The notes under the pieces are model-generated. The model did not search any database. It saw nothing but the letters and a program-made list of their open reading frames with translations, and was not told the DNA's origin. From contig NZ_SMFQ01000005.1 in the NCBI RefSeq assembly GCF_004339015.1, positions 62,001 to 126,000 on the forward strand: a stretch of DNA of 64,000 bases. The letters are read 5' to 3'. Below, piece after piece: positions 1-64,000 of the stretch; the first letter of the stretch is position 1; each line of letters starts with the position of its first letter. Position numbers and translations under genes: made by a program. Source of the DNA: Cocleimonas flava (GTDB lineage: Bacteria; Pseudomonadota; Gammaproteobacteria; Thiotrichales; Thiotrichaceae).

Positions 1-410
1 TTATTGTATTGGTAGCCACTGATATTGCCTCTCGAGGCATTGATGTTAACCAACTGCCTTGTGTCGTTAACGTTGACCTCCCTTTTGTGCCTGAAGACTA
101 TGTGCATCGCATCGGTCGTACCGGACGCGCTGGCTCTTCCGGTGTCGCGATTTCACTATTCAGTGAGGATGAATATAAGCAATTACATTCTATTGAACGC
201 ATCATAGGTCGTAAGTTTGAACGTGAAGTTATCCCAGGATTTGAGCCAAGTGTGGCGGCACTAGCACATCCATCCGCTGATGAGGAATATGGTAATTTCG
301 AGCCAGACCCTGTGCCATCTCGTAAAGGTAGGCGTAAAGGTAAAGGTCAAGGAAAACCAAAAGGGCGTAGAGGTCGTGGCAGCAACTCATCTCCGCGAAA
401 GCCTAGATAG
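1..410 (+). CDS. DEAD-box ATP-dependent RNA helicase, RhlE-like (C-terminal part only)
   Basis: The reading frame is open from the left edge, so the gene starts outside the window and only the last ~135 residues are seen. Helicase motif V ([12 protein letters not shown]) and motif VI ([10 protein letters not shown]) are both intact; these couple ATP hydrolysis to RNA binding in the second RecA-like domain. A Lys/Arg/Gly-rich tail follows, as in RhlE-type helicases that act in ribosome assembly and RNA turnover, where the basic tail adds unspecific RNA affinity. Family membership is clear; the subfamily (RhlE rather than SrmB or DbpA) is inferred from the motif wording and tail. Confidence 0.9.
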
Positions 411-440
411 CAACCTAGAAAATAAGAAAGAACAATGCTG

Positions 441-759
441 ATTTCCCATTATGCGCCTTGATAAATAACGGTAGTTACACATGGGCATATACGCTGCTGC
501 GTGTGACCAGTATTCAAAGACCTTCTTATCAGCAATCAGTTGATCTAATTGCTCAGGCTTATAACGCGGATTGCGATTCCACAAGGTATGGTGGTGCGCC
601 CGCTGGATAACAGAGATAGTATCGATCTGGATTATAACCAATATGTTCAATAGCAGATAGCGTAGCCGCCATTGCACTTCCTGATTGCTTTGAAGGCGGT
701 AACCTTTGAGACAATAAAACCAGTTTTCTAGCTTGTTGAATTGAAAGTGACTTTGTCAT
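441..759 (-). pseudogene. Remnant of a YcaQ-like (winged-helix, AlkX/YcaQ) DNA glycosylase gene
   Basis: From ATG at 759 the protein begins MTKSLSIQQARKLVLLSQ and runs to ...IEHIGY; it then continues in another frame as IQIDTISVIQRAHHHTLW and KVFEYWSHAAAYMP. Joined, these match the N-terminal ~100 residues of the YcaQ family (interstrand-crosslink DNA glycosylases of ~400 residues). One extra base near 650 explains the frame change. Recognisable similarity ends near 441, about 30 bases short of the converging helicase stop codon, so roughly three quarters of the gene is gone. The identity rests on remembered family motifs (QIDTI, RAHHHTLWNR, EYW.HAA). A sequencing error could explain the frameshift but not the missing C-terminus. 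Confidence 0.7.
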
Positions 760-800
760 TTAAGCTAAAATACCCTTATTTATACAAACAATATTATGTA

Positions 801-833
801 AAGGTCACCCCCCTACTTTTACCGTGTTTTTTG
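801..833 (+). repeat. Polar C-rich intergenic element, copy 1
   Basis: Core CACCCCCCTACTT at 806-818, then a T-run at 827-832. The GGGG arm seen in most copies is missing. It overlaps the 3' end of the minus-strand LysR gene, whose last codons and stop lie inside the element. Confidence 0.85.
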
Positions 834-1725
834 TTATTCTCTCAACCAAAAAATCCACCGCCACCTTCACTTTGGGCACAGTATAACGCTGCTTCTGATA
901 CAGCAAAAATACACCCAAATCCATTTGTTGGGTAATATTAATCGGTTGTTTAAAGGTTAACTCGACCAGATCATTGGAATCTAACAACTCTTGTGTCGAC
1001 CATTTTGGCAGCATAATTATCCCCTCTCCATTAAGCGCTTTATCTAATAACCATTGACCGCTGTTACTGATTGCAACCACTTGGGCGCTGACATCCTGCC
1101 ATTGTTTATCGAAATAACTCAACCACGGTACAGGGCCATTGGGTGTTCTATAATACAAACCCGAATGCGCTCTCAATTCCTGAGGGTGTTTGGGCATCCC
1201 AGCTTTTTTTAAATATTCAGGTGATGCCACTGGGTAAAAATTATTATCCATTAATTTGATCGCCACTACCCGTTCATTAGGTGCATAACCGCTACGTATG
1301 GCGATATCGATTTCATCACGATTTAAGGTAGTGACTTCATCACTCAAACTTACATCCAGAATCACTTTTGGATATTTTTCAGAGAACTCATTTAATAGTG
1401 GCAACAATATTCTTTGACCAAAGTCTACGGCTGCACTCACTCGAAGTTTTCCCATGGGTTCGCTGTGATAGCTTTTTACCGACTCGTTGGTTAACTCTAA
1501 TTCTTCAACAAGCTGTTTTACCTGTTTGTAATAATCCCTACCTACCTCAGTCAGCTTTACTACACGAGTCGTTCGTTGCAGTAACGTAGCGGATAAGCTC
1601 TTCTCTAAATCAACAATTCTGCGTGACAATGACGATGCTGGTACATTAAATCGTTTTGCTGCTTCGGTGAAACTACTCGTTTCTGCTACCGCGATAAAGT
1701 AATTAATAGCACGTAATTGATCCAT
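805..1725 (-). CDS. LysR-family transcriptional regulator
   Basis: 306 residues, the normal LysR length. The N-terminal winged helix-turn-helix (about residues 1-60, including FTEAAKRFNVPASSLSRRI) is followed by a LysR substrate-binding domain. The start at 1725 (MDQLRAINYF) is chosen because family members begin there; the longer open frame to 1809 adds an unrelated AT-rich leader. It is divergent from the CurA-like reductase at 1878, with about 150 bases between, so it probably controls that gene and itself. The last residues (KVGG, stop) are encoded by the polar C-rich element, so the C-terminus may have been altered by insertion of that element. The inducer cannot be read. Confidence 0.9.
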   Translation of the reverse strand: MDQLRAINYFIAVAETSSFTEAAKRFNVPASSLSRRIVDLEKSLSATLLQRTTRVVKLTEVGRDYYKQVKQLVEELELTNESVKSYHSEPMGKLRVSAAVDFGQRILLPLLNEFSEKYPKVILDVSLSDEVTTLNRDEIDIAIRSGYAPNERVVAIKLMDNNFYPVASPEYLKKAGMPKHPQELRAHSGLYYRTPNGPVPWLSYFDKQWQDVSAQVVAISNSGQWLLDKALNGEGIIMLPKWSTQELLDSNDLVELTFKQPINITQQMDLGVFLLYQKQRYTVPKVKVAVDFLVERITKNTVKVGG

Positions 1726-1877
1726 AAGAAGCTCTATTATTGTTTTAAAGACAATAAATATTAACATTTTTGAGGGTTTTTCATAACGAATAGATAAGTA
1801 ATAATTCATTCATACCGTGCTTATAGGCAACTAACGTAAGCGCTATACAATGAACATGAAATGAAGAGAGCAACGAA

Positions 1878-2876
1878 ATGACAACATATACCGCAATAAA
1901 ATTAGCAAAACGTCCTTCTGCTAAAGACATCGGACCCAATCTTTTTGAAGTAGCGCAATTAGAAAAACCGTCACCAGCAGCGGGAGAATTTTTAATTAAA
2001 CAATCGTATATGTCACTCGACCCAGCAATGCTTGGCTGGATGAGTGCTGACACCGAGAGTTACATCCCCCGTGTTGAGATAGGAGAAGTGATGCGTTCAT
2101 TCGGCTATGCTGAAGTCGTCGAATCACAGCACCCTGATTTTGCTGTTGGCGACAAAGTCACTGGCATGTTCGGTTTGACAGAATATGCAATCAGCAAAGG
2201 CCAAGGCGTCAATAAGGTAGATGCAAATTTACCCGCAGAAATGGTGTTATCCATCTTTGCTTTACCTGGCCTAACAGCAACACAAGGTTTGTATCGAGTA
2301 GGAAAACCAAAAGCAGGTGAAACACTGGTTGTGACTGGCGCTGCAGGTTCAGTTGGTTCTATCGTAGGGCAGCTTGCAAAAGCCGAAGGTTTACGTGTTA
2401 TCGGAGTTGCAGGCGGACAAGAAAAGTGTGACTGGATTGTTAACGAACTTGGCTTTGATGGCGCAATTGATTACAAAGCAGATGGCATCAAAGAAAATCT
2501 TGAAGCACTGACTCCCGATGGTATCGATGTGTATTTCGAGAACACTGGCGGACCTATTCAACACCATGTATTTGAACGCATGAATGCCCACGGTAGAATT
2601 GCAGTGTGTGGAATGATTGCTGATTATTTAGCTGAAACACCAGCGCCCGGCCCTAACTGGATGAATCTACTAAGAAAGCGCCTGACTGTACAAGGCTTCA
2701 CCATGCCGGACCACTTTCATGAGACAGTTGAGCTTCTAGAGATTTTAACACCGCACGTAAAGGCAGGAAAAATCAAATACCGCGCGCATATCCTTGAGGG
2801 ATTAGAAAGCGCTATGACGGGATTGAATTTGTTCTTTAGCGGAGAAAATAAAGGCAAGTTGATAGTGAAACTATAA
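1878..2876 (+). CDS. NADPH-dependent 2-alkenal/curcumin reductase-like oxidoreductase (zinc-free MDR family)
   Basis: 332 residues of the medium-chain dehydrogenase/reductase superfamily, closest in wording to E. coli CurA and leukotriene B4 12-hydroxydehydrogenases. The N-terminal GroES-like part carries SLDPAMLGWMS, and the Rossmann part has the nucleotide loop GAAGSVG at residues 154-160 followed by RVIGVAGGQEKC. The zinc ligands of alcohol dehydrogenases are absent, as expected for this branch. Such enzymes reduce the C=C bond of alpha,beta-unsaturated carbonyls with NADPH, usually as detoxification. A purine-rich ribosome site (GAAGAGAGC) precedes the ATG. The divergent LysR gene is the likely regulator. 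Confidence 0.88.
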   Translation: MTTYTAIKLAKRPSAKDIGPNLFEVAQLEKPSPAAGEFLIKQSYMSLDPAMLGWMSADTESYIPRVEIGEVMRSFGYAEVVESQHPDFAVGDKVTGMFGLTEYAISKGQGVNKVDANLPAEMVLSIFALPGLTATQGLYRVGKPKAGETLVVTGAAGSVGSIVGQLAKAEGLRVIGVAGGQEKCDWIVNELGFDGAIDYKADGIKENLEALTPDGIDVYFENTGGPIQHHVFERMNAHGRIAVCGMIADYLAETPAPGPNWMNLLRKRLTVQGFTMPDHFHETVELLEILTPHVKAGKIKYRAHILEGLESAMTGLNLFFSGENKGKLIVKL

Positions 2877-2907
2877 TTTGTAATTACCTACTAAAAAACT
2901 AGCTATA

Positions 2908-2965
2908 AGTGGGGGGGTGCCTTTTGTTGTGCTTAATCAATTCAAAAGGCCACCCCCCACCTTTT
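2908..2965. repeat. Facing pair of polar C-rich elements forming a long palindrome, copy 2
   Basis: A minus-oriented half (AGTGGGGGGGTGCCTTTTG, 2909-2925 region) faces a plus-oriented half (CAAAAGGCCACCCCCCAC) across about 17 bases. The arms can pair over nearly 18 bases. It lies between convergent genes (CurA-like and YqhA), where it would act as a bidirectional terminator. Confidence 0.85.
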
Positions 2966-3013
2966 AAGCTGTTTTTATACATCTTTGTTATTAGCTAATT
3001 AGCCACCCACAAC

Positions 3014-3508
3014 TCAGCTACGTTTTGAATTCAACTTATCAATAAACGCCATGCCAATTCCTGAAAGCACAAAGGTCAAATGCATAATAACGTACCACAT
3101 CACTTTTTCATTATCGGTATCTTGAAGATTCATGAACACTTTGAGTAAGTGAATGGATGAGATAGCCACAATAGATGCCGCTACTTTTTGTTTTAAGCTT
3201 CCTGAATCAAGCTTTCCTAACCAGGCGAGCTTATCCGTTTTCTCATCTAAATCGATGCGTGAGATAAAGTTTTCATAGCCGCTAAACATCACCATCACAA
3301 GCAAACCACCGACCAAGGCTAAGTCAATCAAGGACAAAACGACTAATACCAAATCTGACTCAGTCGCACCCAATATGATTGGAAAAACATGAATCAATTC
3401 CTGAAAAAACTTAATAGCTAATAAAATCAACGCCAAAGAAAGTCCCATATAAATCGGTGCTAACAACCAACGGCTGGCGTAAAAAACGGATTCGATAAAC
3501 TTTTCCAT
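3014..3508 (-). CDS. yqhA: UPF0114 / TIGR00645 family inner-membrane protein YqhA
   Basis: 164 residues matching the E. coli YqhA family almost throughout: [68 protein letters not shown] and [17 protein letters not shown]. Three to four transmembrane segments are apparent, with a short soluble stretch near residues 85-105. The family's biochemical role is unknown. The gene stands alone between a convergent reductase and a LysR gene on the same strand, with 165 bases to the latter. Start and length agree with the family. Confidence 0.92.
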
Positions 3509-3673
3509 ACTATTCCTGACTTACCTGTCTAATAACGATGACAACTGTAATACAACAGTTTTGTGCGCGTGAGTATCACTTATTTTTAAGGTTTATTCTA
3601 GTGAGCTTTGCAGATGATTTTCCACATCATTCAAGCATTAAGATCGTGGGCTTGAATCATTTTAAAGCCACTA

Positions 3674-4597
3674 TCAAGTCTCAAAACTGATGTCACTATG
3701 TGTGCCTAACCAGTCTTTGAACGCCCAAAAAGAAGGTAGGGATTCAGCAGATTTAGGAGCCGTTAGATAATACCCATTATCTCCCTGCAAAACATGCTCA
3801 CAGGCAATCGCCAAGCGCCCTGATTTAATATCACTTTTGATAAAGTTTCTGTCGATCAGCCCGATTGAATCTGCTGTTTGCAACACTTCCACAACCTGAG
3901 CCGAGTTTTGCAGTTGTAAATTGCCTCTGGTTCCATCGCGTATATCAATGTGGGCAGATTGAAACCATTCTTTCCATAAGCCTGGCATCGATGAGTTTGA
4001 AACAAGCGACTGATTGCTGATTTCTAATGGTGTGAACTGTTTTTTATTAGCCTGTAGCTTTTCATTATTTTCCAATAACGACGGATGACAAACCGCGACT
4101 ATTTCCCGGTTAAATAAACGGTATGAGAGTAAATCATTCCAGTCACCTTTACCCATTCGAATCGCCGCATCAAAGGGGTCTGACTCAAAATTAATCATGT
4201 CTGTGGTAGCGATTACAGATAAATTAATATCGGGATGAGCACTGTAAAAGTCTTTCAATCTTGGCAACAACCAGCCTGTTACAAATACCGGCGCAACGGA
4301 TAATGCCAAGGCGCTGTCTTCCAGCCCGCGAAATGCTCTTCTGCTCGCTTCATTCAATTGTTTGATTGGCGCTCTTATATCATTAAAAAGCCTTTCACCC
4401 TGTGCCGTTAGCTTGACCCTTTTATCTAGACGATCAAATAATTTATGACCCAGAATCTGCTCCAGATTACGCACCTGATGGCTCACCGCTGAAGGTGTGA
4501 CATATAACGACTCTGCCGCCTTTTGAAAACTAAGGTGTTCTGCAGCTGCGGCAAAGGTATTGAGATTGTTAAGAGGGAGGCGATTTTGCATACACAT
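3674..4597 (-). CDS. LysR-family regulator, GcvA-like
   Basis: 307 residues. The N-terminus LPLNNLNTFAAAAEHLSF followed by VTPSAVSHQVRNLE is typical of the GcvA/AmpR branch. The effector domain follows from about residue 95. The annotated start reads MCMQNRL; the internal ATG two codons later (4591) is equally possible. The gene is divergent from a small gene at 4695 with about 97 bases between. GcvA-like regulators are often found divergent from one small basic protein gene in gammaproteobacteria, so local control is a reasonable inference. No glycine-cleavage genes are nearby, so a true GcvA function is not supported. Confidence 0.88.
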   Translation of the reverse strand: MCMQNRLPLNNLNTFAAAAEHLSFQKAAESLYVTPSAVSHQVRNLEQILGHKLFDRLDKRVKLTAQGERLFNDIRAPIKQLNEASRRAFRGLEDSALALSVAPVFVTGWLLPRLKDFYSAHPDINLSVIATTDMINFESDPFDAAIRMGKGDWNDLLSYRLFNREIVAVCHPSLLENNEKLQANKKQFTPLEISNQSLVSNSSMPGLWKEWFQSAHIDIRDGTRGNLQLQNSAQVVEVLQTADSIGLIDRNFIKSDIKSGRLAIACEHVLQGDNGYYLTAPKSAESLPSFWAFKDWLGTHSDISFET

Positions 4598-4694
4598 GAG
4601 AATACCTCATCTGTGCCACGAGATTAAGTCCTTTGTGCAAAAAATCTTAGCGCCTTATTATTACCTCAACATTAAGAGAACAGAGGACTCAATA

Positions 4695-4937
4695 ATGACA
4701 AACATACAAGCTATTAAATCAGGATACAACCAAACCAAGACTGGTTCTATTGATTATAATTTTTACGACCAACGAGCTAGAAGTATACGCTCTGAGTCTA
4801 TCTGGAGTCTCTTCAAAGGTGTTTTCTCAGATAAGGAAAACTCACCAGTAGAAGCGACCCAAGATTGCGAAGTGGTTAATTACAATGTTGCAAAAACATC
4901 TAACGAAGATGTAAATACAATGAAGCATGCAGCTTAA
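4695..4937 (+). CDS. Small uncharacterised protein (80 aa) divergent from GcvA-like regulator
   Basis: An ATG at 4695 is preceded by AGAGGA at a usable distance and gives 80 residues. The middle part (DYNFYDQRARSIRSESIWSLF) predicts a basic amphipathic helix of the sort seen in small DUF1127-like proteins; the C-terminal half is polar and acidic. I do not recognise a defined family. The open frame extends upstream to 4560, but that extension overlaps the divergent LysR gene and lacks a ribosome site. A polar C-rich element lies 150 bases downstream. Its likely regulator is the divergent LysR protein. Confidence 0.65.
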   Translation: MTNIQAIKSGYNQTKTGSIDYNFYDQRARSIRSESIWSLFKGVFSDKENSPVEATQDCEVVNYNVAKTSNEDVNTMKHAA

Positions 4938-5265
4938 TCAAGCTGCTGCATCGTTTGTAAAACGCTGTATATACCAATATGCAAATTGATGAGCAAAGCT
5001 CATTGAACATACTTAAAGCCGAACCTTTTCAAATAATACGTCGCGATATCTGTATTTTTTAACTCTCCGCATTGTTTATTTATCATAAAGTCACCCCCCA
5101 CCTTTGGGGCACTTTTTTGTATATTGCTACCTATCTGTTTTCCTTCTCGCTATTTTTTTCGCAGTATATTCTCACTATTGTTTCTCGCGGCTTTTCCTTA
5201 TCTATTCCCTATCTATTTCATAACAAATAAAACACAATAATGTCTTTTGAATTCAGCGACACCTA
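4938..5265. other. Intergenic region between the small protein gene and the MATE gene
   Basis: About 330 bases without a credible gene. It holds a short inverted repeat (ATGAGC / GCTCAT, near 4988-5003) and one polar C-rich element at 5088-5118. The stretch just before 5266 is pyrimidine- and A-rich with no obvious ribosome site for the next gene. Confidence 0.7.
5088..5118 (+). repeat. Polar C-rich intergenic element, copy 3
   Basis: Core CACCCCCCACCTTT, then GGGGCACTTTTTT. AAAGT...ACTTT and CCCC...GGGG can pair, giving a stem followed by a T-run on the plus strand, downstream of the small plus-strand gene. Confidence 0.88.
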
Positions 5266-6591
5266 ATGACTAACTCCAACAAATTATCACCTAGTCATAA
5301 ACAAGTCTGGGCACTCGCAGGGCCAATTATCGTTTCGAATCTTTCGATTCCATTGGTTGGGGCAGTCGATACTGCCGTTGTTGGACACCTACCAGGACCA
5401 GAATCTATCGGTGCCGTAGCATTAGGCGCATTGATTTTCAGCTTTCTATTTTGGGGATTTGGTTTTCTCAAAATGGGCACTACGGGTTTTATCGCCCAGG
5501 CTTATGGTGCTGATAACGAGCCATTACTGCTAGATACATTGTCTCGCGTGATCATACTCGCGCTGGGGCTGGGGCTTTTCAGCATTTTGATCAGTTACCC
5601 CATCATTCAATTTGCTTTATACCTACTTGATGGCACACCTGCGGTCGAGGCACTTACAGCTAATTACGCCCATATTCGTATCTGGAGCGCTCCTGCGACC
5701 TTATCGACCTATGTATTTACCGGTGTTTTCATCGGTATGCACAATACCAAGCGGGTTTTGATTCTATTATTAGTGCTCAATTTTACTAATATTCTGTTAG
5801 ATCTGGTATTTGTGGTTGGTTTTAACATGGGTGTCGAAGGCGTTGCCTATGCAACCTTAATCGCGGAATACCTTGCGGCAGCTTGTGGCTTCTTTATGCT
5901 GCGCGAACCAATCAAAAAAGCGTTAGCACGTTTTAGCTGGAAAGCCATTCTCGAACGACAGGCAATCACACGTTTACTCAGCGCGAATAGCGATATATTT
6001 ATTCGCACATTATGCCTTGTGTTCTCACTTAGCTATTTCACCGCGATTAGTACCGGCATGGGTGAAGTTGTATTAGCCGCTAATGCGATATTACTCCACT
6101 TACAAAGCATTATGGCGTATGCCCTGGACGGTTTTGCGCACGCAGCAGAGGCGTTAACCGGAAGTGCCTATGGAGCACGTAACAAAAAAGCCTATGTTCG
6201 CTCGGTAAAAATGACCAGTATTTGGGCATTCGGCTTTTCCGTCTTAATCAGCGCCATCTATTTAATTTTCGGCGAAATGATTCTAGGCTTTTTCACGAAT
6301 ATCGATGAGGTACTCGCAACCGCAACAACCTACCTACCATGGATGATCATCGCGCCGCTGGTATCTATCTGGAGTTTTCAAATCGATGGCATTTTCATCG
6401 GTGCCAGCTATACCAAAGAAATGCGTAATGCGATGTTGGTATCGACGCTCATCTTCCTTGTGCTATTACAATTTCTCGTTCCACAATGGGGCAATCATGG
6501 CCTATTTTTAGGCTTGAGTTTATTTATGCTAATCAGAGCCCTGACGCTGGGTTTCTTTTATCCCAGGATTCTCAAAGCGCTTAAAGAATAA
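5266..6591 (+). CDS. MATE-family multidrug/cation antiporter, DinF-like
   Basis: 441 residues with about 12 predicted transmembrane helices. The first helix region (VWALAGPIIVSNLSIPLVGAVDTAVVGHL) is characteristic of the DinF branch of MATE exporters, which expel cationic drugs or dyes in exchange for Na+ or H+. The conserved Asp in helix 1 (VDTAVVG) is present. The gene is complete for the family. No ribosome site is clear upstream of ATG 5266. It appears to be a single-gene unit, because a polar C-rich element begins at its stop codon. Confidence 0.9.
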   Translation: MTNSNKLSPSHKQVWALAGPIIVSNLSIPLVGAVDTAVVGHLPGPESIGAVALGALIFSFLFWGFGFLKMGTTGFIAQAYGADNEPLLLDTLSRVIILALGLGLFSILISYPIIQFALYLLDGTPAVEALTANYAHIRIWSAPATLSTYVFTGVFIGMHNTKRVLILLLVLNFTNILLDLVFVVGFNMGVEGVAYATLIAEYLAAACGFFMLREPIKKALARFSWKAILERQAITRLLSANSDIFIRTLCLVFSLSYFTAISTGMGEVVLAANAILLHLQSIMAYALDGFAHAAEALTGSAYGARNKKAYVRSVKMTSIWAFGFSVLISAIYLIFGEMILGFFTNIDEVLATATTYLPWMIIAPLVSIWSFQIDGIFIGASYTKEMRNAMLVSTLIFLVLLQFLVPQWGNHGLFLGLSLFMLIRALTLGFFYPRILKALKE

Positions 6592-6621
6592 AGTCACCCC
6601 CCACCTTTGAGGCACTTTTTC
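6590..6621 (+). repeat. Polar C-rich intergenic element, copy 4
   Basis: AAAGTCACCCCCCACCTTT then GAGGCACTTTTT. It begins on the TAA of the MATE gene, so element and stop codon overlap. Confidence 0.88.
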
Positions 6622-6792
6622 TTACAACGCCTCGAGTTGGAGCCAGTATTAGTCGAAATATAACGTGAGTCTTCCTTCAGGACAGTCACTCCAATTAATT
6701 ACGGATAATTGTTAATTCATCCCTTTCTAAGATATAAATTGGCTGTTTTTTGCTGTTATTATAGTCAGCGTTAACAGTAAAACTATCAACCC

Positions 6793-7005
6793 GTGGTCAA
6801 TACAATGAAGAATGATCCGAACAAAAAACTAATCGTTCTCAAACCCCTATTATTAGCACTCGCTATGGTTTTCGCTTTCCTCGGCGTGGGTAAGATATGG
6901 CTTTGGTCGCAAGGCGCGAGTAGTGGCAGCGATTTATACGTGGGTATTGGTTTAAGTCTGCTTTCCATCTTTAATTTTATCTTTTTGAAACTGCTTAAAC
7001 TCTGA
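6793..7005 (+). CDS. Small two-helix membrane protein (70 aa), uncharacterised
   Basis: This frame encodes a polar N-terminus, a hydrophobic segment (VLKPLLLALAMVFAFLGVG), a short Ser/Gly-rich loop and a second hydrophobic segment (VGIGLSLLSIFNFIFLKLL), the layout of a small two-pass inner-membrane protein. The start used is GTG 6793; ATG 6805 is also possible, and neither has a convincing ribosome site. I do not recognise the family. It lies upstream of and co-oriented with the ZIP transporter, about 160 bases away. A spurious frame is possible. Confidence 0.5.
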   Translation: MVNTMKNDPNKKLIVLKPLLLALAMVFAFLGVGKIWLWSQGASSGSDLYVGIGLSLLSIFNFIFLKLLKL

Positions 7006-7167
7006 TTTATTTTTTGGAGATCATATTAGTGTCTTTGGCTCAGTCGATAAAAAGATCGCTGGGCTTATTGATATATTTCTCTGCACACAATTAACATTTA
7101 GGGCTTTTTCGTCATAGAAAATAGCACAATAATCTTCTTCTAAATTAAACGACAATATTGGATTGCT

Positions 7168-7941
7168 ATGAATGTCATTATGATGGGTGTTGTGGGGAGT
7201 CTTGTTGCAGGTATGTTGACAGGCGTAGGCGCTTTGGGCGTTTTCTTTTTTCAACAATTATCCGCAAAACTTGAAAACAGTTTACTCAGTTTTGCCGCTG
7301 GAATTATGCTGGCAGCTTCGTTCTTCTCATTAATCTTGCCATCCATTGAATACGGCGAGCAAATTTTCGACAGCAAAAATATGGCGGTAATCATTACGAT
7401 TATTGGCATTATGTCGGGGGCCGTTAGTTTGTCTTTAATGCACCGCTATTTACCCCATGAGCATTTTCTTTCTGGTCAGGAAGGTCCTGATACACAAAAA
7501 ATTACGCGTATCTGGCTGTTCGTGTTTGCAATTACACTGCACAACTTTCCAGAAGGAATGGCGGTTGGCGTAGGCTTTGCTGGTGGCGACATCAGTAATG
7601 GCATGAGCCTCGCAACAGGCATAGGGTTACAGAATATCCCCGAAGGATTGGCCGTTTCGGTCTCTTTACTTTCAATCGGTTATTCAAAGATGAAATCATT
7701 TTTCATCGGATTTTTAACTGGGCTTGCAGAACCCATTGGGGGATTGTTTGGCAGTGTTGCTGTATCTTTCGCTGGCCCTATTATGCCTTGGGCGCTAGCG
7801 TTTGCGGCAGGTGCGATGTTATTTATAATCAGCGATGAAATTATTCCGGAAACTCACAGAAGTGGCTTTCAGAATCTGGCAACATTCAGTTTATTGATTG
7901 GATTTGTCTGCATGATGTATCTTGATGCGACGTTAGGCTGA
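7168..7941 (+). CDS. ZIP-family divalent metal transporter
   Basis: 257 residues with eight predicted helices. The two metal-site helices carry HNFPEGMAV (H125, N126, E129) and QNIPEGLAV (Q155, N156, E159), and a further acidic residue lies in GLAEPIGG (E188). This matches the ZIP family, which imports zinc, iron or manganese, in the GufA-like branch rather than strict ZupT. A His/Glu-containing loop (HRYLPHEHFL) separates helices 3 and 4. It is followed after 39 bases by an MFS gene on the same strand, so the two may be co-transcribed. No Zur or Fur box was seen immediately upstream. Confidence 0.9.
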   Translation: MNVIMMGVVGSLVAGMLTGVGALGVFFFQQLSAKLENSLLSFAAGIMLAASFFSLILPSIEYGEQIFDSKNMAVIITIIGIMSGAVSLSLMHRYLPHEHFLSGQEGPDTQKITRIWLFVFAITLHNFPEGMAVGVGFAGGDISNGMSLATGIGLQNIPEGLAVSVSLLSIGYSKMKSFFIGFLTGLAEPIGGLFGSVAVSFAGPIMPWALAFAAGAMLFIISDEIIPETHRSGFQNLATFSLLIGFVCMMYLDATLG

Positions 7942-7980
7942 TACCGGTTACTTTTATTTAATTCTTACTAAGAACCAAGC

Positions 7981-9294
7981 ATGAAATTCAATACAGAAGA
8001 ACTTTACAATCGGATTACAGGTGATGAAGATGCACGTGTTTGTAAGGATATCCCAGAAGCCGCGTGTAACGATCAGCCTCATAATTTTTTCGCCTATTTG
8101 TGGTCCAATTTATTAGGAAAAATTGCCGATGAAATCACCAGTGCCAAACTGGTGATTCCGTGGTTATTCGGTTTATTGGGCGTACCTGCTACATTCACCG
8201 GCTTTATTGTGCCGATTCGAGAGGCGGGTGTTTTACTGCCTCAATTAGCTGTCGCAGCTGCCGTGCGTAATCTCAAAATTCGCAAATATGTCTGGGTTCT
8301 AGGTGCAGTGCTTTCTGCATTGAGCTTACTGGGCATGGCATGGGCGGCAGCAACTCTTGAAGGCAAAAACGCGGGCTGGACGTTTATATTGATGCTGGTC
8401 ATTTTTAGTTTATCGCGCGGCATCTGTTCGGTTTCTGCCAAAGATGTGTTGGGTAAAACCGTCTCCAAAAGTCGCCGTGGCGTATTGATGGGTTGGAGTG
8501 CCAGCCTTTCTGGCATTGCTATTCTTATCGTGGGTATCTGGATGAGTAGTTTTGATCTCGGCGACTCTAGCGTTCAAGTATTTTCAGGTTTATTAATTGC
8601 TGGCGCTGTTTTATGGATAGTGGCCGCTTTGATCTTCTCTCGCATCGATGAACAACCAGGCGCTACAGAAGGCGGAGGAAACGCCCTTCAAGTCGCGATC
8701 CAGCAATTGCGTTTAATCGTTGATGATGCTGAATTTCGTCGATATGTACTGGTGCGCACCTTGTTATTGTCGGTTGCACTGGCACCTCCCTTTTACGTGT
8801 TGGTGGCACAAGGCAATACCGACTCGGGTTTAATGGGTTTAGGCGCATTGATTATTGCTAATGGCATTGCATCGAGCATATCTGCACCCATCTGGGGTTA
8901 TATGAGCGATACATCCAGTAAGCGGGTTATGGCTATTGCTGCAATAGGCGCTGGAATTTTAGCCATTTTTACCTGTTCGGCAATCTGGCTAGAATGGGAT
9001 TTAGTAACGCATGAAATCGGCTTTGCCATTATCTTTTTACTGCTCAATGTGATGCATGGCGGCGTTCGTCTGGGTCGTAAGGTCTATTTGATGGATATGG
9101 CAACGGGTGAAAACCGAGCTGCCTACGTCGCGGTATCCAACACTATCATTGGCGTGATGATGTTGGCAGGAGGCTTAATCGGGCTGGTTGGTGATAAATT
9201 CGGCGCTGCTTCAACATTGTTGATATTGGGATTATTGTCTTTATTAGCGGCATTTTATATTTTAACGTTGAAAGATGTGAGTGACCCTGAATAA
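7981..9294 (+). CDS. MFS transporter of unknown substrate
   Basis: 437 residues with 12 predicted helices. It has an unusual ~45-residue cytoplasmic N-terminus with two cysteines (ARVCKDIPEAACNDQP) before the first helix. A loop reading SKSRRGVLMGW between the early helices and YMSDTSSKRV in the middle match the basic cytoplasmic loops of major facilitator proteins. The gene is co-oriented and 39 bases after the ZIP transporter. Related proteins are annotated only as MFS permeases, so the substrate is unknown. Metal or metal-chelate transport would be a guess from the neighbour. Confidence 0.85.
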   Translation: MKFNTEELYNRITGDEDARVCKDIPEAACNDQPHNFFAYLWSNLLGKIADEITSAKLVIPWLFGLLGVPATFTGFIVPIREAGVLLPQLAVAAAVRNLKIRKYVWVLGAVLSALSLLGMAWAAATLEGKNAGWTFILMLVIFSLSRGICSVSAKDVLGKTVSKSRRGVLMGWSASLSGIAILIVGIWMSSFDLGDSSVQVFSGLLIAGAVLWIVAALIFSRIDEQPGATEGGGNALQVAIQQLRLIVDDAEFRRYVLVRTLLLSVALAPPFYVLVAQGNTDSGLMGLGALIIANGIASSISAPIWGYMSDTSSKRVMAIAAIGAGILAIFTCSAIWLEWDLVTHEIGFAIIFLLLNVMHGGVRLGRKVYLMDMATGENRAAYVAVSNTIIGVMMLAGGLIGLVGDKFGAASTLLILGLLSLLAAFYILTLKDVSDPE

Positions 9295-9478
9295 GTAAAT
9301 CGCTGAACCCTGGATTACAACCAGATTAAAACCAGACTCGACAGCTAACGACAGTGACACAACAATGTGAACGAAAGTTAAGGTATTTTTCATTTACGTA
9401 AATCGAGAAAAGACTAAAATATCAATAGTAAAATAAACAAGCACTAGAAAAAATACAACGAATAAGAGGTGATGAGAA

Positions 9479-9844
9479 ATGATATCTATAGAGCTGGATA
9501 GAGAAGCCGCAATCGCGGTGTTGCAGTTACAAGGTGAATTAAGAGAGAAAGATTTCGATTTAATTACCAAAGTCATCGACCCTTATATTATCGAACATGG
9601 AAAACTTAATGGATTGATTATCAACACCAAGGATTTTCCCGGCTGGAATTCTCTCGGGGCGATGGTCGAACATTTTAAGTTCGTAAAGAGTCATGAGAAA
9701 AAACTGACGCATGTTGCGCTGGTAACAGATTCCCCCATTGGCGACTTAATGGGAATATTAGCGAAATTCTTTGTCTCTGCAGATGTTAAACACTTCGATT
9801 ACGATGAGTTTACAAAAGCACAGGAATGGATATTGGAGAAGTAA
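9479..9844 (+). CDS. SpoIIAA-like (STAS/SEC14-type fold) protein
   Basis: 121 residues. The pattern AVLQLQGELREKDFDLITKVIDPYI, then GLIINTKDFPGW and HVALVTDSPIGDLMGILAKFF matches the SpoIIAA-like family (Pfam 11964). These small cytoplasmic proteins have a lipid- or partner-binding STAS/SEC14-like fold and no known catalytic role. A strong ribosome site (GAGGTGATGAGAA) precedes the ATG. It stands alone, 184 bases after the MFS gene, and converges on hupE with a polar C-rich element between. Confidence 0.85.
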   Translation: MISIELDREAAIAVLQLQGELREKDFDLITKVIDPYIIEHGKLNGLIINTKDFPGWNSLGAMVEHFKFVKSHEKKLTHVALVTDSPIGDLMGILAKFFVSADVKHFDYDEFTKAQEWILEK

Positions 9845-9858
9845 TAGCGTTGAATTCT

Positions 9859-9929
9859 TAAGTCACCCCCCTACTTATAAGGCTTTTTTTCGACCAGTCT
9901 TACTAGTCAGCCCAAGTAGAGGGGTGCAG
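9859..9929. repeat. Polar C-rich element, copy 5, with a degenerate facing partner
   Basis: The plus-oriented copy at 9859-9892 (CACCCCCCTACTT, ATAAGGCTTTTTTT) is faced by a decayed minus-oriented copy at 9913-9929 (reverse complement CTGCACCCCTCTACTTG). It lies between two convergent genes. Confidence 0.8.
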
Positions 9930-9965
9930 ATTTATATAGTTTTGTTTAAAAGTATCTATATACGA

Positions 9966-10568
9966 TTATAGCGCGCCACTCAAAAAACCAAGTCCGACAA
10001 GGGCAATAACCACACCGCCAGAACGTACAACGTATTTACCCCAAGACCAACGAGTCAGTTCGCCGAAAGCGATACCCGCAAGATGCAATAAACCCGTTCC
10101 GATAACAAAACCAATGCTGTAAATTAGTGGGTTAGCCGCATTAGGTAATTCTGTACCGTGCGCATGTCCGTGGAATATCGCAAACGCACCAACCAATACC
10201 GCTGCAACCCAGATAGGAGGACGAACCGCGAAAGCCACCGCAAGACCTAATACCAAACCAGATAATGCAATACCTGTTTCAATATAAGGAATAGGAACGC
10301 CAACGACACCTAAAGCACCACCAAATGCCATTACCAGCGGAAATACAACCGGTAGAATCCAGATTGCAGGACGCCCTAAAAACACACCCCATAAGCCTAC
10401 AGCCACCATCGCCACAACATGATCCAGCCCTAGCATTGGGTGTAAAAAGCCACTCATGAAACCACCGCCAATACTTCCCGCATCGCTATGAGCAAATACT
10501 AGAGAGGATGAAAAAATGCCGGCGATTAGCAACAAACATTTAACGAACACAGAGGTTTTAGGATTCAT
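9966..10568 (-). CDS. hupE: HupE/UreJ family nickel/cobalt permease-like protein
   Basis: 200 residues with a cleavable signal peptide (ending SSSLVFA before HSDAGS) and about six hydrophobic segments. The family hallmark HPMLGLDHVVAM and a second His motif FHGHAHG are present; the His/Asp residues are thought to bind nickel or cobalt. HupE/UreJ proteins usually accompany hydrogenase or urease genes, but neither is in this window. Its divergent neighbours are a HupE-like membrane protein and a DUF1007 periplasmic protein, which suggests a metal-uptake locus. A Fur/Zur-like palindrome lies about 55 bases upstream. Confidence 0.9.
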   Translation of the reverse strand: MNPKTSVFVKCLLLIAGIFSSSLVFAHSDAGSIGGGFMSGFLHPMLGLDHVVAMVAVGLWGVFLGRPAIWILPVVFPLVMAFGGALGVVGVPIPYIETGIALSGLVLGLAVAFAVRPPIWVAAVLVGAFAIFHGHAHGTELPNAANPLIYSIGFVIGTGLLHLAGIAFGELTRWSWGKYVVRSGGVVIALVGLGFLSGAL

Positions 10569-10621
10569 TTTAGGTGACCTTATTTATTTAACACGTTAAT
10601 ATTAACCGACTATTTCTTATT

Positions 10622-10640
10622 GCGAATGATAATCAGTACA
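10622..10640. promoter_or_regulatory. Possible Fur-type operator between hupE and the divergent HupE-like gene
   Basis: GCGAATGATAATCAGTACA matches the classic 19-base Fur consensus at about 14 positions. It lies in the 143-base divergent region and could control both metal-related units. It is only a sequence resemblance. Confidence 0.4.
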
Positions 10641-10711
10641 AAACATTTAAGGGTAATAATTTTACTTGTATCAGTCAAGCATCACTTACCTTTTTCTAAT
10701 ACAATTTATAG

Positions 10712-11278
10712 ATGATATTAATGAATTTACCACTATTATTTTCTTTTTCGCCAAGTTGGCTCACGCAAGGGTTACAACACCCTGTTCTGACACCTTCGCA
10801 TGCTATTTTAATCTGCAGTCTGGCATTTTTGATAGGACAACAAAGTAAGCTTCCCATTCATATTTTTTTACTGTTTATTTCATCGATAGCTGGAATGTTA
10901 CTCAACTATTTTGTATTTCCAGGGACCAGATTAGAACTGTTATTGCTGGGCATGGCGTTAATCATTGGTTTGCTGGTAGTCATAAGAATAAAACAACTAC
11001 CACCACTGATTCTAATCATTAGCCTGTTATTAGCAACTCTCACTGGTTTGTTTATTGGCATTGATTCACAACCAATCAGTATTCCCGGTTTACGCACCAA
11101 TAGTGTTATTAACTGGCACTTGGGTGCAGTCATAACGATTACCTTGAGCACCTTAATACTGTCGTTGATAGCACAACTATTACGCCGTTTTGGAGACGGT
11201 ATTGTTTTGCGTGTACTCGGGTCATGGGTCGCAACCAGTGCCTTGATCACATTAACATTACAATATGCAAAAATTTAG
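10712..11278 (+). CDS. HupE/UreJ-like integral membrane protein
   Basis: 188 residues with about six transmembrane helices and few charged residues. Near the N-terminus GLQHPVLTPSHAILI resembles the HupE/UreJ motif (HP...G.DH), with Ser-His in place of Asp-His, so it looks like a diverged relative of the HupE protein on the opposite strand. Start is taken as ATG 10712; ATG 10721 is also possible. It is followed after 14 bases by a DUF1007 gene on the same strand, so the two form an operon. A role in metal, probably nickel or zinc, transport is inferred from context. Confidence 0.65.
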   Translation: MILMNLPLLFSFSPSWLTQGLQHPVLTPSHAILICSLAFLIGQQSKLPIHIFLLFISSIAGMLLNYFVFPGTRLELLLLGMALIIGLLVVIRIKQLPPLILIISLLLATLTGLFIGIDSQPISIPGLRTNSVINWHLGAVITITLSTLILSLIAQLLRRFGDGIVLRVLGSWVATSALITLTLQYAKI

Positions 11279-11292
11279 GATTTAACAGTTTG

Positions 11293-11901
11293 ATGAAAAA
11301 TAAAGACACGGTGAAAACTTTTTACAGCAGTCAATGTTTGTTAATACATTTGTTAATACTTTTTTTATTCACAATACCGCAAACGGCATTCGCTCATTTC
11401 CATTACGAGATAAGCCTCACATCTCACTTGCAGGCAAACGCACAAAAGCAGTTAGACTCCATTAAAATGACATGGACCTATGATGATAACGTCAGTAAAT
11501 TAATGCTACAGGATGACGAAGACATAAGCGATTTAAGAGAACGGTTAATTAAAGAACTTGGAAATTTTTTATATTTCACCAGTTTAACGCTGAATGATCT
11601 ATATCTTGAAACAAAACAAGTTACCACGTATGAATTGCAGGAAATACAACAGCAAAATAAAACCAGGCTTCAACTTACGATGACATTAACCTTAAAAGAA
11701 CCAGTAAGTTTAGAAGGGAATAATACGCTGGAAATTGAACATGAAGACATATCTGCATCAGCAATTATGTTCTATGAGACACCAGCAGCATTAAGTATTG
11801 ATGATCGTTTAAATAAAAACTGTCGTGTTGATATTAAAAACAAAGAGAAATATGAAGAGGGGGAACCACCCCAAATAGTTAAAGTCATCTGTCTCGCATA
11901 A
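11293..11901 (+). CDS. DUF1007 family periplasmic protein
   Basis: 202 residues from ATG 11293, with AGGA about 10 bases upstream. The signal peptide ends in QTAFA before HFHYE. The N-terminus HFHYEISLTSHL followed by SIKMTWTYDD matches the DUF1007 pattern (a His-x-His start, then W.[FY]D). DUF1007 proteins commonly sit beside nickel, cobalt or zinc transporters and are assumed to be periplasmic binding or delivery components. Here it follows the HupE-like membrane protein, consistent with that. The longer open frame from 11224 overlaps the upstream gene and is not used. Confidence 0.8.
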   Translation: MKNKDTVKTFYSSQCLLIHLLILFLFTIPQTAFAHFHYEISLTSHLQANAQKQLDSIKMTWTYDDNVSKLMLQDDEDISDLRERLIKELGNFLYFTSLTLNDLYLETKQVTTYELQEIQQQNKTRLQLTMTLTLKEPVSLEGNNTLEIEHEDISASAIMFYETPAALSIDDRLNKNCRVDIKNKEKYEEGEPPQIVKVICLA

Positions 11902-11978
11902 TTACTGAGATACTAACAAAAAATGCCAGTACCTCGTATACAGATGCTTTGTGTACATATTCATTTAGTTTCAAACCG

Positions 11979-12056
11979 ATTACTCCCCCTACTTATACCA
12001 CCATTTAAAAAAGTGCCTATAATTTAAAAAAGTGCCTATAAGTAGGGGGGTGGCAA
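11979..12056. repeat. Facing polar C-rich elements with a 19-base tandem duplication, copy 6
   Basis: A shortened plus copy (TACTCCCCCTACTTATA, 11981-11997) faces a full minus copy (AAGTAGGGGGGTGGC, 12040-12054). The A-rich arm TTTAAAAAAGTGCCTATAA occurs twice back to back (12004-12022 and 12023-12041). It lies between the convergent DUF1007 and mqo genes. Confidence 0.85.
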
Positions 12057-12082
12057 ACTGTTTATTAGATATCTTTTAACCC

Positions 12083-13570
12083 TTAACTATCACCAAGTTT
12101 AAGCGTTTTCAGCGTTCTGCTACGGACTGATTTTAATAATTCAGGATCGTCGATTAACGATTTTTTATACGAAGGAATCATTTCTTGTAGCTTTGCCTGC
12201 CACTCATCCGATGCCATTCGCTCACTAAAGCAACTTTCCAGTACTTCCAACATTGCTTTAACCGTTACAGAAGCGCCCGGAGATGCACCCAGAAGCGCCG
12301 AGATACTGCCATCGGCAGAGCTTACTACTTCAGTACCAAACTCCAGCTTTCCGCCTTTGTCTTTATCTTTTTTGATAATCTGTACGCGTTGCCCTGCTTC
12401 TGCAAACACCCAGTCATCGGCTTTAGCATCGGGGAAGTAATGGCGTAATGATTCCATTCTCTCGGCATGCGTTTTTCTAGATTCTTTAACCAGATATTTG
12501 GTTAGGTCGAAATTGCGGAAACCGGCAATCGTCAATGGCAAGATATTGTCGAAAGTGGTGGATTTGATCAGGTCAAACTTAGAACCGTGCACCAGAAACT
12601 TCGTGGTAAAACCAGCGAAAGGACCAAACAGTAAGGCATTGCCATCTTCTAAAACGCGCTTGTCTAAATGCGGCACAGACATTGGCGGCGAGCCAACAGC
12701 AGCTTTACCATAAACCTTGGCATTATGTTTCGCTACAATATCTGGGCGACGACAGATTAGCCACTGACCACTAACGGGAAATCCACCATAACCATCCGCT
12801 TCCGGGATATCTGATTTCTGTAGTAAAGGCAGTGCTCCACCACCTAGACCGAGGAATACGAATTTAGTGTAAATAGGCTCTCTTTGCTCAAGATTTAAGT
12901 CTTCTATCTTGACCTTCCAGCGGCCGTCGTCCTGCTTTTCAAGATCGGTAACATTGACATTTAATCTAAGGTCAAAGTCATCCTGTTCGCGCAAATGACG
13001 CGCAAATGCACGTGCTATACGACCAAAGTTAACATCCGAACCATGTGCGATTTTTGTTGCCGCTACTTTTTCATTGGGGTCGCGATTTTCCATCACTAAC
13101 GGCAACCATTCACTGATTACAGCCGGGTCATCACTGAACTCCATCTCTGCAAACATTGGATGCTCGCGCATCACTTCATAACGTTTACGCAAATATTCGA
13201 CATTATCTTCGCCCCAAACAAAACTTTGGTGCGGCACAGAGTTGATAAACCTTGATGGGTCTGGCAGCGAACCGTTTTCAACGCAGTACGACCAGAATTG
13301 AAGGCTAAGCTCAAACGCTTCATTAATGCTAAGCGCCTTACTGATATCGATTGAACCGTCTTCTTGAAGCGGAGTATAGTTCAGCTCACAATAAGCGGCA
13401 TGCCCCGTACCCGCATTATTATGGCTAGCCGTACTCTCCTTGCCTACGCCATCGAGTCTCTCCACCATAATGATTTTTAAAGTCGGATCGAGTTGCTTTA
13501 ACAACATGCCCAGACAGGTACTCATTGCTCCAGCACCAATCAGAACAACATCAATATCTTTCTTGTCCAT
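12083..13570 (-). CDS. mqo: Malate:quinone oxidoreductase
   Basis: 495 residues, full length. It has an N-terminal FAD-binding dinucleotide fold (VVLIGAGAMSTCLG, residues 9-22), the family stretch STASHNNAGTGHAAYCELNY, and HGSDVNFGRIAR plus a C-terminal GASPGASVTV. Mqo is a peripheral inner-membrane flavoprotein that oxidises malate to oxaloacetate and passes electrons to quinone, bypassing NAD-dependent malate dehydrogenase in the TCA cycle. It appears monocistronic, ending against a facing pair of polar C-rich elements and preceded by 115 bases of AT-rich sequence. Confidence 0.96.
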   Translation of the reverse strand: MDKKDIDVVLIGAGAMSTCLGMLLKQLDPTLKIIMVERLDGVGKESTASHNNAGTGHAAYCELNYTPLQEDGSIDISKALSINEAFELSLQFWSYCVENGSLPDPSRFINSVPHQSFVWGEDNVEYLRKRYEVMREHPMFAEMEFSDDPAVISEWLPLVMENRDPNEKVAATKIAHGSDVNFGRIARAFARHLREQDDFDLRLNVNVTDLEKQDDGRWKVKIEDLNLEQREPIYTKFVFLGLGGGALPLLQKSDIPEADGYGGFPVSGQWLICRRPDIVAKHNAKVYGKAAVGSPPMSVPHLDKRVLEDGNALLFGPFAGFTTKFLVHGSKFDLIKSTTFDNILPLTIAGFRNFDLTKYLVKESRKTHAERMESLRHYFPDAKADDWVFAEAGQRVQIIKKDKDKGGKLEFGTEVVSSADGSISALLGASPGASVTVKAMLEVLESCFSERMASDEWQAKLQEMIPSYKKSLIDDPELLKSVRSRTLKTLKLGDS

Positions 13571-13685
13571 AATAATTCCCGCTTAAAAAATTATAATGGC
13601 GTCATTATATATCGTAATTTTTCACTTTGTTATTTCTAACTAGGAACTAAGGTTAATTCTCATATTCATTATTAGAGTTGCAAGA

Positions 13686-15146
13686 TTAGAGCTGCGAGCC
13701 CCACCAGTCCGTTGCAGCGTCGTAAGTAGACTGGTATGCGTCTTGTGATGCGCTCCAGCCGCCGCTATTTGAGCCTTTAGACTTACTTTGCTTACGGTTA
13801 TAACGGCGAAGCTCTGCTTTTTTTTCAGCATAGGTTTTTCCACGATAAGTACGTTGCCTTTGACTACCTATTCTTATCGCACGCAAACGATCTTTCATCA
13901 GTAAATTGCCTGGCTTTCTTTTTTCATACTTAGAACACCTAACTACTCTGCATGAGGTTGCACTCACTTGAGCTATGGAACAGTATGTTTTAGAGCGAGA
14001 CTTAGAAACCCACACATTAGGTGAGTAACTTCCATCCTTAAGCTTGATAGGAAGAATGTTCGCACGAGACATTTTACTAAAAATCTTACCGCAGTGACGG
14101 AAAGCACGCTTGTTTTGTGTGATAGGAAGAACATTTTGAATAGATAAACTCGAATGTTTTGCACTATAGGTACCCCGACTTTCCAGATCACCTTTTCTAG
14201 TTCCAAATCCACGCCCTAATTCATTAGCTAATTCAGAATAAATACGAATATCTGATCCCCTTTGTGAAATTCTGTCTACTGCACCACTCTCATAAACCAA
14301 ATAAAACCCATTCAAATTCGAAGGTGCTCTTGGTGGCTTTGCAACACCAATTTTGCCTCGTGGTGGTTTTTTAGCATGGGCTTTAGCAGAGTGCTTCGTT
14401 GTCGTCTCAGTATAGGTAACAACCTGACCCTTATTATTGCTGACACCATAAGCACCATTACCATGCCTATGATGAACACCTTGGTGCGGCAAAGGATGAC
14501 TATGCACTCTGCCTGCATGTGAATGAGAGTTAGTTTGCTGAACCGTTCTTGTTACAACTTTTGGTTTGATTGCCTGCTGACGTAATTGTTGCTGAGCCTT
14601 TTGACTTTTTTGGTAGTCTTTACGCATCGCAATTAAACCTGCCTTTTGATGCGCCCTCTTCACCGATAGTGTTTTTGCGACACCATAATTATTGCACACT
14701 GTTTCTAGGCGTCCCTGAGTAGAGATTGCCTTAATCCTCTGCCTTAATTGATGAATTGAATTTACCTTACCTTCTCTAGCAAGAACGCAACTGTGCCAGG
14801 CATTTTTATTATCTACATAGCCATAGCCGTATTCTGTTTTAGGCTTTCCTTTGGTTTGTACCGATGCGATGTAATAACGATTAAGGTGATTTTTGCCTTT
14901 CACATGAGAAGGAATAAAGCTATAGCGTTTGCCATTATTTGGATTTTCAAAATACCTGCCTATTTTGATAAACACCGAACTTTTACCGTCTTTTCCTTTA
15001 ACTTCATAAGCCTTTGCCCGACCAAACGGGTCTACCATCAAAGACTCATCGAACAGCTGCCTTTCCGACACCCAACAAGCGCTTAGTAAAAAGGGCACAA
15101 ATAAAACCAGATACCGCAATTGCTTTACACAGAATATTTTTATCAT
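13686..15146 (-). CDS. Predicted lipoprotein, highly basic, uncharacterised
   Basis: 486 residues from ATG 15146, which has GGGAG at good spacing; the longer GTG start at 15161 is less likely. A lipobox LLSAC places the lipid-bearing Cys at residue 24. The N-terminal third (FGRAKAYEVKGKDGKSSVFIK, YSFIPSHVKG, YGYGYVDNKNAWHSCV) looks like a folded domain. The middle is rich in Gln, Lys and His (SHSHAGRVHSHPLPHQGVHH). A further domain with several Cys follows, then a Lys/Arg/Ser-rich tail. I do not recognise the family. It is monocistronic, and upstream lies the only unpaired minus-oriented polar C-rich element. Confidence 0.75.
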   Translation of the reverse strand: MIKIFCVKQLRYLVLFVPFLLSACWVSERQLFDESLMVDPFGRAKAYEVKGKDGKSSVFIKIGRYFENPNNGKRYSFIPSHVKGKNHLNRYYIASVQTKGKPKTEYGYGYVDNKNAWHSCVLAREGKVNSIHQLRQRIKAISTQGRLETVCNNYGVAKTLSVKRAHQKAGLIAMRKDYQKSQKAQQQLRQQAIKPKVVTRTVQQTNSHSHAGRVHSHPLPHQGVHHRHGNGAYGVSNNKGQVVTYTETTTKHSAKAHAKKPPRGKIGVAKPPRAPSNLNGFYLVYESGAVDRISQRGSDIRIYSELANELGRGFGTRKGDLESRGTYSAKHSSLSIQNVLPITQNKRAFRHCGKIFSKMSRANILPIKLKDGSYSPNVWVSKSRSKTYCSIAQVSATSCRVVRCSKYEKRKPGNLLMKDRLRAIRIGSQRQRTYRGKTYAEKKAELRRYNRKQSKSKGSNSGGWSASQDAYQSTYDAATDWWGSQL

Positions 15147-15266
15147 CACTACTTCTCCCACAAAGTATAAATGTCAGTTCGCAACCTATTCAAATTCAAG
15201 TTTATGCGAATAATAAAAATTAATTGTGCGTTTTTTGTAAAAAAAATGTAAAAACCATGAAACGCT

Positions 15267-15302
15267 CCCTATAAAAAACAGGCTATAAGTAGGGGGGTGT
15301 CA
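15267..15302 (-). repeat. Polar C-rich intergenic element, copy 7 (minus orientation)
   Basis: On the minus strand it reads CACCCCCCTACTTATAGCC then TGTTTTTTATAGGG. It is the only unpaired copy in this orientation and sits in a divergent intergenic region, so neither neighbouring gene needs a terminator here. Confidence 0.85.
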
Positions 15303-15433
15303 TTACAATTATTTGAACAGGCGTCATTATTCTTCATTGAAAAAAGGCAATCGTTCCTTTTACTATGGTTATTTGAATGGCCAATTGCTAAAGCATAGAC
15401 TCGTCTTAATCTAATCAAACAGAGGTCACCTGC

Positions 15434-16420
15434 ATGAAATTAAACTTACGCCCGCTATTTTCAGCCCTATCGCTTTCGACTTTCACCTTAGCTGTCAGCA
15501 TATCCGCCCAATCAGCAATGGCTGCTGATGTTAAAGTGACGCCTTTAGGCAGTATGGAAGGTGAATTCTGCCAGTTAGACCGAGCCATGATTCTGGAAGA
15601 TCCAGATGGCACACGTTTATTGTATGATCCTGGCAGAACAGTAGCGGGAGTGGATGATAAAAGATTGGGTAAAATCGATGTGGTACTCATTAGCCACATG
15701 CACGGTGATCATGTCGGAGACAAGCACATCGGTAGCCCCGGTAAAGGTGAATGCAAAGATACTCAATTTCCGGTGAATGCCCTTCCCAGTACAAGTGCGG
15801 CTAAAATAGCGCACGCTAAAGGCGCAAAAATAATCACCGGCAGCGAAATGCCAAAGTTCTTCGCCAATAAGCTCAAAAAACTGGGGGGTGATCCCAAGAA
15901 TTCACAACTTGTGCGTTTTGGCGCATCAACCATGGTTAATGGTGTCACTATTACCACAGTTCCTGCGGCGCATTCCAATGGTGTATCGGGACAATTTATT
16001 GGTGGTAAACTCGGTAAAATGCTTGAAGCATCGGGGTTAACCGCTTATGCAGGTCCACCCACTGGTTATGTCATCACCTTTTCCAACGGTTTGGTTACAT
16101 ACCTTTCGGGTGATACTGGAATCACTGCTGAACAAGAGACAGTAGTGGGTGATCATTACAAAGCCAAATTAGTCGTGATCAATATTGGCGATACCTTTAC
16201 CACTGGCCCTAAAGAAGCAGCATGGGTAGTCAACAAACTCATCAAGCCTGAATCAATCATTCCTTCGCACGCCAACCAGCCTTCAACCGCTGGCGGAAAA
16301 ATCATCGAAGGTACCCGTCTGGCATTATTTAAAGAGCAGTCTGAGGCTGCAGTTCATGTTCCATTGAGTGGCCGTACGATGTCTTTCGATAGCAAGGGAA
16401 TATGTAGTAGCGGCTGTTAA
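15434..16420 (+). CDS. Secreted metallo-beta-lactamase-fold hydrolase (UlaG-like)
   Basis: 328 residues with a signal peptide cleaved after about residue 30 (SAMA before ADVKV). The metal-binding motif SHMHGDHVGD gives H88-x-H90-x-D92-H93. Further ligands are likely in VPAAHSNG and in the SGDTGI strand; HANQP near the C-terminus may contribute the last His. The fold matches the L-ascorbate-6-phosphate-lactonase/UlaG branch, but here it is exported, so the substrate is unlikely to be a cytoplasmic sugar phosphate. The C-terminus ends CSSGC. It is a single-gene unit with a hairpin terminator just after. Confidence 0.85.
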   Translation: MKLNLRPLFSALSLSTFTLAVSISAQSAMAADVKVTPLGSMEGEFCQLDRAMILEDPDGTRLLYDPGRTVAGVDDKRLGKIDVVLISHMHGDHVGDKHIGSPGKGECKDTQFPVNALPSTSAAKIAHAKGAKIITGSEMPKFFANKLKKLGGDPKNSQLVRFGASTMVNGVTITTVPAAHSNGVSGQFIGGKLGKMLEASGLTAYAGPPTGYVITFSNGLVTYLSGDTGITAEQETVVGDHYKAKLVVINIGDTFTTGPKEAAWVVNKLIKPESIIPSHANQPSTAGGKIIEGTRLALFKEQSEAAVHVPLSGRTMSFDSKGICSSGC

Positions 16421-16444
16421 ATCACATTAAACAGTAACTACACG

Positions 16445-16485
16445 GATCGACCCATTTCTATCTTTTAAATGGGTCGATCAAATTG
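16445..16485 (+). terminator. Hairpin after the MBL-fold gene
   Basis: A perfect 13-base inverted repeat, GATCGACCCATTT (16445-16457) and AAATGGGTCGATC (16467-16479), with a 9-base loop. The following T content is modest, so it is a likely but not textbook intrinsic terminator. Confidence 0.7.
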
Positions 16486-16593
16486 CTTTAAAATCTCTAA
16501 CCTTGTTTTGCTCTTTTCCTCCTTACCAAAAATAAACATCCTTCGACTATTCATCATTCATCCCTAACTGGTGTAGTCATGGATATTTTTTTA

Positions 16594-16616
16594 TCAAATG
16601 AGAATGATTTTTATTA
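16594..16616. promoter_or_regulatory. Weak Fur-box-like sequence upstream of the Na/Pi symporter
   Basis: AAATGAGAATGATTTTTATT resembles a Fur operator at about 12 of 19 consensus positions, 75 bases before the start codon. AT-rich sequence gives such matches by chance, so this is tentative. Confidence 0.25.
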
Positions 16617-16688
16617 ATTTCCTACCTGTCATTAATCCTTAATAATGGCTCTTTAGAATTCTTGCTTCTACTTTTTAAGGAGGCAATT

Positions 16689-17843
16689 ATGTCTAATCTA
16701 AATACTTCAGAGCTAAGCACCTCAGAAGAAACGAAAAGTCATCTGTTGCAATGGGCGATGGTGGCTTTTCTCGTTTACTTATTAATCTGTGCTGTAGGCA
16801 TGATTGGTGGAGGGTTTAAACTAGCGACAGGTGATCACGCCAAAGAGCTTTTTGCTTTTGCTAGCAATCCATTTGCAGGATTAGTGATTGGCACTGTAGC
16901 AACTGCGTTAATCCAGTCCTCTTCTACTGTTACCGCAATCATCGTTGGTTTAGTTGCAGGCGGTTTGCCGGTTGCGGTTGCTGTACCGATGGTGATGGGT
17001 GCGAACATTGGTACGTCTATTACCAATACGATTGTCTCTTTGGGACACGTTCGTGCAAAAGAAGAATTCAAACGCGCTTTTGCAGCAGCGACCGTGCATG
17101 ACTTTTTCAACTTGTTCTCTGTTGTTATCTTTCTTCCGCTTGAAATCATGTTCGGCTTTTTAGAGAAAATAGGTTCTTGGTTATCTAGTTTCTTCTATGG
17201 CGCTGGAGATACTTCAATGGGTGGATTCAATTTTGTTAAAGCTGCAACTGCCCCGGTCGTTAAAACAGCAAAAGGCGCCGTTGAAGGATTTGGCGATCAA
17301 ATAGGGGGGATTGCATTAATTGTTTTCGGTATCGCATTAATCTTCTTATCTATCACCCTAGTGGGTAGATTACTGAAAAAACTTATGGTAGGTAAAGCTA
17401 AAGATATTATGCATACAGCAATCGGCCGTGGACCTATCTCTGGAATTTTCTCTGGTACATTAGTCACTGTATTGGTGCAGTCGTCATCTACCACGACCTC
17501 TCTAATGGTACCTTTAGCTGGTTCAGGCGCATTTAATTTACGCCAGATCTATCCATTTACCTTGGGTGCGAATATCGGAACCTGCGTCACCGCAGTATTG
17601 GCAGCAACCGCCGTAACGGGTAATGCAGAAGCAGCTTTGCAAATTGCATTTATTCATCTTACTTACAATATTCTTGGTGTAGTTATCATTTATGGGCTCC
17701 CCTTCTTACGATATCTTCCTGTCAGAGCTGCTGAATGGTTAGGTGCTACAGCTGCCGAGAATAAAATGGTTGCTTTAGGTTATATACTAGGCGTGTTCTT
17801 TGTCATCCCGGGTGCATGTCTCGGTATTAGCAGCATAATTTAA
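16689..17843 (+). CDS. Na+/phosphate symporter family protein (NptA/Na-Pi cotransporter type)
   Basis: 384 residues from ATG 16689, chosen for the strong AAGGAGG site just upstream. It shows the inverted repeat typical of the family with two substrate motifs, LIQSSSTVTA (Q76-T80) and LVQSSSTTTS (about residue 263), and paired GANIGT motifs. These proteins import phosphate with sodium. Many bacterial members carry a C-terminal PhoU-like domain; here it is absent, and the next gene, 14 bases downstream, encodes a short helical protein that may take a related place. A weak Fur-like box upstream is the only regulatory hint. Confidence 0.92.
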   Translation: MSNLNTSELSTSEETKSHLLQWAMVAFLVYLLICAVGMIGGGFKLATGDHAKELFAFASNPFAGLVIGTVATALIQSSSTVTAIIVGLVAGGLPVAVAVPMVMGANIGTSITNTIVSLGHVRAKEEFKRAFAAATVHDFFNLFSVVIFLPLEIMFGFLEKIGSWLSSFFYGAGDTSMGGFNFVKAATAPVVKTAKGAVEGFGDQIGGIALIVFGIALIFLSITLVGRLLKKLMVGKAKDIMHTAIGRGPISGIFSGTLVTVLVQSSSTTTSLMVPLAGSGAFNLRQIYPFTLGANIGTCVTAVLAATAVTGNAEAALQIAFIHLTYNILGVVIIYGLPFLRYLPVRAAEWLGATAAENKMVALGYILGVFFVIPGACLGISSII

Positions 17844-17857
17844 GCGAGGAAAATATT

Positions 17858-18082
17858 ATGGAAAACATTCACATCTTAACCAATGACCGCTTACGAGCAC
17901 TTGTTGTAGAAACGGAAGAAACATTGGACGAGCTAAAACTAGAACTTGATCGTCGTGAACAAGTACAGCAGGAACATGAGGTGGCTCATTTAGAAAACCA
18001 CATGAAAAGTGCTGAGCTCAGTTTAAAAACGATTCGTGATTTCTTGAGCTTTTTATCGCAAGATTTTAAGAATAAAAAATAA
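17858..18082 (+). CDS. Small coiled-coil protein in operon with the Na/Pi symporter
   Basis: 74 residues, with GAGGA before the ATG and 14 bases after the symporter stop, so it is almost certainly co-transcribed. The sequence is almost entirely helical and charged (DRLRALVVETEETLDELKLE, HLENHMKSAELSLKTIRDFL), predicting one or two coiled-coil helices and no membrane segment. No family is recognised. A PhoU-like helical accessory role for the symporter is a guess from the operon and the missing PhoU domain. A run of 13 C residues follows 16 bases downstream. Confidence 0.75.
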   Translation: MENIHILTNDRLRALVVETEETLDELKLELDRREQVQQEHEVAHLENHMKSAELSLKTIRDFLSFLSQDFKNKK

Positions 18083-18094
18083 TCATTAATTACA

Positions 18095-18214
18095 AAAGCC
18101 CCCCCCCCCCCTACTTTGAATGATATTACGTTTTTGTTGTTTGAAATCGTAAATAGAATTTATGCTTTGCGGAACCCTTTTTTTATAAAGCGCTTTAAAT
18201 AGGGGGGATTTTTT
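18095..18214. repeat. Facing polar C-rich elements with a C13 tract, copy 8
   Basis: The plus copy has its C-run expanded to 13 (18099-18111) before TACTTTGAA. A minus copy lies at about 18170-18214 (reverse complement ATCCCCCCTATTTAAAGCGC). Together they separate convergent genes. Confidence 0.8.
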
Positions 18215-18241
18215 TGAGTAATGATTTTATTCGCTTAGATA

Positions 18242-20476
18242 CTAAGTGACTTTAATATCATTCGAATTAAGGGCGATATCTTTTATTTGAAACGCGGGAA
18301 CAGGTTTTGAATAAAGGAAACCTTGAACAGAATCTGCACCTAGTAGCTTTATCAGCGATAATTGCTCTAAGGTCTCAACGCCCTCCACCACAACAGATAC
18401 ACCTAGTCGCTTGGTTAAAGAAATAGCCCATTCCAGAATAGTCGTATTTCCTGTTTCAGCGGTTAACAATATGCTTCTATCAATTTTCACGGTATCAACT
18501 TCTAGTACAGAGAGCCTGTCTAAAGAAGAGTAGCCTGTTCCGAAATCATCCATCGCAATCGAGAAGCCTTGCTCCCTCAATGTTTTAATCGCCGGAATTA
18601 ATTCATGCGCAGAAATCTCTTCATCTTCGGTGATTTCAATGCAAAATCTTTTAGGATCTAATTTCTCATCTTCAAATAGTTGTATGAAGTTTTTAAGCAA
18701 CTTGGCGCTTTTTAGCATGTAAGGAGGAAGGTTAACATTGATAGTAATATCACCTAACTCATGGCTATGCTTTGCTATCATCTTGATACAAATTTGAGTT
18801 AAGGAGGTTAACAGTGCATAAGACTTTGCTTGCTCCAGAAATTGCCCTGGCAGTAATAAACCATGCTCTTTTGAATCGACTCTAATGAGTAGTTCTAGCG
18901 ATTTTAAGGTGCCGTCTTTCAGGTCGTATATAGGCTGAAAGTGTACCGGTAGATAATCATCATCTACTGATTGCTGGAGAATCTGCCGAAGCTCATGACG
19001 CGGGATTTGATAGCGTGTTTTCTCTTCACTATAAAGTGCAAACGACGAATGTTCTTTTCTTGCTTTTTTCAGCGCAATTTCAGCCTGTTTCGCAAGCTTT
19101 TCAGGATTCAGTACTTCACTATGACTGGCGCCAATCGTTAGTGGTACAGCAATCCACTTACCTTGCAGAGTATCCCAGATACCCAGATCTTCCTGGATCG
19201 TTTCTATCAATGCTTTGACGTCTATTTTTTTACAATGAAAGGCAACTAGAAACTGGTCAGACTGAATATGAGCAGCTAACAGACTTTTGGGTAATTGTTT
19301 TAATCTTTGCCCAAGGCTTTTCAGGACTTCGTCACCCGCGTCTCTGCCATATAAATCGTTGATCGATTTAAAATCTTCGATATTGATATGGATGACTAAT
19401 ATATTTTCTAACTCTGAAAAGGTCAGTTGTTCGAGATAGCCTTGATAATTTGGAAGGCCAGTTAAAGAACTTGTTTGCATCAGAGAATTCAAACGTTTTT
19501 TCTGTTGATTTGAATTTTTAATTAAAATAATGATACGCCAAATCACGATACTACTAATTAGAATACTGGTCATTCCAACGATAAAAAGATCAAGCGGCGG
19601 CGCATCTAGTGCAGACCGGATAACAAGGCCAAGCGGAATAGCGATAATCGCAAAAATACTCGACACCCACATGAATAAATTACCTAATCGGGTTGGCGCT
19701 ATAGCTGGGTAATCTAATGACATTTTCTCTAAGAACACAAAGGCAATAGCAAGTGCGCCAGCCAGATAAAGTGTGCTTCGAGACAAGGTATTCATCAAGA
19801 GTGGATTATTGCCTTTCTCAAAGCTTAGTAACATTTCAAGACTAAAATGAATAACCAGAAGTATGGTTAACAGAGTTCTAATACCATCTGTTAAACCAAT
19901 ACTCTTGGTAAGCAAGTAATGTATAAAAGACATACATAATATTGTGCTACCTATGAATAAGTTGAACACCAGTATTTGTTGATCAAAATCGAATATATAA
20001 AACAGTGTGTGCAGTGCATTGGGTGAAACAAGTAAAAATACAAATAAACCCGAAATTACGAGCAAACTAAAATCAATAGCTAAACCCTTGATATTGAATT
20101 TCTTTTCAAACATCAACATGTGAATGTAAGCAAATATTGCGATCAATATCATACCTACTTCTTCAAACATGAGAGCAAAGTGAGTAGAAATAGGAAACTT
20201 GAAATAGATTAAATTATGTAAGCTTGCCCCAATACCAACAATTGCTACGCCTCCAACCAACACGAGACGCGGTATGCTTTTTTCTTTATGTTTATTAAAG
20301 CCTACATATAATCCAATAATGAAAGGCGGGGAAGCTATCACCAGTAGACTATAAACCAAGTCCTGGTTACTGAATAAGAAGGGCATAATGAATGTATTTA
20401 AAACCAGACACGCAGACACGAACTGCCAGAAAACAGGCATGCCTTCTTTTTCTATGTGCTGAATGATAGCGTTCAT
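18242..20476 (-). CDS. Membrane-bound GGDEF/EAL protein, probable c-di-GMP phosphodiesterase
   Basis: 744 residues from ATG 20476 (a TTG at 20485 is possible). The N-terminal ~310 residues form about nine hydrophobic helices, a membrane sensor region. A GGDEF domain follows, but its signature is degenerate (HIQSDQFLVAF instead of RxGGDEF), so cyclase activity is unlikely. The C-terminal EAL domain has ELLIR (the ExLxR site), DDFGTGYSS and EGVET, the metal and catalytic motifs of active phosphodiesterases, so the net reaction is probably c-di-GMP hydrolysis to pGpG. No partner gene is adjacent. Confidence 0.9.
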   Translation of the reverse strand: MNAIIQHIEKEGMPVFWQFVSACLVLNTFIMPFLFSNQDLVYSLLVIASPPFIIGLYVGFNKHKEKSIPRLVLVGGVAIVGIGASLHNLIYFKFPISTHFALMFEEVGMILIAIFAYIHMLMFEKKFNIKGLAIDFSLLVISGLFVFLLVSPNALHTLFYIFDFDQQILVFNLFIGSTILCMSFIHYLLTKSIGLTDGIRTLLTILLVIHFSLEMLLSFEKGNNPLLMNTLSRSTLYLAGALAIAFVFLEKMSLDYPAIAPTRLGNLFMWVSSIFAIIAIPLGLVIRSALDAPPLDLFIVGMTSILISSIVIWRIIILIKNSNQQKKRLNSLMQTSSLTGLPNYQGYLEQLTFSELENILVIHINIEDFKSINDLYGRDAGDEVLKSLGQRLKQLPKSLLAAHIQSDQFLVAFHCKKIDVKALIETIQEDLGIWDTLQGKWIAVPLTIGASHSEVLNPEKLAKQAEIALKKARKEHSSFALYSEEKTRYQIPRHELRQILQQSVDDDYLPVHFQPIYDLKDGTLKSLELLIRVDSKEHGLLLPGQFLEQAKSYALLTSLTQICIKMIAKHSHELGDITINVNLPPYMLKSAKLLKNFIQLFEDEKLDPKRFCIEITEDEEISAHELIPAIKTLREQGFSIAMDDFGTGYSSLDRLSVLEVDTVKIDRSILLTAETGNTTILEWAISLTKRLGVSVVVEGVETLEQLSLIKLLGADSVQGFLYSKPVPAFQIKDIALNSNDIKVT

Positions 20477-20886
20477 TAAATACAAATAGCCGATTATTTT
20501 TAATATTATGAAGCAAATCTATTTTGGTATTTTGCTTGTAAACTATTGTTACTAATATTTAGTCGTGAGTCGATCTAATTCAGATGAACAGTTGCACTAT
20601 TTACTAGTTTTTTGATCCCATAGAATAGTCACTATGAATTCGTAGAATATAAACCTATCTAGATCAATGCCTTATCCTTTCCAGCACCAATGAAAACAAT
20701 AGTTTTTTACAACGGATTGAAAGCTAATCACGATCAATTAAATCGAATTTAGCGAGATTTCCAGGCAGTCCTTACACGTTAAAAAGCCACCCCCCTACTT
20801 TGGGGCACTTTTTTAGATAAGTGTTTCCTCGGCATGATGGTCTTTGCTCGAACCTTATGTTTTTTTCTAAAATGTTCAAAGTCATT
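20477..20886. other. Intergenic region upstream of the GGDEF/EAL gene
   Basis: About 410 bases between two minus-strand genes. It holds one polar C-rich element (20780-20815) and otherwise AT-rich sequence, presumably the promoter of the GGDEF/EAL gene. No ORF with coding character was seen. Confidence 0.65.
20780..20815 (+). repeat. Polar C-rich intergenic element, copy 9
   Basis: GCCACCCCCCTACTTT then GGGGCACTTTTTT, one of the best-preserved copies. It lies 70 bases beyond the stop of the minus-strand CDF gene, so its T-run is antisense to that gene. Confidence 0.9.
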
Positions 20887-21525
20887 CTAATTATCAAGTT
20901 CGCACTGGCTTGTTTCTGCTGCGCGACGCTCATCGAGTGCCTGAGTCAAAATCTGATACGCTGATGATAAAAATAATCCCGCCATAAGACTTGCCACAAC
21001 AAGATCAGGCCATGCTGTCGTGGTACCCCATACTCCCAGTGCCGCAAACATGACAGCCACATTACCTATTGCATCATTACGAGAGCACAGCCATACCGAT
21101 CGTACATTGGCATCTCCATCTTTGTATTTCATCAGAATTAGTACACTCGCAAGGTTGGCAACTAAGGCCAAAAAGCCGATAACACCCATGATTTCAGCGG
21201 TTGGAACCTCAGTATAAAAGATGCGGTACACGGTCGATCCAAAAACCCACAACCCGACCAATAGAAGGCTGATGCCTTTAAACATAGCCGCATTGGTGCG
21301 CGCCTGAATTGACGCTCCTATGACTGCCAGTGAAATGCCGTAAGTGAGCGCATCTCCCAGAAAATCCAACGCATCAGCCTGCAATGCCTGCGATTGTGCC
21401 AAACGACCTGCACCCATTTCGACAAAAAACATCACCGCATTAATTGCAATGACAATCCAGAGCCGACGTTTATAGTCGTCAGAAACGCCATCAAACTTGG
21501 CATCGTGCCCACAACATCCAGACAT
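20887..21525 (-). CDS. Cation diffusion facilitator-type heavy-metal exporter
   Basis: 212 residues with five to six transmembrane helices. The N-terminus MSGCCGHDAKF holds a Cys-Cys-His metal-binding motif. DALDFLGDALTYG and SRNDAIGNVAVM supply the paired D...D and ND...GN motifs of the metal site in helices 2 and 5. It is shorter than classical CzcD because the C-terminal cytoplasmic domain is missing, which is usual in this small branch. The divergent MerR-type gene and the 19-base-spaced promoter directly upstream indicate metal-inducible export of Zn, Cd, Pb or a similar ion. Confidence 0.85.
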   Translation of the reverse strand: MSGCCGHDAKFDGVSDDYKRRLWIVIAINAVMFFVEMGAGRLAQSQALQADALDFLGDALTYGISLAVIGASIQARTNAAMFKGISLLLVGLWVFGSTVYRIFYTEVPTAEIMGVIGFLALVANLASVLILMKYKDGDANVRSVWLCSRNDAIGNVAVMFAALGVWGTTTAWPDLVVASLMAGLFLSSAYQILTQALDERRAAETSQCELDN

Positions 21526-21557
21526 TTTTAAACCTCTTTTTACTCATGTGAGGCAAT

Positions 21558-21588
21558 AGTATATTCTCTCTAGTCACTAGAGGTTCAA
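21558..21588 (-). promoter_or_regulatory. MerR-type metal-responsive promoter of the CDF exporter
   Basis: On the minus strand a -35 TTGAAC and -10 TATACT are separated by exactly 19 bases, the over-long spacer typical of MerR-controlled promoters. The spacer contains a perfect 7-1-7 palindrome, CTCTAGT and ACTAGAG around one base. It lies between the exporter and its divergent regulator. Confidence 0.88.
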
Positions 21589-21597
21589 GGAGTATTT

Positions 21598-22020
21598 ATG
21601 TTTTCTATCGGTACACTTTCGAAAAAAACGGGCGTTAAAGTACCCACCATTCGCTACTATGAACAAATTGGCTTGATTGATCCGGCAGTGCGTACGGAAG
21701 GGAATCAAAGACGTTATGGTGAATCAGAACTGGAACGTCTTGGCTTTATCCGTCATGCACGCGACCTGGGCTTTTCGATAGAAGCGATTGGAACCCTGAT
21801 TAAGCTAAACCAGCACCCAGATAAAATATGCGCTGAAGCGAATAGCATTGCCCGCAAGCAACTCGCTGATACTCAAGCTAAAATTGCCAGTCTGCAACGA
21901 CTGGAAACCGAACTACTCAGAATCACCAACCATTGTCAGGGAGATGGTCAAATAGGCCATTGCTATGTTTTAAGCTCGCTAAGTGATCATGGAAAGTGTG
22001 TTTCTGAGCATAGTCAGTAG
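21598..22020 (+). CDS. MerR-family metal-sensing regulator (CadR/ZntR-like)
   Basis: 140 residues. The MerR DNA-binding domain is complete (IGTLSKKTGVKVPTIRYYEQ, then GNQRRYGESELERLGFIRHA), followed by the dimerisation helix. Metal-ligand Cys candidates are C78 at the start of the dimerisation helix and three C-terminal Cys (NHCQGDGQIGHC and GKC), as in CadR, PbrR and ZntR. It should distort the 19-base-spaced promoter of the divergent CDF exporter on metal binding. AAGGAG lies just before the start codon. Which metal is sensed cannot be read safely; the C-terminal Cys/His content fits a soft divalent metal. Confidence 0.9.
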   Translation: MFSIGTLSKKTGVKVPTIRYYEQIGLIDPAVRTEGNQRRYGESELERLGFIRHARDLGFSIEAIGTLIKLNQHPDKICAEANSIARKQLADTQAKIASLQRLETELLRITNHCQGDGQIGHCYVLSSLSDHGKCVSEHSQ

Positions 22021-22339
22021 CAATAACTTATAACTTGTAGCAGATCAGTTTCGGAAACAATAACCAGCACTGAAAAAATGATACTGAAGGAAATAACTCC
22101 AATTTCAATAACAACTTACTTCAGCAAGCTCACTTAAGTCGCCATAACATTCAGTCAAAATCCTCTATCTCACTGAAATAAATTAGTTTTATTGTCGAGT
22201 TATTGTCGAATAATTGCCGCGTTCATCTATTAATTTTTGAAGTTTCTTCAACTTTACTTTATATTGAGGAAAATCTATTTTGCATGCAATGCATAACATC
22301 TAAAAAAGCCTATTCATAATAAGTAAAATAAGCGAACAA
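22021..22339. other. Intergenic region upstream of the diguanylate cyclase gene
   Basis: About 320 AT-rich bases with no ORF of coding character. A short self-complementary stretch (ATGCATGCAATGCAT) lies near 22280-22294. No polar C-rich element is present. Confidence 0.6.
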
Positions 22340-23248
22340 ATGACTGATATATTTCTAGAAACATTAAATGCCGTTATTGTTGGAATCATCCTCTGGATGT
22401 TTGTCTTCAACCTGCGTGTCAAAAACAAGTCGAATTCCGATGCTGCGGGTAATTATATCCTTATCGGTTTCACTCTCATGTTATTCGGTTTGCTAATTGA
22501 TATTACTGATAATTTTCCGCAGTTAAATCATTTAGTTGTGATAGGTGACACCCCTGCTCAAGCCTTTTTGGAAAAATTTATCGGGGTACTTTTAGGCTTA
22601 TTCTTTCTCTTCATTGGGTTTAAACGCTGGTTACCGAATGTATCAAAACTTAAAGAGCTGAATTGGGAATTAAAACGTGAAATAGAGTTGCGCAAACTCA
22701 CCGAAGAAAAACTCATGCAATTGGCCTTATACGATCCTTTAACGGGTTTACCCAATCGTAATTTAGTCTTTGAGCGCCTTCCAGAAATTCTGACCGAGAG
22801 CAAAAGCAATGACCAGAGTGCTGCCGTTTTATTTATCGACTTTAATGATTTCAAATCAATCAACGACACATTCGGCCATAGTGTTGGCGATTCACTCTTA
22901 AAGTCGGTGGCTGAACGACTGCAACATTCAGTGCGCAAAGTTGATCTTGTGGGTCGTTTGGGTGGTGATGAATTTGTTATTGTTTTAGCGGATGTTAAGA
23001 ATCATCAAGAAGTTCGAGCCCTATTGAACGAGTTAGTTTGCGAATTAAATATTCCGTTCATGATCAATGACAATGAGATCTACCAGCATGTAAGCATTGG
23101 TGTGGCGATTTATCCGTATGACGGCGTCACACAAAAGGATTTATTAAGCCATGCAGATGCGGCGATGTATGAGTCGAAGAAAATGGATGAGAGTTCTTAT
23201 ACTTTTTACAGCTCAAGTTATAGCTCAAACAGCCTCAGAATCGCCTGA
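22340..23248 (+). CDS. Membrane-anchored diguanylate cyclase (GGDEF)
   Basis: 302 residues. Three hydrophobic helices occupy the first ~100 residues, then a charged linking coiled coil (LKELNWELKREIELRKLTEE) and a GGDEF domain starting at DPLTGLPNR. The active signature RLGGDEF is intact, with the metal Asp in FIDFNDFKSIND, so synthesis of c-di-GMP from two GTP is expected. No RxxD inhibitory site stands out upstream of GGDEF. It is a single gene, convergent with the DUF2132 gene. The last ~20 residues are Ser/Tyr-rich and variable. Confidence 0.9.
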   Translation: MTDIFLETLNAVIVGIILWMFVFNLRVKNKSNSDAAGNYILIGFTLMLFGLLIDITDNFPQLNHLVVIGDTPAQAFLEKFIGVLLGLFFLFIGFKRWLPNVSKLKELNWELKREIELRKLTEEKLMQLALYDPLTGLPNRNLVFERLPEILTESKSNDQSAAVLFIDFNDFKSINDTFGHSVGDSLLKSVAERLQHSVRKVDLVGRLGGDEFVIVLADVKNHQEVRALLNELVCELNIPFMINDNEIYQHVSIGVAIYPYDGVTQKDLLSHADAAMYESKKMDESSYTFYSSSYSSNSLRIA

Positions 23249-23300
23249 TATCTGCTGATCCAAGCAAGATGCCTGGTGGGTTTTCAGTAATCATCAGAAA

Positions 23301-23867
23301 CTATTTTTTCGGCTTGAAATTACCCCAGGGATCTTTGGGTGGTGCCGGATTCACATTATCCGAATCATCATTAACATCATTAGCGCCATCGAAACGATTA
23401 TCCCGAGATTTATAATGCCCTGCGCTACGTCGCTCGTTATATGCCTTGCTCGACCCTTTGCGCTCACCTGTATAGCTATTTCTGCTTGCTGCATTGTTAG
23501 CGCGTTTCTGCTGTAATTTTTCACCGTCTTCAATGCTTAATTTGGCTGGCTCACCTGGTTTATGATGCTCCGGCACAATGCGTTCTCTTGGTGGCAACTT
23601 GAATTGCTCAGAAGAGACACCCGGCAAATTTTTATATTGATACAAGTAAAACACTTCAACTTTTTCGCGTGCCCAATCTGTCTTCTTTAAAAACTTGGCA
23701 CTGGCGGCAATGCTTGGGTTTATCTTAAAACATTTGATGTTTAGGTAAGCATAAAGAATATCGAAGCCATAATGACTGACCAGTTCTTCTAATACTGTTT
23801 TTAAACCAACGCCATGTAATGGGTTGTTTATGTATGGGTTTTCTTTGTCGCTACTTTTCTCACTCAT
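23301..23867 (-). CDS. VF530/DUF2132 family DNA-binding-like protein with low-complexity tail
   Basis: 188 residues. The N-terminal ~75 residues ([48 protein letters not shown]) match the VF530/DUF2132 family, a small helical fold compared with DNA-binding proteins. The normal family protein is about 80 residues; here a ~100-residue Pro/Arg/Asn-rich tail is added. Its ATG overlaps the stop of the ABC-F gene by 4 bases (ATGA), so the two are translationally coupled. A role alongside the translation factor is suggested only by this coupling. Confidence 0.85.
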
Positions 23868-25456
23868 ACTTGACCTCTACTTTGCCTGTATTCGTCATAA
23901 GTGCCTTCAAAAGCAATCATCTTTCTATCTTTGATTTCCAGTACGCGGTTGGCCAGTGTGGATACGAATTCGCGGTCATGACTTACAAAAATCAAGGTGC
24001 CTTCATACACTTTCAACGCATTATTTAATGCTTCGATGGCTTCCATATCCATGTGGTTAGTGGGCTCATCCATAATCAAAACGTTGGTGTCCTGCATCAT
24101 GAGTTTACCAAATAACAAACGATTTTTCTCACCACCTGAACAGACGCGGGCTTTCTTTAAAAAGTCATCTTCAGTAAACAGCAAACGACCTAATAAACCG
24201 CGCACTTTGAGATCATCATGCTTAGGTGTTCGCCATTGCATCATCCAGTCAAACAGCGTTAAGTCGTTATCAAAATCCAGAGTATTATCTTGTGGACAGT
24301 AACCAACCACAGCGTTTTCGGACCATTTAAAGCTGCCGCTTTTGGGGGTGAGTTGCTCCATTAGACAACGCAGAAAGGTGGTTTTACCCGTACCGTTTTC
24401 TCCGAGAACCGCCAAGCGTGAACCTGCTTCGAGAATAAAGTCGTCACTCGCAAACAAAGTTTCTTCGTTAAAACCATGTGATAAATCTTCTAACAACAAA
24501 GCATTACGGTGTAATTTTTTATGTTGGGTAAAATTGAGTATAGGCGTCATTCTGCTGGATGATTTCACTTCATCGAGCTTAATTTTATCCAGTTTTTTCG
24601 CGCGAGAACTTGCCTGCTTCGCTTTAGATGCATTCGCGCCAAAGCGATTCACGAAGTCTTGTAACTCTTCAATCTCAGCGCTTTTCTTGCTGTTACCTGC
24701 GAGTAATTGTTCGCGAATGAGGCTTGAAGCCGCGAGGAAGTATTCGTAATTACCCGGATAGATACGAAGCTCACCATAATCAATATCCGCCATGTGAGTG
24801 CATACTGAATTCAAGAAGTGCCTATCATGAGAGATGATCACCATGGTACAGGTACGCTTATTTAGTTCGATGCTCAACCAGTTGATTGTATCGATATCCA
24901 GATTGTTGGTTGGCTCATCCAGTAACAAAATATCAGGATTGGCAAATAACGCCTGTGCCAACAGCACACGTAACTTTCGACCCGGAGCGACTTCACTCAT
25001 CAGACCAAAATGCAGTTCTTCTTCAATACCCGCATTCAGTAGAATATCGCCCGCGCGACTTTCTGCAGTGTAACCATCCATCTCGGCAAATTCTGACTCG
25101 AGTTCTCCGACTTTCATACCATCGGCATCAGACATTTCAGGTAAACCGTAGATGCGTTCGCGTTCGCATTTAATGTCCCACAGCGCTTTGTCACCCATAA
25201 TTACGGCATCAATCACGCTGTATTTTTCAAAGGCGAATTGATCCTGACTCAGGGTTCCCATCTTTTCGCCCGGTGTGATCGAAACATTACCTGAAGTTGG
25301 CTCGAGTTCACCGCTCATGATTTTCATCAAAGTTGATTTACCGCAGCCATTGGCTCCGATTAAACCGTAGCGGTTGCCGTTATCAAATTTAGCTGAAATG
25401 TTTTCAAACAAAGGCTCAGAGCCAAATTGCATGGTGATGTTTGCTGTGGAAATCAA
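23864..25456 (-). CDS. ybiT: ABC-F family ATPase, YbiT-like
   Basis: 530 residues with two ABC ATPase domains and no membrane segments. Domain 1 has Walker [10 protein letters not shown] and Walker [13 protein letters not shown]; domain 2 has GENGTGKTT, signature [12 protein letters not shown] and [11 protein letters not shown]. Between them lies the interdomain linker with [23 protein letters not shown] proteins bind the ribosomal E site and adjust stalled or initiating ribosomes; YbiT is the subgroup with this length and wording. It is first in a two-gene unit with the DUF2132 protein. Confidence 0.93.
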
Positions 25457-25618
25457 AGGAATGTCCGGAGGGGTATAAGAATTGAGGGTGCGCAGTCTAC
25501 AGGCTAATTGTTTTTGAGTATAGCGTAGCTACTTATCAAGCTGTAATTAACACCAGATGACAAGCTATATAACATACTAGATAACAAACTAGAGAACTAA
25601 GAGTATGTCTGTAAAACT

Positions 25619-25650
25619 TTGGCACCCCCCTACTTTGAGGCGTTTTTTTA
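25619..25650 (+). repeat. Polar C-rich intergenic element, copy 10
   Basis: GGCACCCCCCTACTTT then GAGGCGTTTTTTTA, 26 bases beyond the stop of the minus-strand LysR gene and antisense to it. Confidence 0.88.
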
Positions 25651-25675
25651 CTGTTTATTTGTTGCCATGCGTATT

Positions 25676-26581
25676 CTAGTTCTGGTCCCAATAAGGATTA
25701 TCACCAAAGCGTTCAACCAAAAAGTCGATTAATAAACGAGTACGACGAGAAAGGGTTCGAGATTGTGGGTAGACTGCATAGGCATTCATCTTTGGTAATT
25801 GATAGTCTTGCAAAATCGGCACTAAGTCGCCAATGGCTAATGATTCCCATGAAATAAAGGTCGGGGTAAAAAGAATCCCGTGACCAGCGGCTGCCATAAA
25901 GGAGAGAAAATCCCCATTATTTGCAATTATATTGCCCTTGGTGGCGACATGATGCTTCTGCTGATCTTTATCGACCAGTGTCAACGTGGTGTTGCTCGCT
26001 AATGAATATCTGAGCACTTGATGAGTTTTTAATGCTTCATGGTCTTTCGGTGTGCCGTGTTCTTCCAGGTATTTTGGGCTTGCGCACAATGCGAAGCTAA
26101 CGGGAAACAAACGTCTTGCTTTTAAACTCGAATCATCCAGATCACCGATGCGAAATGCCAGATCATATCCTCCACCAATCAGATCGATTTGATTGTCAGT
26201 AAAATCTATATCCAGCGTTAACTGTGGGTGTTCTTTAAAAAAGGTATCCAGCGCTGGAGATAAGTGGGTTAAGCCAAATGACAATGGCGCTGATATACGT
26301 ATCGTCCCTTTTAAATCACATTCCGGGTTTGACGTAATATTATTGAGCTCGCTCATCTCATTGATAATTTGCAAAGCGCGTGAGTAATAGTGTTCTCCGG
26401 TATCACTCAGTTTTTGAGTGCGCGTTGTACGATTAATCAGCGTGACGCCCAAACGCGCCTCTAATTCTGACAATCTTCGGCTAACGGCTGACTTTGCGAT
26501 GCCCATTTGTTCTGCGGCTGTACCAATACCACCCGCCTCGACAACTCGCACAAAAGCTTCCATATCTTCTAATTGACCCAT
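25676..26581 (-). CDS. LysR-family regulator, candidate controller of the small secreted protein loci
   Basis: 301 residues, full length. Its HTH region (GGIGTAAEQMGIAKSAVSRRL) and NRTTRTQKLSDTGEHYY are typical LysR, followed by an effector domain. It is divergent from the first pair of small secreted protein genes. Ten bases upstream of its start codon lies a palindrome (ATTGTTC, 9 bases, GAATAAT) that recurs, as TTGTTC-N9-GAACAA, upstream of the second secreted-protein cluster with DoxX and YgiD. LysR proteins next to doxX/ygiD-type genes usually respond to quinone or electrophile stress, but the inducer here is unknown. Confidence 0.9.
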   Translation of the reverse strand: MGQLEDMEAFVRVVEAGGIGTAAEQMGIAKSAVSRRLSELEARLGVTLINRTTRTQKLSDTGEHYYSRALQIINEMSELNNITSNPECDLKGTIRISAPLSFGLTHLSPALDTFFKEHPQLTLDIDFTDNQIDLIGGGYDLAFRIGDLDDSSLKARRLFPVSFALCASPKYLEEHGTPKDHEALKTHQVLRYSLASNTTLTLVDKDQQKHHVATKGNIIANNGDFLSFMAAAGHGILFTPTFISWESLAIGDLVPILQDYQLPKMNAYAVYPQSRTLSRRTRLLIDFLVERFGDNPYWDQN

Positions 26582-26590
26582 GCATCACCT

Positions 26591-26613
26591 ATTGTTCTAA
26601 ATACAAGAATAAT
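26591..26613. promoter_or_regulatory. LysR-type operator, locus 1
   Basis: ATTGTTC (26591-26597), nine bases, GAATAAT (26607-26613). It fits the T-N11-A LysR box style, lies between the LysR gene and the first small secreted protein gene, and is shared in sequence and spacing with 52294-52314. Confidence 0.6.
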
Positions 26614-26692
26614 TATTTGCGATTATCCGTATTTATCCTTTTTTATTCAACAGTTAATATTCTCTCATCGGCAGGAAATGACTCCTACCAAT
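26614..26692 (+). promoter_or_regulatory. Conserved leader of small secreted protein genes, copy 1 (with hairpin)
   Basis: Includes CAGTTAATATTCTCTCATCG (probable -10 TAATAT at 26655-26660, weak -35 TTTATC) and a hairpin GGCAGGA-AATGAC-TCCTACC at 26670-26689. The same leader recurs at 52315-52395 and 53094-53172. Confidence 0.6.
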
Positions 26693-26733
26693 TTAAATAA
26701 AACCAAATAAAACTGAATTAAAGGAAATTAAAA

Positions 26734-26946
26734 ATGAACACTAAAGCAATCATCGCAAGCACACTTTTTACTGCACTAATAGCTGGCCAATCTGCATTCG
26801 CAGGACAAGATAATGACCAAGGCGTTTTCGCTACTGACACTGCTGTTACACAATCAACATCAGCTGACAAAGTGAACTACGACGCTCCAAAATTTAATGG
26901 CGCACAAAATCTTGATAACGAAGTAACTGTTAGCGGCAGAAAATAA
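26734..26946 (+). CDS. Small secreted protein, family member 1 of 5
   Basis: 70 residues with a clear signal peptide (MNTKAIIASTLFTALIAG, cleaved about QSAFA before GQDND). The mature part is ~47 residues, acidic and polar, has no Cys, and contains DKVNYDAPK near its middle and VSGRK at the end. AAAGGAAATT precedes the ATG. A near-identical gene follows 63 bases later and three more lie at 52.4-53.4 kb. I do not recognise the family. Likely destination is the periplasm or outside; function unknown. The signal peptide and C-terminal motif are the best conserved parts, the central part varies. Confidence 0.8.
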   Translation: MNTKAIIASTLFTALIAGQSAFAGQDNDQGVFATDTAVTQSTSADKVNYDAPKFNGAQNLDNEVTVSGRK

Positions 26947-27009
26947 GCCCTAACAAATAACACAATTATTTAAACAAATACTCCATACAAAAATTAAAGG
27001 AATTTAAAC

Positions 27010-27222
27010 ATGAACACTAAAGCAATCATCGCAAGCACACTTTTTACTGCATTATTAGCAGGTCAATCTGCATTCGCAGGACAAGATAATGATCAGGGCG
27101 TTTTCGCTACTGACACTGCTGTTACGGAATCTGCATCAACTGACAAAGTGAACTACGACACGCCTAAGTTCGAGCGTACACAAAAGTTTGATAACGAAGT
27201 GACTGTTAGCGGTAGAAAATAA
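27010..27222 (+). CDS. Small secreted protein, family member 2 of 5
   Basis: 70 residues, tandem paralogue of the preceding gene. The signal peptide differs only at one residue, and the mature part shares GQDNDQGVFATDTAVT, DKVNYD and VSGRK but differs at KFERTQKFDNE. It lacks its own copy of the conserved leader and has only a short A-rich spacer with a ribosome site, so it is probably co-transcribed with member 1. A strong hairpin terminator follows at 27288. No Cys and no known domain. Confidence 0.8.
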   Translation: MNTKAIIASTLFTALLAGQSAFAGQDNDQGVFATDTAVTESASTDKVNYDTPKFERTQKFDNEVTVSGRK

Positions 27223-27287
27223 TCGCTTCCCTCGAAGGGATATGTGTATTTGAATCAGCACTGTACATAAAATCCCCGAAAAGAAAG

Positions 27288-27319
27288 TAGCCTACTCCAT
27301 GTGACTAGGCTATTTTTTT
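27288..27319 (+). terminator. Intrinsic terminator of the first secreted-protein pair
   Basis: TAGCCTA (27288-27294), 11-base loop, TAGGCTA (27306-27312), then seven T. A closely similar terminator ends the pair at 52.4-52.9 kb. Confidence 0.85.
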
Positions 27320-27388
27320 GCCTTGAAAAATCAGACGAATAGTATTTAAAGGAAAATAAAGACGTCATTGGCAATAAAGAATATGGAC

Positions 27389-27832
27389 TTAAAAACCTTC
27401 ATTATTTTTGAGTTTATCCAGCCGTTGTAATAGCCGCGATATATGACCTTCCTTGATCATGGTTCCCAGATAACCTTCACTCATGAATTTATCCCCTCGC
27501 ACACAGAAACTCAGCATTTGTTTAACTTGTGTAAGGTCAGCACATTGAACAACCACATCACTGCTAATCATTCTGCTGATGATTAATTGATTAAAGCTAT
27601 CATCACGCCAACATTCTTTTGCAGCAACGCGCAAAAAGTCTTTAACCAATGGATCATAAATGGGCCAACGCATGAAATTGACATTGTCTTCTATGGTTTC
27701 GCCGCCTTTCCATTCGATAATCGGGTCGAAATCTCTGCGGTTGAGCGTGGAATAGAAAGCGATAATTTCTTCGTAATCTTCACGTGTAGGGTTAACTGTT
27801 TCCATCGAATCAGAATATAAGCTATTTGCCAT
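27389..27832 (-). CDS. Uncharacterised cytoplasmic protein (147 aa)
   Basis: Start at ATG 27832 (MANSLYSDSMETVNP), preceded by AGGG at workable spacing; the open frame continues to 27913 but that extension looks non-coding. It is a soluble alpha-helical protein with IIEWKGGE, MRWPIYDPLVKDFLRVA and a C-terminal LLQRLDKLK. The W..G....P.YDP.V..F pattern recalls the DUF6508 family, but I am not certain. No catalytic motif is visible. It stands alone between the terminator of the secreted-protein pair and the divergent DUF523 gene. Confidence 0.7.
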   Translation of the reverse strand: MANSLYSDSMETVNPTREDYEEIIAFYSTLNRRDFDPIIEWKGGETIEDNVNFMRWPIYDPLVKDFLRVAAKECWRDDSFNQLIISRMISSDVVVQCADLTQVKQMLSFCVRGDKFMSEGYLGTMIKEGHISRLLQRLDKLKNNEGF

Positions 27833-28038
27833 TATAAAAAATACCCTGTTGAAAAATACGTGATTGTGAATCATAAGACATCCAGATCGTTCTCTAATTG
27901 AATCTAAAGCCACCCCTTCTTACCATGAGTTTAGGACTAGTTCGTCTGAAAGACGACTCTAGAGCCTAGCGTGTATTAGGGTACTTTTTATTTGTTTTTA
28001 ACAGCACTCTTAATCTAAAAGCACGTTAAAATAGCGCC

Positions 28039-28563
28039 ATGACAAATACAGAAGAACATGACGAACTCCCCAACATACTTATTAGCGCTTGCCTTTTGGG
28101 CAACCCTGTTCGCTACGATGGTACTGACTTATTCATTGATCACCCTTTAATCAAGAAGTGGTTAGATCAGGATCGTTTAATCGCCGTATGCCCCGAGGTT
28201 GAAGGCGGAATGCCTGTGCCACGTGCTCCGGCAGAAATTCAAACCGGCGACGGCAAGCTGGTACTGAGCGGAAAGTCTTGTGTAGTTGATGTAGAAGGCG
28301 AAGATGTCACCAATTCATTTATCAGAGGCGCATTAAAAAGTTTAAAAATGGCACTCGATAATGACTGCGTTGCTGCAATTCTGACCGAGCACAGCCCCTC
28401 TTGCGGCAGTAACAGAATTTACGATGGGAGTTTTACCAAAACCAAACGCGATGGTGTCGGCGTGACAACGTCTATGCTTGAGCAGAATCATATCCCTGTT
28501 TTCAATCAGGAACAGTTAGAAGACTTGCAGGTATATTTAGAAAGCGGGGATTGGCAAGATTAA
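28039..28563 (+). CDS. DUF523 family protein
   Basis: 174 residues. ISACLLGNPVRYDG, CPEVEGGMPVPRAPAEI and TEHSPSCGS are the three conserved blocks of DUF523. The Cys residues in CLLG, CPE and PSCGS are the invariant ones and are thought to bind an iron-sulfur cluster or a metal; a related protein has been described as a thiouracil desulfurase. This is the stand-alone short form, without the C-terminal DUF1722 domain found in some members. Its stop codon coincides with the start of a polar C-rich element, and it converges on the CobW-like gene. Confidence 0.88.
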   Translation: MTNTEEHDELPNILISACLLGNPVRYDGTDLFIDHPLIKKWLDQDRLIAVCPEVEGGMPVPRAPAEIQTGDGKLVLSGKSCVVDVEGEDVTNSFIRGALKSLKMALDNDCVAAILTEHSPSCGSNRIYDGSFTKTKRDGVGVTTSMLEQNHIPVFNQEQLEDLQVYLESGDWQD

Positions 28564-28594
28564 GGTCACCCCCCTACTTTGGGGGCTTTTTTTA
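28562..28594 (+). repeat. Polar C-rich intergenic element, copy 11
   Basis: AAGGTCACCCCCCTACTTT then GGGGGCTTTTTTT. It overlaps the TAA of the DUF523 gene and lies between convergent genes. The arms CCCCC and GGGGG pair fully. Confidence 0.9.
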
Positions 28595-28642
28595 TTCACT
28601 ATTTTTATTCATCGCTTTTAGGCAGATGTTTTAAACACGAGA

Positions 28643-29680
28643 TTACGTCAGAATACAGCTCATCAACGCTTCTTCAAGGTTATCATTCAAGCGTTCAGAA
28701 ATAATTTCGATACGGCTTTCATCACACGCAGGCAGCTCAACTTCGGTCAAAGCATCGGTATCAAGATTGAAGCTATAAAAACCTTTATCGGTAATAAACA
28801 CAGCCTTTACTCTTTCGGCGGAACAACTCCAGACAAACTCAACTAGCTTGTCGTGATCGAAGATCGTCTCTCCTGAGAAACGCCAACCGATACTGTGAAA
28901 ACCTTCACCTTGATTGACCGCTTTGATAATCCCGCACTCGGGAATGGCCGTTTCAGGAAGCAATGGCCTATCGTTATGACCTTGATGGTGATGATGATCT
29001 TCATCTATTTTCAACTTGCTTAAAGAGGGTCCTGCTAACGCATCTAGTCCGATATCCCCGTGTTGCGCAAATATCACCTGCGCCTGTTCTGTACCCTTCT
29101 GCTTGACGTAATCTATCAACCTTTGTTTGTCGCCATTATCGCAATCCTCGCCTTCGCTGTATAAATCCGACTTGTTACCAACAACTGTATCAGCTATGGC
29201 GATTTGTTGATTAAAGATATCGTGACTTGTGTAACGCTGATCCGATAATTTTCTAGCATCAACCAGCGTGATGGTCTTCTGTAATGACAACACTTGTTGA
29301 TAGTGTTCGGATGAAAGCACCTCCAGAATTTCTTTCGGGTGTCCCAGCCCAGTGGGCTCTATTAACAAACGATCAGGCGTGGCACTTTTCAATAATTGAT
29401 TCAAAGCAATTTGCATGGGCACACCCGCGGCACAGCACATACAACCACCTGGCACTTCGCGAATGTATACGCCACTTTCTTGAGGCTGTTGACCTTCAAG
29501 TAAACTGCCATCAACACCAATCTCGCCAAATTCATTGACCAGAATGGCCCAACGTTCGTCAGCGGGCTTATTCTTAAGCAAATGTAAAATCGTTGATGTT
29601 TTACCGACGCCTAAAAAACCCGTGATTATATTGGTAGGGACTGCTCGTATTTCAGTGTGATTGGTATTTTTAGAAGTCAT
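28643..29680 (-). CDS. CobW/COG0523 family GTPase, likely zinc metallochaperone
   Basis: 345 residues. P-loop GFLGVGKT at residues 21-28, metal site CMCC at 80-83 (GGCMCCAAG), EPTGLGHP and NKSD guanine-specificity motif. A His-rich loop (DEDHHHHQGH) precedes the C-terminal CobW domain. COG0523 GTPases deliver metals to client proteins. The upstream MerC gene with its perfect Zur-box palindrome argues for a zinc-starvation role rather than cobalamin synthesis. It lies 177 bases after the MerC gene on the same strand, so co-transcription is likely but not certain. Confidence 0.88.
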   Translation of the reverse strand: MTSKNTNHTEIRAVPTNIITGFLGVGKTSTILHLLKNKPADERWAILVNEFGEIGVDGSLLEGQQPQESGVYIREVPGGCMCCAAGVPMQIALNQLLKSATPDRLLIEPTGLGHPKEILEVLSSEHYQQVLSLQKTITLVDARKLSDQRYTSHDIFNQQIAIADTVVGNKSDLYSEGEDCDNGDKQRLIDYVKQKGTEQAQVIFAQHGDIGLDALAGPSLSKLKIDEDHHHHQGHNDRPLLPETAIPECGIIKAVNQGEGFHSIGWRFSGETIFDHDKLVEFVWSCSAERVKAVFITDKGFYSFNLDTDALTEVELPACDESRIEIISERLNDNLEEALMSCILT

Positions 29681-29857
29681 AGATTATCTTTTAAGGTGAT
29701 CGGTGCTTTAAAAAGCCGATAGTTCGAGAAAATTTCAAAAAGGGAATTGTAATTCACTCGTTACTATTAGTAGACCCATAGATGACCTAATATAAAAAAA
29801 TAGTGAATAAGCTATAAAACGACCGTAGCAAAATCACACATCTAATCTAATCTATCC

Positions 29858-30268
29858 TCATGCTTTTGACTGATGCTCTGGGCAATCACAAGCGCCCTGA
29901 TGAGACCGACACAATCGATAGTTGAGGAAGTGTCCAACCGCCATAAATGTTGCACCAATCACTGTCAGCCATTTTTCACCTGATTCCCCTACACTCTCTT
30001 CGAATAACACAGCAGAAATCATCAGTGCCAAACCTATAAAACCAAGAACAAGTAATTGGAAACGTTTGTGTTTCATACACCCCATGGTCAATGCATAGAC
30101 ACTGGTCGGTATTACAGCCAGTAACATCCATAGATGAAAAGATTCTCCATCAAGTTGTAACGCAGCAAGACTGGGCAGCCAGATCATTGCCAATGGAAAT
30201 GCTAAACAATGCGCCGCACAAAGTAGTGACAAACCAATTGCGAATTTATCTGTAAGTGTTTGTATCAT
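29858..30268 (-). CDS. MerC domain-containing membrane protein
   Basis: 136 residues with four predicted helices. The first helices hold the Cys pattern of MerC (GLSLLCAAHCLAFPLAM), and the C-terminus has CRSHQGACDCPEHQS, a Cys/His metal-binding tail. MerC proteins were described as mercury importers, but chromosomal copies beside COG0523 GTPases and Zur sites are thought to serve zinc homeostasis. A perfect 19-base Zur-like palindrome is 104 bases upstream. No mer genes are present, so mercury resistance is unlikely. Confidence 0.85.
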   Translation of the reverse strand: MIQTLTDKFAIGLSLLCAAHCLAFPLAMIWLPSLAALQLDGESFHLWMLLAVIPTSVYALTMGCMKHKRFQLLVLGFIGLALMISAVLFEESVGESGEKWLTVIGATFMAVGHFLNYRLCRSHQGACDCPEHQSKA

Positions 30269-30718
30269 AAGATTTTACCGTTATAAGCTTTATAAATCTG
30301 AGTATTGCTGGTTGCTCTAATTTAATGTCAGAGCAATTACTTAGTAGTAACTCAGCAATATTAAAAGCCACAAATGTTATATTATAACATTACATAAATA
30401 AACACTTACTTAAAAAAAGTAGTTAGCCGAGGCGCAGCCGAGAGAATATTGGAGTGTAACGATGACTGCTCAAAGAGTGAGGTTTTGCAAAAACCTCATA
30501 AAAGTACGGGGGTGCCAAATGGCAAAAAGGAAGTAAAAAGAAACTACGAGAGAAAGTCAGAGAATATTTGCCCGCGCGCAGGAGTAACGTAACGCAATAA
30601 AAGAAAACTAATAAGGACTCGTTAAGATCATCCATAGATCAATTAAATTCTTTTCTTTTATTGCGTGTAGCAGATGTAAGACTGCTTATACAGTCATGCT
30701 AAAAGCATAGAAACACTA
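30269..30718. other. Intergenic region with Zur box and unexplained sequence
   Basis: About 450 bases. Next to MerC lies the Zur box (30372-30392). The rest (30420-30640) has a different, more GC-rich texture, with an inverted repeat GAGGTTTTGC/GCAAAAACCTC near 30480-30500. The longest frame in it, on the minus strand, has no protein-like features. It may be decayed coding or repeat sequence. Confidence 0.5.
30372..30392. promoter_or_regulatory. Zur operator upstream of MerC/CobW-like genes
   Basis: AATGTTATA-T-TATAACATT at 30373-30391 is a perfect 9-1-9 palindrome identical in core to the gammaproteobacterial Zur consensus (GTTATA around the centre). It should repress the MerC/CobW-like unit when zinc is plentiful. 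Confidence 0.85.
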
Positions 30719-33565
30719 TTACGATTCGAATGCTCGCCAAAAGCGTTTATCCAGTGCTAGTTGCTGTTGCGGCTCTGCACCGGGCATACACAACCAATCC
30801 AATTCCATACTTTTCAATTGTTCGGCATTGTTCAAGGCTTGCAGACCTAAACCAGATTCATTCATCTGCTCTAACTGGAATTTCATTCGTTCCGATTTAT
30901 CTTCGACTGGGGTTTCAGCACCCTTGGCAATTTCCAGTTTAATACACATCAATCGACGCTCTGCTGTGACTTCGCTACGATCCGTTAGCGTTGCAGCAGA
31001 TTTACGACGTGCCTCGATTCGCTTGTTAAAATCTGAATCATCTAAGGTAATCGAATCCCATTGGTTTTCAATGTCTTTTAACTGCTTCGCATCAGGAGTC
31101 TTTTCCTCAGCAGACGCATACAATGCTTCCAGTTGAGTACAAAGTTCTGCTTTTTGTCGCAGTGCGTCCAGTTGCCCTTTTCGAATATTATTGATAATCC
31201 GATCATGGCATTCATCAAATTGCGAACAGGCATTTCGGTAATCACGTTGAATGCCCTCTGTTAATTTTTCAGGTAATTGCTCTGGTAAATCAGGCAATTC
31301 AGCATAACTCGCCTGCAACTCAGTAAACTGATGATCAGCCTCGCTTAACTCTGTCGCTGTTTTGGCCAGTGTCTGAATAGATTTGATGATATCTCTGTAA
31401 GCATTCAATTGCTCATCAGTTTCTGCTCTTTGTCCTTGGCGCACTTCCTGAATCTTGCCAAAAACCTGGTCCCCTTGCTTCTTGAATTCTTTCCAGGCTT
31501 TTTGATCATCCTTGCGCTTGGTGACACCGATCTGTTTCCATCGATGTTGCAGTGTTTTTAATGCAGTTAAATTTTCTTCTTTGGCATCTTCTTCTACGAG
31601 TGCCGCGGCTTGTTTTATAAGCTCTTGCTTCAGTGCAATATTGGCTTCGTATTCAATATTCAAATTGTCATAGACCTGATCCTTAAACGTTGAAAATTGC
31701 TCCCATTGTTTTTGACCGGCTTTATGTTCGACATCTTTGATATTAGTGAAGTGGCTGCTAATACTGCGCACACTGGCTTCTACAGCCTTATAATCGGGAT
31801 TATTCTCTGGCTTGCTTTGTTCAGCCAATTCGCGCATTTCTTCAACATGTTTTTCTCGTTGCGCCAGATTGTTTTTGCGCAACTCTCGACGCTCATTAAA
31901 GAATACTTCGCACGGTTGATAGACCTTATCAGAAGCTTCTTTAAAACGCGGCCAGTATTGCTCTGAAATGTCAGAATTACCCAGTTCTTTCCATTGCTGT
32001 TGCAGTGCTTTCATCTCGTTAAACTGCTTATCAGGATGTGTTTTAGAGCCGATCAACTGCTCCATTTTTTCACACAGTTCGACATACTTGGGTTCGGTGG
32101 CAAAGCTCTTCCAATCGCCCATATCGCCGAGTGTTTCGAAGGCTTCTTCATAGCGCGTTTTCAGTGCTGCTGCATCCTTTCCCGTAAAATTATCGAGCGC
32201 TTTTTCTACCCTGACACACATCTGTTTCGCCCTTGTCAGATTGCCTATTTTGGCAAAATGAAAGATGGAGCTTATATTTTTGTGCACCAGTGTTAGTTGA
32301 CGCTCATAGCTTTCGGCGGCATCTTTTTTAGCCGCAGTCCATTCTGCCAGTTGCTCCTGCAATTCAGTTTCTAACTGCAACACGCCGTATGTAGACGGCC
32401 AGTTTAATTTATTTAATGCCGAACTTAAGGCGCGCACAGGTTTTTGTAGTTGTGCATGCTTAACTTGAGTCTCATCCTTTTCAGAATCTGCATTTTCCTG
32501 AGTAGAAACTTGAGAAAATAAAGGAACAACCTGCTCCACCAGTTGAATCGCGCTTTTTAAAACAGCGATCATCTGTTGATAATCATTTAACAATCCAAAA
32601 TCAGGTGAAGATATCAGTGCTAAAGAATCCCAATTAAAACGCATGTCCTCATGCTTTTCTTTGGTCTCAGCTAATAATTCAATCGATGTTTCAAGGTCTC
32701 GATCAGCGACATTCTCGAGCAGGCTTTTAAGTTCATCCACGATTTCTTGTTGTGATTCTTGCGTGACTTTAACCGTCAACCGATCCTTATATTGTGCATC
32801 GAGAATATTTCTAGCGGCTTGATAACGCTGTTTAGACTCACTCGAGATTTCAAAATCGAGATTATCCCAACGTTTACAATGCGCGACACACCTTGGCATA
32901 AACTCTGGTAACCAGTCATCCCGACTAGAGAGGTATTCCACTTCTTCAATCAGCTCATTAACTGTCTCTAGTTTTTCTGCCTGCTGGTGCTCAAGCTCTC
33001 TGCACTCTTCAATTTTGGTTTTGATAATGCGTTCTGCATTCTTGTCTTTACCCCTAATAATCTTGCGCGCAGATTCAAGCGCCTCAATGCCGGTCAGCAT
33101 TTTCGCAATTTGCTGGCGTGAATCGGTAAATGCTGTCGCTGAAAGCACCTCAATTAGTTGTTGAGAAGGAAGCCCCTGTATCGCCTGTTCTCGCACTGCA
33201 GGCGTTTCTGCATGCGCCGCAACACGTACACTCAATTCAGGATAGCTTTTCAACATATCATCGAATTCTTGTGGGTTTAGGCTGGCACTCTCGCCCATTA
33301 AATCGTCTAACCTTTTTGCTGCCACAGAACACACCGTTTGCGTTTTTTTGTCATTGCCATGCTGCAAGGATATTTCATGCAATGCTGGTGCTGACTTTAG
33401 TTGCTGGATGGCTGCAATGCAGACGTTAACATCCTCATCGTTAGTCGCCATTTGCACGAGCTTTTCCTGATGCTCTTTATTGTTGCTATCAAAAGCAGCA
33501 ATTGCTTTCAGGCGTTTTTCAACAGATTTACTTTTCCAGGCCGGTCTAAAAAGGTCAGCTAACAT
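30719..33565 (-). CDS. DUF349 domain-containing coiled-coil protein
   Basis: 948 residues, soluble and highly charged. The N-terminal ~180 residues look like HEAT-type helical repeats (KLVQMATNDEDVNVCIAAIQ, PELSVRVAAHAETPAVREQA). The rest is long helices with repeated W-containing DUF349 units (LQQQWKELGNSDISEQYWPRF, LQHRWKQIGVTKRKDDQKAW, KQWEQFSTFKDQVYDNL). DUF349 proteins are widespread in gammaproteobacteria with no established role. The length fits the family. It is a single gene. No signal peptide or membrane segment is present. Confidence 0.85.
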   Translation of the reverse strand: MLADLFRPAWKSKSVEKRLKAIAAFDSNNKEHQEKLVQMATNDEDVNVCIAAIQQLKSAPALHEISLQHGNDKKTQTVCSVAAKRLDDLMGESASLNPQEFDDMLKSYPELSVRVAAHAETPAVREQAIQGLPSQQLIEVLSATAFTDSRQQIAKMLTGIEALESARKIIRGKDKNAERIIKTKIEECRELEHQQAEKLETVNELIEEVEYLSSRDDWLPEFMPRCVAHCKRWDNLDFEISSESKQRYQAARNILDAQYKDRLTVKVTQESQQEIVDELKSLLENVADRDLETSIELLAETKEKHEDMRFNWDSLALISSPDFGLLNDYQQMIAVLKSAIQLVEQVVPLFSQVSTQENADSEKDETQVKHAQLQKPVRALSSALNKLNWPSTYGVLQLETELQEQLAEWTAAKKDAAESYERQLTLVHKNISSIFHFAKIGNLTRAKQMCVRVEKALDNFTGKDAAALKTRYEEAFETLGDMGDWKSFATEPKYVELCEKMEQLIGSKTHPDKQFNEMKALQQQWKELGNSDISEQYWPRFKEASDKVYQPCEVFFNERRELRKNNLAQREKHVEEMRELAEQSKPENNPDYKAVEASVRSISSHFTNIKDVEHKAGQKQWEQFSTFKDQVYDNLNIEYEANIALKQELIKQAAALVEEDAKEENLTALKTLQHRWKQIGVTKRKDDQKAWKEFKKQGDQVFGKIQEVRQGQRAETDEQLNAYRDIIKSIQTLAKTATELSEADHQFTELQASYAELPDLPEQLPEKLTEGIQRDYRNACSQFDECHDRIINNIRKGQLDALRQKAELCTQLEALYASAEEKTPDAKQLKDIENQWDSITLDDSDFNKRIEARRKSAATLTDRSEVTAERRLMCIKLEIAKGAETPVEDKSERMKFQLEQMNESGLGLQALNNAEQLKSMELDWLCMPGAEPQQQLALDKRFWRAFES

Positions 33566-33867
33566 AGTTTTCCATGTGATTTGTTTGATTGAAGATTATT
33601 CTCATAAGGCATAAGAGATTTTTCTATTGTGAATAGCGAATTGTAAATCAATTTAACCTTGAATAGGTGAGCTAAGTCATCCGTAGGTGTTTTTTTAAAA
33701 GTGAATATAGTGCCCCATACCCCAACTTACGCAGAACTAAAGATTCGTTCGCCAGCAAAGCGATTCTAAATCAAAACATTTGCACAAGCATGTTTTGATA
33801 AGACAACAAAGTAGCTTAAAAGTTACTTAATTTTTAGGGGGTACTTTTATCAGAGAGCTAGATAGAT
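33566..33867. other. Intergenic region after the beta-helix lipoprotein gene
   Basis: About 300 bases. It contains a perfect inverted repeat TCAAAACAT...ATGTTTTGA (33771-33798) with a 10-base loop that could end the minus-strand lipoprotein transcript, though no strong T-run follows. Nothing else was recognised. Confidence 0.55.
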
Positions 33868-35337
33868 TTACCAACCATCAAGTACACATTGCAAGGTATG
33901 CGGATTAGTTTCTGATAGCGGTATGTCTTGCAGAGTGTCACCGAGGTAATTGCCACTGGCAAAGCCTGTTGCGTTCTTAAATCGATAGGACCAGCAATAC
34001 CTAAGATTTGGGTGGGCTTCGGAATAGGTCACCAGATTATCAACCAGTATTACATTCTCAAAATCCGAGAATGCCATAAAATAACCCAAAAACTGATTAC
34101 GTCTTACATCTGCATCCGAGCTTTTATACATATACATTCCGCAACTGTTACACACATTGTCGTGAACATACGTTGCGCGATTATGACCTTTATCGCCACC
34201 ACTGGAATATTGAATATAACCCAGCCTTCCGTTGACAGATCCATCAACCATTGTGATCGTATTCCTTGCGATAATATTATGCGTTTTATGCCAGCTAACG
34301 ATTGGACCATCGATGTATTTACTACCCGCGCCCTGCTCCATCACATTATCTAAAATATATACGTTCTCACCACTGGCATTCACAATATCGCCACCTGTAT
34401 TGTGATGAAAATAATTATTCTGAATCAGGATATCTTCATCGACTCGACCCGGACCTTCAATATCAATACCAAATTGCGGGCTTGTACCATTGATATGATG
34501 TATTTCATTGTCTTTGATCTCAATGTTAGTTCCCCCAACAATTGAAATTCCCTGACGTCTGTTGTTATAAATATTGTTATCGATGAACGTCACATTACTC
34601 GAATCCAGCACTAGCGAACCATCTCCTGTGACATCACTGATCTGCATATTTTGAATTAACACATTGTTATTGCTCCACACGCAAATACCATGACCTTCAT
34701 CGTGTGCTGTTTTTCCATCGCTACTTCTTGGTGTGAAAACATGGGTATCTCTATCACCCTTAATCACACCATCTCTAACGTTTATATTGTCACCGTTCAA
34801 ACGTAATACGCAGTAATTCCATTTGTCATTCGTATCAATAGATAAAACCGCTCCTTCACTAAAGACAAATTCCGTATCAGCAAAAATATCAATCCCCTTT
34901 TGGTAGATTGTATTACCAAAATCACCCACTAAATATTCGCCCGCAGGCAAAATAACTCGGCCATAACCTTCATCATGCGCCCAATCTATCGCTGCTTGCA
35001 GATTAGCTGTTGTTTTAGCCGCTGCTGTTCCGTTATTCGGAATATCCCAGGTACTGACATCAATCACATATTCTAAATTATTAGTTAGTACTGGCAGTTG
35101 AGCCTTAAACAGCATTTTAGGTAAGCCATTTGCATCAAGGTCTTCTGGATCTGCTCCATAGCTTGAATTTTCAACGTCATCCTCAGCTTCGTCACCATCC
35201 TCACCACTATCTATATCGACCGATTCAACAGACTCTGATGGATTTTCATCAAGCGTGTCAGATGATCCAGAACCTCCACCGCAGGCAACGAGAAAAACCG
35301 ACATAAAAACTAACAGAAAATAAGGTGCACTTTTCAT
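33868..35337 (-). CDS. Surface lipoprotein with right-handed parallel beta-helix
   Basis: 489 residues. Lipobox LVAC puts the lipidated Cys at residue 19, followed by GGGSGSS and an acidic linker (to about residue 65). From about residue 90 it has the pectate-lyase-superfamily layout: TTANLQAAIDWAHDEG, VILPAGEYLVGD, then repeated short strands with Asn ladders (NNNVLIQNMQISDVTGDG, DSSNVTFIDNNIYNN, GTNIEIKDNEIHHI, DILIQNNYFHHNTGG). Such proteins bind or cleave polysaccharides; no lyase catalytic set could be assigned. It is divergent from another GGG-type lipoprotein gene, separated by 266 bases. Confidence 0.82.
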   Translation of the reverse strand: MKSAPYFLLVFMSVFLVACGGGSGSSDTLDENPSESVESVDIDSGEDGDEAEDDVENSSYGADPEDLDANGLPKMLFKAQLPVLTNNLEYVIDVSTWDIPNNGTAAAKTTANLQAAIDWAHDEGYGRVILPAGEYLVGDFGNTIYQKGIDIFADTEFVFSEGAVLSIDTNDKWNYCVLRLNGDNINVRDGVIKGDRDTHVFTPRSSDGKTAHDEGHGICVWSNNNVLIQNMQISDVTGDGSLVLDSSNVTFIDNNIYNNRRQGISIVGGTNIEIKDNEIHHINGTSPQFGIDIEGPGRVDEDILIQNNYFHHNTGGDIVNASGENVYILDNVMEQGAGSKYIDGPIVSWHKTHNIIARNTITMVDGSVNGRLGYIQYSSGGDKGHNRATYVHDNVCNSCGMYMYKSSDADVRRNQFLGYFMAFSDFENVILVDNLVTYSEAHPNLRYCWSYRFKNATGFASGNYLGDTLQDIPLSETNPHTLQCVLDGW

Positions 35338-35603
35338 AAAGAACTCGTTTAATTAGATTAGGAGACAAAGGGGATCTTGGTCGTCAATACCAATATGATG
35401 CTTCTTGATAAAGCATCAATCAAGTTAGAGACACGACAACGTGAAAATCAATGAGACATTGCCCCTTTCAACCCTAAGTTGAGAAAAGCATGGAAACATT
35501 ATTATCTTCGGCTGTATGATCAATTTATGACCCAAAGATACTGCATAACCCTCCTATAATTATATTATACTCGGTATGAACTTAAAAATGGAGAACATGC
35601 GGA

Positions 35604-37145
35604 ATGATAAAATTAAATTTAAGCCCTCTTTTTTTTACAGTTGCATTTCTAACTGCTTGTGGTGGAGGCGGTAGTGGAGGGACAGCAGATAGTTCAGAAG
35701 ATAATTCAGAAAATAGTATAGAAGCTAGTGCCGGCGGTTCTTATCCTGATGGCTGCACTCCTAGTGACTGGGAATCAGGATCCTATCAATGTAACCCAGC
35801 AGATATAAGCACTAAAAATGCAACTATTCTTCCTGGCCCCTTCAGTAATTCAGACAGGGAACTTATTCCTGAGATCGCTGTAGCTGATCTAAATAAAGAT
35901 GGTTTACTTGATGTGCTGGTGTCTGTAACTGACTATGCCGCTGTTGCAACGTTTAAGGTGTTAATTAATGAAGGAAACCGATCTTTTACTGATCAAACAG
36001 ATACCCTATTTCCTTCAAGTCAAAATCAGTCACAAGCACAGTTACCATTTTGGATTTCAAAATTTTATACTCTTGATATGAATGGAGATGGACGTGTTGA
36101 TATTGTAGCTAATACTTCAAATCCAGGAATAGGAGTTGTTGACAGAATTTTTATTCAGCAAGAAAATGGCACTTTTTCTGAGGAGCCATTAGCAACATTC
36201 CCTGGAAGAGAGTACGAAGATTTCAGTTCATCAACAGGAGTTTCTGTCAGACAAGGAAACTCGTTCTACCCGATAGATGCGGATAATGATGGCGACTTTG
36301 ATTTGTTGGTGGCTGATTTCCATGAAGAAACGTTATTTTGGCGTTTACTCATCAATAATTCAACAAACGGTGTTTTATCTTTCGTCTCAAGCGATATTCC
36401 GTTGCCATCATTTAATGGAACAGATCAAATAGCATTTATTGATGACCCTGTAGTTGTTGATGTAAATCATGATGGATTCATGGATTTTGTATATGCAGGA
36501 CCTAAATGGAAAGGGGGCTTTGTAAATGAAACTAATACTATAAAGATTCTTTTAAATAATGGCACCTATGGTTTTTCAGATGGAACTGCGAGCGTTATAG
36601 ATGGAGAAGTACCTGCATTAATACATGGAGGTTCATTAATATCCGGTGATTTTAATGGTGATGCTGATGACGATATTCTAATAGCTGGCGGTGGTTATGA
36701 TGCTTTTCCATTTAATGGAGAACGCAACGTACTGTTACTTTCTCAATCAAACGGTTTATATTCTGATGCAAAAACCGACGACCCTCTTTTTGCTACCCCA
36801 CGTTTCACCCATTCATTAGCAGCAGGGGATTTAAATAATGATGGGAGTTTAGATATTGTTTTTTCCGATGTAGCGAATGGTTCATCTTGGCAACTAGGAA
36901 AAGTGCTCATTAACGATGGTGCTGGTAATTTCACTGAAGTTATCAATCCATTTCCCAATGCTCAACTCTATGGAACAAGTGGAGGGGAATTTGGGCTTGA
37001 AGGAAGTTTAAATGCCTGGACTTCAACTAAAATCGCAGACATGGATAACGATGGTAATAATGATATTATCTTAGGTTATTCATCCCATGAAACTAATTCT
37101 ATTATTTATTGGAATGATGGAAGTGGTACTGGTGTATTTAAGTAA
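35604..37145 (+). CDS. Lipoprotein with FG-GAP/VCBS-type calcium-binding repeats
   Basis: 513 residues. Lipobox LTAC gives Cys19, then GGGGSGG. Seven Asp-rich calcium loops of the FG-GAP/VCBS beta-propeller type are visible: DLNKDGLLDV, DMNGDGRVDI, DADNDGDFDLL, DVNHDGFMDFV, DFNGDADDDIL, DLNNDGSLDIV and DMDNDGNNDII. A seven-bladed propeller is likely, exposed on the outer membrane and probably binding glycans or proteins. ATG 35604 has GGAATG close by, so the ribosome site is weak. The opposite-strand beta-helix lipoprotein shares the lipobox style and GGG start, suggesting a functional pair. A strong terminator follows. Confidence 0.85.
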   Translation: MIKLNLSPLFFTVAFLTACGGGGSGGTADSSEDNSENSIEASAGGSYPDGCTPSDWESGSYQCNPADISTKNATILPGPFSNSDRELIPEIAVADLNKDGLLDVLVSVTDYAAVATFKVLINEGNRSFTDQTDTLFPSSQNQSQAQLPFWISKFYTLDMNGDGRVDIVANTSNPGIGVVDRIFIQQENGTFSEEPLATFPGREYEDFSSSTGVSVRQGNSFYPIDADNDGDFDLLVADFHEETLFWRLLINNSTNGVLSFVSSDIPLPSFNGTDQIAFIDDPVVVDVNHDGFMDFVYAGPKWKGGFVNETNTIKILLNNGTYGFSDGTASVIDGEVPALIHGGSLISGDFNGDADDDILIAGGGYDAFPFNGERNVLLLSQSNGLYSDAKTDDPLFATPRFTHSLAAGDLNNDGSLDIVFSDVANGSSWQLGKVLINDGAGNFTEVINPFPNAQLYGTSGGEFGLEGSLNAWTSTKIADMDNDGNNDIILGYSSHETNSIIYWNDGSGTGVFK

Positions 37146-37233
37146 AGTTCTTTAACTTGCGAATATCAAGTAGACTTAGTTATTATTGAAACACAATGGC
37201 TAAGTCTGCTGTAAATCACATACAATTCAAACG

Positions 37234-37270
37234 TAAAAAAAGCCCTTATCAATCGAAAAGGGCTTTTTTT
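37234..37270 (+). terminator. Intrinsic terminator after the FG-GAP lipoprotein
   Basis: AAAAAAAGCCCTT, 10-base loop, AAGGGCTTTTTTTT. It is symmetrical and may serve the convergent minus-strand gene as well. Confidence 0.92.
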
Positions 37271-37324
37271 TAAGTTGTATGTGACGAATATCTTACTATA
37301 TGAGACGCACGACGATACTTAACC

Positions 37325-37609
37325 TTAAATCGAATGAAACACTTCGCCCGCATGAGGATGAATCGCATCGCCGTCCACAACGCCTGCTTCAACCATCTTA
37401 TCAAACATCATTTTAGCCGTGTCGCTGGCTGCATCCGCTGTTGCTTGATCAGGATATTTTGCTAGAACGACGCCTTTACCATTTCCGTATGAAACGAAAT
37501 CGATAAAATCTGCACCCGCACCTTCTAAGTCACCGCGTAAACCTTCCGCTATCTGGCCTGCTTTATCCATGTCTGACGATGCAAAACGTGTGATTGTGTA
37601 AACTGCCAT
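37325..37609 (-). CDS. Small soluble protein, possible ferredoxin-like alpha/beta barrel
   Basis: 94 residues from ATG 37609 (MAVYTITRFASSDMDKAG), with GGAG upstream; the frame open to 37621 is not needed. The pattern of an initial strand, helix, GADFIDFVSYGNGKGVVLAKY strand pair and a second helix is what dimeric alpha/beta-barrel (monooxygenase-like or EthD-like) proteins show, but I cannot name a family. It could be a small stress or redox protein. It is a single gene with a terminator on one side and a polar C-rich element on the other. Confidence 0.7.
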   Translation of the reverse strand: MAVYTITRFASSDMDKAGQIAEGLRGDLEGAGADFIDFVSYGNGKGVVLAKYPDQATADAASDTAKMMFDKMVEAGVVDGDAIHPHAGEVFHSI

Positions 37610-37651
37610 TTTATACTCCAATTGTTGTTAAATCCTGAGGGAGTAGGAGTA

Positions 37652-37685
37652 TAAGTCACCCCCCTACTTTGGGGCACTTTTTTTA
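37652..37685 (+). repeat. Polar C-rich intergenic element, copy 12
   Basis: AAGTCACCCCCCTACTTT then GGGGCACTTTTTTT, a consensus copy. It lies 66 bases beyond the stop of the minus-strand ABC exporter gene, antisense to it. Confidence 0.9.
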
Positions 37686-37750
37686 CGATTATTACAAAAC
37701 TATCATAAAAAAATGGAATTAAGACCCATCTTCAATATGAGTCGTTAAAG

Positions 37751-39568
37751 CTATTCAGGCAAGAAACCACCCGCTTGCATATTCCATAATTTTGCATAAT
37801 GCCCAACACCTTCAGCGTCGTTACTATGGGACTTATCGAGTAACTCTTGATGCGTCCCATCTTCAATGATTTCACCATTATCAAACACCAAAATACGGTC
37901 CATATCCGATATGGTTGAAAGCCTGTGCGCAACCACGATCACCGTTTTCTTCTCCATCAATCGTTCCAGCCCAAGCTGAATTTTTCTTTCGGTAATTGAA
38001 TCCAATGCAGAAGTCGCTTCATCTAAAATCAAAATAGGTGAATCTTTTAAAATCGCACGCGCAATCGCGATTCGTTGGCGTTGTCCGCCGGAGAGTTTTA
38101 CACCGCGTTCGCCCACTAATGAATCGTAGCCCTCTTCGGTTTGCAGAATAAATTCATGCGCATTGGCTTTCTTTGCAGCTTCGATGACTTCTTCATCGCT
38201 GGCGTCCAGTTTGCCGTAACGAATGTTTTCCATTAAGGAGCGATGGAATAACATCGGGTCTTGCGGAATCAGCGAGATACTCTCGCGCAAGCTATCCTGA
38301 GTCACTTTCTGAATGTCTTGGCCATCGATAGAAATCACGCCACCGCTTGGCTCAAATAAACGTAACATCAAATTAACAAAGGTCGACTTACCTGAGCCAG
38401 AAAAACCTACTAAACCGACTTTTTGATACGGTTTGATATCCACATCCATCTGCTTGAATACCGCCAAACCTTCTGGATAGGTAAAGTCTACTTTTGAGAA
38501 CTTAATGTGACCCTTGGTAACGTTAATATCCTTTGCACCGGGCTGATCGACAATATCGTGCGGTTGAATGAATATCGAAACGCCATCCGAAATATTGCCA
38601 ATGTATTCAAAGAATTCGAGAAAGCTTCGGCTTAGACCACGAGCGGCTTCGATCAACATAATCGAAATACCTGCCACCATCGAAAACTCACCTACGGTCA
38701 TGCCACCTTCAGACCAGATTTTTAAGGCATAGCTGACCATCGAAACCATCAACACCATTGCAGAGACAAATTGGAACCAACGCATCTTTTCCATAAACCA
38801 GAAGTTGCGTTTAGCCGCGACGATTTCCTCATCTATGAATTCGCCCAAGTAGTCCTCTTCAAATTCACCGCGAGCGAACATTTTGGTGTTCATCATATTA
38901 GTCACAGAATCGACCACTTTACCGGTTACCTTAGAGCGTGCAGCAGCAAAGGTTTTAGAATAGGTTTGGCATTTTCTGGCCAACAGAATTGAAATCGACA
39001 CATACACAATCAACCAAACCATCAATACCAAGGCGAGCTTTGGCGTTGTGTTAAATAGAATAATCAGAGCTACGGTTGATTGAATGATTAATGGATAGAA
39101 CGTAAAGCAAATCGTCCATAAAGAATGCATGCAACTGGTCGCAATTTCAGTAATCCGATTTGCCAGTGAGCCTGCAAAATGCGAGACAAAATAACGGTGT
39201 GAATGAAACTGTAAATAACGAAACAAAGAGCGCCTGATAATAGATCGTAGACGTGGCCCATTACTCACCAGAATCGCGCCACTGGCTCGGCTAAACAGCA
39301 CGATGCCTAAATTTAGCAGGGCAAAAAACACCAGAGAATCATAAGCCGCATCAAACACATCAGCACCGGTTTCATTCGCCATTGTTACCGCATCGATGAT
39401 CTGTTTCACCGCATACGGCAGCATGATGGTGCAACTCGCCTGAGCCGCTTCAAAACTGAGGATGGCAACAATCGCCAATGACATTTTACGATAAAAATAC
39501 AACGCAAAACGCCACGGTGTGCGTGGAAGTTTCGGTGCTTTATCGGCAATGGTGAAGGTAGAATCCAT
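37751..39568 (-). CDS. ABC exporter (fused permease and ATPase)
   Basis: 605 residues. The N-terminal ~330 residues carry six transmembrane helices of a type I exporter (ASCTIMLPYAVKQIIDAV, RYLQFHSHRYFVSHFAGSLA). The ATPase follows with Walker A GFSGSGKST, Q-loop SLIPQDPMLFH, signature LSGGQRQR, Walker B ILILDEATSALD and the switch His in VVAHRLS. One half-transporter is encoded, so it should work as a homodimer exporting a lipid, drug or peptide. The substrate is unknown; it does not look like a lipid A flippase by context. Confidence 0.92.
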   Translation of the reverse strand: MDSTFTIADKAPKLPRTPWRFALYFYRKMSLAIVAILSFEAAQASCTIMLPYAVKQIIDAVTMANETGADVFDAAYDSLVFFALLNLGIVLFSRASGAILVSNGPRLRSIIRRSLFRYLQFHSHRYFVSHFAGSLANRITEIATSCMHSLWTICFTFYPLIIQSTVALIILFNTTPKLALVLMVWLIVYVSISILLARKCQTYSKTFAAARSKVTGKVVDSVTNMMNTKMFARGEFEEDYLGEFIDEEIVAAKRNFWFMEKMRWFQFVSAMVLMVSMVSYALKIWSEGGMTVGEFSMVAGISIMLIEAARGLSRSFLEFFEYIGNISDGVSIFIQPHDIVDQPGAKDINVTKGHIKFSKVDFTYPEGLAVFKQMDVDIKPYQKVGLVGFSGSGKSTFVNLMLRLFEPSGGVISIDGQDIQKVTQDSLRESISLIPQDPMLFHRSLMENIRYGKLDASDEEVIEAAKKANAHEFILQTEEGYDSLVGERGVKLSGGQRQRIAIARAILKDSPILILDEATSALDSITERKIQLGLERLMEKKTVIVVAHRLSTISDMDRILVFDNGEIIEDGTHQELLDKSHSNDAEGVGHYAKLWNMQAGGFLPE

Positions 39569-39664
39569 GTGATGAGTGTCCTATAGAAAACACTATAAAC
39601 CAAACATTATGGGGACTATGTTTTACGATTAAAAGACGTTAAAGAATACGAATAAATTATAATT

Positions 39665-39696
39665 TTAGTCACCCCCCTACTTACAGGCACTTTTCT
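39665..39696 (+). repeat. Polar C-rich intergenic element, copy 13
   Basis: TAGTCACCCCCCTACTT then ACAGGCACTTTTCTA, without the GGGG arm. It lies downstream of the minus-strand BRCT-LRR operon and antisense to it. Confidence 0.85.
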
Positions 39697-39832
39697 ATCA
39701 ATTAATCATAAATCGAGGGTAATATAAGCACTAAACTTTATTGAACTGGAAAGCTGAGATGAAGACATCTCTGAATTCGTGACATGGGCTCTTACTCAAT
39801 TAATAGATTTTGTAAAACCAATTTTGGATGTC

Positions 39833-42800
39833 TTAATTTTTTTCCATTATGACCCCATCAAACATCGCTTCTAAATCCTCTAACCAGTTTTTAGGGCGAT
39901 TTACAGAAGGTAGATTTAAAATAGTAATTCTTTTTAGACTTGGCATTTTAAACACAGAAAAGTCTCTGACTAGTGCATCATCAAGTACTAACTCTTCTAA
40001 GTTTGAAAAATAGTTATGGCTACTATTATCTATAATGAGATTTGTCTTTTGCAGTATCAGTTTTGCGATTTTAAGAGGTTTTTCAAACGGAGGAAACCAA
40101 GATGTTTTATGTTTACCGTACGAAATATAATCTTCGTACAGTTTAAGTGTCTCTAAACCCTCAAGCTTTTCAATGCCTATCAATTTAGGATTGTAGTCCG
40201 CCATAACCTCTAAAACACGAAGTTGTTTAAATCCCTCCAAGTCAGAAAAATCATCAGTTTTATAAGCTTGTTTAAAAACTTCAACATTGGGGAAATTTTC
40301 TGATTTAAAGTTCTCGATTTTAATGTGACTGATGTTTAATTTCTTTATAGGATAAATAGCATGCTTTACACGACTCATGCACAGTTTTAGTTCATACAAC
40401 TTTGGTAGATTTGTAACATCAAAGTCAAAAACACCCTCATATTTATCTTGATAAATTCTTTGAAGTGAATCAACCATGATCTTTTTCTGTGTGTTTGTAT
40501 CCATTTCTACATCAACCAAATCAAGAGATTCGATATTGGAAAATGGCATCACATCTTCACAATGATAAGTTAAATCCTTCAATACTAGTTTCTTAATAGA
40601 AGGAATTTCAATTGAAGTTTTAAAGTAAATATCACTATATGAAGCACCATCACCTATTAATGATAAAGACTGTATATTCGGATGCTTTTCTAAACTATCT
40701 AAAATTAAACGGTCTATTGATGCATCATTCTTGAACTCATCAACAAAGTCATAACGCAAAGTAAGCTTTTCGACGATGTTGTTTAACATCATATCTAGTG
40801 GAGCATTATAGACTACTTCTAAGGACTGAACTTCATGTACCCATTGTTTTTTACAAGTCAGAGCTGATGTAATTAACTTTAAATATTCACTTTTTAAACT
40901 ACCAGTAGTCCCTTCAATATTAATTGATTTTGCTTCTATAATTATAGACTTAGCATCAAGCTTCTGAACACACTCGTTCAGTGTAAACTTTCGTTTATCT
41001 TCTATATGTATTTCTTCTAAGGATGAAGTAAAGAACTTTGAATACGTTTCGCTATCAAAAGTACAATTATTAATTTCAAGTTTTTTAGGTGAGCCACTTA
41101 TGAAGAGTTCATCGTTAATTTTTTTAATATTCGTTAAATGTATTTCACCGTTATTATTAAGCTCTTCTGTGACTAATTCTTTTGATGTTATGTCTAAGAA
41201 TTTAGCCGCTTCAATCTTCCCATCAACTTTTACCACCTGAGCTATTAGAGATATTTCATCAAGAGAAAGCGCCCCCTCTATGTGAATTTCTTTTGCAGTT
41301 ATGCTCAAACTTTCTAAATGACTTAACTCTGATGTAGATTTTTTTGGAATAATGATGGTTTCTTTTGTATTTTCAATCGATAGGCTTTTTAACCAAGGCA
41401 TTTTTTCAAAAACATCAGAGTAATATTTGACATAAATATTATCGATATTTGTTGCAAGTCTAAAGTACGAAGAGGCCATACCATCAACTCTGATCCAGCC
41501 TCTCGATTTTGTATTTACAAAATCTACAATGCATTTTTCTGCCCAAATACTTTCTTTTGTTAATAAATAGAATTTAGCTATATCCTTTTTTGCAACGAGC
41601 ACATAAGCGAAAAGCTCAACATCAAAACCCTCTAACTTTTCCAGTGCTAATAAATCTCTTTTAGGTTTTTCGTCATTACCCATTGAAATGTAATTACGCT
41701 TAGCACAAAGCTCTAAAAATGCTTTTCCTATTTTTCCACCGTGACGAGCAATAAGCTCTTTTGCTTCATCTCTGATTTTTTTTGTGGGGTGCACTTTAAA
41801 TAGCCCACAAACTAAAGCAAATACGTCAGTGGGAATACCACCATCTTTCATGAGACTAAAAGCAATATTTACATTACTATCATCATCACTGAAGAGTAAG
41901 TCTTGTAACTTTCCTGCTATATTTTCATTGCTATTTTCAGATAATGTACGGTTTTCTAAACTGCTTAAAAGTTTCTCAAAAGTTATGGCAGATATTACTG
42001 TTATACTTTTAGGCATCTCTTTGATCTTTGGCTTGAACCCTAAAACCAATACATCTGTATCACTGGTAAGTTTAGTCACTATTTTAGCGTTACTTTCCAC
42101 CATTAACTCTTTAACTTGCATAAGCTTGTAGGCTTGTAACGTACCTGTCACACAGAAGGTGAGTCTGTCAAAATTATCGATATCTTTTGAGTAATAAGTA
42201 TGAAATGTTTCCAGTGCTCTTTTTCTTACATTTAAAAGACTAGCGTTTAAGAATGCTAAAAGAGTCTCTGCTTTTGGCTTAAATGAAGGGTTTTGCTCTG
42301 TTAGGAAAAGCCGCAATAAGATGTATTTCTCATCATCTTCTAAATGCTTTAATTCATCTTCAAGTTTTTCATACTTCTTGCGATATTTTTTATCTACTAA
42401 AAAGTCTTTAAAAGGCATTGAAAGAATTTCTTTTGTTACATTATCCCAACGACAAGAGAAAGTATTTATATTAGGATTATTTGCTACTATAACTTTTGTA
42501 ATATCTTGATTTTTAAGTTGTGGAAACTGATATTCAGTTAATGTAGTTATATCTTCTAAGAAAAAAGGTATATATTTTTTAGCATCATTTATTGTAATGC
42601 TACCACAGATAAAAGATTGTAAGTTTAACCATGGCTCATCCCCTTTTCGTCTTTTAATTGATAGTCTATTTCTAGAAGAATAACTATATTCAAAAATCAC
42701 CTCTTCTAACTGCTCATATCGACTTAAAAGTTGGTCAAATGCAAAAAGAGCTGACCAAACCCAAAAATCTTTAAACAGTTTCTGCTCAACAACATCTTTA

Positions 42801-43015
42801 CTTTTAGAAAGTCTTTCATAAACACCTTTAGGAAAATAATCTACTCCAAACGATACATAAAAAAAGTCATTATCGTCTGAATAGTTATCATGGTTATGAA
42901 GACTTTTTACTTTAATTATACTAATGTCATGATCTTTTTTTATTAACTCTTCAACTTGATCAAACCATTCATCGACCCAACAATTTACTTCTACATTTAA
43001 TTCTTTATTAGACAT
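39833..43015 (-). CDS. Large BRCT- and leucine-rich-repeat protein, last gene of a MoxR/VWA operon
   Basis: 1060 residues from ATG 43015, chosen because AAGGA sits 7 bases before it but only 1 base before ATG 43021. Residues 1-250 are an unknown, charged helical region. A BRCT-like domain lies at about 284-355 (FDRLTFCVTGT, MVESNAKIVTKLTSDTDVLV). Then come helical segments with HEAT-like character. Roughly residues 530-1050 are irregular leucine/isoleucine-rich repeats (LESLSITAKEIHIEGALSL, LRVLEVMADYNPKLIGIEKL). No protease or nuclease motif was seen. The gene begins 10 bases after the MoxR ATPase stop. AT-rich composition suggests transfer. A sensor or target-recognition role is inferred. 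Confidence 0.78.
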   Translation of the reverse strand: MSNKELNVEVNCWVDEWFDQVEELIKKDHDISIIKVKSLHNHDNYSDDNDFFYVSFGVDYFPKGVYERLSKSKDVVEQKLFKDFWVWSALFAFDQLLSRYEQLEEVIFEYSYSSRNRLSIKRRKGDEPWLNLQSFICGSITINDAKKYIPFFLEDITTLTEYQFPQLKNQDITKVIVANNPNINTFSCRWDNVTKEILSMPFKDFLVDKKYRKKYEKLEDELKHLEDDEKYILLRLFLTEQNPSFKPKAETLLAFLNASLLNVRKRALETFHTYYSKDIDNFDRLTFCVTGTLQAYKLMQVKELMVESNAKIVTKLTSDTDVLVLGFKPKIKEMPKSITVISAITFEKLLSSLENRTLSENSNENIAGKLQDLLFSDDDSNVNIAFSLMKDGGIPTDVFALVCGLFKVHPTKKIRDEAKELIARHGGKIGKAFLELCAKRNYISMGNDEKPKRDLLALEKLEGFDVELFAYVLVAKKDIAKFYLLTKESIWAEKCIVDFVNTKSRGWIRVDGMASSYFRLATNIDNIYVKYYSDVFEKMPWLKSLSIENTKETIIIPKKSTSELSHLESLSITAKEIHIEGALSLDEISLIAQVVKVDGKIEAAKFLDITSKELVTEELNNNGEIHLTNIKKINDELFISGSPKKLEINNCTFDSETYSKFFTSSLEEIHIEDKRKFTLNECVQKLDAKSIIIEAKSINIEGTTGSLKSEYLKLITSALTCKKQWVHEVQSLEVVYNAPLDMMLNNIVEKLTLRYDFVDEFKNDASIDRLILDSLEKHPNIQSLSLIGDGASYSDIYFKTSIEIPSIKKLVLKDLTYHCEDVMPFSNIESLDLVDVEMDTNTQKKIMVDSLQRIYQDKYEGVFDFDVTNLPKLYELKLCMSRVKHAIYPIKKLNISHIKIENFKSENFPNVEVFKQAYKTDDFSDLEGFKQLRVLEVMADYNPKLIGIEKLEGLETLKLYEDYISYGKHKTSWFPPFEKPLKIAKLILQKTNLIIDNSSHNYFSNLEELVLDDALVRDFSVFKMPSLKRITILNLPSVNRPKNWLEDLEAMFDGVIMEKN

Positions 43016-43025
43016 CTGCATATCC

Positions 43026-44129
43026 TTAAACGGTTAAAATCAACATTGCTAATACTGGATCAGAAAACAACTTCTTGATTTCGCTTCGTTTGTCTTTTGC
43101 TATTTCTTGCACCAAAATTAAACGTAAATCTTCAGGTATGAGTGAGAGCTTAAGAAACTTTTTTAAATTTTCCACTTCTGAAGTATTTAATTCATTCTGA
43201 GCGACATAATTGACTAATCGTATGCCTATAGTCGATAAAATATCTATACGTTTTACCTGCTGATTTACTAATGTTTCAATTTTCGGGGCGATAGTTTGTT
43301 CAAACTTCCTCGATTCTAAAATTTCTTTTGGTGCTATAAGTTTATCAAGGTTATTAGATACAAAAGCAGTAAAAGCAGAAGCTGTATTTTTATCGAGTGA
43401 TGAGAGAGCTAAAGTATTGACCAGCAGTAAGTTTTCTTTTAAATCATCTATGTTTTTTATACTTTCAAAAAATTGAACTAGTGAGCGAGGAGTAGTCAAT
43501 TCACCTGTAACTAGCTCAGGATAAGTTAAAACAAAATTGACGCCGCGCTCATCTACGCCATTTTTTAGTGCCCAGGACGCCCAATTTTTAACATCAAACT
43601 CCATAGATACATGCATCATTCTGGTAAGCATTGCATCATCCATAGTGGTAATGGAGTAGTCTCCCCCTTCTGGGTTAGCCGTTAAAATAATATGCCATTT
43701 ACTGGGTAGCTTCCATGCAGAAAGTTCATAGTTTTGAAGCAATTGCATAATACCTCGTAAGATTCTGTCATCTGCACGATTAACATCATCTATAAGCAAT
43801 ATACCCGGACCTTCAGTAGTCGGAACCCACTCTGGGGGAGCAAACTTGGTGCTATTAGTTTCTTTGTCTAAGTAAGGCATTCCTAATAAATCCCCCATCT
43901 CTTCGAATTGAGCAGGTGCAACATAGGCAAAATCATAGCCATTTTCTTCTGCAATTTGCTCAACTAATTGCGTTTTTCCAATACCATGTCTTCCCCAGAT
44001 ACATAAAGGTGTTTTTACATTTAAATCTTCGTTGAAATGAATATTGAGTTGATGATTTACAAATGAGCTTATGGCATCTGTATTACAAAATGCACCATAA
44101 TACTTATAGGTATACTGGCTATCAGACAT
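43026..44129 (-). CDS. MoxR-type AAA+ ATPase
   Basis: 367 residues. Walker A GRHGIGKT at 46-53, Walker B GILLIDDVNRA at 109-119, sensor 1 ILTANPEGG, and an LTRM arginine-finger-like motif after TMDDAM. The region FEEMGDLLGMPYLD is typical of MoxR relatives acting with VWA proteins. The C-terminal third is helical and family-specific. A good AAAGGA site precedes the ATG. It lies 9 bases after the VWA/peptidase gene and 10 bases before the BRCT-LRR start, so the three form one operon. MoxR ATPases usually remodel or activate a partner, with the VWA protein as adaptor. Confidence 0.88.
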   Translation of the reverse strand: MSDSQYTYKYYGAFCNTDAISSFVNHQLNIHFNEDLNVKTPLCIWGRHGIGKTQLVEQIAEENGYDFAYVAPAQFEEMGDLLGMPYLDKETNSTKFAPPEWVPTTEGPGILLIDDVNRADDRILRGIMQLLQNYELSAWKLPSKWHIILTANPEGGDYSITTMDDAMLTRMMHVSMEFDVKNWASWALKNGVDERGVNFVLTYPELVTGELTTPRSLVQFFESIKNIDDLKENLLLVNTLALSSLDKNTASAFTAFVSNNLDKLIAPKEILESRKFEQTIAPKIETLVNQQVKRIDILSTIGIRLVNYVAQNELNTSEVENLKKFLKLSLIPEDLRLILVQEIAKDKRSEIKKLFSDPVLAMLILTV

Positions 44130-44138
44130 AGATTTCCT

Positions 44139-45347
44139 TTACGTATTCATGAAAACTACACGACCATCAAGGTCGTTGGTTAGTTCTTTTTTGTTATAAA
44201 TTAACCAAAGAATCGGTACTCTACTTTTGATTTTGGGACTCTCAGCCATCCCATCAGTAAAGTAAATGATTGCATCACCTTTAATAACATCATTGTTATA
44301 TGCTATGGGGGCATCAAAACTAGTACCACCGCGCCCTTGAGTGAAACTTGGTATTTTTCCCTTGTAGGCATAGCTACGTTGAATATCAACATCACATTCT
44401 ACGATTATGATTTCTACATTCTGTTTCCATATATGAAAAATCTCATGGAAATATTCTTGTAGATCTCTATCTCTTAAACTACCTGAAGTGTCTAACACGA
44501 TACAAAGTATGTTTCGCCTTTTTATCTTTGTGCCTGGGATGGTTCCATAACGCCTTGAAGGTCTAGATAGGGTATTTTTTAAATAGGTTTTTTTACTTGA
44601 TGTCACAAAAACCTTTAGTGCTCTTTTCCAGTCGACCTTCTGTGTTTTATAAATGACAATTGTGTCTAGATAACTACGCAACGATTCGCTGACACTTCCC
44701 CACGAGTTATTGAGAGTCATTTTATTATTTATACTCACAAACAAATGGTTTAAATTATTTTCTATTATTCCATTTTTAGCTTCAATATTATCATCAAAAC
44801 TTCGCCAGCTTTCATGAGAAGAAAAACACGTTCTTTTCTCTAATTTTGAAAGTAAATTTATTGGACAAACTGCGTCATCATTTTGCTCAGAATTACAATC
44901 ATTCGATTTTTCATATACTTTTAATAAAGCATCATAGTAATAATTTAAATTCTTGTTAGTTTCAAGATGCACGCCTTGGGTTTCTAAAAATAACAAAGTG
45001 AATGCATCATGCGGCAATTCTTCAGTTTGTAAGTTTTGATTCACCACTAAATCAGAAGCCAAATAGAATATATTTTTCATTTTATACTCACGTGCTCTAA
45101 GAGGGTGTTTGTAAACTAAGTGCAAAAGCTCATGTTTTATCAACCCTTTTTTAACCTTTTCAGTTTGTGCAAACCAATACTCTGGCTCAAAAATAAACTC
45201 TATAAACTCACGTGAAGGAACGAAAGAAAGTTTATGTTGAGACGTAATTTTTTTTTTAACAAACCCTACAAAAAGATGACCATAAAAAGGCTCTTCAATG
45301 AGTAATTGATACGAGATTCTATTGATGTCTTGTAATAAATTATCCAC
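44139..45347 (-). CDS. Putative zinc metallopeptidase with VWA domain (DUF2201-like)
   Basis: 402 residues, starting at a GTG (45347). The N-terminal half carries HELLHLVYKH (H72-H81), a HExxHxxxxH zinc-peptidase signature as in DUF2201 proteins. The C-terminal half is a VWA-like domain with an intact MIDAS DTSGS (D286, S288, S290) and GGTSFDAP supplying the second metal-site residue, then FTDG. Such proteins pair with MoxR ATPases. It is the first gene of the three-gene operon; only a weak purine-rich site precedes the GTG. Whether the peptidase is active cannot be told. The upstream 249 bases are AT-rich. Confidence 0.85.
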   Translation of the reverse strand: MDNLLQDINRISYQLLIEEPFYGHLFVGFVKKKITSQHKLSFVPSREFIEFIFEPEYWFAQTEKVKKGLIKHELLHLVYKHPLRAREYKMKNIFYLASDLVVNQNLQTEELPHDAFTLLFLETQGVHLETNKNLNYYYDALLKVYEKSNDCNSEQNDDAVCPINLLSKLEKRTCFSSHESWRSFDDNIEAKNGIIENNLNHLFVSINNKMTLNNSWGSVSESLRSYLDTIVIYKTQKVDWKRALKVFVTSSKKTYLKNTLSRPSRRYGTIPGTKIKRRNILCIVLDTSGSLRDRDLQEYFHEIFHIWKQNVEIIIVECDVDIQRSYAYKGKIPSFTQGRGGTSFDAPIAYNNDVIKGDAIIYFTDGMAESPKIKSRVPILWLIYNKKELTNDLDGRVVFMNT

Positions 45348-45590
45348 TTATCTTTTATTTTTAATGTACATAGATTGATTATACTCACCATTTCCACTTT
45401 AAGCTGAATAGTTTCTAAGCCGCCCCATACTTTTTATCCAATCCTTTTAACAGCGATAATAATTAATCTTCTTATTCAGCCTATGTATTTTGGATCCAGA
45501 GATTTCTAATAACATTCATTTAGACACAAGTATTAATGGATAGATGATAAGCTTGCAGCTTACTAAGTTCAGAATGGCATCTGGGAAACA

Positions 45591-45990
45591 ATAGCTATGA
45601 AACGTTTGCATGATTTTTTGACGTCCAATTTTTTACTTCTCTCATTAATGATGATGCTCACAGCCTGCTCTGTTAGCCCGCAAAGAACCACTTCCGTTAA
45701 ACCTTCCAGCTTACCCACTACTACAGAGCTTGCGGGTAAATACAGTCTGTTTGCTGGTTCGGAAGTGAGTTTTGATGTCAGTGAGCAAAACGGAAATCTA
45801 TTGGTTTCTATGTTTGGTGTTAAATCAAAACTACAAAAAATCACTCCAATACGCTACCGATTCGCCACGGTCAATGAAGGCAGGCCTCGATGGTTTATTC
45901 GAGAAGATTCACTGCAACGCAATCGAGCCAGTGTCACTAATCAAGCTGTTTATACGCAACGACTAGCCAAAAACTTAAAACCCGGTGATA
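45591..45990 (+). repeat. Partial tandem duplicate of the esterase gene 5' end
   Basis: Starting at ATAGCTATGA, this 400-base unit is nearly identical to 45991-46447. It lacks an internal in-frame stretch of 57 bases (19 codons), present downstream between two copies of GATTCG, which is the likely deletion site. Only a few base substitutions were noticed. Confidence 0.92.
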
Positions 45991-46013
45991 ATAGCTATGA
46001 AACGTTTGCATGA
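45597..46013 (+). pseudogene. Truncated duplicate of the lipoprotein esterase gene (N-terminal fragment)
   Basis: The frame gives 138 residues identical to the start of the downstream esterase (lipobox LTAC, Cys24), minus 19 residues, then NSYETFA and stop where it runs into the second copy. It has no hydrolase domain, so it cannot be an esterase. It keeps the native upstream region with GGGAAAC before the ATG, and its stop (46013) lies just past the start codon of the intact copy (45997). Translation of the intact gene may therefore depend on coupling to this fragment. It could yield a short lipoprotein. Confidence 0.85.
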
Positions 46014-47208
46014 TTTTTTGACGTCCAATTTTTTACTTCTCTCATTAATGATGATGCTCACAGCCTGCTCTGTTAGCCCGCAAAGAACCACTTCCGTTAA
46101 ACCTTCCAGCTTACCCACTACTACAGAGCTCGCGGGTAAATACAGTTTGTTTGCTGGTTCGGAAGTGAGTTTTGATGTCAGTGAGCAAAACGGAAATCTA
46201 TTGGTTTCTATGTTTGGTGTTAAATCAAAACTACAAAAAATCACTCCAATACGCTACAGATTCGACGACGGTAACGAGCTTAAATTCGATTATAATCGAG
46301 AAGGTATTTATGACCGATTCGCCACGGTCAATGAAGGCAGGCCTCGATGGTTTATTCGAGAAGATTCACTGCAACGCAATCGAGCCAGTGTCACCAATCA
46401 AGCTGTTTATACGCAACGACTAGCCAAAAACTTAAAACCCGGTGATTATACCTTTTCACGATTCATAAGCCCTTCTCGCGGACTTGTTGATTATTCCGTT
46501 TACCTTCCGCCAGAATGGAAACGCAATAGCAACAAAACGTATCCTTTGGTGTTTTTTCTACACGGTCAGTTAGGTTGGGAGCATAGCTTCCCCGATAGTG
46601 TGCCGGCATCGCAATTAAATCAATGGATAGCCCAAGGCTCAATTCCACCGATGGTGATTGTGTCATTACGTACAGGTCGATTAAATGGGAGGGTGGAAGA
46701 ACAATGGTCTTCTGCACGCAATGAAACGTTATTGACCAGTGAAAATAGCAATGAATTACGTCAATACATTCGTCAGCAATTCAGAGCGGGTATGTCTGCT
46801 AGAACCACGGCAATACATGGCCACTCTCGGGGTTCTCGCGGTGCAATTCATTACGCTTTAAAGTACCCAAACAGCTTTTCATCTGCAGTCGCTAATGCGT
46901 TTGTGAGTGACTACGCGCTGGATGAAACCAAAAGAATTGCCCTGCAAAACCAACAGCAGATAAGAAACCGAGGCATTCCACTGCGTATTTCAATTGGTGA
47001 TAGAGATGAGTTCGCCTTAAACATGGGGCGAAAAGCATCACCTGTGATTCATCAATACCTGAATAATTTAAATATCCTACACGACTACGAAGTTTTCCCG
47101 GGCGTTGATCATGGGTTCGTCAATATCTGGAATACCAGACAAAGAACGGGCTTACCAAATGGTCTGGGTGAATTACAACTGCATGCAGAGGCATGGGCCA
47201 AGGGTTAA
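45997..47208 (+). CDS. Lipoprotein alpha/beta-hydrolase (enterochelin esterase/EstD-like)
   Basis: 403 residues from ATG 45997. Lipobox LTAC puts Cys24 at the mature N-terminus. Residues 40-155 form a beta-rich domain; the hydrolase starts around DYSVYLPPEWK and has the oxyanion-type FFLHGQLGW, nucleophile GHSRG (S277), Asp in GDRDEF (D335 or D337) and His in GVDHGF (H372). It resembles putative esterases of the enterochelin-esterase type, anchored in the envelope. Its own promoter region has been replaced by the partial duplicate upstream, and only a weak ribosome site (CGGTGATAA) precedes it. Confidence 0.85.
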   Translation: MKRLHDFLTSNFLLLSLMMMLTACSVSPQRTTSVKPSSLPTTTELAGKYSLFAGSEVSFDVSEQNGNLLVSMFGVKSKLQKITPIRYRFDDGNELKFDYNREGIYDRFATVNEGRPRWFIREDSLQRNRASVTNQAVYTQRLAKNLKPGDYTFSRFISPSRGLVDYSVYLPPEWKRNSNKTYPLVFFLHGQLGWEHSFPDSVPASQLNQWIAQGSIPPMVIVSLRTGRLNGRVEEQWSSARNETLLTSENSNELRQYIRQQFRAGMSARTTAIHGHSRGSRGAIHYALKYPNSFSSAVANAFVSDYALDETKRIALQNQQQIRNRGIPLRISIGDRDEFALNMGRKASPVIHQYLNNLNILHDYEVFPGVDHGFVNIWNTRQRTGLPNGLGELQLHAEAWAKG

Positions 47209-47223
47209 TGACATATAGCTAAG

Positions 47224-48288
47224 CTAGCCCTGACCTGTTGTCGTTTTAAACCTGACTGTTGGGCTATCGTCGTCAACGACGCCGTTGTTATCAAAACTAG
47301 TGTTACCAGAACCAGTATTACCAACATCAGCGCTACCAGCACCAGTATTAGTGCTTACCCAGCTCATGGCTTTTTCTTTCATTTCGCGGAATTTTTTCGA
47401 GCCTTGTTCTAACTTGCCTTCCCATTCAGGGTTGGGTTGTTGATCTTGTGTTACTTTAAAGAACACCTGCATCAAGGCTGTCATTGCAAACGGATCTATT
47501 AACGCCGCTTTAATACTTATCGAAGCGACTATCGCGATCATCAGTGGCCACATTCCACCGACTTGTCCGGTTAGTTGTAACAAAAGAGCAATTGGTCCGA
47601 AGGTTAATAACATCACCAATGCGGTTAAAATCCAGCTGATAACTGTTACAAATACCGCATTTTTTAGAAAGACTTTATAGTTTTGGGCGTACAGCACAAC
47701 AGCCTGTTTAGAGCCTTCCCATGGATTATCTATTTCATTTTTGATGTTATAGGCGAGGATAATTTCATCAACATAGGTCGTTGAATTTTTAACGATAGCA
47801 TTGACGAATTTAACTATCGGCTGGGGAATAAACGGCAGAAAACTTAATATGCCTTCAAACAGGCTGGTAATAAACTTAACGACTTTCTTGATCACTTGAT
47901 CCACCGCAAACAAAACCGATGCTTCTTTAAACCGGTCTTTAACGATGGCCTGCGCATAACTGATTTGGCCTTTACCTGATGGGATTTCTTCCTTATCCAG
48001 ATATTTCAGGATGACGGCAATATGGCCTGCTTTCACCATATAGAGCAAGTACTCACGCACATAAAACAATATGCCCGTAACCAGTCCAAAGCCACCGATA
48101 ATTCCATAGAAGGCGCCCGCCTCAGACTCGCCAGCGACTTTACCGATAAGGGAACCTACCCCAGCACCCGCGCCGGTGGCGATCACATACGCGATAGTAA
48201 TGCCAAAATAAATCAGAAACCTAAATAACATGAATGATTTAGTTTTCCACAGCGCGGAAAAAACGTCTTTTATTTTGAAGTCCAACAT
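47224..48288 (-). CDS. Uncharacterised multi-pass membrane protein
   Basis: 354 residues from ATG 48288, preceded by GGGAG; the frame to 48312 is an unneeded extension. About five to six hydrophobic segments, several Gly-rich (IATGAGAGVGSLIGKVAG, FYGIIGGFGLVTGILFYV), alternate with amphipathic regions such as FEGILSFLPFIPQPIVKFV. A C-terminal cytoplasmic tail is low-complexity (Gly, Asn, Ser, Thr). I do not recognise the family, though the layout resembles large uncharacterised membrane proteins with DUF4013-like folding. It converges on the esterase gene with only 15 bases between stops. Confidence 0.75.
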   Translation of the reverse strand: MLDFKIKDVFSALWKTKSFMLFRFLIYFGITIAYVIATGAGAGVGSLIGKVAGESEAGAFYGIIGGFGLVTGILFYVREYLLYMVKAGHIAVILKYLDKEEIPSGKGQISYAQAIVKDRFKEASVLFAVDQVIKKVVKFITSLFEGILSFLPFIPQPIVKFVNAIVKNSTTYVDEIILAYNIKNEIDNPWEGSKQAVVLYAQNYKVFLKNAVFVTVISWILTALVMLLTFGPIALLLQLTGQVGGMWPLMIAIVASISIKAALIDPFAMTALMQVFFKVTQDQQPNPEWEGKLEQGSKKFREMKEKAMSWVSTNTGAGSADVGNTGSGNTSFDNNGVVDDDSPTVRFKTTTGQG

Positions 48289-48437
48289 TTCATCACTCCC
48301 ATAATCTATCAAAGCACGTTACAAAACTCTCGGTTCTGCAACACTTGTTGAGTTAATGATTATTTATATAACAAATGATTTTTGGGAGCTGTGATGTATT
48401 TCACATTTATAGAAATCGACAGGAATTAGAAAAGATA

Positions 48438-48471
48438 TAAGTCACCCCCCTACTTTAAGGGCTTTTTTATT
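48438..48471 (+). repeat. Polar C-rich intergenic element, copy 14
   Basis: AAGTCACCCCCCTACTTT then AAGGGCTTTTTTATT. It sits between divergent genes. Confidence 0.88.
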
Positions 48472-48611
48472 GTAGCTTCAATCATTAATGATATGGCAAA
48501 CGTAACTACAAAAAAGAAAGTAAGATTGATAAGCGATAGCGCCATATAGGCTTCGTAGGGTAAACTAAATGCGAAAGCGGTAATCAATTTACTAATAGCT
48601 CTGCCTCTCAT
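48450..48611 (-). CDS. Possible small membrane protein (53 aa) ending inside a polar C-rich element
   Basis: Reading by hand gives MRGRAISKLITAFAFSLPYE, then a hydrophobic run (ALSLINLTFFFVVTFAISLM) and a basic end KKPLK, with the TAG stop inside the element. A single transmembrane helix is plausible. There is no ribosome site, and chance or a gene remnant is possible. Below the usual length cut-off; listed only as a candidate. Confidence 0.25.
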   Translation of the reverse strand: MRGRAISKLITAFAFSLPYEAYMALSLINLTFFFVVTFAISLMIEATIKKPLK

Positions 48612-48838
48612 AGTAAAATTTTTTTAGGCGGGTTCGTAAGATATCACTTTACTATTTATTAATAATAACAATCACCTATAAATAAGAACTGAATAAAAAC
48701 AATACGAACAAAGAAGAAGAATAAGAAATTTAAAAGTGCCATTTAAGCAATTATTTGCTGTACTTTTGAGGAGGATATAGACGAATAAATTAACACTTCG
48801 TTAGTTTATGCGTAATCATATTCATTGAGGGTAAACGT

Positions 48839-50068
48839 ATGTCAGGCAACTTATTCGAAGATGCTGTTTGCATTTTATTAGCAGGTGGAAAAGGTTCTCG
48901 CCTACAACCTTTAACCACAGATCGAGCTAAACCAGGTGTCCCATTTGGCGGTAAATACCGCATCATTGATTTCACCCTGAGCAACTGTTTACACTCGGGT
49001 ATTCGACGCGTTCTGGTGCTCACTCAATACAAATCTCATTCACTGCAATTACACCTTTGTGATGCCTGGTCGATCTTCAATCCTGGACTTGGGGAATATA
49101 TAACCGCAGTTCCGCCGCAGATGCGCACAGGAGATTCCTGGTATAAAGGTACGGCTGATGCGATTTATCAAAACATCTGCTTACTAGAAAGCAGTGGCGC
49201 TAAAAAAGTTGTGATTCTGTCAGGTGATCACATATATCGCATGGATTATGGCGCTATGCTAGAACACCATAATGAATTTGAGGCTGACCTTTCAGTCGCC
49301 TGCATGCAAGTCCCTATTGATGAGGCAAGCGCGTTTGGCATTATGACCATTAATGAACAAAGTCAGGTCATTCAGTTTGAAGAAAAACCCGAGAACCCCG
49401 CCTGCATGCCTAATCAAACAGAGTTTGCATTGGCCTCGATGGGGATTTACATTTTCAATATTGATACCCTGGTTGATGCTTTAAGCAAAGATAACCTTAA
49501 CCCTTTATCATCACATGATTTTGGCAAAGACATTCTGCCCTTATTAATCAAATCACATAATGTGGTTGGCTATGAATTCGGCGGCAGTGAAGGACGGGTA
49601 ACACCAGATCGCTACTGGCGTGATGTAGGCACGATAGATTCATATTTCGATGCCAATATGGATTTGCTTTCGCCTCAACCGCCACTAAATCTGTATCAAA
49701 AATCATGGCCGATACGCACCTATCACGGTCAACATCCACCCGCCAGAATAATCACGGCTCACGATAACGAACAGGGTAAAATTAAAAACGCCATTATCGG
49801 CAGCGGTTCAATGGTTATAGATGCGACGATAATTAAATCTATCCTGTCCGCGAATGTCCGAGTCAATGAAAACGCCCACATCGAATCCAGTATTATTTTT
49901 GATCATGTACAGATAGGTGCTGGTGCTAAATTACGCGACTGTATCGTCGACAAACATGTGCAAATACCAGAAAGAATGATAATCGGCTATGACAAAGAGG
50001 AAGATGCCAAACGCTTTACCCTCTCGAAAAACGGAATAGTGGTTGTACCAAAAGGCTTTGGCCAATAA
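48839..50068 (+). CDS. glgC: Glucose-1-phosphate adenylyltransferase (ADP-glucose pyrophosphorylase)
   Basis: 409 residues. The N-terminal nucleotidyltransferase has the ATP site LLAGGKGSRLQPLT and PGVPFGGKYRIIDF, GTADAIYQN, SGDHIYRMDYG and FEEKPENP. A left-handed beta-helix follows (NAIIGSGSMVIDATIIKSIL, DCIVDKHVQIPERMIIG). It makes ADP-glucose from glucose-1-phosphate and ATP, the first committed step of bacterial glycogen synthesis, and is normally allosterically controlled. GAGGG precedes the ATG. No glgA, glgB or glgP is nearby, so it is an isolated gene here. It converges on the aspartase gene. Confidence 0.95.
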   Translation: MSGNLFEDAVCILLAGGKGSRLQPLTTDRAKPGVPFGGKYRIIDFTLSNCLHSGIRRVLVLTQYKSHSLQLHLCDAWSIFNPGLGEYITAVPPQMRTGDSWYKGTADAIYQNICLLESSGAKKVVILSGDHIYRMDYGAMLEHHNEFEADLSVACMQVPIDEASAFGIMTINEQSQVIQFEEKPENPACMPNQTEFALASMGIYIFNIDTLVDALSKDNLNPLSSHDFGKDILPLLIKSHNVVGYEFGGSEGRVTPDRYWRDVGTIDSYFDANMDLLSPQPPLNLYQKSWPIRTYHGQHPPARIITAHDNEQGKIKNAIIGSGSMVIDATIIKSILSANVRVNENAHIESSIIFDHVQIGAGAKLRDCIVDKHVQIPERMIIGYDKEEDAKRFTLSKNGIVVVPKGFGQ

Positions 50069-50102
50069 TCAGTAAACACCTATCAATTAACACCGTTTAC
50101 TG

Positions 50103-50134
50103 TGGTCACCCCCCTACTTTGGCGCCTTTTTTTC
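50103..50134 (+). repeat. Polar C-rich intergenic element, copy 15
   Basis: GGTCACCCCCCTACTTT then GGCGCCTTTTTTT, between convergent glgC and aspartase genes. Confidence 0.9.
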
Positions 50135-50159
50135 AGTGGATTAAAAGATGCCCGCTCGA

Positions 50160-52028
50160 TTAACGCACCATATTTTCCGGTGCTAGCACATCATCTAATT
50201 GTTCTTTAGAGAGTAACTGTTGTTCCAGAACTAAATCATAAACACTGCGATGATCATCCAGCGCTTCTTTAGCCAAAGCCGTACAAACTTCATAACCCAG
50301 ATGTGGATTAAGTGCTGTAACAATCCCGATGGAGTTCTTTACATTATCTGAACAGGTTGCTTCATTCGCTGTTATTCCAGCAATACAACGACTACCCAGA
50401 ATATCCATACCGCGTTTAAGAATTTCGACGGATTCAAACAGGCTTTCAACCATCACAGGTTCCATCACATTGAGTTCAAGTTGCCCTGCTTCTGCCCCTA
50501 AGGTTGTCGTCAAATCATTACCAATTACTTTAAAGGCAATTTGATTAACCACTTCGGGAATAACTGGATTAACTTTACCTGGCATGATCGAAGAACCGGG
50601 TTGCATTGGCGGTAAGTTGATTTCGTTGAGTCCGGCGCGTGGTCCAGATGAAAGTAAACGAAGATCATTACAGATTTTAGACAGTTTTACCGCGAGTTGT
50701 TTAAGCGCTGATGAGTACATCACCAACGAACCCGTATCATGCGTGGCTTCAATCAAGTCATCAGCCAATACGATATCCCGTCCTGTCACTTTACATAAGT
50801 GTTGTACGACTCGCTCTCTATAGCGAGGATCTGCATTGAGTCCTGTACCAATCGCTGTTCCACCCATATTCACCGTTAGAAAAGAATGACTACAGGTTTT
50901 CAGGCGTTTAATCTCATTTCGTAAACTGGTGGCATACGCATTAAAGCTTTGACCTAAGGTCATTGGTACTGCATCTTGTAATTGGGTACGGCCCATTTTC
51001 AGGATATCGGAAAACTCAAAACTCTTATCATCAATAATCGCGATCAGCTTATGCACTTCAACCAGTAACTTATCGTTGGTGTCCATGAGTGCAACTTTCA
51101 TTGCGGTTGGATAAGCATCGTTGGTTGATTGAGAATAATTGATATGATTATTCGGGTGACAATATTTATATTCACCGCGCTGATGTCCCAGAATCTCTAA
51201 AGAACGATTGGCAATCACTTCGTTAGCATTCATATTGGTCGACGTTCCTGCTCCGCCCTGCAACATATCTACAATAAAATGGTTATGTAACATGCCCATC
51301 CCAATCTCATCGCAGGCCTGACAGATCGCGCCGATAATATTATCCGGGATATGACCTAAATCGTGGTTTGCCATCGCCGCAGCTTTCTTTACTTTGGCGA
51401 GTCCTTTAATAAAGTCAGGATAAAAGTTTAAGGTGATGCCACTGATGTCAAAGTTTTCCAACGCTCGAAGCGTTTGAATACCATAATAAGCCGTTGCTGG
51501 TACTTCTTTTTCGCCCAGCAAATCATGCTCAACACGTCGACCTCGAGCACGGTAAAGCGCGGATATATTTTTATAACGACTGTTTGCGTGCTCCATCCGG
51601 CGAATAATAATTTGCGCAATAGTAGCAGAAATTGTCAACGCCAAATCACCACGTTGACTGAGTAAATGATGTAATGCTTCGCGCTCGAATCGGTACAACG
51701 TTCCTTCCGATAACAACCGTGCACAAACCCCTTGTTTATGAGGTGGTGCAATCAGAATGGTTTCGCAGATAAACTCATAGGTCGAAAATACAGTCAGGCT
51801 TCTCTCTCGATCACCTTGATCATCAAATAACTGAACACTACCAGATGCAACAACATACAGTGCGTCGGTATAGTCATTTGTCCTAAACAGAACATCACCT
51901 GTTTTAAAATCCTGAGATTGAGCATGTTCTGCAAAAAGCGCTAAATCCTCATCGCTAATACCTTGAAATAATTCGACTTTATTTAACAGTGAAATTACAG
52001 ATTGTTCTGTGACGGACTTTTTGCTCAT
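50160..52028 (-). CDS. aspA: Aspartate ammonia-lyase with N-terminal cyclic-nucleotide-binding-type domain
   Basis: 622 residues, ~150 longer than ordinary AspA. Residues 15-145 form a CAP/cNMP-binding-type beta-roll (FKTGDVLFRTNDYTDALYVV, ASGSVQLFDD, and a FICET loop where ligand contacts usually lie). The lyase begins around RVEHDLLGEKEVPATAYYG (165) and is complete: GTSTNMNANEVIANR, NYSQSTNDAYPTAMK and the signature GSSIMPGKVNP (478-488) holding the catalytic Ser. It converts L-aspartate to fumarate and ammonia, feeding the TCA cycle. The front domain may add allosteric control; its cAMP-contact residues are not clearly conserved. Confidence 0.88.
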   Translation of the reverse strand: MSKKSVTEQSVISLLNKVELFQGISDEDLALFAEHAQSQDFKTGDVLFRTNDYTDALYVVASGSVQLFDDQGDRERSLTVFSTYEFICETILIAPPHKQGVCARLLSEGTLYRFEREALHHLLSQRGDLALTISATIAQIIIRRMEHANSRYKNISALYRARGRRVEHDLLGEKEVPATAYYGIQTLRALENFDISGITLNFYPDFIKGLAKVKKAAAMANHDLGHIPDNIIGAICQACDEIGMGMLHNHFIVDMLQGGAGTSTNMNANEVIANRSLEILGHQRGEYKYCHPNNHINYSQSTNDAYPTAMKVALMDTNDKLLVEVHKLIAIIDDKSFEFSDILKMGRTQLQDAVPMTLGQSFNAYATSLRNEIKRLKTCSHSFLTVNMGGTAIGTGLNADPRYRERVVQHLCKVTGRDIVLADDLIEATHDTGSLVMYSSALKQLAVKLSKICNDLRLLSSGPRAGLNEINLPPMQPGSSIMPGKVNPVIPEVVNQIAFKVIGNDLTTTLGAEAGQLELNVMEPVMVESLFESVEILKRGMDILGSRCIAGITANEATCSDNVKNSIGIVTALNPHLGYEVCTALAKEALDDHRSVYDLVLEQQLLSKEQLDDVLAPENMVR

Positions 52029-52218
52029 TGTGTGTATTTGCCTTTTAAGGTTACGAATAGGTCATCATATTTTTTAACACCAGGGACTAAAAATACGACT
52101 ATTCCTTTGATACAAAACACAGCAAACAACATGCCAAAAACAATAAAAATTAATACGAAGAGTTATGAGGGGTTTCGATATAAACAACTTAAGCGGCGCA
52201 CCAAAAAGGTGTGCTTTT

Positions 52219-52251
52219 AATGTCACCCCCCTACTTTAAGGCACTTTTTTA
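52219..52251 (+). repeat. Polar C-rich intergenic element, copy 16
   Basis: ATGTCACCCCCCTACTTT then AAGGCACTTTTTTATT, in a divergent region just upstream of the LysR box. Confidence 0.88.
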
Positions 52252-52293
52252 TTCGATCCATTATTCAAACGCCATATCCACACCTTTGACTGA

Positions 52294-52314
52294 TTGTTCC
52301 AAATACAAGAACAA
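52294..52314. promoter_or_regulatory. LysR-type operator, locus 2
   Basis: TTGTTC (52294-52299), nine bases, GAACAA (52309-52314): a perfect palindrome. The nine-base spacer and flanks match the box beside the LysR gene at 26591-26613, suggesting one regulator for both loci. Confidence 0.65.
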
Positions 52315-52395
52315 ACTTTTGCTATTTTCGATATTTATCCTTTTTTCTACAACAGTTAATATTCTCTCATCGGCAGGAAATAACTCCTACCAAAC
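52315..52395 (+). promoter_or_regulatory. Conserved leader of small secreted protein genes, copy 2 (with hairpin)
   Basis: Contains GATATTTATCCTTTTTTC, CAGTTAATATTCTCTCATCG and the hairpin GGCAGGA-AATAAC-TCCTACC at 52372-52391, nearly identical to copy 1. Confidence 0.6.
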
Positions 52396-52420
52396 TTAAT
52401 TAATACAAAGGAATTTAAAC

Positions 52421-52624
52421 ATGAACACTAAAGCAATCATCGCAGGCACACTTTTAACAGCACTTTTCGCAGGTCAATCTGCTTTTGCTGGACAAGATAC
52501 AGACGAAACTGTTTACGCAGAATTAACTGCAAACACTACAGTGACTCAATCAGCATCAACTGACAAAGTTAATTACGATGCACCATCAGTGACTAATGAA
52601 GTTTTTGTTAGCGGTCGTAAGTAA
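52421..52624 (+). CDS. Small secreted protein, family member 3 of 5
   Basis: 67 residues. The signal peptide (MNTKAIIAGTLLTALFAG, cleaved after QSAFA) is nearly the same as in members 1 and 2. The mature peptide begins GQDTDETVYAELTANTT, then DKVNYDAPSVTNE and ends VSGRK. No Cys. The ribosome site is AAAGGAATTT. It is first in the cluster and carries the conserved leader and the LysR-type box upstream. Function unknown. It differs from member 4 mainly in the last 15 residues. Confidence 0.8.
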   Translation: MNTKAIIAGTLLTALFAGQSAFAGQDTDETVYAELTANTTVTQSASTDKVNYDAPSVTNEVFVSGRK

Positions 52625-52699
52625 TCACTAACGATTAACACTGAATCAAAACCAAATTATACAAACATATTAAACAAATAAATTTAAAGGAAATTAATC

Positions 52700-52906
52700 A
52701 TGAACACTAAAGCAATTATCGCAGGCACACTTTTAACAGCACTTTTCGCAGGCCAGTCTGCATTCGCTGGACAAGATACAGACGAAACTGTTTTCGCAGA
52801 ATTAACTGCAAACACTGCAGTGACTCAATCAGCATCAACTGACAAAGTTAATTACGATGCACCAACGGTTGACAGTTCTGAGTCTGTAGTAAGCGGTAGA
52901 AAATAA
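52700..52906 (+). CDS. Small secreted protein, family member 4 of 5
   Basis: 68 residues, tandem paralogue of member 3 (identical signal peptide, mature start GQDTDETVFAELTANTA, shared DKVNYDAP, C-terminus VVSGRK). As with member 2 it has no conserved leader of its own and follows member 3 by 75 bases, so it should be co-transcribed. Two hairpins follow: a perfect 11-base stem (52924-52954) and a terminator (52971-53002). Function unknown. Confidence 0.8.
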   Translation: MNTKAIIAGTLLTALFAGQSAFAGQDTDETVFAELTANTAVTQSASTDKVNYDAPTVDSSESVVSGRK

Positions 52907-52923
52907 TCGCTTACTTGAAAGAA

Positions 52924-52954
52924 GCATGTACATTGAAGCAAAGAATGTACATGC
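52924..52954 (+). repeat. Perfect inverted repeat after secreted-protein member 4
   Basis: GCATGTACATT (52924-52934), nine bases, AATGTACATGC (52944-52954). A decayed form lies in the same place after member 2 (near 27240-27270). It could be a 3' processing or stability hairpin before the terminator. Confidence 0.65.
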
Positions 52955-52970
52955 AACACCCGAAAAAGAA

Positions 52971-53002
52971 ATAGCCTGATCGTTTGATCAGGCTATTTTT
53001 TT
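52971..53002 (+). terminator. Intrinsic terminator after secreted-protein member 4
   Basis: ATAGCCTGATC (52971-52981), 4-base loop, GATCAGGCTAT (52986-52996), then a T-run. It is related in sequence to the terminator at 27288. Confidence 0.92.
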
Positions 53003-53093
53003 GCCTAAGAAAAATAGTACTGAATAAAAATGTAAGCACCATTACCCACACAGATACAGACGCGACAGCAATAATTCTTAATATGTGAACAAT

Positions 53094-53172
53094 CATTTGC
53101 TAAATTCGATATTTATCCTTCTTACGACAACAGTTAATATTCTTTTATCGGCAGGAAATAACTCCTACCAAA
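53094..53172 (+). promoter_or_regulatory. Conserved leader of small secreted protein genes, copy 3 (with hairpin)
   Basis: Repeats GATATTTATCC, CAGTTAATATTC and the hairpin GGCAGGA-AATAAC-TCCTACC (53150-53169). Only the right half of the LysR palindrome (GAACAA, near 53088) survives, so regulation of this copy may differ. Confidence 0.6.
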
Positions 53173-53199
53173 CCAAATTAACCTAAAGGAAATAAAACT

Positions 53200-53406
53200 A
53201 TGAACACTAAAGCAATCATCGCAGGCACACTTTTTTCAGCGCTATTTACAGCTCTAGTCGCAGGTCAAACTGCTTTCGCTGGACAAGATAATGATCAGGG
53301 CGTTTTCGCAACTAACACTGAAGCAACTCAAACAGTTTCGGCTGACAAAGTTAACTACGACGCACCATCAGTGACTAATAAAGTTTTTGTTAGCGGTCGC
53401 AAATAA
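53200..53406 (+). CDS. Small secreted protein, family member 5 of 5
   Basis: 68 residues. The signal peptide is slightly longer (LFSALFTALVAGQTAFA). The mature part starts GQDNDQGVFATNTEA like members 1 and 2, while its end (DKVNYDAPSVTNKVFVSGRK minus the first residues) follows member 3, so it looks like a mosaic of the two clusters. It has its own leader with hairpin. No terminator is evident before doxX, 71 bases downstream, so it may head an operon with doxX and ygiD. Confidence 0.8.
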   Translation: MNTKAIIAGTLFSALFTALVAGQTAFAGQDNDQGVFATNTEATQTVSADKVNYDAPSVTNKVFVSGRK

Positions 53407-53477
53407 TTTTTTTTAAATCACTAATAATTAATGATTAGCTTAAAACCAATCACACCATTAAAGACAAGGTAAACCCA

Positions 53478-53855
53478 ATGTTAAAATTTCTAGATAATTA
53501 TCAACCACAGAGCTACGCACTATTAAGAATCACTGCAGGCTTTATGTTTCTTTCTCATGGCGTTCAAAAGTTCTTCAACTTTCCAGTCGATTTTCCATGG
53601 CCTCTATCACCATTGACTACAGCTGCCGGCGCTATTGAACTGGTTGCAGGGTTGTTGATTATGATCGGCTTGTTTACAAGACCAGCAGCATTCATTGCTA
53701 GCGGCATGTCAGCGATTGGATATTGGATGTCTCATGGCACTCAATCATTCCTTCCTATCGCCAATGGCGGAGAGATCATTGCACTTTACTGTTTCATCTT
53801 TTTGTTTATTGCAACGAAAGGCGCGGGTATCTGGAGTGTTGATAAAGAGTCATAA
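53478..53855 (+). CDS. DoxX family membrane protein
   Basis: 125 residues with four predicted helices. LLRITAGFMFLSHGVQKF, AAGAIELVAGLLIMIGLFTR and ANGGEIIALYCFIFLF are typical DoxX blocks. DoxX-like proteins are small quinone-related membrane proteins linked to thiol or aldehyde stress. It has AAGG upstream of the ATG, follows member 5 of the secreted family without a terminator, and is 38 bases before the ygiD gene. The YgiD neighbour supports a role in aromatic/quinone stress. Direct biochemical function is unknown. Confidence 0.9.
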   Translation: MLKFLDNYQPQSYALLRITAGFMFLSHGVQKFFNFPVDFPWPLSPLTTAAGAIELVAGLLIMIGLFTRPAAFIASGMSAIGYWMSHGTQSFLPIANGGEIIALYCFIFLFIATKGAGIWSVDKES

Positions 53856-53893
53856 GACAGAAAACGTTAGCATCGCAAAATTTTAATTGGGAA

Positions 53894-54706
53894 ATGAAGA
53901 ATATGAACCAAACAGCACTCAACAAAAACAAGCCATTCCCTACCTTATTTGTCGGGCATGGCAGTCCAATGATTTCGATACAGGATAATCGCTACACCAA
54001 AGCGTGGAAAGATATCGGTGATCGTTTGCCTAAACCGAGTGCTATCTTGATGGTATCTGCTCACTGGTACGAGCCCAAAACGGCCGTAACAGTGAGTACT
54101 TCACCAAAAACAATTCATGATTTTTATGGTTTTCCCGATGAGTTATACCAGATTCAATACCCCGCACCGGGCGATCAAGCACTTGCTGAACGTGTGAAAG
54201 AATTATTATCGCCCATTTCTGTCCATCAAGACGACAACTGGGGATTAGATCATGGCGCATGGTCGGTACTAAAACACATGTACCCAAATGCAGATATTCC
54301 CGTGGTGCAGATCAGTATTAATTCCAATCAACCTGCGCAATTTCACTATGAACTTGGGCGAAAGCTTCAACAGCTTCGACATGAAAATGTGATGATTATC
54401 GGTAGCGGTAATATTGTGCATAACCTAAGGCATTATACGGGTGATAACGCCACCCAAACTCAGCATGACTGGGCGATTCGATTTGAGGATAAAGTCAAAG
54501 ATCTATTAGTGTCAAAAGATCATAAAAGCCTGATTGAATATAAAAACCTGGGACCTGATGCGGCATTATCAATCCCAACACCAGAACACTATCTGCCTCT
54601 GCTTTATGTACTCGGCGCGAGTCTGCCAGATGAGTCGATAAGCATTCCTATTGATGGTGTTGAAAGTGGTTCTATCTCGATGTTAGCGGTTGAAATGGGG
54701 GATTAG
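53894..54706 (+). CDS. ygiD: Class III extradiol dioxygenase, 4,5-DOPA dioxygenase-like (YgiD)
   Basis: 270 residues; ATG 53903 is an alternative start with better spacing to GGGA. LFVGHGSPM (His ligand), SAHWYEP (second His), GLDHGAWSVL (third His) and GSGNIVHNLR are the conserved metal and catalytic motifs of the YgiD/LigB superfamily. Such enzymes cleave catechol rings, for example DOPA. It is downstream of doxX and the secreted protein cluster and probably shares the LysR-type control seen at 52294. Substrate in this organism is unknown. Confidence 0.9.
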   Translation: MKNMNQTALNKNKPFPTLFVGHGSPMISIQDNRYTKAWKDIGDRLPKPSAILMVSAHWYEPKTAVTVSTSPKTIHDFYGFPDELYQIQYPAPGDQALAERVKELLSPISVHQDDNWGLDHGAWSVLKHMYPNADIPVVQISINSNQPAQFHYELGRKLQQLRHENVMIIGSGNIVHNLRHYTGDNATQTQHDWAIRFEDKVKDLLVSKDHKSLIEYKNLGPDAALSIPTPEHYLPLLYVLGASLPDESISIPIDGVESGSISMLAVEMGD

Positions 54707-54734
54707 ATTATCCTGCTGGAAAGCGTGATAGATC

Positions 54735-54767
54735 GTTGTTACACGGTTGTTACTCGGTTGTCACTCG
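54735..54767. repeat. Three tandem 11-base repeats
   Basis: GTTGTTACACG, GTTGTTACTCG and GTTGTCACTCG run head to tail between the convergent ygiD and PAS-GGDEF genes. Their role is unknown. Confidence 0.75.
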
Positions 54768-54779
54768 TAATACTTTTAA

Positions 54780-55673
54780 CTAGGCGCACACTTTATTGCG
54801 CCCTGTTTTTTTGGCTTTATATAAATTATCGTCGGCTCTTTTTATAATTTTCGTATGGTCCGTGTCTGAATTTTCAACTTCAGATATACCGATACTCATG
54901 GTTGCCAAAATATCCCCATTACACGTCTTGATCGGTGTGTTAGAAACAATTTCTCTTATCTTTTCGGCGATAACTAAAGCAGATTCTTTATTGGTTGCGG
55001 GTAACAATACGCAGAATTCTTCCCCACCGACTCTTGCCATGCGATCGTACATTCTTAAGTTTGATTCGCACGCCAGAGAAATAGTCTGAATAGCGGTATC
55101 ACCAACTAAATGACCAAAATCATCATTGATCTTTTTGAAGTGATCGATATCGAGCATCAGCAATGAGAACACTTCACCACTTCGATGATAATGAGGCAGT
55201 TCGTTATCCAGAATTTCGTCAAAGGTTCTTCTGTTAATCAAGCCGGTTAAAGGGTCGGTTCTTGATAGAACCTCGAGTTTTTCCTCCACGTCTTTCTGCT
55301 CTGTCACATCACGCTCAATTGCCACAAAATGAGTGATAACGCCTTGCGGATTCTTTAAGGGATGAATACTTAAATCCAGCCAATACCCTCTTCCGGATTT
55401 ACTTTGATTTTTGATGGTTACTCTAACAGGGACTTTTTGCTCTAATCCTTTTCTGATGATTTTCTTAGTCTCACCATCTGTTTCTTCAGATTGTAAAATT
55501 CTGGGGTTTTTACCTAATACTTCTTCGGCGGTATATCCGGAAAGCTTGGTGAAGGCTTCATTGACATAGACAATCTCAGGCCCCGGATTATCAATATCAT
55601 CTGACTTGGTAACGATGATGACATCATTAGCAAATTCCACGATATCTCGAAAATTGAAATCGAATTCTTTCAT
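54780..55673 (-). CDS. PAS-GGDEF diguanylate cyclase
   Basis: 297 residues, soluble. A PAS/PAC sensor (DIVEFANDVIIVTKSDD, IVYVNEAFTKLSGYTAEEVL, then the PAC block HFVAIERDVTEQK) occupies residues 5-125, and a GGDEF domain starts at DPLTGLINRR. The active signature is GGEEF (ARVGGEEFCVLLP), a normal active variant, and LDIDHFKKINDDFG gives the metal Asp. It should make c-di-GMP in response to a ligand or redox state at the PAS domain, which is often flavin-binding in related short PAS-GGDEF proteins but lacks an obvious NCRFLQ motif here (it has NPRILQ). Confidence 0.92.
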   Translation of the reverse strand: MKEFDFNFRDIVEFANDVIIVTKSDDIDNPGPEIVYVNEAFTKLSGYTAEEVLGKNPRILQSEETDGETKKIIRKGLEQKVPVRVTIKNQSKSGRGYWLDLSIHPLKNPQGVITHFVAIERDVTEQKDVEEKLEVLSRTDPLTGLINRRTFDEILDNELPHYHRSGEVFSLLMLDIDHFKKINDDFGHLVGDTAIQTISLACESNLRMYDRMARVGGEEFCVLLPATNKESALVIAEKIREIVSNTPIKTCNGDILATMSIGISEVENSDTDHTKIIKRADDNLYKAKKTGRNKVCA

Positions 55674-55783
55674 GACTGTTTTTATTATAATTGAATCTAA
55701 AATTTAGAAATTTATTTTGTTAACAAAATAAATATATAATACCCATCGCTTTTTTTCAAAATAAACGACCAAAGGGCTGCAAT

Positions 55784-55815
55784 TAGCCACCCCCCTACTT
55801 TGGGGCGTTTTTTTA
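55784..55815 (+). repeat. Polar C-rich intergenic element, copy 17
   Basis: TAGCCACCCCCCTACTTT then GGGGCGTTTTTTTATA, 72 bases beyond the stop of the minus-strand esterase gene, antisense to it. Confidence 0.9.
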
Positions 55816-55886
55816 TATATGTTAGCGAATATCTAACGTTAGCGTTTAAGGCTAGCCGCTAAACTAATGTCCTTAATTGCTTTTAA

Positions 55887-56996
55887 TTAACGATTAAAAT
55901 ACAACCAGATCACTTCAGAAATATTCGGCCCGCGTGTATCACTGTAAGACCCGGGCAAGCCACCTATCCAGCCATGAGATAACTGGTCGACAGTGAGAAA
56001 ATCCACTGACTTATCGGTACCAAACTGACCATAGTGCTGGTATTGCCAGTTAATTCCTCTGGTTGTATCGGCTAGCATCGTGACTTCTGCAGGATTTATC
56101 TCCTTGAAGGCTAACCAACTATCGCGCAAATTCAGCCCTGCTTGCAAAGGAACTGTTTCATCCGCTTCTGACTGAATCACCAGTAATGGCGCCAATCGAC
56201 CGTGACCATTTAGCGCGATTTGATCACGCATGCGTTTCACAATAAGGCCTAAGGAACGATAGTGTACCGATAAAAATGAAACCGTCTTCACCGCTCTAGC
56301 CGTCTCGTCGTAAGCCACCCCCGCCACACTCGCACCCGAAGCAAATAAACTACCGTGCGCGACCAATGCCGCTACCGTCATACCTGCGCCCGACGACAAT
56401 CCGGTAATGTGAATCCGTTTTGGATCAACACTAAATTCTTCCTGCACCTGTTTTATAATACGACCGATATCCTCCACTTCCCCCGATCCGGCCTGTATGT
56501 GTTGCTTCATCCACCACGCCCAGCAATTCTTATTGCGCAGGCTCAAATAGCCCGTCACGAATGGATAAACCACAATAAAGCGTTCGCGTTCGGCAATTGC
56601 ATCGAAACCACTAATTGCACGAATATCATCATCAGTCTGACGACAACCATGCAACACAACGACGACTGGCAAGGGTTCACCTTCAACATAGTCTGCAGGC
56701 GTATAAACCAGATAATCTCGACGACGGGAAAACCAGGAACCAATCATCGGCAGGCAACTACGCGAATGAGTCTGTCCTGATAACGGCTCGGCAGAATGTT
56801 CTAATGCAGCTACTTCTCGCAATTGCGCATCAAACTTACGCGGCGGTTTAAGCTCAAGAGTATCAACTTTGATTGCTGTATCAACAGCTGGAATAGACAA
56901 ATCTGGCTGATCGCGCAACTTTTGCCATCGGCTTTTCAGATAACTGCCAGCCCGCTGAAAAGCACCGCGTAACTTGTCACGCATTGAGAGAAACAT
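55887..56996 (-). CDS. PHB depolymerase-type esterase
   Basis: 369 residues. An N-terminal helical basic segment (residues 1-60, no clear signal peptide) precedes an alpha/beta hydrolase of the poly(3-hydroxybutyrate) depolymerase / LpqC family: VVLHGCRQTDDD (116-124), nucleophile elbow GLSSGAG with S201, Asp in SEADETVP (D279) and His in LSHGW (H341). The triad is complete. Such enzymes cleave short polyester or feruloyl esters; whether it acts on intracellular PHB cannot be told. No phaC or phaP is nearby. The long N-terminus may bind granules or a partner. Confidence 0.85.
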   Translation of the reverse strand: MFLSMRDKLRGAFQRAGSYLKSRWQKLRDQPDLSIPAVDTAIKVDTLELKPPRKFDAQLREVAALEHSAEPLSGQTHSRSCLPMIGSWFSRRRDYLVYTPADYVEGEPLPVVVVLHGCRQTDDDIRAISGFDAIAERERFIVVYPFVTGYLSLRNKNCWAWWMKQHIQAGSGEVEDIGRIIKQVQEEFSVDPKRIHITGLSSGAGMTVAALVAHGSLFASGASVAGVAYDETARAVKTVSFLSVHYRSLGLIVKRMRDQIALNGHGRLAPLLVIQSEADETVPLQAGLNLRDSWLAFKEINPAEVTMLADTTRGINWQYQHYGQFGTDKSVDFLTVDQLSHGWIGGLPGSYSDTRGPNISEVIWLYFNR

Positions 56997-57327
56997 ACAA
57001 AATCCTTTTTATTAAGCCCTTTTAGTTATTGGTGTACTGAGTCATTGTAAAGAGTTCAAATTATGTCTATTGATTAAAGAAAAACACCATACGTATAAAA
57101 TATGTACCTCTCTCTACGATGTAATTTAAAACGCTTTTTTATTTTTAATAAGCTACGACTTGTTAACCTATACAATGCTCGTATTTTTTAAAATATTATG
57201 AATAGTACGCTCTTCGTGTCTCTGTTCGCATTGTGATTGTGATTGTTTAGCAATTTCGTCTTCGATACACATCATATCCTGCATTGTTAGTTTCTGGTTG
57301 TTGGTTTCTCGTCATTAATTTAAACGA
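56997..57327. other. Intergenic region upstream of the PHB-depolymerase-like gene
   Basis: About 330 AT-rich bases with no coding frame and no polar C-rich element. It should include the promoter of the minus-strand esterase and the end of the LysR gene unit. Confidence 0.6.
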
Positions 57328-58218
57328 TCATCCTAAATTCAATTTAGGTTTAATGAAATCTATAAAGGCAGATACTCTTTTAGCCACGTTTGAAGATCGA
57401 TAATAGACAGCGTTGATTAATTCTCTATCCGTATCAGGTATGCGATAAGAATCTAACAGCGTCAGCAACTTTCCTGAAGCAATATCTTCATTTACCATAA
57501 AACCAGATAAACAAGCGATACCATTCCCAGACAATGCTAATTTGCGCATTGTTTCTCCACTACTCGCTGTAATAGTAGGTGTAATAGTAGGCATACCCTT
57601 AATCGGCCATTTGTTAAGCGCTTTGATAGTTGAAAAGCCAATAATCTCATGATTAGACAGATTTTGGGGGGTCACCACGATCTCATTTTTATCGATATAT
57701 TCTGGGCTTGCAACAATGTACAAGGGGCTTCTTCCTAAAGCTCTGGCGTGTAAGGTTGAATCTTCTAATTTACCGATTCTAATGGCAACATCGGTGCGTT
57801 TTTCTATCAAATCAACAAACTCTTCATTAGAGCTAAGCTCAACCTCAATATCGGGATAGGTCTCTGTAAACTCTCGCATGTGAGGTATTAGCTGATGATA
57901 AATAAAGGGGCTTGCGGCATCTATTCGTAGCTTACCTGCAGGTAAATTAGTACGTGTGGTGATATTAATTTCAGCATTATGAATTTGCTCTAAACCAAGA
58001 CTTATCGCATTTACAAATTGTCTGCCTTCATCAGTTAACGTCACTCTTCGGGTCGTCCGTGTGAAAATCGTTGTACCCAGTGCATTTTCTACCTTCGCAA
58101 CAGCGCGAGAAATGCGTGCAACTTGAATATTTAATGCTTCAGCAGCTACAGAGAATCCACCATATTCATTTACCGCGAGTAAAAGTTCCAAATCATCTGA
58201 TCGTGTTTTTAAATTCAC
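57328..58218 (-). CDS. LysR-family regulator divergent from an MFS exporter
   Basis: 296 residues with the LysR HTH (GGFSVAAEALNIQVARISRAV) and TIFTRTTRRVTLTDEG. The effector domain is complete. It is divergent from the AraJ-like MFS gene with about 170 bases between, the usual arrangement for LysR control of an exporter. Related regulators of the same group often control their divergent transporter in response to its substrate. No specific operator was identified, although AT-rich sequence with short TTxT repeats fills the gap. Confidence 0.9.
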   Translation of the reverse strand: MNLKTRSDDLELLLAVNEYGGFSVAAEALNIQVARISRAVAKVENALGTTIFTRTTRRVTLTDEGRQFVNAISLGLEQIHNAEINITTRTNLPAGKLRIDAASPFIYHQLIPHMREFTETYPDIEVELSSNEEFVDLIEKRTDVAIRIGKLEDSTLHARALGRSPLYIVASPEYIDKNEIVVTPQNLSNHEIIGFSTIKALNKWPIKGMPTITPTITASSGETMRKLALSGNGIACLSGFMVNEDIASGKLLTLLDSYRIPDTDRELINAVYYRSSNVAKRVSAFIDFIKPKLNLG

Positions 58219-58390
58219 ATTAATACCATTTTCTACAAAAGTAATTTGTCAATAGTGACATTTATTGAAAAAGTCTAACAGATAATAATAGGTACCTCTC
58301 AGCTTTTCACAAGATTGTTAGTGTTGTTTAAGAGCTGACAATAAATATTTTTAACTTTACATATTTTTTACAACAAATCAGGAGATTAAA

Positions 58391-59569
58391 ATGCCGTTAG
58401 CATTACTCGCATTAGCATTGAGTGCTTTTGCCATAGGAACAACAGAATTTGTTATTGTCGGTTTGCTACCAACAATGGCAATAGATCTTAATGTTTCAAT
58501 TCCATCGGCGGGCTTGCTCGTCAGCTTATATGCAATGGGTGTCGCAGTAGGTGCGCCTATTCTGACTGCACTAACAAGTCGCTGGAATAGAAAACATGTT
58601 TTATTATCAGTCATGGCGCTATTCGTGGTCGGCAATTTGGTTGCCTGGCAGGCACCAAATTACGAATCTTTGATCATTGCTCGTGTCTTAACCGGGTTAG
58701 CGCATGGAGTGTTTTTCTCAATCGGTTCTACCATCGCTGCAGGTTTAGTCCCAAAAGAAAAAGGCGCCAGCGCCATAGCAATTATGTTTACGGGTTTAAC
58801 TGTAGCATTAGTCACAGGCGTTCCTTTAGGGACTTATATCGGTCAAATATATGGATGGGAAGCCACCTTTTTAACTGTTTCGGCGTTAGGTTTACTTGCG
58901 ATGATTGGGAGCGCGATTTTAGTACCGAATAATTTGAAACAATCCAAACCCGCAAAAGTTTCTGCACAATTTAAAGTACTCACGCATCCCAGATTATTAT
59001 TGGTGTACGCGATTACCGCCATTGGCTACGGTGGAACTTTCATCGCCTTTACTTACTTAGCGCCAATTCTTAGTCAAGTAAGCAATATTCAGGATAACGT
59101 GATTAGTTTAATACTACTGGTATACGGATTATCCGTTGCTGTCGGTAATATTCTAGGAGGTAAAATGGCAGATAAATTGGGGCCAATTAAAGCGCTAACT
59201 ATCATTTTTGGTGGGCTAGCAGCTATCCTGTTAATGTTTAACTTTACTGCACCGAACCCAATAGCAGCTGTTGCCACAATATTAATCTGGGGGGCATTTG
59301 CCTTCGGTAACGTACCCGGTTTACAAATATACGTTGTAAAATTAGCCGAACAATATACACCCGATGCCGTCGATGTAGCATCTGGTTTAAATATAGCCGC
59401 ATTCAATGTTGGAATAGCATTAGGCGCATGGAGTGGTGGCTTAATCGTTGAAGCATCTGGATTAATGAATACCCCTTGGGTGGGAGCAATCGTAGTATTG
59501 GTTGCGCTTGGACTTACCCGATTCAGCGGATCTTTGGATAATAAAATAATGCGAACATCAACCATTTAA
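58391..59569 (+). CDS. MFS exporter, AraJ/YdhP-like
   Basis: 392 residues with 12 predicted helices. The first helix (FAIGTTEFVIVGLLPTMA) is the signature of the AraJ/YdhP branch of drug/arabinose-efflux MFS proteins. The conserved cytoplasmic loop SRWNRKHVLL and the helix-5 motif TGVPLGTYIGQ follow. AGGAG lies upstream of the ATG. The divergent LysR gene is the likely regulator, and a strong terminator follows. Substrate unknown; sugars or drugs are typical for the family. Confidence 0.9.
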   Translation: MPLALLALALSAFAIGTTEFVIVGLLPTMAIDLNVSIPSAGLLVSLYAMGVAVGAPILTALTSRWNRKHVLLSVMALFVVGNLVAWQAPNYESLIIARVLTGLAHGVFFSIGSTIAAGLVPKEKGASAIAIMFTGLTVALVTGVPLGTYIGQIYGWEATFLTVSALGLLAMIGSAILVPNNLKQSKPAKVSAQFKVLTHPRLLLVYAITAIGYGGTFIAFTYLAPILSQVSNIQDNVISLILLVYGLSVAVGNILGGKMADKLGPIKALTIIFGGLAAILLMFNFTAPNPIAAVATILIWGAFAFGNVPGLQIYVVKLAEQYTPDAVDVASGLNIAAFNVGIALGAWSGGLIVEASGLMNTPWVGAIVVLVALGLTRFSGSLDNKIMRTSTI

Positions 59570-59576
59570 GTAATAT

Positions 59577-59609
59577 AAAAAAAGCCCGATATAATTCGGG
59601 CTTTTTTTA
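59577..59609 (+). terminator. Intrinsic terminator after the MFS gene
   Basis: AAAAAAAGCCCGA, short loop, TTCGGGCTTTTTTTAT. It is symmetrical and may also serve the convergent NifX-like gene. Confidence 0.92.
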
Positions 59610-59704
59610 TATTCAGATAAGAATGAGGAAATAAAACCAAAACAGTTATCGTGATTTACCGGAGTTCCCATAGCCAGATCAACTTATAACTTACAACTAA
59701 TAAT

Positions 59705-60031
59705 TTATACATGAGTTGAAATCAGTTCTTCAACAACAGCATTAACAGCAATCAGCGGATCTGTTTCGCTGGTTTTTACCAAACGAATATTACGCTCTGC
59801 CATCTTACGTTCAAATCCACTTCCACACCCTGCTGTAATTAAAACATCAAGTTCATCAATAGGATGGCTTGCCGATCCGGTCTCATGCAGTGACATTTCT
59901 TTGGGTAAATCAATTCGCTCCAGCTCTTTAAGTTGCTTATCGTCATCTAACTGATACACAAAAAAACGTCGAGCTTTTCCTGCGTGTCCAGTAATGGTGC
60001 GAAAATTCTGTGAAGTAACGCCGATTTTCAT
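59705..60031 (-). CDS. NifX/NafY-type dinitrogenase FeMo-cofactor-binding domain protein
   Basis: 108 residues from ATG 60031 (MKIGVTSQNFRTITGHAGKA); the frame to 60043 is an extension. The fold pattern of an initial strand, RRFFVYQLDDD, then VLITAGCGSGFERKMAERNI is that of the NifX/NafY/VnfX family, which binds FeMo-cofactor or iron-sulfur precursors. One Cys is seen (AGCGSG). Stand-alone members in non-diazotrophs handle metal clusters for other enzymes. No nif genes are present. GAG lies upstream of the start. Confidence 0.85.
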   Translation of the reverse strand: MKIGVTSQNFRTITGHAGKARRFFVYQLDDDKQLKELERIDLPKEMSLHETGSASHPIDELDVLITAGCGSGFERKMAERNIRLVKTSETDPLIAVNAVVEELISTHV

Positions 60032-60221
60032 TTTAAACTCCAAAATTTAAGGGTTAAGAAAGCCTGATACGATTAGAAAGGACTTGTCTCACCAAGATGT
60101 AAAGTATCTTGAAGTAATATGATATTAATAGGTCTTGAATATATCCTTGAGAATTCTCAACTGAGTGAAAATAACCTACTTTATTAGTCGAAAAAGTATT
60201 GAAGATAATACTTTTTACCAA

Positions 60222-60253
60222 TTAGTCACCCCCCTACTTATAGGGCATTTTTT
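60222..60253 (+). repeat. Polar C-rich intergenic element, copy 18
   Basis: TAGTCACCCCCCTACTTATA then GGGCATTTTTTGTT, 50 bases beyond the stop of the minus-strand YitT gene, antisense to it. Confidence 0.88.
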
Positions 60254-60303
60254 GTTCATTCGGTTCGAAATGATAGATATTAAAAAGCCCAAGCTTTCCT
60301 GGT

Positions 60304-60924
60304 TCAACCAATATGATAACGCCCGGGTTTATGCCCAAAAGCGACCACAATATTCATGGAAACTGCACCAACAATGGACAGTAATAACAAGTCTAAAGGC
60401 ACGATGAAAAACCCTAAAGCCACAATGCAAACGTCGACTGACATCTGAAACTTACCGGCACTGATGCCAAAACGGTCCTGCATGTATTTAGACAGAACCC
60501 CTAGACCGCCAAGACTGGAAACGTGCCTAAACATAATTAAAATTCCCATACCAATCAGCAAGCCACCTGCAACAGCCGCAAAGTAACGGTTAATGGATTC
60601 TAATGAAAAAACGTAATGCAGATTATCGGTACAGAACGAAACGATGGTGACCGAGGTAAAAGTATTAAACGTGAAGCGCTTGCCCATGCGCGTCCATGCG
60701 AGATAGTAAAACGGTAAGTTCACAACAAAGAAAAGCTGGCCAAATGATAACGGCATAATCTGTTGCAACATCAGAGCAATGCCAGCTGTTCCGCCAGTAA
60801 GGAAACCGCAATACTTGAAAAAGTAAATCCCCATGGAGACAAACAAAGATGCCATCGTCAATGCTAACAGGTCTTCCCTGATAGAATGATAGGACTTCGG
60901 CTGGATCTCATTTTGCTTTGACAT
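60304..60924 (-). CDS. YitT family membrane protein
   Basis: 206 residues with five to six helices. LTGGTAGIALMLQQIMPLSFG and FFVVNLPFYYLAWTRMGKRF are characteristic of the YitT (DUF161) family, and a GGLLIGMGILIMFRHVSSLGG segment follows. This is the short form lacking the C-terminal DUF2179 domain found in Gram-positive members. Function unknown; proposed roles involve membrane transport. It lies upstream of the NifX-like gene on the same strand but is separated by a polar C-rich element and over 250 bases, so it is probably a single unit. Confidence 0.85.
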   Translation of the reverse strand: MSKQNEIQPKSYHSIREDLLALTMASLFVSMGIYFFKYCGFLTGGTAGIALMLQQIMPLSFGQLFFVVNLPFYYLAWTRMGKRFTFNTFTSVTIVSFCTDNLHYVFSLESINRYFAAVAGGLLIGMGILIMFRHVSSLGGLGVLSKYMQDRFGISAGKFQMSVDVCIVALGFFIVPLDLLLLSIVGAVSMNIVVAFGHKPGRYHIG

Positions 60925-61049
60925 GTTTTACCTATTTGCCATGATTACAAAAAAGCCGCCATTCTAATGGTCGGCCATATAAAGTAAACATGCACAACAC
61001 ATGCCAAAGTTAATTTAATGTCCTTGTTGATTTGTTTGTTTATTAGTAA

Positions 61050-61081
61050 TTTCCACCCCCCTACTTCGGGGCGTTTTTTTA
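61050..61081 (+). repeat. Polar C-rich intergenic element, copy 19
   Basis: TTCCACCCCCCTACTTC then GGGGCGTTTTTTT, ending one base before the stop of the minus-strand symporter gene, antisense to it. Confidence 0.9.
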
Positions 61082-61082
61082 T

Positions 61083-62474
61083 TTAACCGAGATTACGCTG
61101 CTTAATATTTCTTTCTTTTTCTTTTAGCCCCAATGCAAAAGAGACAAAACCTACGATCGTAATGGTGATGCAAATAATCAATAGTTTTGAATATTTGTGT
61201 TCATAGCCGAACAGATCAAACATCCAGGTGGTGTAATTTGAGCTTTCGGTGATATAAGTAATACCACCAAACACGGTCACCACAAAAGTCACTACCACGG
61301 GCCATAAAGCAACATCGCGATTACCCCAGATACAAAATACAATAATCGGTAATAAGAACATGGATAAGGTCCCGCTTACTGCTACTGCTGCGTAAAGGTC
61401 TTTACTATCCCAGAGTAAGAACAAGCCACCTACTATCAAAAAGGCGACCATCACAATACGTCCCGACATCATGGTTTCGGGGAGTAATTTCATGTCTTTA
61501 ACGACAAGTTTTGAGGCGCTAGAAAAAGTAGAATCAAGCGTCGATAAGGCAGAGATTATGAGCGCAACGCTAAATACAGCCATGATAGGTTGACCGAATA
61601 AGCGAGTGAGTGCGTCCATCATGCCTTCGCTTTCCAGGTTATTTAAACCGGCAAACACTCCTAAAAGTGCAAACATTAAAATACACACTATCGAAATCCA
61701 TGCGGCATGCAGGAATGATTTTTTTGTCGTTTCCTGATCGGCTAAAAACCCGCGATCCATCATCACCGGATCATGTAATGGGTAGCTCCAAACCTGCAAA
61801 CCTGCGACGACTAACAACACCCAACCAGGCGATTTGATATCAGGTGATGAGTTAAATACGGCACCCAAGTCAAAAGCAGGATTAAATAACATAGCGATAA
61901 ATAAGATAACGACAAGTGCGATAACCAATACCGACTGTAAAACATCCGTACGTAAAGAGGCGCGTAAGCCTCCCATAGATGAGTAGCCAACAGTAATCAC
62001 ACCGATTGCCAGCATCGCAGAGAAATATTCGAGGCTGCCTTTTAAGCCAAAGATTTCGCCTACGACAATTAAGTTGGCAAATACTTCGCTGAGTAATCGC
62101 AAGATCACCACAAAGTTATACATGCCTGCGCCTGTTGCGCCGAATTTAGCGCTTAAGAAACCTTGTACATTGTCATAGCCGTGTTTAAAACGCAGGTGAT
62201 TAATAATTGCGCCACCAGTGACAAAGCTAAAATAATACGCGGCATAGGCTAGTGCGCCTGCAATACCATAATAAAAACCGAGAATGGCTGCCGTCATCAA
62301 TGAACGAGCGAATATCCAGGTGGTGACTTGGGAGAGGACTAAGGTCCAGAGTGATGGCGCGATGCCTGTTTCTGAGTAGCCTCGATAGAAGCCTTCAATC
62401 GTGCGAATACGTGGAGAAATAACGATGCTTGCCATCAAGACAAGGGCAGTTATGCCAATTAAGTAAGGTGTCAT
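61083..62474 (-). CDS. Sodium:solute symporter family protein
   Basis: 463 residues, about 13 helices. The SSS pattern includes FVTGGAIINHLRFKHGYDNVQ, LLSEVFANLIVVGEIFGL, GYSSMGGLRASLRTDVLQSV and SALSTLDSTFSSASKLVVKD, covering the sodium and substrate-gate helices. No fused kinase domain. It is a single gene; the substrate (sugar, amino acid, osmolyte or carboxylate) cannot be assigned, since the neighbours are a radical SAM gene on the other strand and YitT. ATG 62474 has AACCTTTAA upstream on the coding strand; the ribosome site is weak. Confidence 0.9.
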   Translation of the reverse strand: MTPYLIGITALVLMASIVISPRIRTIEGFYRGYSETGIAPSLWTLVLSQVTTWIFARSLMTAAILGFYYGIAGALAYAAYYFSFVTGGAIINHLRFKHGYDNVQGFLSAKFGATGAGMYNFVVILRLLSEVFANLIVVGEIFGLKGSLEYFSAMLAIGVITVGYSSMGGLRASLRTDVLQSVLVIALVVILFIAMLFNPAFDLGAVFNSSPDIKSPGWVLLVVAGLQVWSYPLHDPVMMDRGFLADQETTKKSFLHAAWISIVCILMFALLGVFAGLNNLESEGMMDALTRLFGQPIMAVFSVALIISALSTLDSTFSSASKLVVKDMKLLPETMMSGRIVMVAFLIVGGLFLLWDSKDLYAAVAVSGTLSMFLLPIIVFCIWGNRDVALWPVVVTFVVTVFGGITYITESSNYTTWMFDLFGYEHKYSKLLIICITITIVGFVSFALGLKEKERNIKQRNLG

Positions 62475-62841
62475 TTAAAGGTTAATCCCCATGTCAAAAA
62501 TTGTTGTGGTTGTTATACGTATGAATGAACTGCTTGGATGATGTTAAATAGAAGTTTTATTAAAAAAACTCGAAAGATTACAAAGCTTTGTATTTCTTGT
62601 GATTCATATAGTTCACACGTTAATACTTTTTACTGAAGTAGAAGTACTCCTGAATGAACCACAAGTGTGTTCAATACTTCATAATAGAGAGCAGTTAAAA
62701 TAGCTGCGAGCGAATTTCTTTGTATTTTTTTGAATTAACTTCTCAAAAAAACATCTAAAATAAATGTTTCTCCGTAAGAGTACTCTATGTTATTTACGTT
62801 GAGGCCTACCGGGTTTAAGACCGAGTTTAAGAATAGTAAAA
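62475..62841. other. Divergent intergenic region, symporter and radical SAM genes
   Basis: About 365 bases, AT-rich, with divergent promoters presumably within. No coding frame and no polar C-rich element were found. Short direct repeats (GGGTTTAAGA and GAGTTTAAGA) lie just before the radical SAM start. Confidence 0.6.
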
Positions 62842-63768
62842 ATGAATAAATTTGAAAATTATCTCACCACAGCAAACAATGAATCACGCGCTTATGTCGA
62901 TTTAAACAAACTAGATACACTTTGGTTAAACACCGGTACGCTTTGTAATATTACCTGTGAAAATTGTTATATCGAATCATCACCCAAAAACGATGCCCTG
63001 GTTTATATGACCTATCAGGAAGTAAAAACGTATCTGGATGAAATTCGTGACGAAGAAATGGCAACAACGGAGATAGGAATCACCGGTGGCGAGCCATTTA
63101 TGAATCCCGACATTATCCCAATCATCGAAGAATGCCTAAGCCGTGGGTTTAAGTTAGTTGTTTTAACCAACGCAATGCGCCCGATGATGCGACATAAAGA
63201 TGCTTTAATTAAGATCAATGAGCAATACAAAGACCAGCTTCTCTTACGAGTATCAATAGATCACTTTAAGCGAAAAATGCATGATGAAGAACGCGGCTTT
63301 GGTACATGGGAAATCGCCTTAAACGGACTAAAATGGCTTTCTGATAATGGCTTCAACATCAATATCGCCGGCAGAACACGCTGGGGAGAAGAGATAGAAG
63401 ACTTACGACTCGGCTATGCAGGGCTTTTTGAAACTCAAAATATCAAGATTAATGCTGCTGATCCTGTGGAGTTAGTACTATTCCCTGAAATGGACGAAGC
63501 AGCATCTGTTCCAGAAATCACCACAGAGTGCTGGGATATTTTAAACGTAAAACCCGATGAGATTATGTGTTCAAATTCTCGCATGGTGGTTAAACGAAAA
63601 GGCGCAGAGAAACCAGCTGTTATCGCCTGTACCTTATTGCCTTATTCTGAAGAGTTTGAATTTGATTCAACCTTAAAAGAAAGCTCAAAACGCGTGTACT
63701 TAAACCATCAATACTGTTCTAAATTTTGCGTATTGGGTGGAGGTTCTTGTAGCGCTACCGCTGATTAA
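62842..63768 (+). CDS. Radical SAM protein with C-terminal Cys motif
   Basis: 308 residues. The cluster-binding motif is CNITCENC (C35, C39, C42), followed by the SAM-binding GITGGEPF. A C-terminal Cys group (C292, C296, C303: CSKFCVLGGGSC) could hold an auxiliary iron-sulfur cluster, as in SPASM/twitch-type enzymes, but it does not match SPASM exactly. The first part LDTLWLNTGTLCN is shared with uncharacterised radical SAM proteins found near TIGR04282-type transferase genes. A convergent gene of that kind ends at 63837. Substrate unknown. Confidence 0.88.
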   Translation: MNKFENYLTTANNESRAYVDLNKLDTLWLNTGTLCNITCENCYIESSPKNDALVYMTYQEVKTYLDEIRDEEMATTEIGITGGEPFMNPDIIPIIEECLSRGFKLVVLTNAMRPMMRHKDALIKINEQYKDQLLLRVSIDHFKRKMHDEERGFGTWEIALNGLKWLSDNGFNINIAGRTRWGEEIEDLRLGYAGLFETQNIKINAADPVELVLFPEMDEAASVPEITTECWDILNVKPDEIMCSNSRMVVKRKGAEKPAVIACTLLPYSEEFEFDSTLKESSKRVYLNHQYCSKFCVLGGGSCSATAD

Positions 63769-63800
63769 AGACGCTGAATTCGTCTAAATATTACTTCTAC

Positions 63801-63835
63801 GAGCCTAGAAACAATCAGATTCTAGGCTCGTTTTA
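63801..63835. terminator. Bidirectional terminator between the radical SAM gene and the right-edge gene
   Basis: GAGCCTAGAA, 9-base loop, TTCTAGGCTC, then GTTTT: a perfect 10-base stem. It separates convergent genes. Confidence 0.88.
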
Positions 63836-63836
63836 A

Positions 63837-64000
63837 TCACAGCTCCCCTATCCACTCTTTAAGTTTTACCTGATTCTCATTTAAACTCTGTGGCATTTCA
63901 GAAAGCATAATCTTGAGATCAGATTCAGTATCCACATCGGTCAGTGCATCTAGCTCGTAAGGTTTTGAATCTAATTGAGCCACTAAAATTTCTTTGGTTT
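63837..64000 (-). CDS. C-terminal end of a TIGR04282/MobA-like glycosyl- or nucleotidyltransferase gene (partial)
   Basis: Only the last 54 residues are in the window. The frame reads ILVAQLDSKPYELDALTDVD, then TESDLKIMLSEMP and ends KEWIGEL. The phrase L.DVDTESDL is the usual end of GT-A-fold transferases such as TIGR04282 and CofC/MobA-like proteins (L.DVDTPEDL). The start lies beyond the right edge. It converges on the radical SAM gene, with a terminator between. Assignment from such a short piece is tentative. Confidence 0.55.
   Translation of the reverse strand, partial: TKEILVAQLDSKPYELDALTDVDTESDLKIMLSEMPQSLNENQVKLKEWIGEL

Follow-up and report, generated by a model that had tools for sequence, protein, structure and literature searches.

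The analysed stretch, hereafter the window, comprises 64,000 nucleotides of Cocleimonas flava DNA. Three open reading frames (ORFs), all on the minus strand, were called at the locus, and these calls bore out the coordinates and the order of the three-gene operon given in the preliminary description. The features were as follows.

39643..about 45583, no strand: 5.94-kb insertion that holds the operon, as judged against G011, a genome of the same genus
44139..45347, minus strand: gene 1, VWA/DUF2201 metallopeptidase, 402 aa, GTG start
43026..44129, minus strand: gene 2, MoxR-type AAA+ ATPase, 367 aa
39833..43021, minus strand: gene 3, large BRCT/LRR protein, 1062 aa, laid out as an N-terminal region of unknown fold, BRCT, helical module and LRR
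41687..42256, minus strand: conserved core of gene 3, residues 256-445, BRCT and helical module
39836..41554, minus strand: LRR region of gene 3, residues about 490-1062, poorly modelled
45597..46013, plus strand: incomplete tandem duplicate of the 5' part of the esterase gene, at the insertion's right edge

The insertion was flanked by an ABC transporter and by an esterase with a partial tandem duplication, in agreement with the transporter and the duplicated gene between which the operon had been placed. Gaps of 9-10 bases had also been described. The coordinates gave 9 bases between the VWA and MoxR genes, while the gap between MoxR and the large protein was 4 bases from the first ATG or 10 from the second. 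Promoter-like and terminator-like sites at the locus were no commoner than in shuffled sequences.

The gene 1 product matched Pfam DUF2201_N with 41.2 bits (cut-off 23.2) and the DUF2201 VWA-like domain with 40.7 bits (cut-off 26.4). The HELLH motif and the intact MIDAS proposed for this DUF2201-like protein were found at residues 72-76 and 286-290 (DTSGS), together with H81. In an alignment of 42 VWA sequences, counting that of the window, H72, H76, H81, D99, D286, S288, S290, D319 and D365 were identical in all 42, and E73 was kept in 38. The other 4 carried HQxxH, in which Gln replaces the catalytic Glu and the metal ligands are retained, so proteolysis cannot be universal. The AF2 model of the protein had a mean pLDDT of 87.8, and its VWA fold was matched with a best Z of 11.6. 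With HExxH, MIDAS and the adjoining MoxR gene, the protein was classed as a DUF2201 metallopeptidase-VWA, and the intact MIDAS beside MoxR is also that of a vWA co-chaperone. The gene 2 product matched AAA_5 in Pfam with 32.7 bits (cut-off 22); its Walker A motif GxxGxGKT, two Walker B Asp residues and NRA motif were invariant in a 6-sequence alignment. The P-loop of the window MoxR is GRHGIGKT, and the variant P-loop GXXXTAKS, frequent in the FtsH/beta-propeller subsystems, was absent from it. By homology to annotated MoxR ATPases, the enzyme is assigned to the MoxR clade of AAA+ proteins, and these motifs and homologies supported the suggested MoxR-VWA remodelling pair.

The large protein scored just below the gathering thresholds for both of its expected domains, with 19.6 bits for Pfam BRCT (gathering 21.3, single protein) and 26.3 bits for Pfam LRR (gathering 27, weak match at 749-838). 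Since both scores were sub-gathering, "BRCT-like" and "irregular" repeats were fair wording. The best LigA model matched the BRCT region at E 3.2e-4. The mean pLDDT of the predicted structure was 54.4; the model was poor over the first 220 residues and a large share of the LRR part. Residues 221-440 were modelled best, reaching 79 or more in 19 of their 22 ten-residue blocks, with a predicted BRCT fold and helices on both sides of it. In VIA-align this BRCT matched LigA (9a6z, Z 9.5) and RFC1 (7u1a, Z 8.5, 27% identity), with Z 7.6-9.5 over 73-76 residues, which points to a BRCT fold in the model. Plain Foldseek gave no PDB match for the large protein at E<=0.001, and the RFC1 BRCT 2ebu was reported at E 0.078 with probability 1.00. 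The proposal of a third component with a BRCT and putative LRRs was sustained. Among the matches listed, the LigA and RFC1 BRCTs share the fold with 18-27% identity over 73-76 residues; unlike them, the BRCT of the trio is fused to LRR and to a helical S...GG module.

Within the conserved core, the BRCT spans about 284-356 and is joined to a helical module with the motif S378...G394-G395. The conservation of single positions was high (S378 in 54/58, G395 in 57/59 and G293 in 52/58). The Thr preceding G293, a position which we take to be part of the BRCT phosphate pocket, occurred in no other core row among those listed. Structural matches of LRR type fell at about 490-703, where the model is of low confidence, and homologues of the large protein bear plain LxxLxLxxNxL repeats. 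The structural matches to NLR-LRRs are given little weight, the LRR part being poorly modelled. Apart from LRR/BRCT and marginal matches, the third protein matched nothing in Pfam and NCBIfam (VMAP profile not among them), and neither collection revealed an enzymatic effector domain. No AAA, STAND or propeller domain was found by Pfam or NCBIfam in the third or the VWA protein, parts of the large-protein model being of low confidence.

Compared to G011, the insertion contained no recognised gene besides the three operon genes in the ORF calls. Window positions 37326-39642 and 45997-51249 aligned to G011 at 95.7% and 93.3%, respectively, and G011 presented an empty site, with the flanks 83-94 bp apart and other sequence between them. 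The tandem copy at 45597..46013 was near-identical to the start of the esterase at 45985-47208, with an internal deletion, and the esterase was single copy in G011. The GC content was 32.4% in the insertion and 41.0% in the rest of the window, which confirmed that the operon is more AT-rich than its flanks. No integrase or transposase-like ORF was called at the insertion, and no Rfam RNA was found in 37000-50000. The sole repeat pair flanking the ends was a 14-nt, 93% inverted pair at 39696 and 45298, which is likely due to chance because it was one of 36 inverted pairs in the scan. The large protein was found in 1 of 63 genomes of the order (46 of them with completeness of 90% or more and contamination of 5% or less), namely the window's own; it was absent from the other 62, many of which are drafts, and had no match in the plasmid collection. 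The horizontal transfer suggested earlier was borne out by the empty site in G011 and by this distribution, and the cassette apparently entered the Cocleimonas flava chromosome in this way.

A single-protein search of genome contigs with the large protein returned no relative, probably because its conserved part is short, and relatives of the trio were found by a MoxR alignment search instead. The best 80 of 197 MoxR relatives, nearest to the window MoxR, defined 80 bacterial loci whose MoxR proteins were 52-58% identical to it. Within the stretch compared, a VWA of the window type was present in 46 of the 80 loci. An LRR-BRCT-helical protein was encoded in 35 of the 46 loci with this VWA compared to 3 of the 34 without it (core-VWA association, Fisher p 9.7e-10, with related rows and loci chosen as nearest MoxR). 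As the loci were the nearest 80 of 197, 35/80 is not a frequency in nature. A recognised core protein was missing from 11 of the 46 VWA loci, some at contig ends. LRR/core proteins made up 35 of the 139 proteins within two genes of MoxR in VWA loci, and 4 of the 333 at least five genes away. The loci L089, L092, L134 and L142, in which the MoxR frame was uncalled, were left out of the tree and the gene-distance counts, and gene order was counted in 33 of the 35 trio loci. These 35 loci were from 22 Bacteroidota, 12 Pseudomonadota and 1 Myxococcota. Conservation of the trio, which had been set beforehand as a point on which the proposal would be judged, was found in 35 of 80 related loci. The pairing of MoxR-VWA with a BRCT-LRR protein had been called unusual; this was not upheld, because the trio recurs in three phyla. 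As judged from the sequences, these results showed that a third component of predicted LRR, BRCT and helical parts recurs beside this VWA-MoxR subfamily, often in the arrangement LRR-BRCT-helical-LRR.

The core profile matched 61 ORFs in 85 loci at E<=1e-3, a count that is partly by construction because the profile was grown on the same loci. Generic DUF2201-VWA loci and 369 genomes of the class served as independent controls. No match at E<=1 was obtained among 320 ORFs in 20 generic loci, a VWA ORF having been called in 18 of them. The class genomes contained one full core-alignment match (E<=1e-8), which was the window's; the other 31 matches were mainly to the BRCT part, 30 of them in frames of 656-760 aa, and are taken to be LigA. 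P0001 of locus L039 was rejected as a trio member, as it lay beyond the core profile at E<=1e-3. Its BRCT was seen through weak BRCT and LigA matches only.

A unit of 8.4 kb that comprises two LRR-BRCT genes, VWA and MoxR was 90% identical between a Ferrimonas and a Vibrio, with unmatched flanks save short cross-matches among core genes, which indicates that the trio is moving between genera. Two to four core proteins were encoded in 16 of the 35 trio loci, and two paralogues in one Vibrio locus were 59% identical over the core but 26% over the N-terminal LRR. Omega was 0.01-0.22 throughout all regions of 8 orthologue pairs, and there was therefore no sign of an arms race. The compared LRRs were under purifying selection, and with omega at most 0.22 the idea of positive selection on them was discarded for these 8 pairs.

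Among viral contigs, L038 and L040-L042 showed the VWA->MoxR order with MoxR 41-54% identical, and no VWA was detected by BLAST in 5 of the first 10 viral MoxR relatives (L043-L047). Phage neighbour functions were examined at four loci (L035, L036, L038 and L042), and in all of them the VWA-MoxR pairs had genes for DNA polymerase, exonuclease or helicase nearby. The pairs of L038 and L042 were near that of the window, and L035 and L036 fell outside the close subfamily. The MoxR tree contained no strongly supported group joining the window to phages. In hhalign, the phage family of L040-L042 matched the core with P 69% and E 4.4e-5, compared to a best value of 0.049 for 14 other phage families, and its single-profile scores were marginal. 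This family was not accepted as a full BRCT-core homologue, the match being weak, local and chiefly in the helical part.

The flanks of the trio were also compared with known defence families. In counts of families, not proteins (25 families listed), 38 PADLOC families were found among 150 of 197 flanking proteins in trio loci and 41 among 150 of 183 flankers of MoxR loci without VWA or core. Known defence families were thus in no excess over the control, and placement of the trio in defence islands was not supported by this comparison. At E<=1 the VWA and the large protein matched 0 families of PADLOC-DB 2.0.0, MoxR matched 3 (best E 0.0016), and the components fitted none of its system models. 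Next to the distant BRCT-LRR locus L039 lies a dnd_rel_methyl gene (579.6 bits). The suggested sensor was favoured by a BRCT closest to LigA/RFC1 and by some phage cousins beside replication genes, but disfavoured by the lack of defence-family excess, the purifying selection on LRRs and HQxxH in 4/42. A defence role for the trio is plausible but unproved.

MoxR-vWA ternary conflict systems, as described in the main text of Kaur et al. (2020, PMC7159879), consist of a MoxR AAA+ ATPase, a vWA co-chaperone and a larger third component, and the trio is alike in all three. Some of these subsystems occur in Bacteroidota and proteobacteria, and metallopeptidase domains and HEAT repeats occasionally stand at the effector position. 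Differently, the third component is here predicted to be LRR-BRCT-helical instead of VMAP, iSTAND, FtsH or beta-propeller type, and a DUF2201 metallopeptidase is as a rule fused to the VWA. In that main text "BRCT" and "DUF2201" occur 0 times and "LRR" once, in the reference list. Group 2.2 jumbo phages carry MoxR adjoining a metallopeptidase-vWA fusion, as in the trio, and virion assembly was proposed for this pair, whose description in Iyer et al. (2021, PMC7824862) is without an LRR-BRCT component; the pairs of L038 and L042 differ in having replication genes nearby. The generic DUF2201-VWA genes found in Gammaproteobacteria, frequently accompanied by MoxR, share the families, HExxH and MIDAS, but show 20-30% identity, the order MoxR->VWA (adjacent in 14/20 loci, MoxR being not adjacent or not recognised in the rest) and the core protein in 0/20 loci. 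In a literature search with most subscription journals and all bioRxiv preprints outside its scope, no description of the trio was found, nor any paper with "MoxR" and "BRCT", with "DUF2201" and "MoxR", or with "MoxR", "BRCT", "leucine-rich repeat" and "VWA" together.

We lean towards reading the trio as a horizontally mobile, three-part AAA+ machine for remodelling or proteolysis that is addressed by its LRRs; a defence role within this reading is possible but falls short of probable. The MoxR ring and the VWA MIDAS would make up the remodelling engine, by analogy with other MoxR-vWA couples, while the protein target would be selected by the LRRs, and the BRCT-helical core would be the constant docking part, whose S...GG motif may engage the engine. 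The LigA/RFC1-like BRCT may position the core on DNA or on a phosphorylated end. The engine would then unfold the target or the receptor itself, and in machines that, like the window's, retain the Glu of HExxH, cleavage of either could follow. The machine would most likely serve in conflicts with phages or mobile elements, or else to control protein complexes bound to DNA. A bolder version, which we regard as speculative, is a fifth, immune-like and mobile MoxR-vWA ternary kind, in which swappable LRR-BRCT receptors, frequently more than one at a locus, would address a shared AAA+/metallopeptidase engine to DNA-bound proteins through the S...GG docking module, a reduced version of which would occur in phages near VWA-MoxR and replication genes.

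Repair of DNA-protein conflicts was also considered, in which the BRCT-LRR protein would recruit a metallopeptidase and an AAA+ unfoldase to stalled complexes or the ends of DNA and so remove proteins bound there; the logic is analogous to SPRTN/Wss1 with p97. The BRCT nearest to LigA/RFC1, the intact HExxH of the window and the phage pairs near replication genes in the four loci examined would fit, but variable, multiplied LRR paralogues and a patchy mobile distribution would be unusual in a repair enzyme, HQxxH occurs in 4/42, L035 and L036 are outside the close subfamily, and the phage neighbourhood is weak evidence because phage replication clusters are dense. We consider this reading unlikely. 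Equally doubtful is that the LRR-BRCT protein is a client, which MoxR-VWA would mature or activate, in the way that other MoxR-vWA couples insert cofactors or build complexes, and which would act elsewhere. One pair often faces several core proteins (16/35 loci), HQxxH relatives keep the metal ligands, and known MoxR-vWA couples work in assembly and insertion according to the text of Kaur et al. (PMC7159879); against it, Pfam and NCBIfam gave no enzymatic effector domain, though the N-terminal 220 residues and much of the LRR are poorly modelled, and conservation is highest in a short helical module, which rather resembles a docking element. A domesticated phage gene pair of the virion assembly type that came to stand beside an LRR gene by chance would agree with the gene order and MoxR identity of 41-54% in L038 and L040-L042 and with the assembly role proposed in PMC7824862 for the jumbo-phage pair. 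It is very improbable and largely refuted by the recurrence of the trio in 35 bacterial loci, whose MoxR proteins are closer (52-58%); the MoxR tree has no strongly supported window-phage group, and the insertion contains three genes only.

If the LRR-addressed machine is true, the trio would represent an undescribed class among MoxR-vWA systems, common to Bacteroidota and Gammaproteobacteria and with phage cousins. This class would unite a metallopeptidase and a BRCT of DNA-end type with LRR-based recognition similar to that in eukaryotic NLRs. To our knowledge, few substrates of MoxR-vWA machines are known, and the trio would provide a testable part list for them, comprising a docking motif, a receptor and an engine.

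The three genes proposed in the preliminary description were found, which established the composition of the trio; all are encoded on the minus strand, VWA first, then MoxR and last the large protein:

45347-44139, minus strand, VWA/DUF2201 metallopeptidase
44129-43026, minus strand, MoxR AAA+ ATPase
43021-39833, minus strand, large BRCT/LRR protein of 1062 residues

In Pfam, the first product exceeded the cut-offs of both DUF2201_N and DUF2201, and the MoxR product exceeded that of AAA_5. The BRCT domain and leucine-rich repeats (LRR) claimed for the large protein both scored just below the cut-offs, and the BRCT region matched LigA models weakly, but structural alignment of the predicted model upheld the BRCT part, with LigA (9a6z, Z 9.5 over 73 residues) and RFC1 (7u1a, Z 8.5 and 27% identity over 73 residues; Z 7.6-8.3 for further RFC1 entries). 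This model was good for residues 221-440 or so only, and plain Foldseek of it against the PDB gave no match at E≤0.001. The helices after the BRCT resembled HEAT-like adaptors (AP2 chains, Z 7.7-9.3), a middling Z that may mean little for helical repeats. The VWA protein model was confident (mean pLDDT 87.8), and by structural alignment its C-terminal residues 276-402 are a VWA domain, with Z up to 11.6 (11.3 for the VWA of NorD). The VWA protein was matched by 39 predicted viral proteins at E≤0.001, many of them named metallopeptidase or VWA-like phage proteins.

The most conserved positions of the core (residues 256-445 of the large protein, BRCT plus a helical module) included S378 (54/58), G395 (57/59), G293 (52/58), L376 (51/58) and G394 (47/59); the BRCT part was wholly or almost wholly missing from four short core matches. 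The motifs of the MoxR and VWA proteins were intact, and H72, H76 and H81 were identical in all 42 aligned VWA sequences, the window's included. E73 was replaced by Gln in four of the 42, predicted from sequence to be catalytically dead peptidases. These HQxxH proteins, with metal ligands kept, were:

L075:7331-8629
L093:8484-9893
L114:11102-12304
L124:7949-9217

A MoxR alignment search of genome_contigs (84,980 genomes by description) yielded 197 relatives, of which the best 80 were analyzed by calling ORFs per locus and applying VWA and core profiles. The VWA profile matched in 46 of these 80 loci, 35 of them also with the core; among the other 34, three had the core (L092, L095, L103) and 31 had neither. 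The sequence of L095 and L103 ended just upstream of MoxR, and the MoxR frame of L092 was missed in ORF calling. The Fisher p of the VWA-core association was 9.7e-10, a guide only, the loci being related. Conservation of the trio in other genomes was thus demonstrated in 35 of the best 80 loci, comprising 22 Bacteroidota, 12 Pseudomonadota and 1 Myxococcota by record titles; Vibrio, Photobacterium, Ferrimonas and Microbulbifer were represented in the 80-locus set. MoxR was called in 33 of the trio loci; 31 of these kept the window's VWA-MoxR order, and in 31 the two genes were adjacent. Of the 35, 16 carried 2-4 core proteins. LRR proteins (at least three repeat matches) and core proteins accounted for 35/139 of the proteins encoded no more than two genes from MoxR in VWA loci versus 5/117 in loci without VWA; at a distance of five or more genes the counts were 4/333 and 0/195. 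Two Saprospira MoxR genes (L071:9204-9965 and L074:9204-9965; 58% identity to the window's) had an LRR protein directly upstream and no VWA within the stretch examined.

As a generic control, 20 DUF2201-VWA loci were chosen from the 105 of 369 class genomes with a match; the VWA ORF was called in 18, MoxR was adjacent in 14 of 20, and the core profile found no match at E≤1 in their 320 ORFs. The trio system is rare in this class sample, since the full core (E≤1e-8) occurred in the window genome only among the 369. The other 31 core matches covered mainly the BRCT stretch, and the 30 in 656-760-aa frames were taken to be LigA. The window's genome also carries, outside the window, a second, generic DUF2201-type VWA gene of a kind common in the class (G000:C2:293786-294265, 452-aa frame), with no adjoining MoxR recognized by BLAST at 1e-6 and no core protein within the 16 kb examined.

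In the congeneric genome G011, the counterparts of the ABC transporter (100% protein identity) and of the 47224-48312 protein (98%) were separated by about 1.4 kb. Window 37326-39642 aligned to G011 DNA at 95.7% and 45997-51249 at 93.3%, and between these flanks G011 had 83-94 bp versus a 5.94-kb insertion in the window. The insertion began directly after 39642, ended at the esterase start, and held the operon with no further gene recognized. At its right edge lay:

45597-46013, truncated tandem copy of the esterase 5' part, near-identical to the full copy

The operon was more AT-rich than its surroundings, as noted earlier (insertion GC 32.4%, rest of the window 41.0%). Loss from G011 is possible in principle; gain of the insertion is favored because the large protein was present in only one of 63 order genomes (46 of good quality), the window's own. 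The short G011 site and this distribution support the horizontal transfer suggested before. In the MoxR tree, the window sequence was not nested in the Vibrio-Photobacterium-Ferrimonas-Microbulbifer clade (100/100) or in any other starred group. Mobility was also demonstrated between genera: Ferrimonas aestuarii L117 and Vibrio L115 shared 8.4 kb (two core genes, VWA and MoxR) at 90% identity with unrelated flanks, so transfer of this module is clear. Outside the unit only short cross-hits among core genes were found, and a third core gene of L117 lay just beyond it. Photobacterium L090 had one core gene where L091 had two.

The MoxR search of IMG/VR gave 10 loci. The same VWA adjoined MoxR in five (L038-L042), and BLAST showed no VWA in L043-L047. 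Clear phage genes were present in L038 and L042, and L040 and L041 shared a DNA-polymerase family with L042. In L039, MoxR-VWA adjoined a 1367-aa BRCT-LRR protein and a dnd_rel_methyl gene; a 401-aa protein with nine DUF4116 stretches (L039:2456-3658) lay next to them. In L040-L042, a 316-352-aa phage protein, 1-3 ORFs upstream of the VWA, matched mainly the helical part of the core (hhalign P 69%, E 4.4e-5; among 14 other syntenic phage families the strongest reached 0.049); single profiles scored marginally. The MoxR-VWA pairs of L038 and L042, like more distant pairs in L035 and L036, were near replication genes. This neighborhood stands beside the virion assembly proposed for a jumbo-phage MoxR/metallopeptidase-vWA pair in PMC7824862 and does not disprove it. 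The metallopeptidase-VWA protein at L042:6476-7936 matched PHROG 1314, whose label 'HNH endonuclease', also on other phage records, is probably wrong.

Within the papers covered, literature searches returned nothing combining MoxR with BRCT, DUF2201 with MoxR, or MoxR, BRCT, leucine-rich repeat and VWA, and the trio is not described in the consulted parts of PMC10907252, PMC8195603 and PMC12839542. Metallopeptidase domains and HEAT repeats occur occasionally in effector position in the MoxR-vWA ternary conflict systems of PMC7159879, so neither is foreign to such systems. A defense role for the trio would fit its resemblance to these systems, its mobility and patchy distribution, and its cassette-like receptors. 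The N-terminal LRR was less conserved than the core in 8/8 orthologue pairs, which are not independent, and for the two paralogues of one Vibrio locus identity was 59% across the core, with 26% for the N-terminal and 43% for the C-terminal LRR. Against a defense role, omega was 0.01-0.22 in every region of the eight pairs, with no positive selection, and the flanks were not enriched in known defense families (38 PADLOC families for 150 trio-flanking proteins versus 41 for 150 control proteins). In the proposed mechanism, the LRR would choose the target, the core may serve in docking, and the trio would remodel and cleave; any role at DNA would be a putative one.
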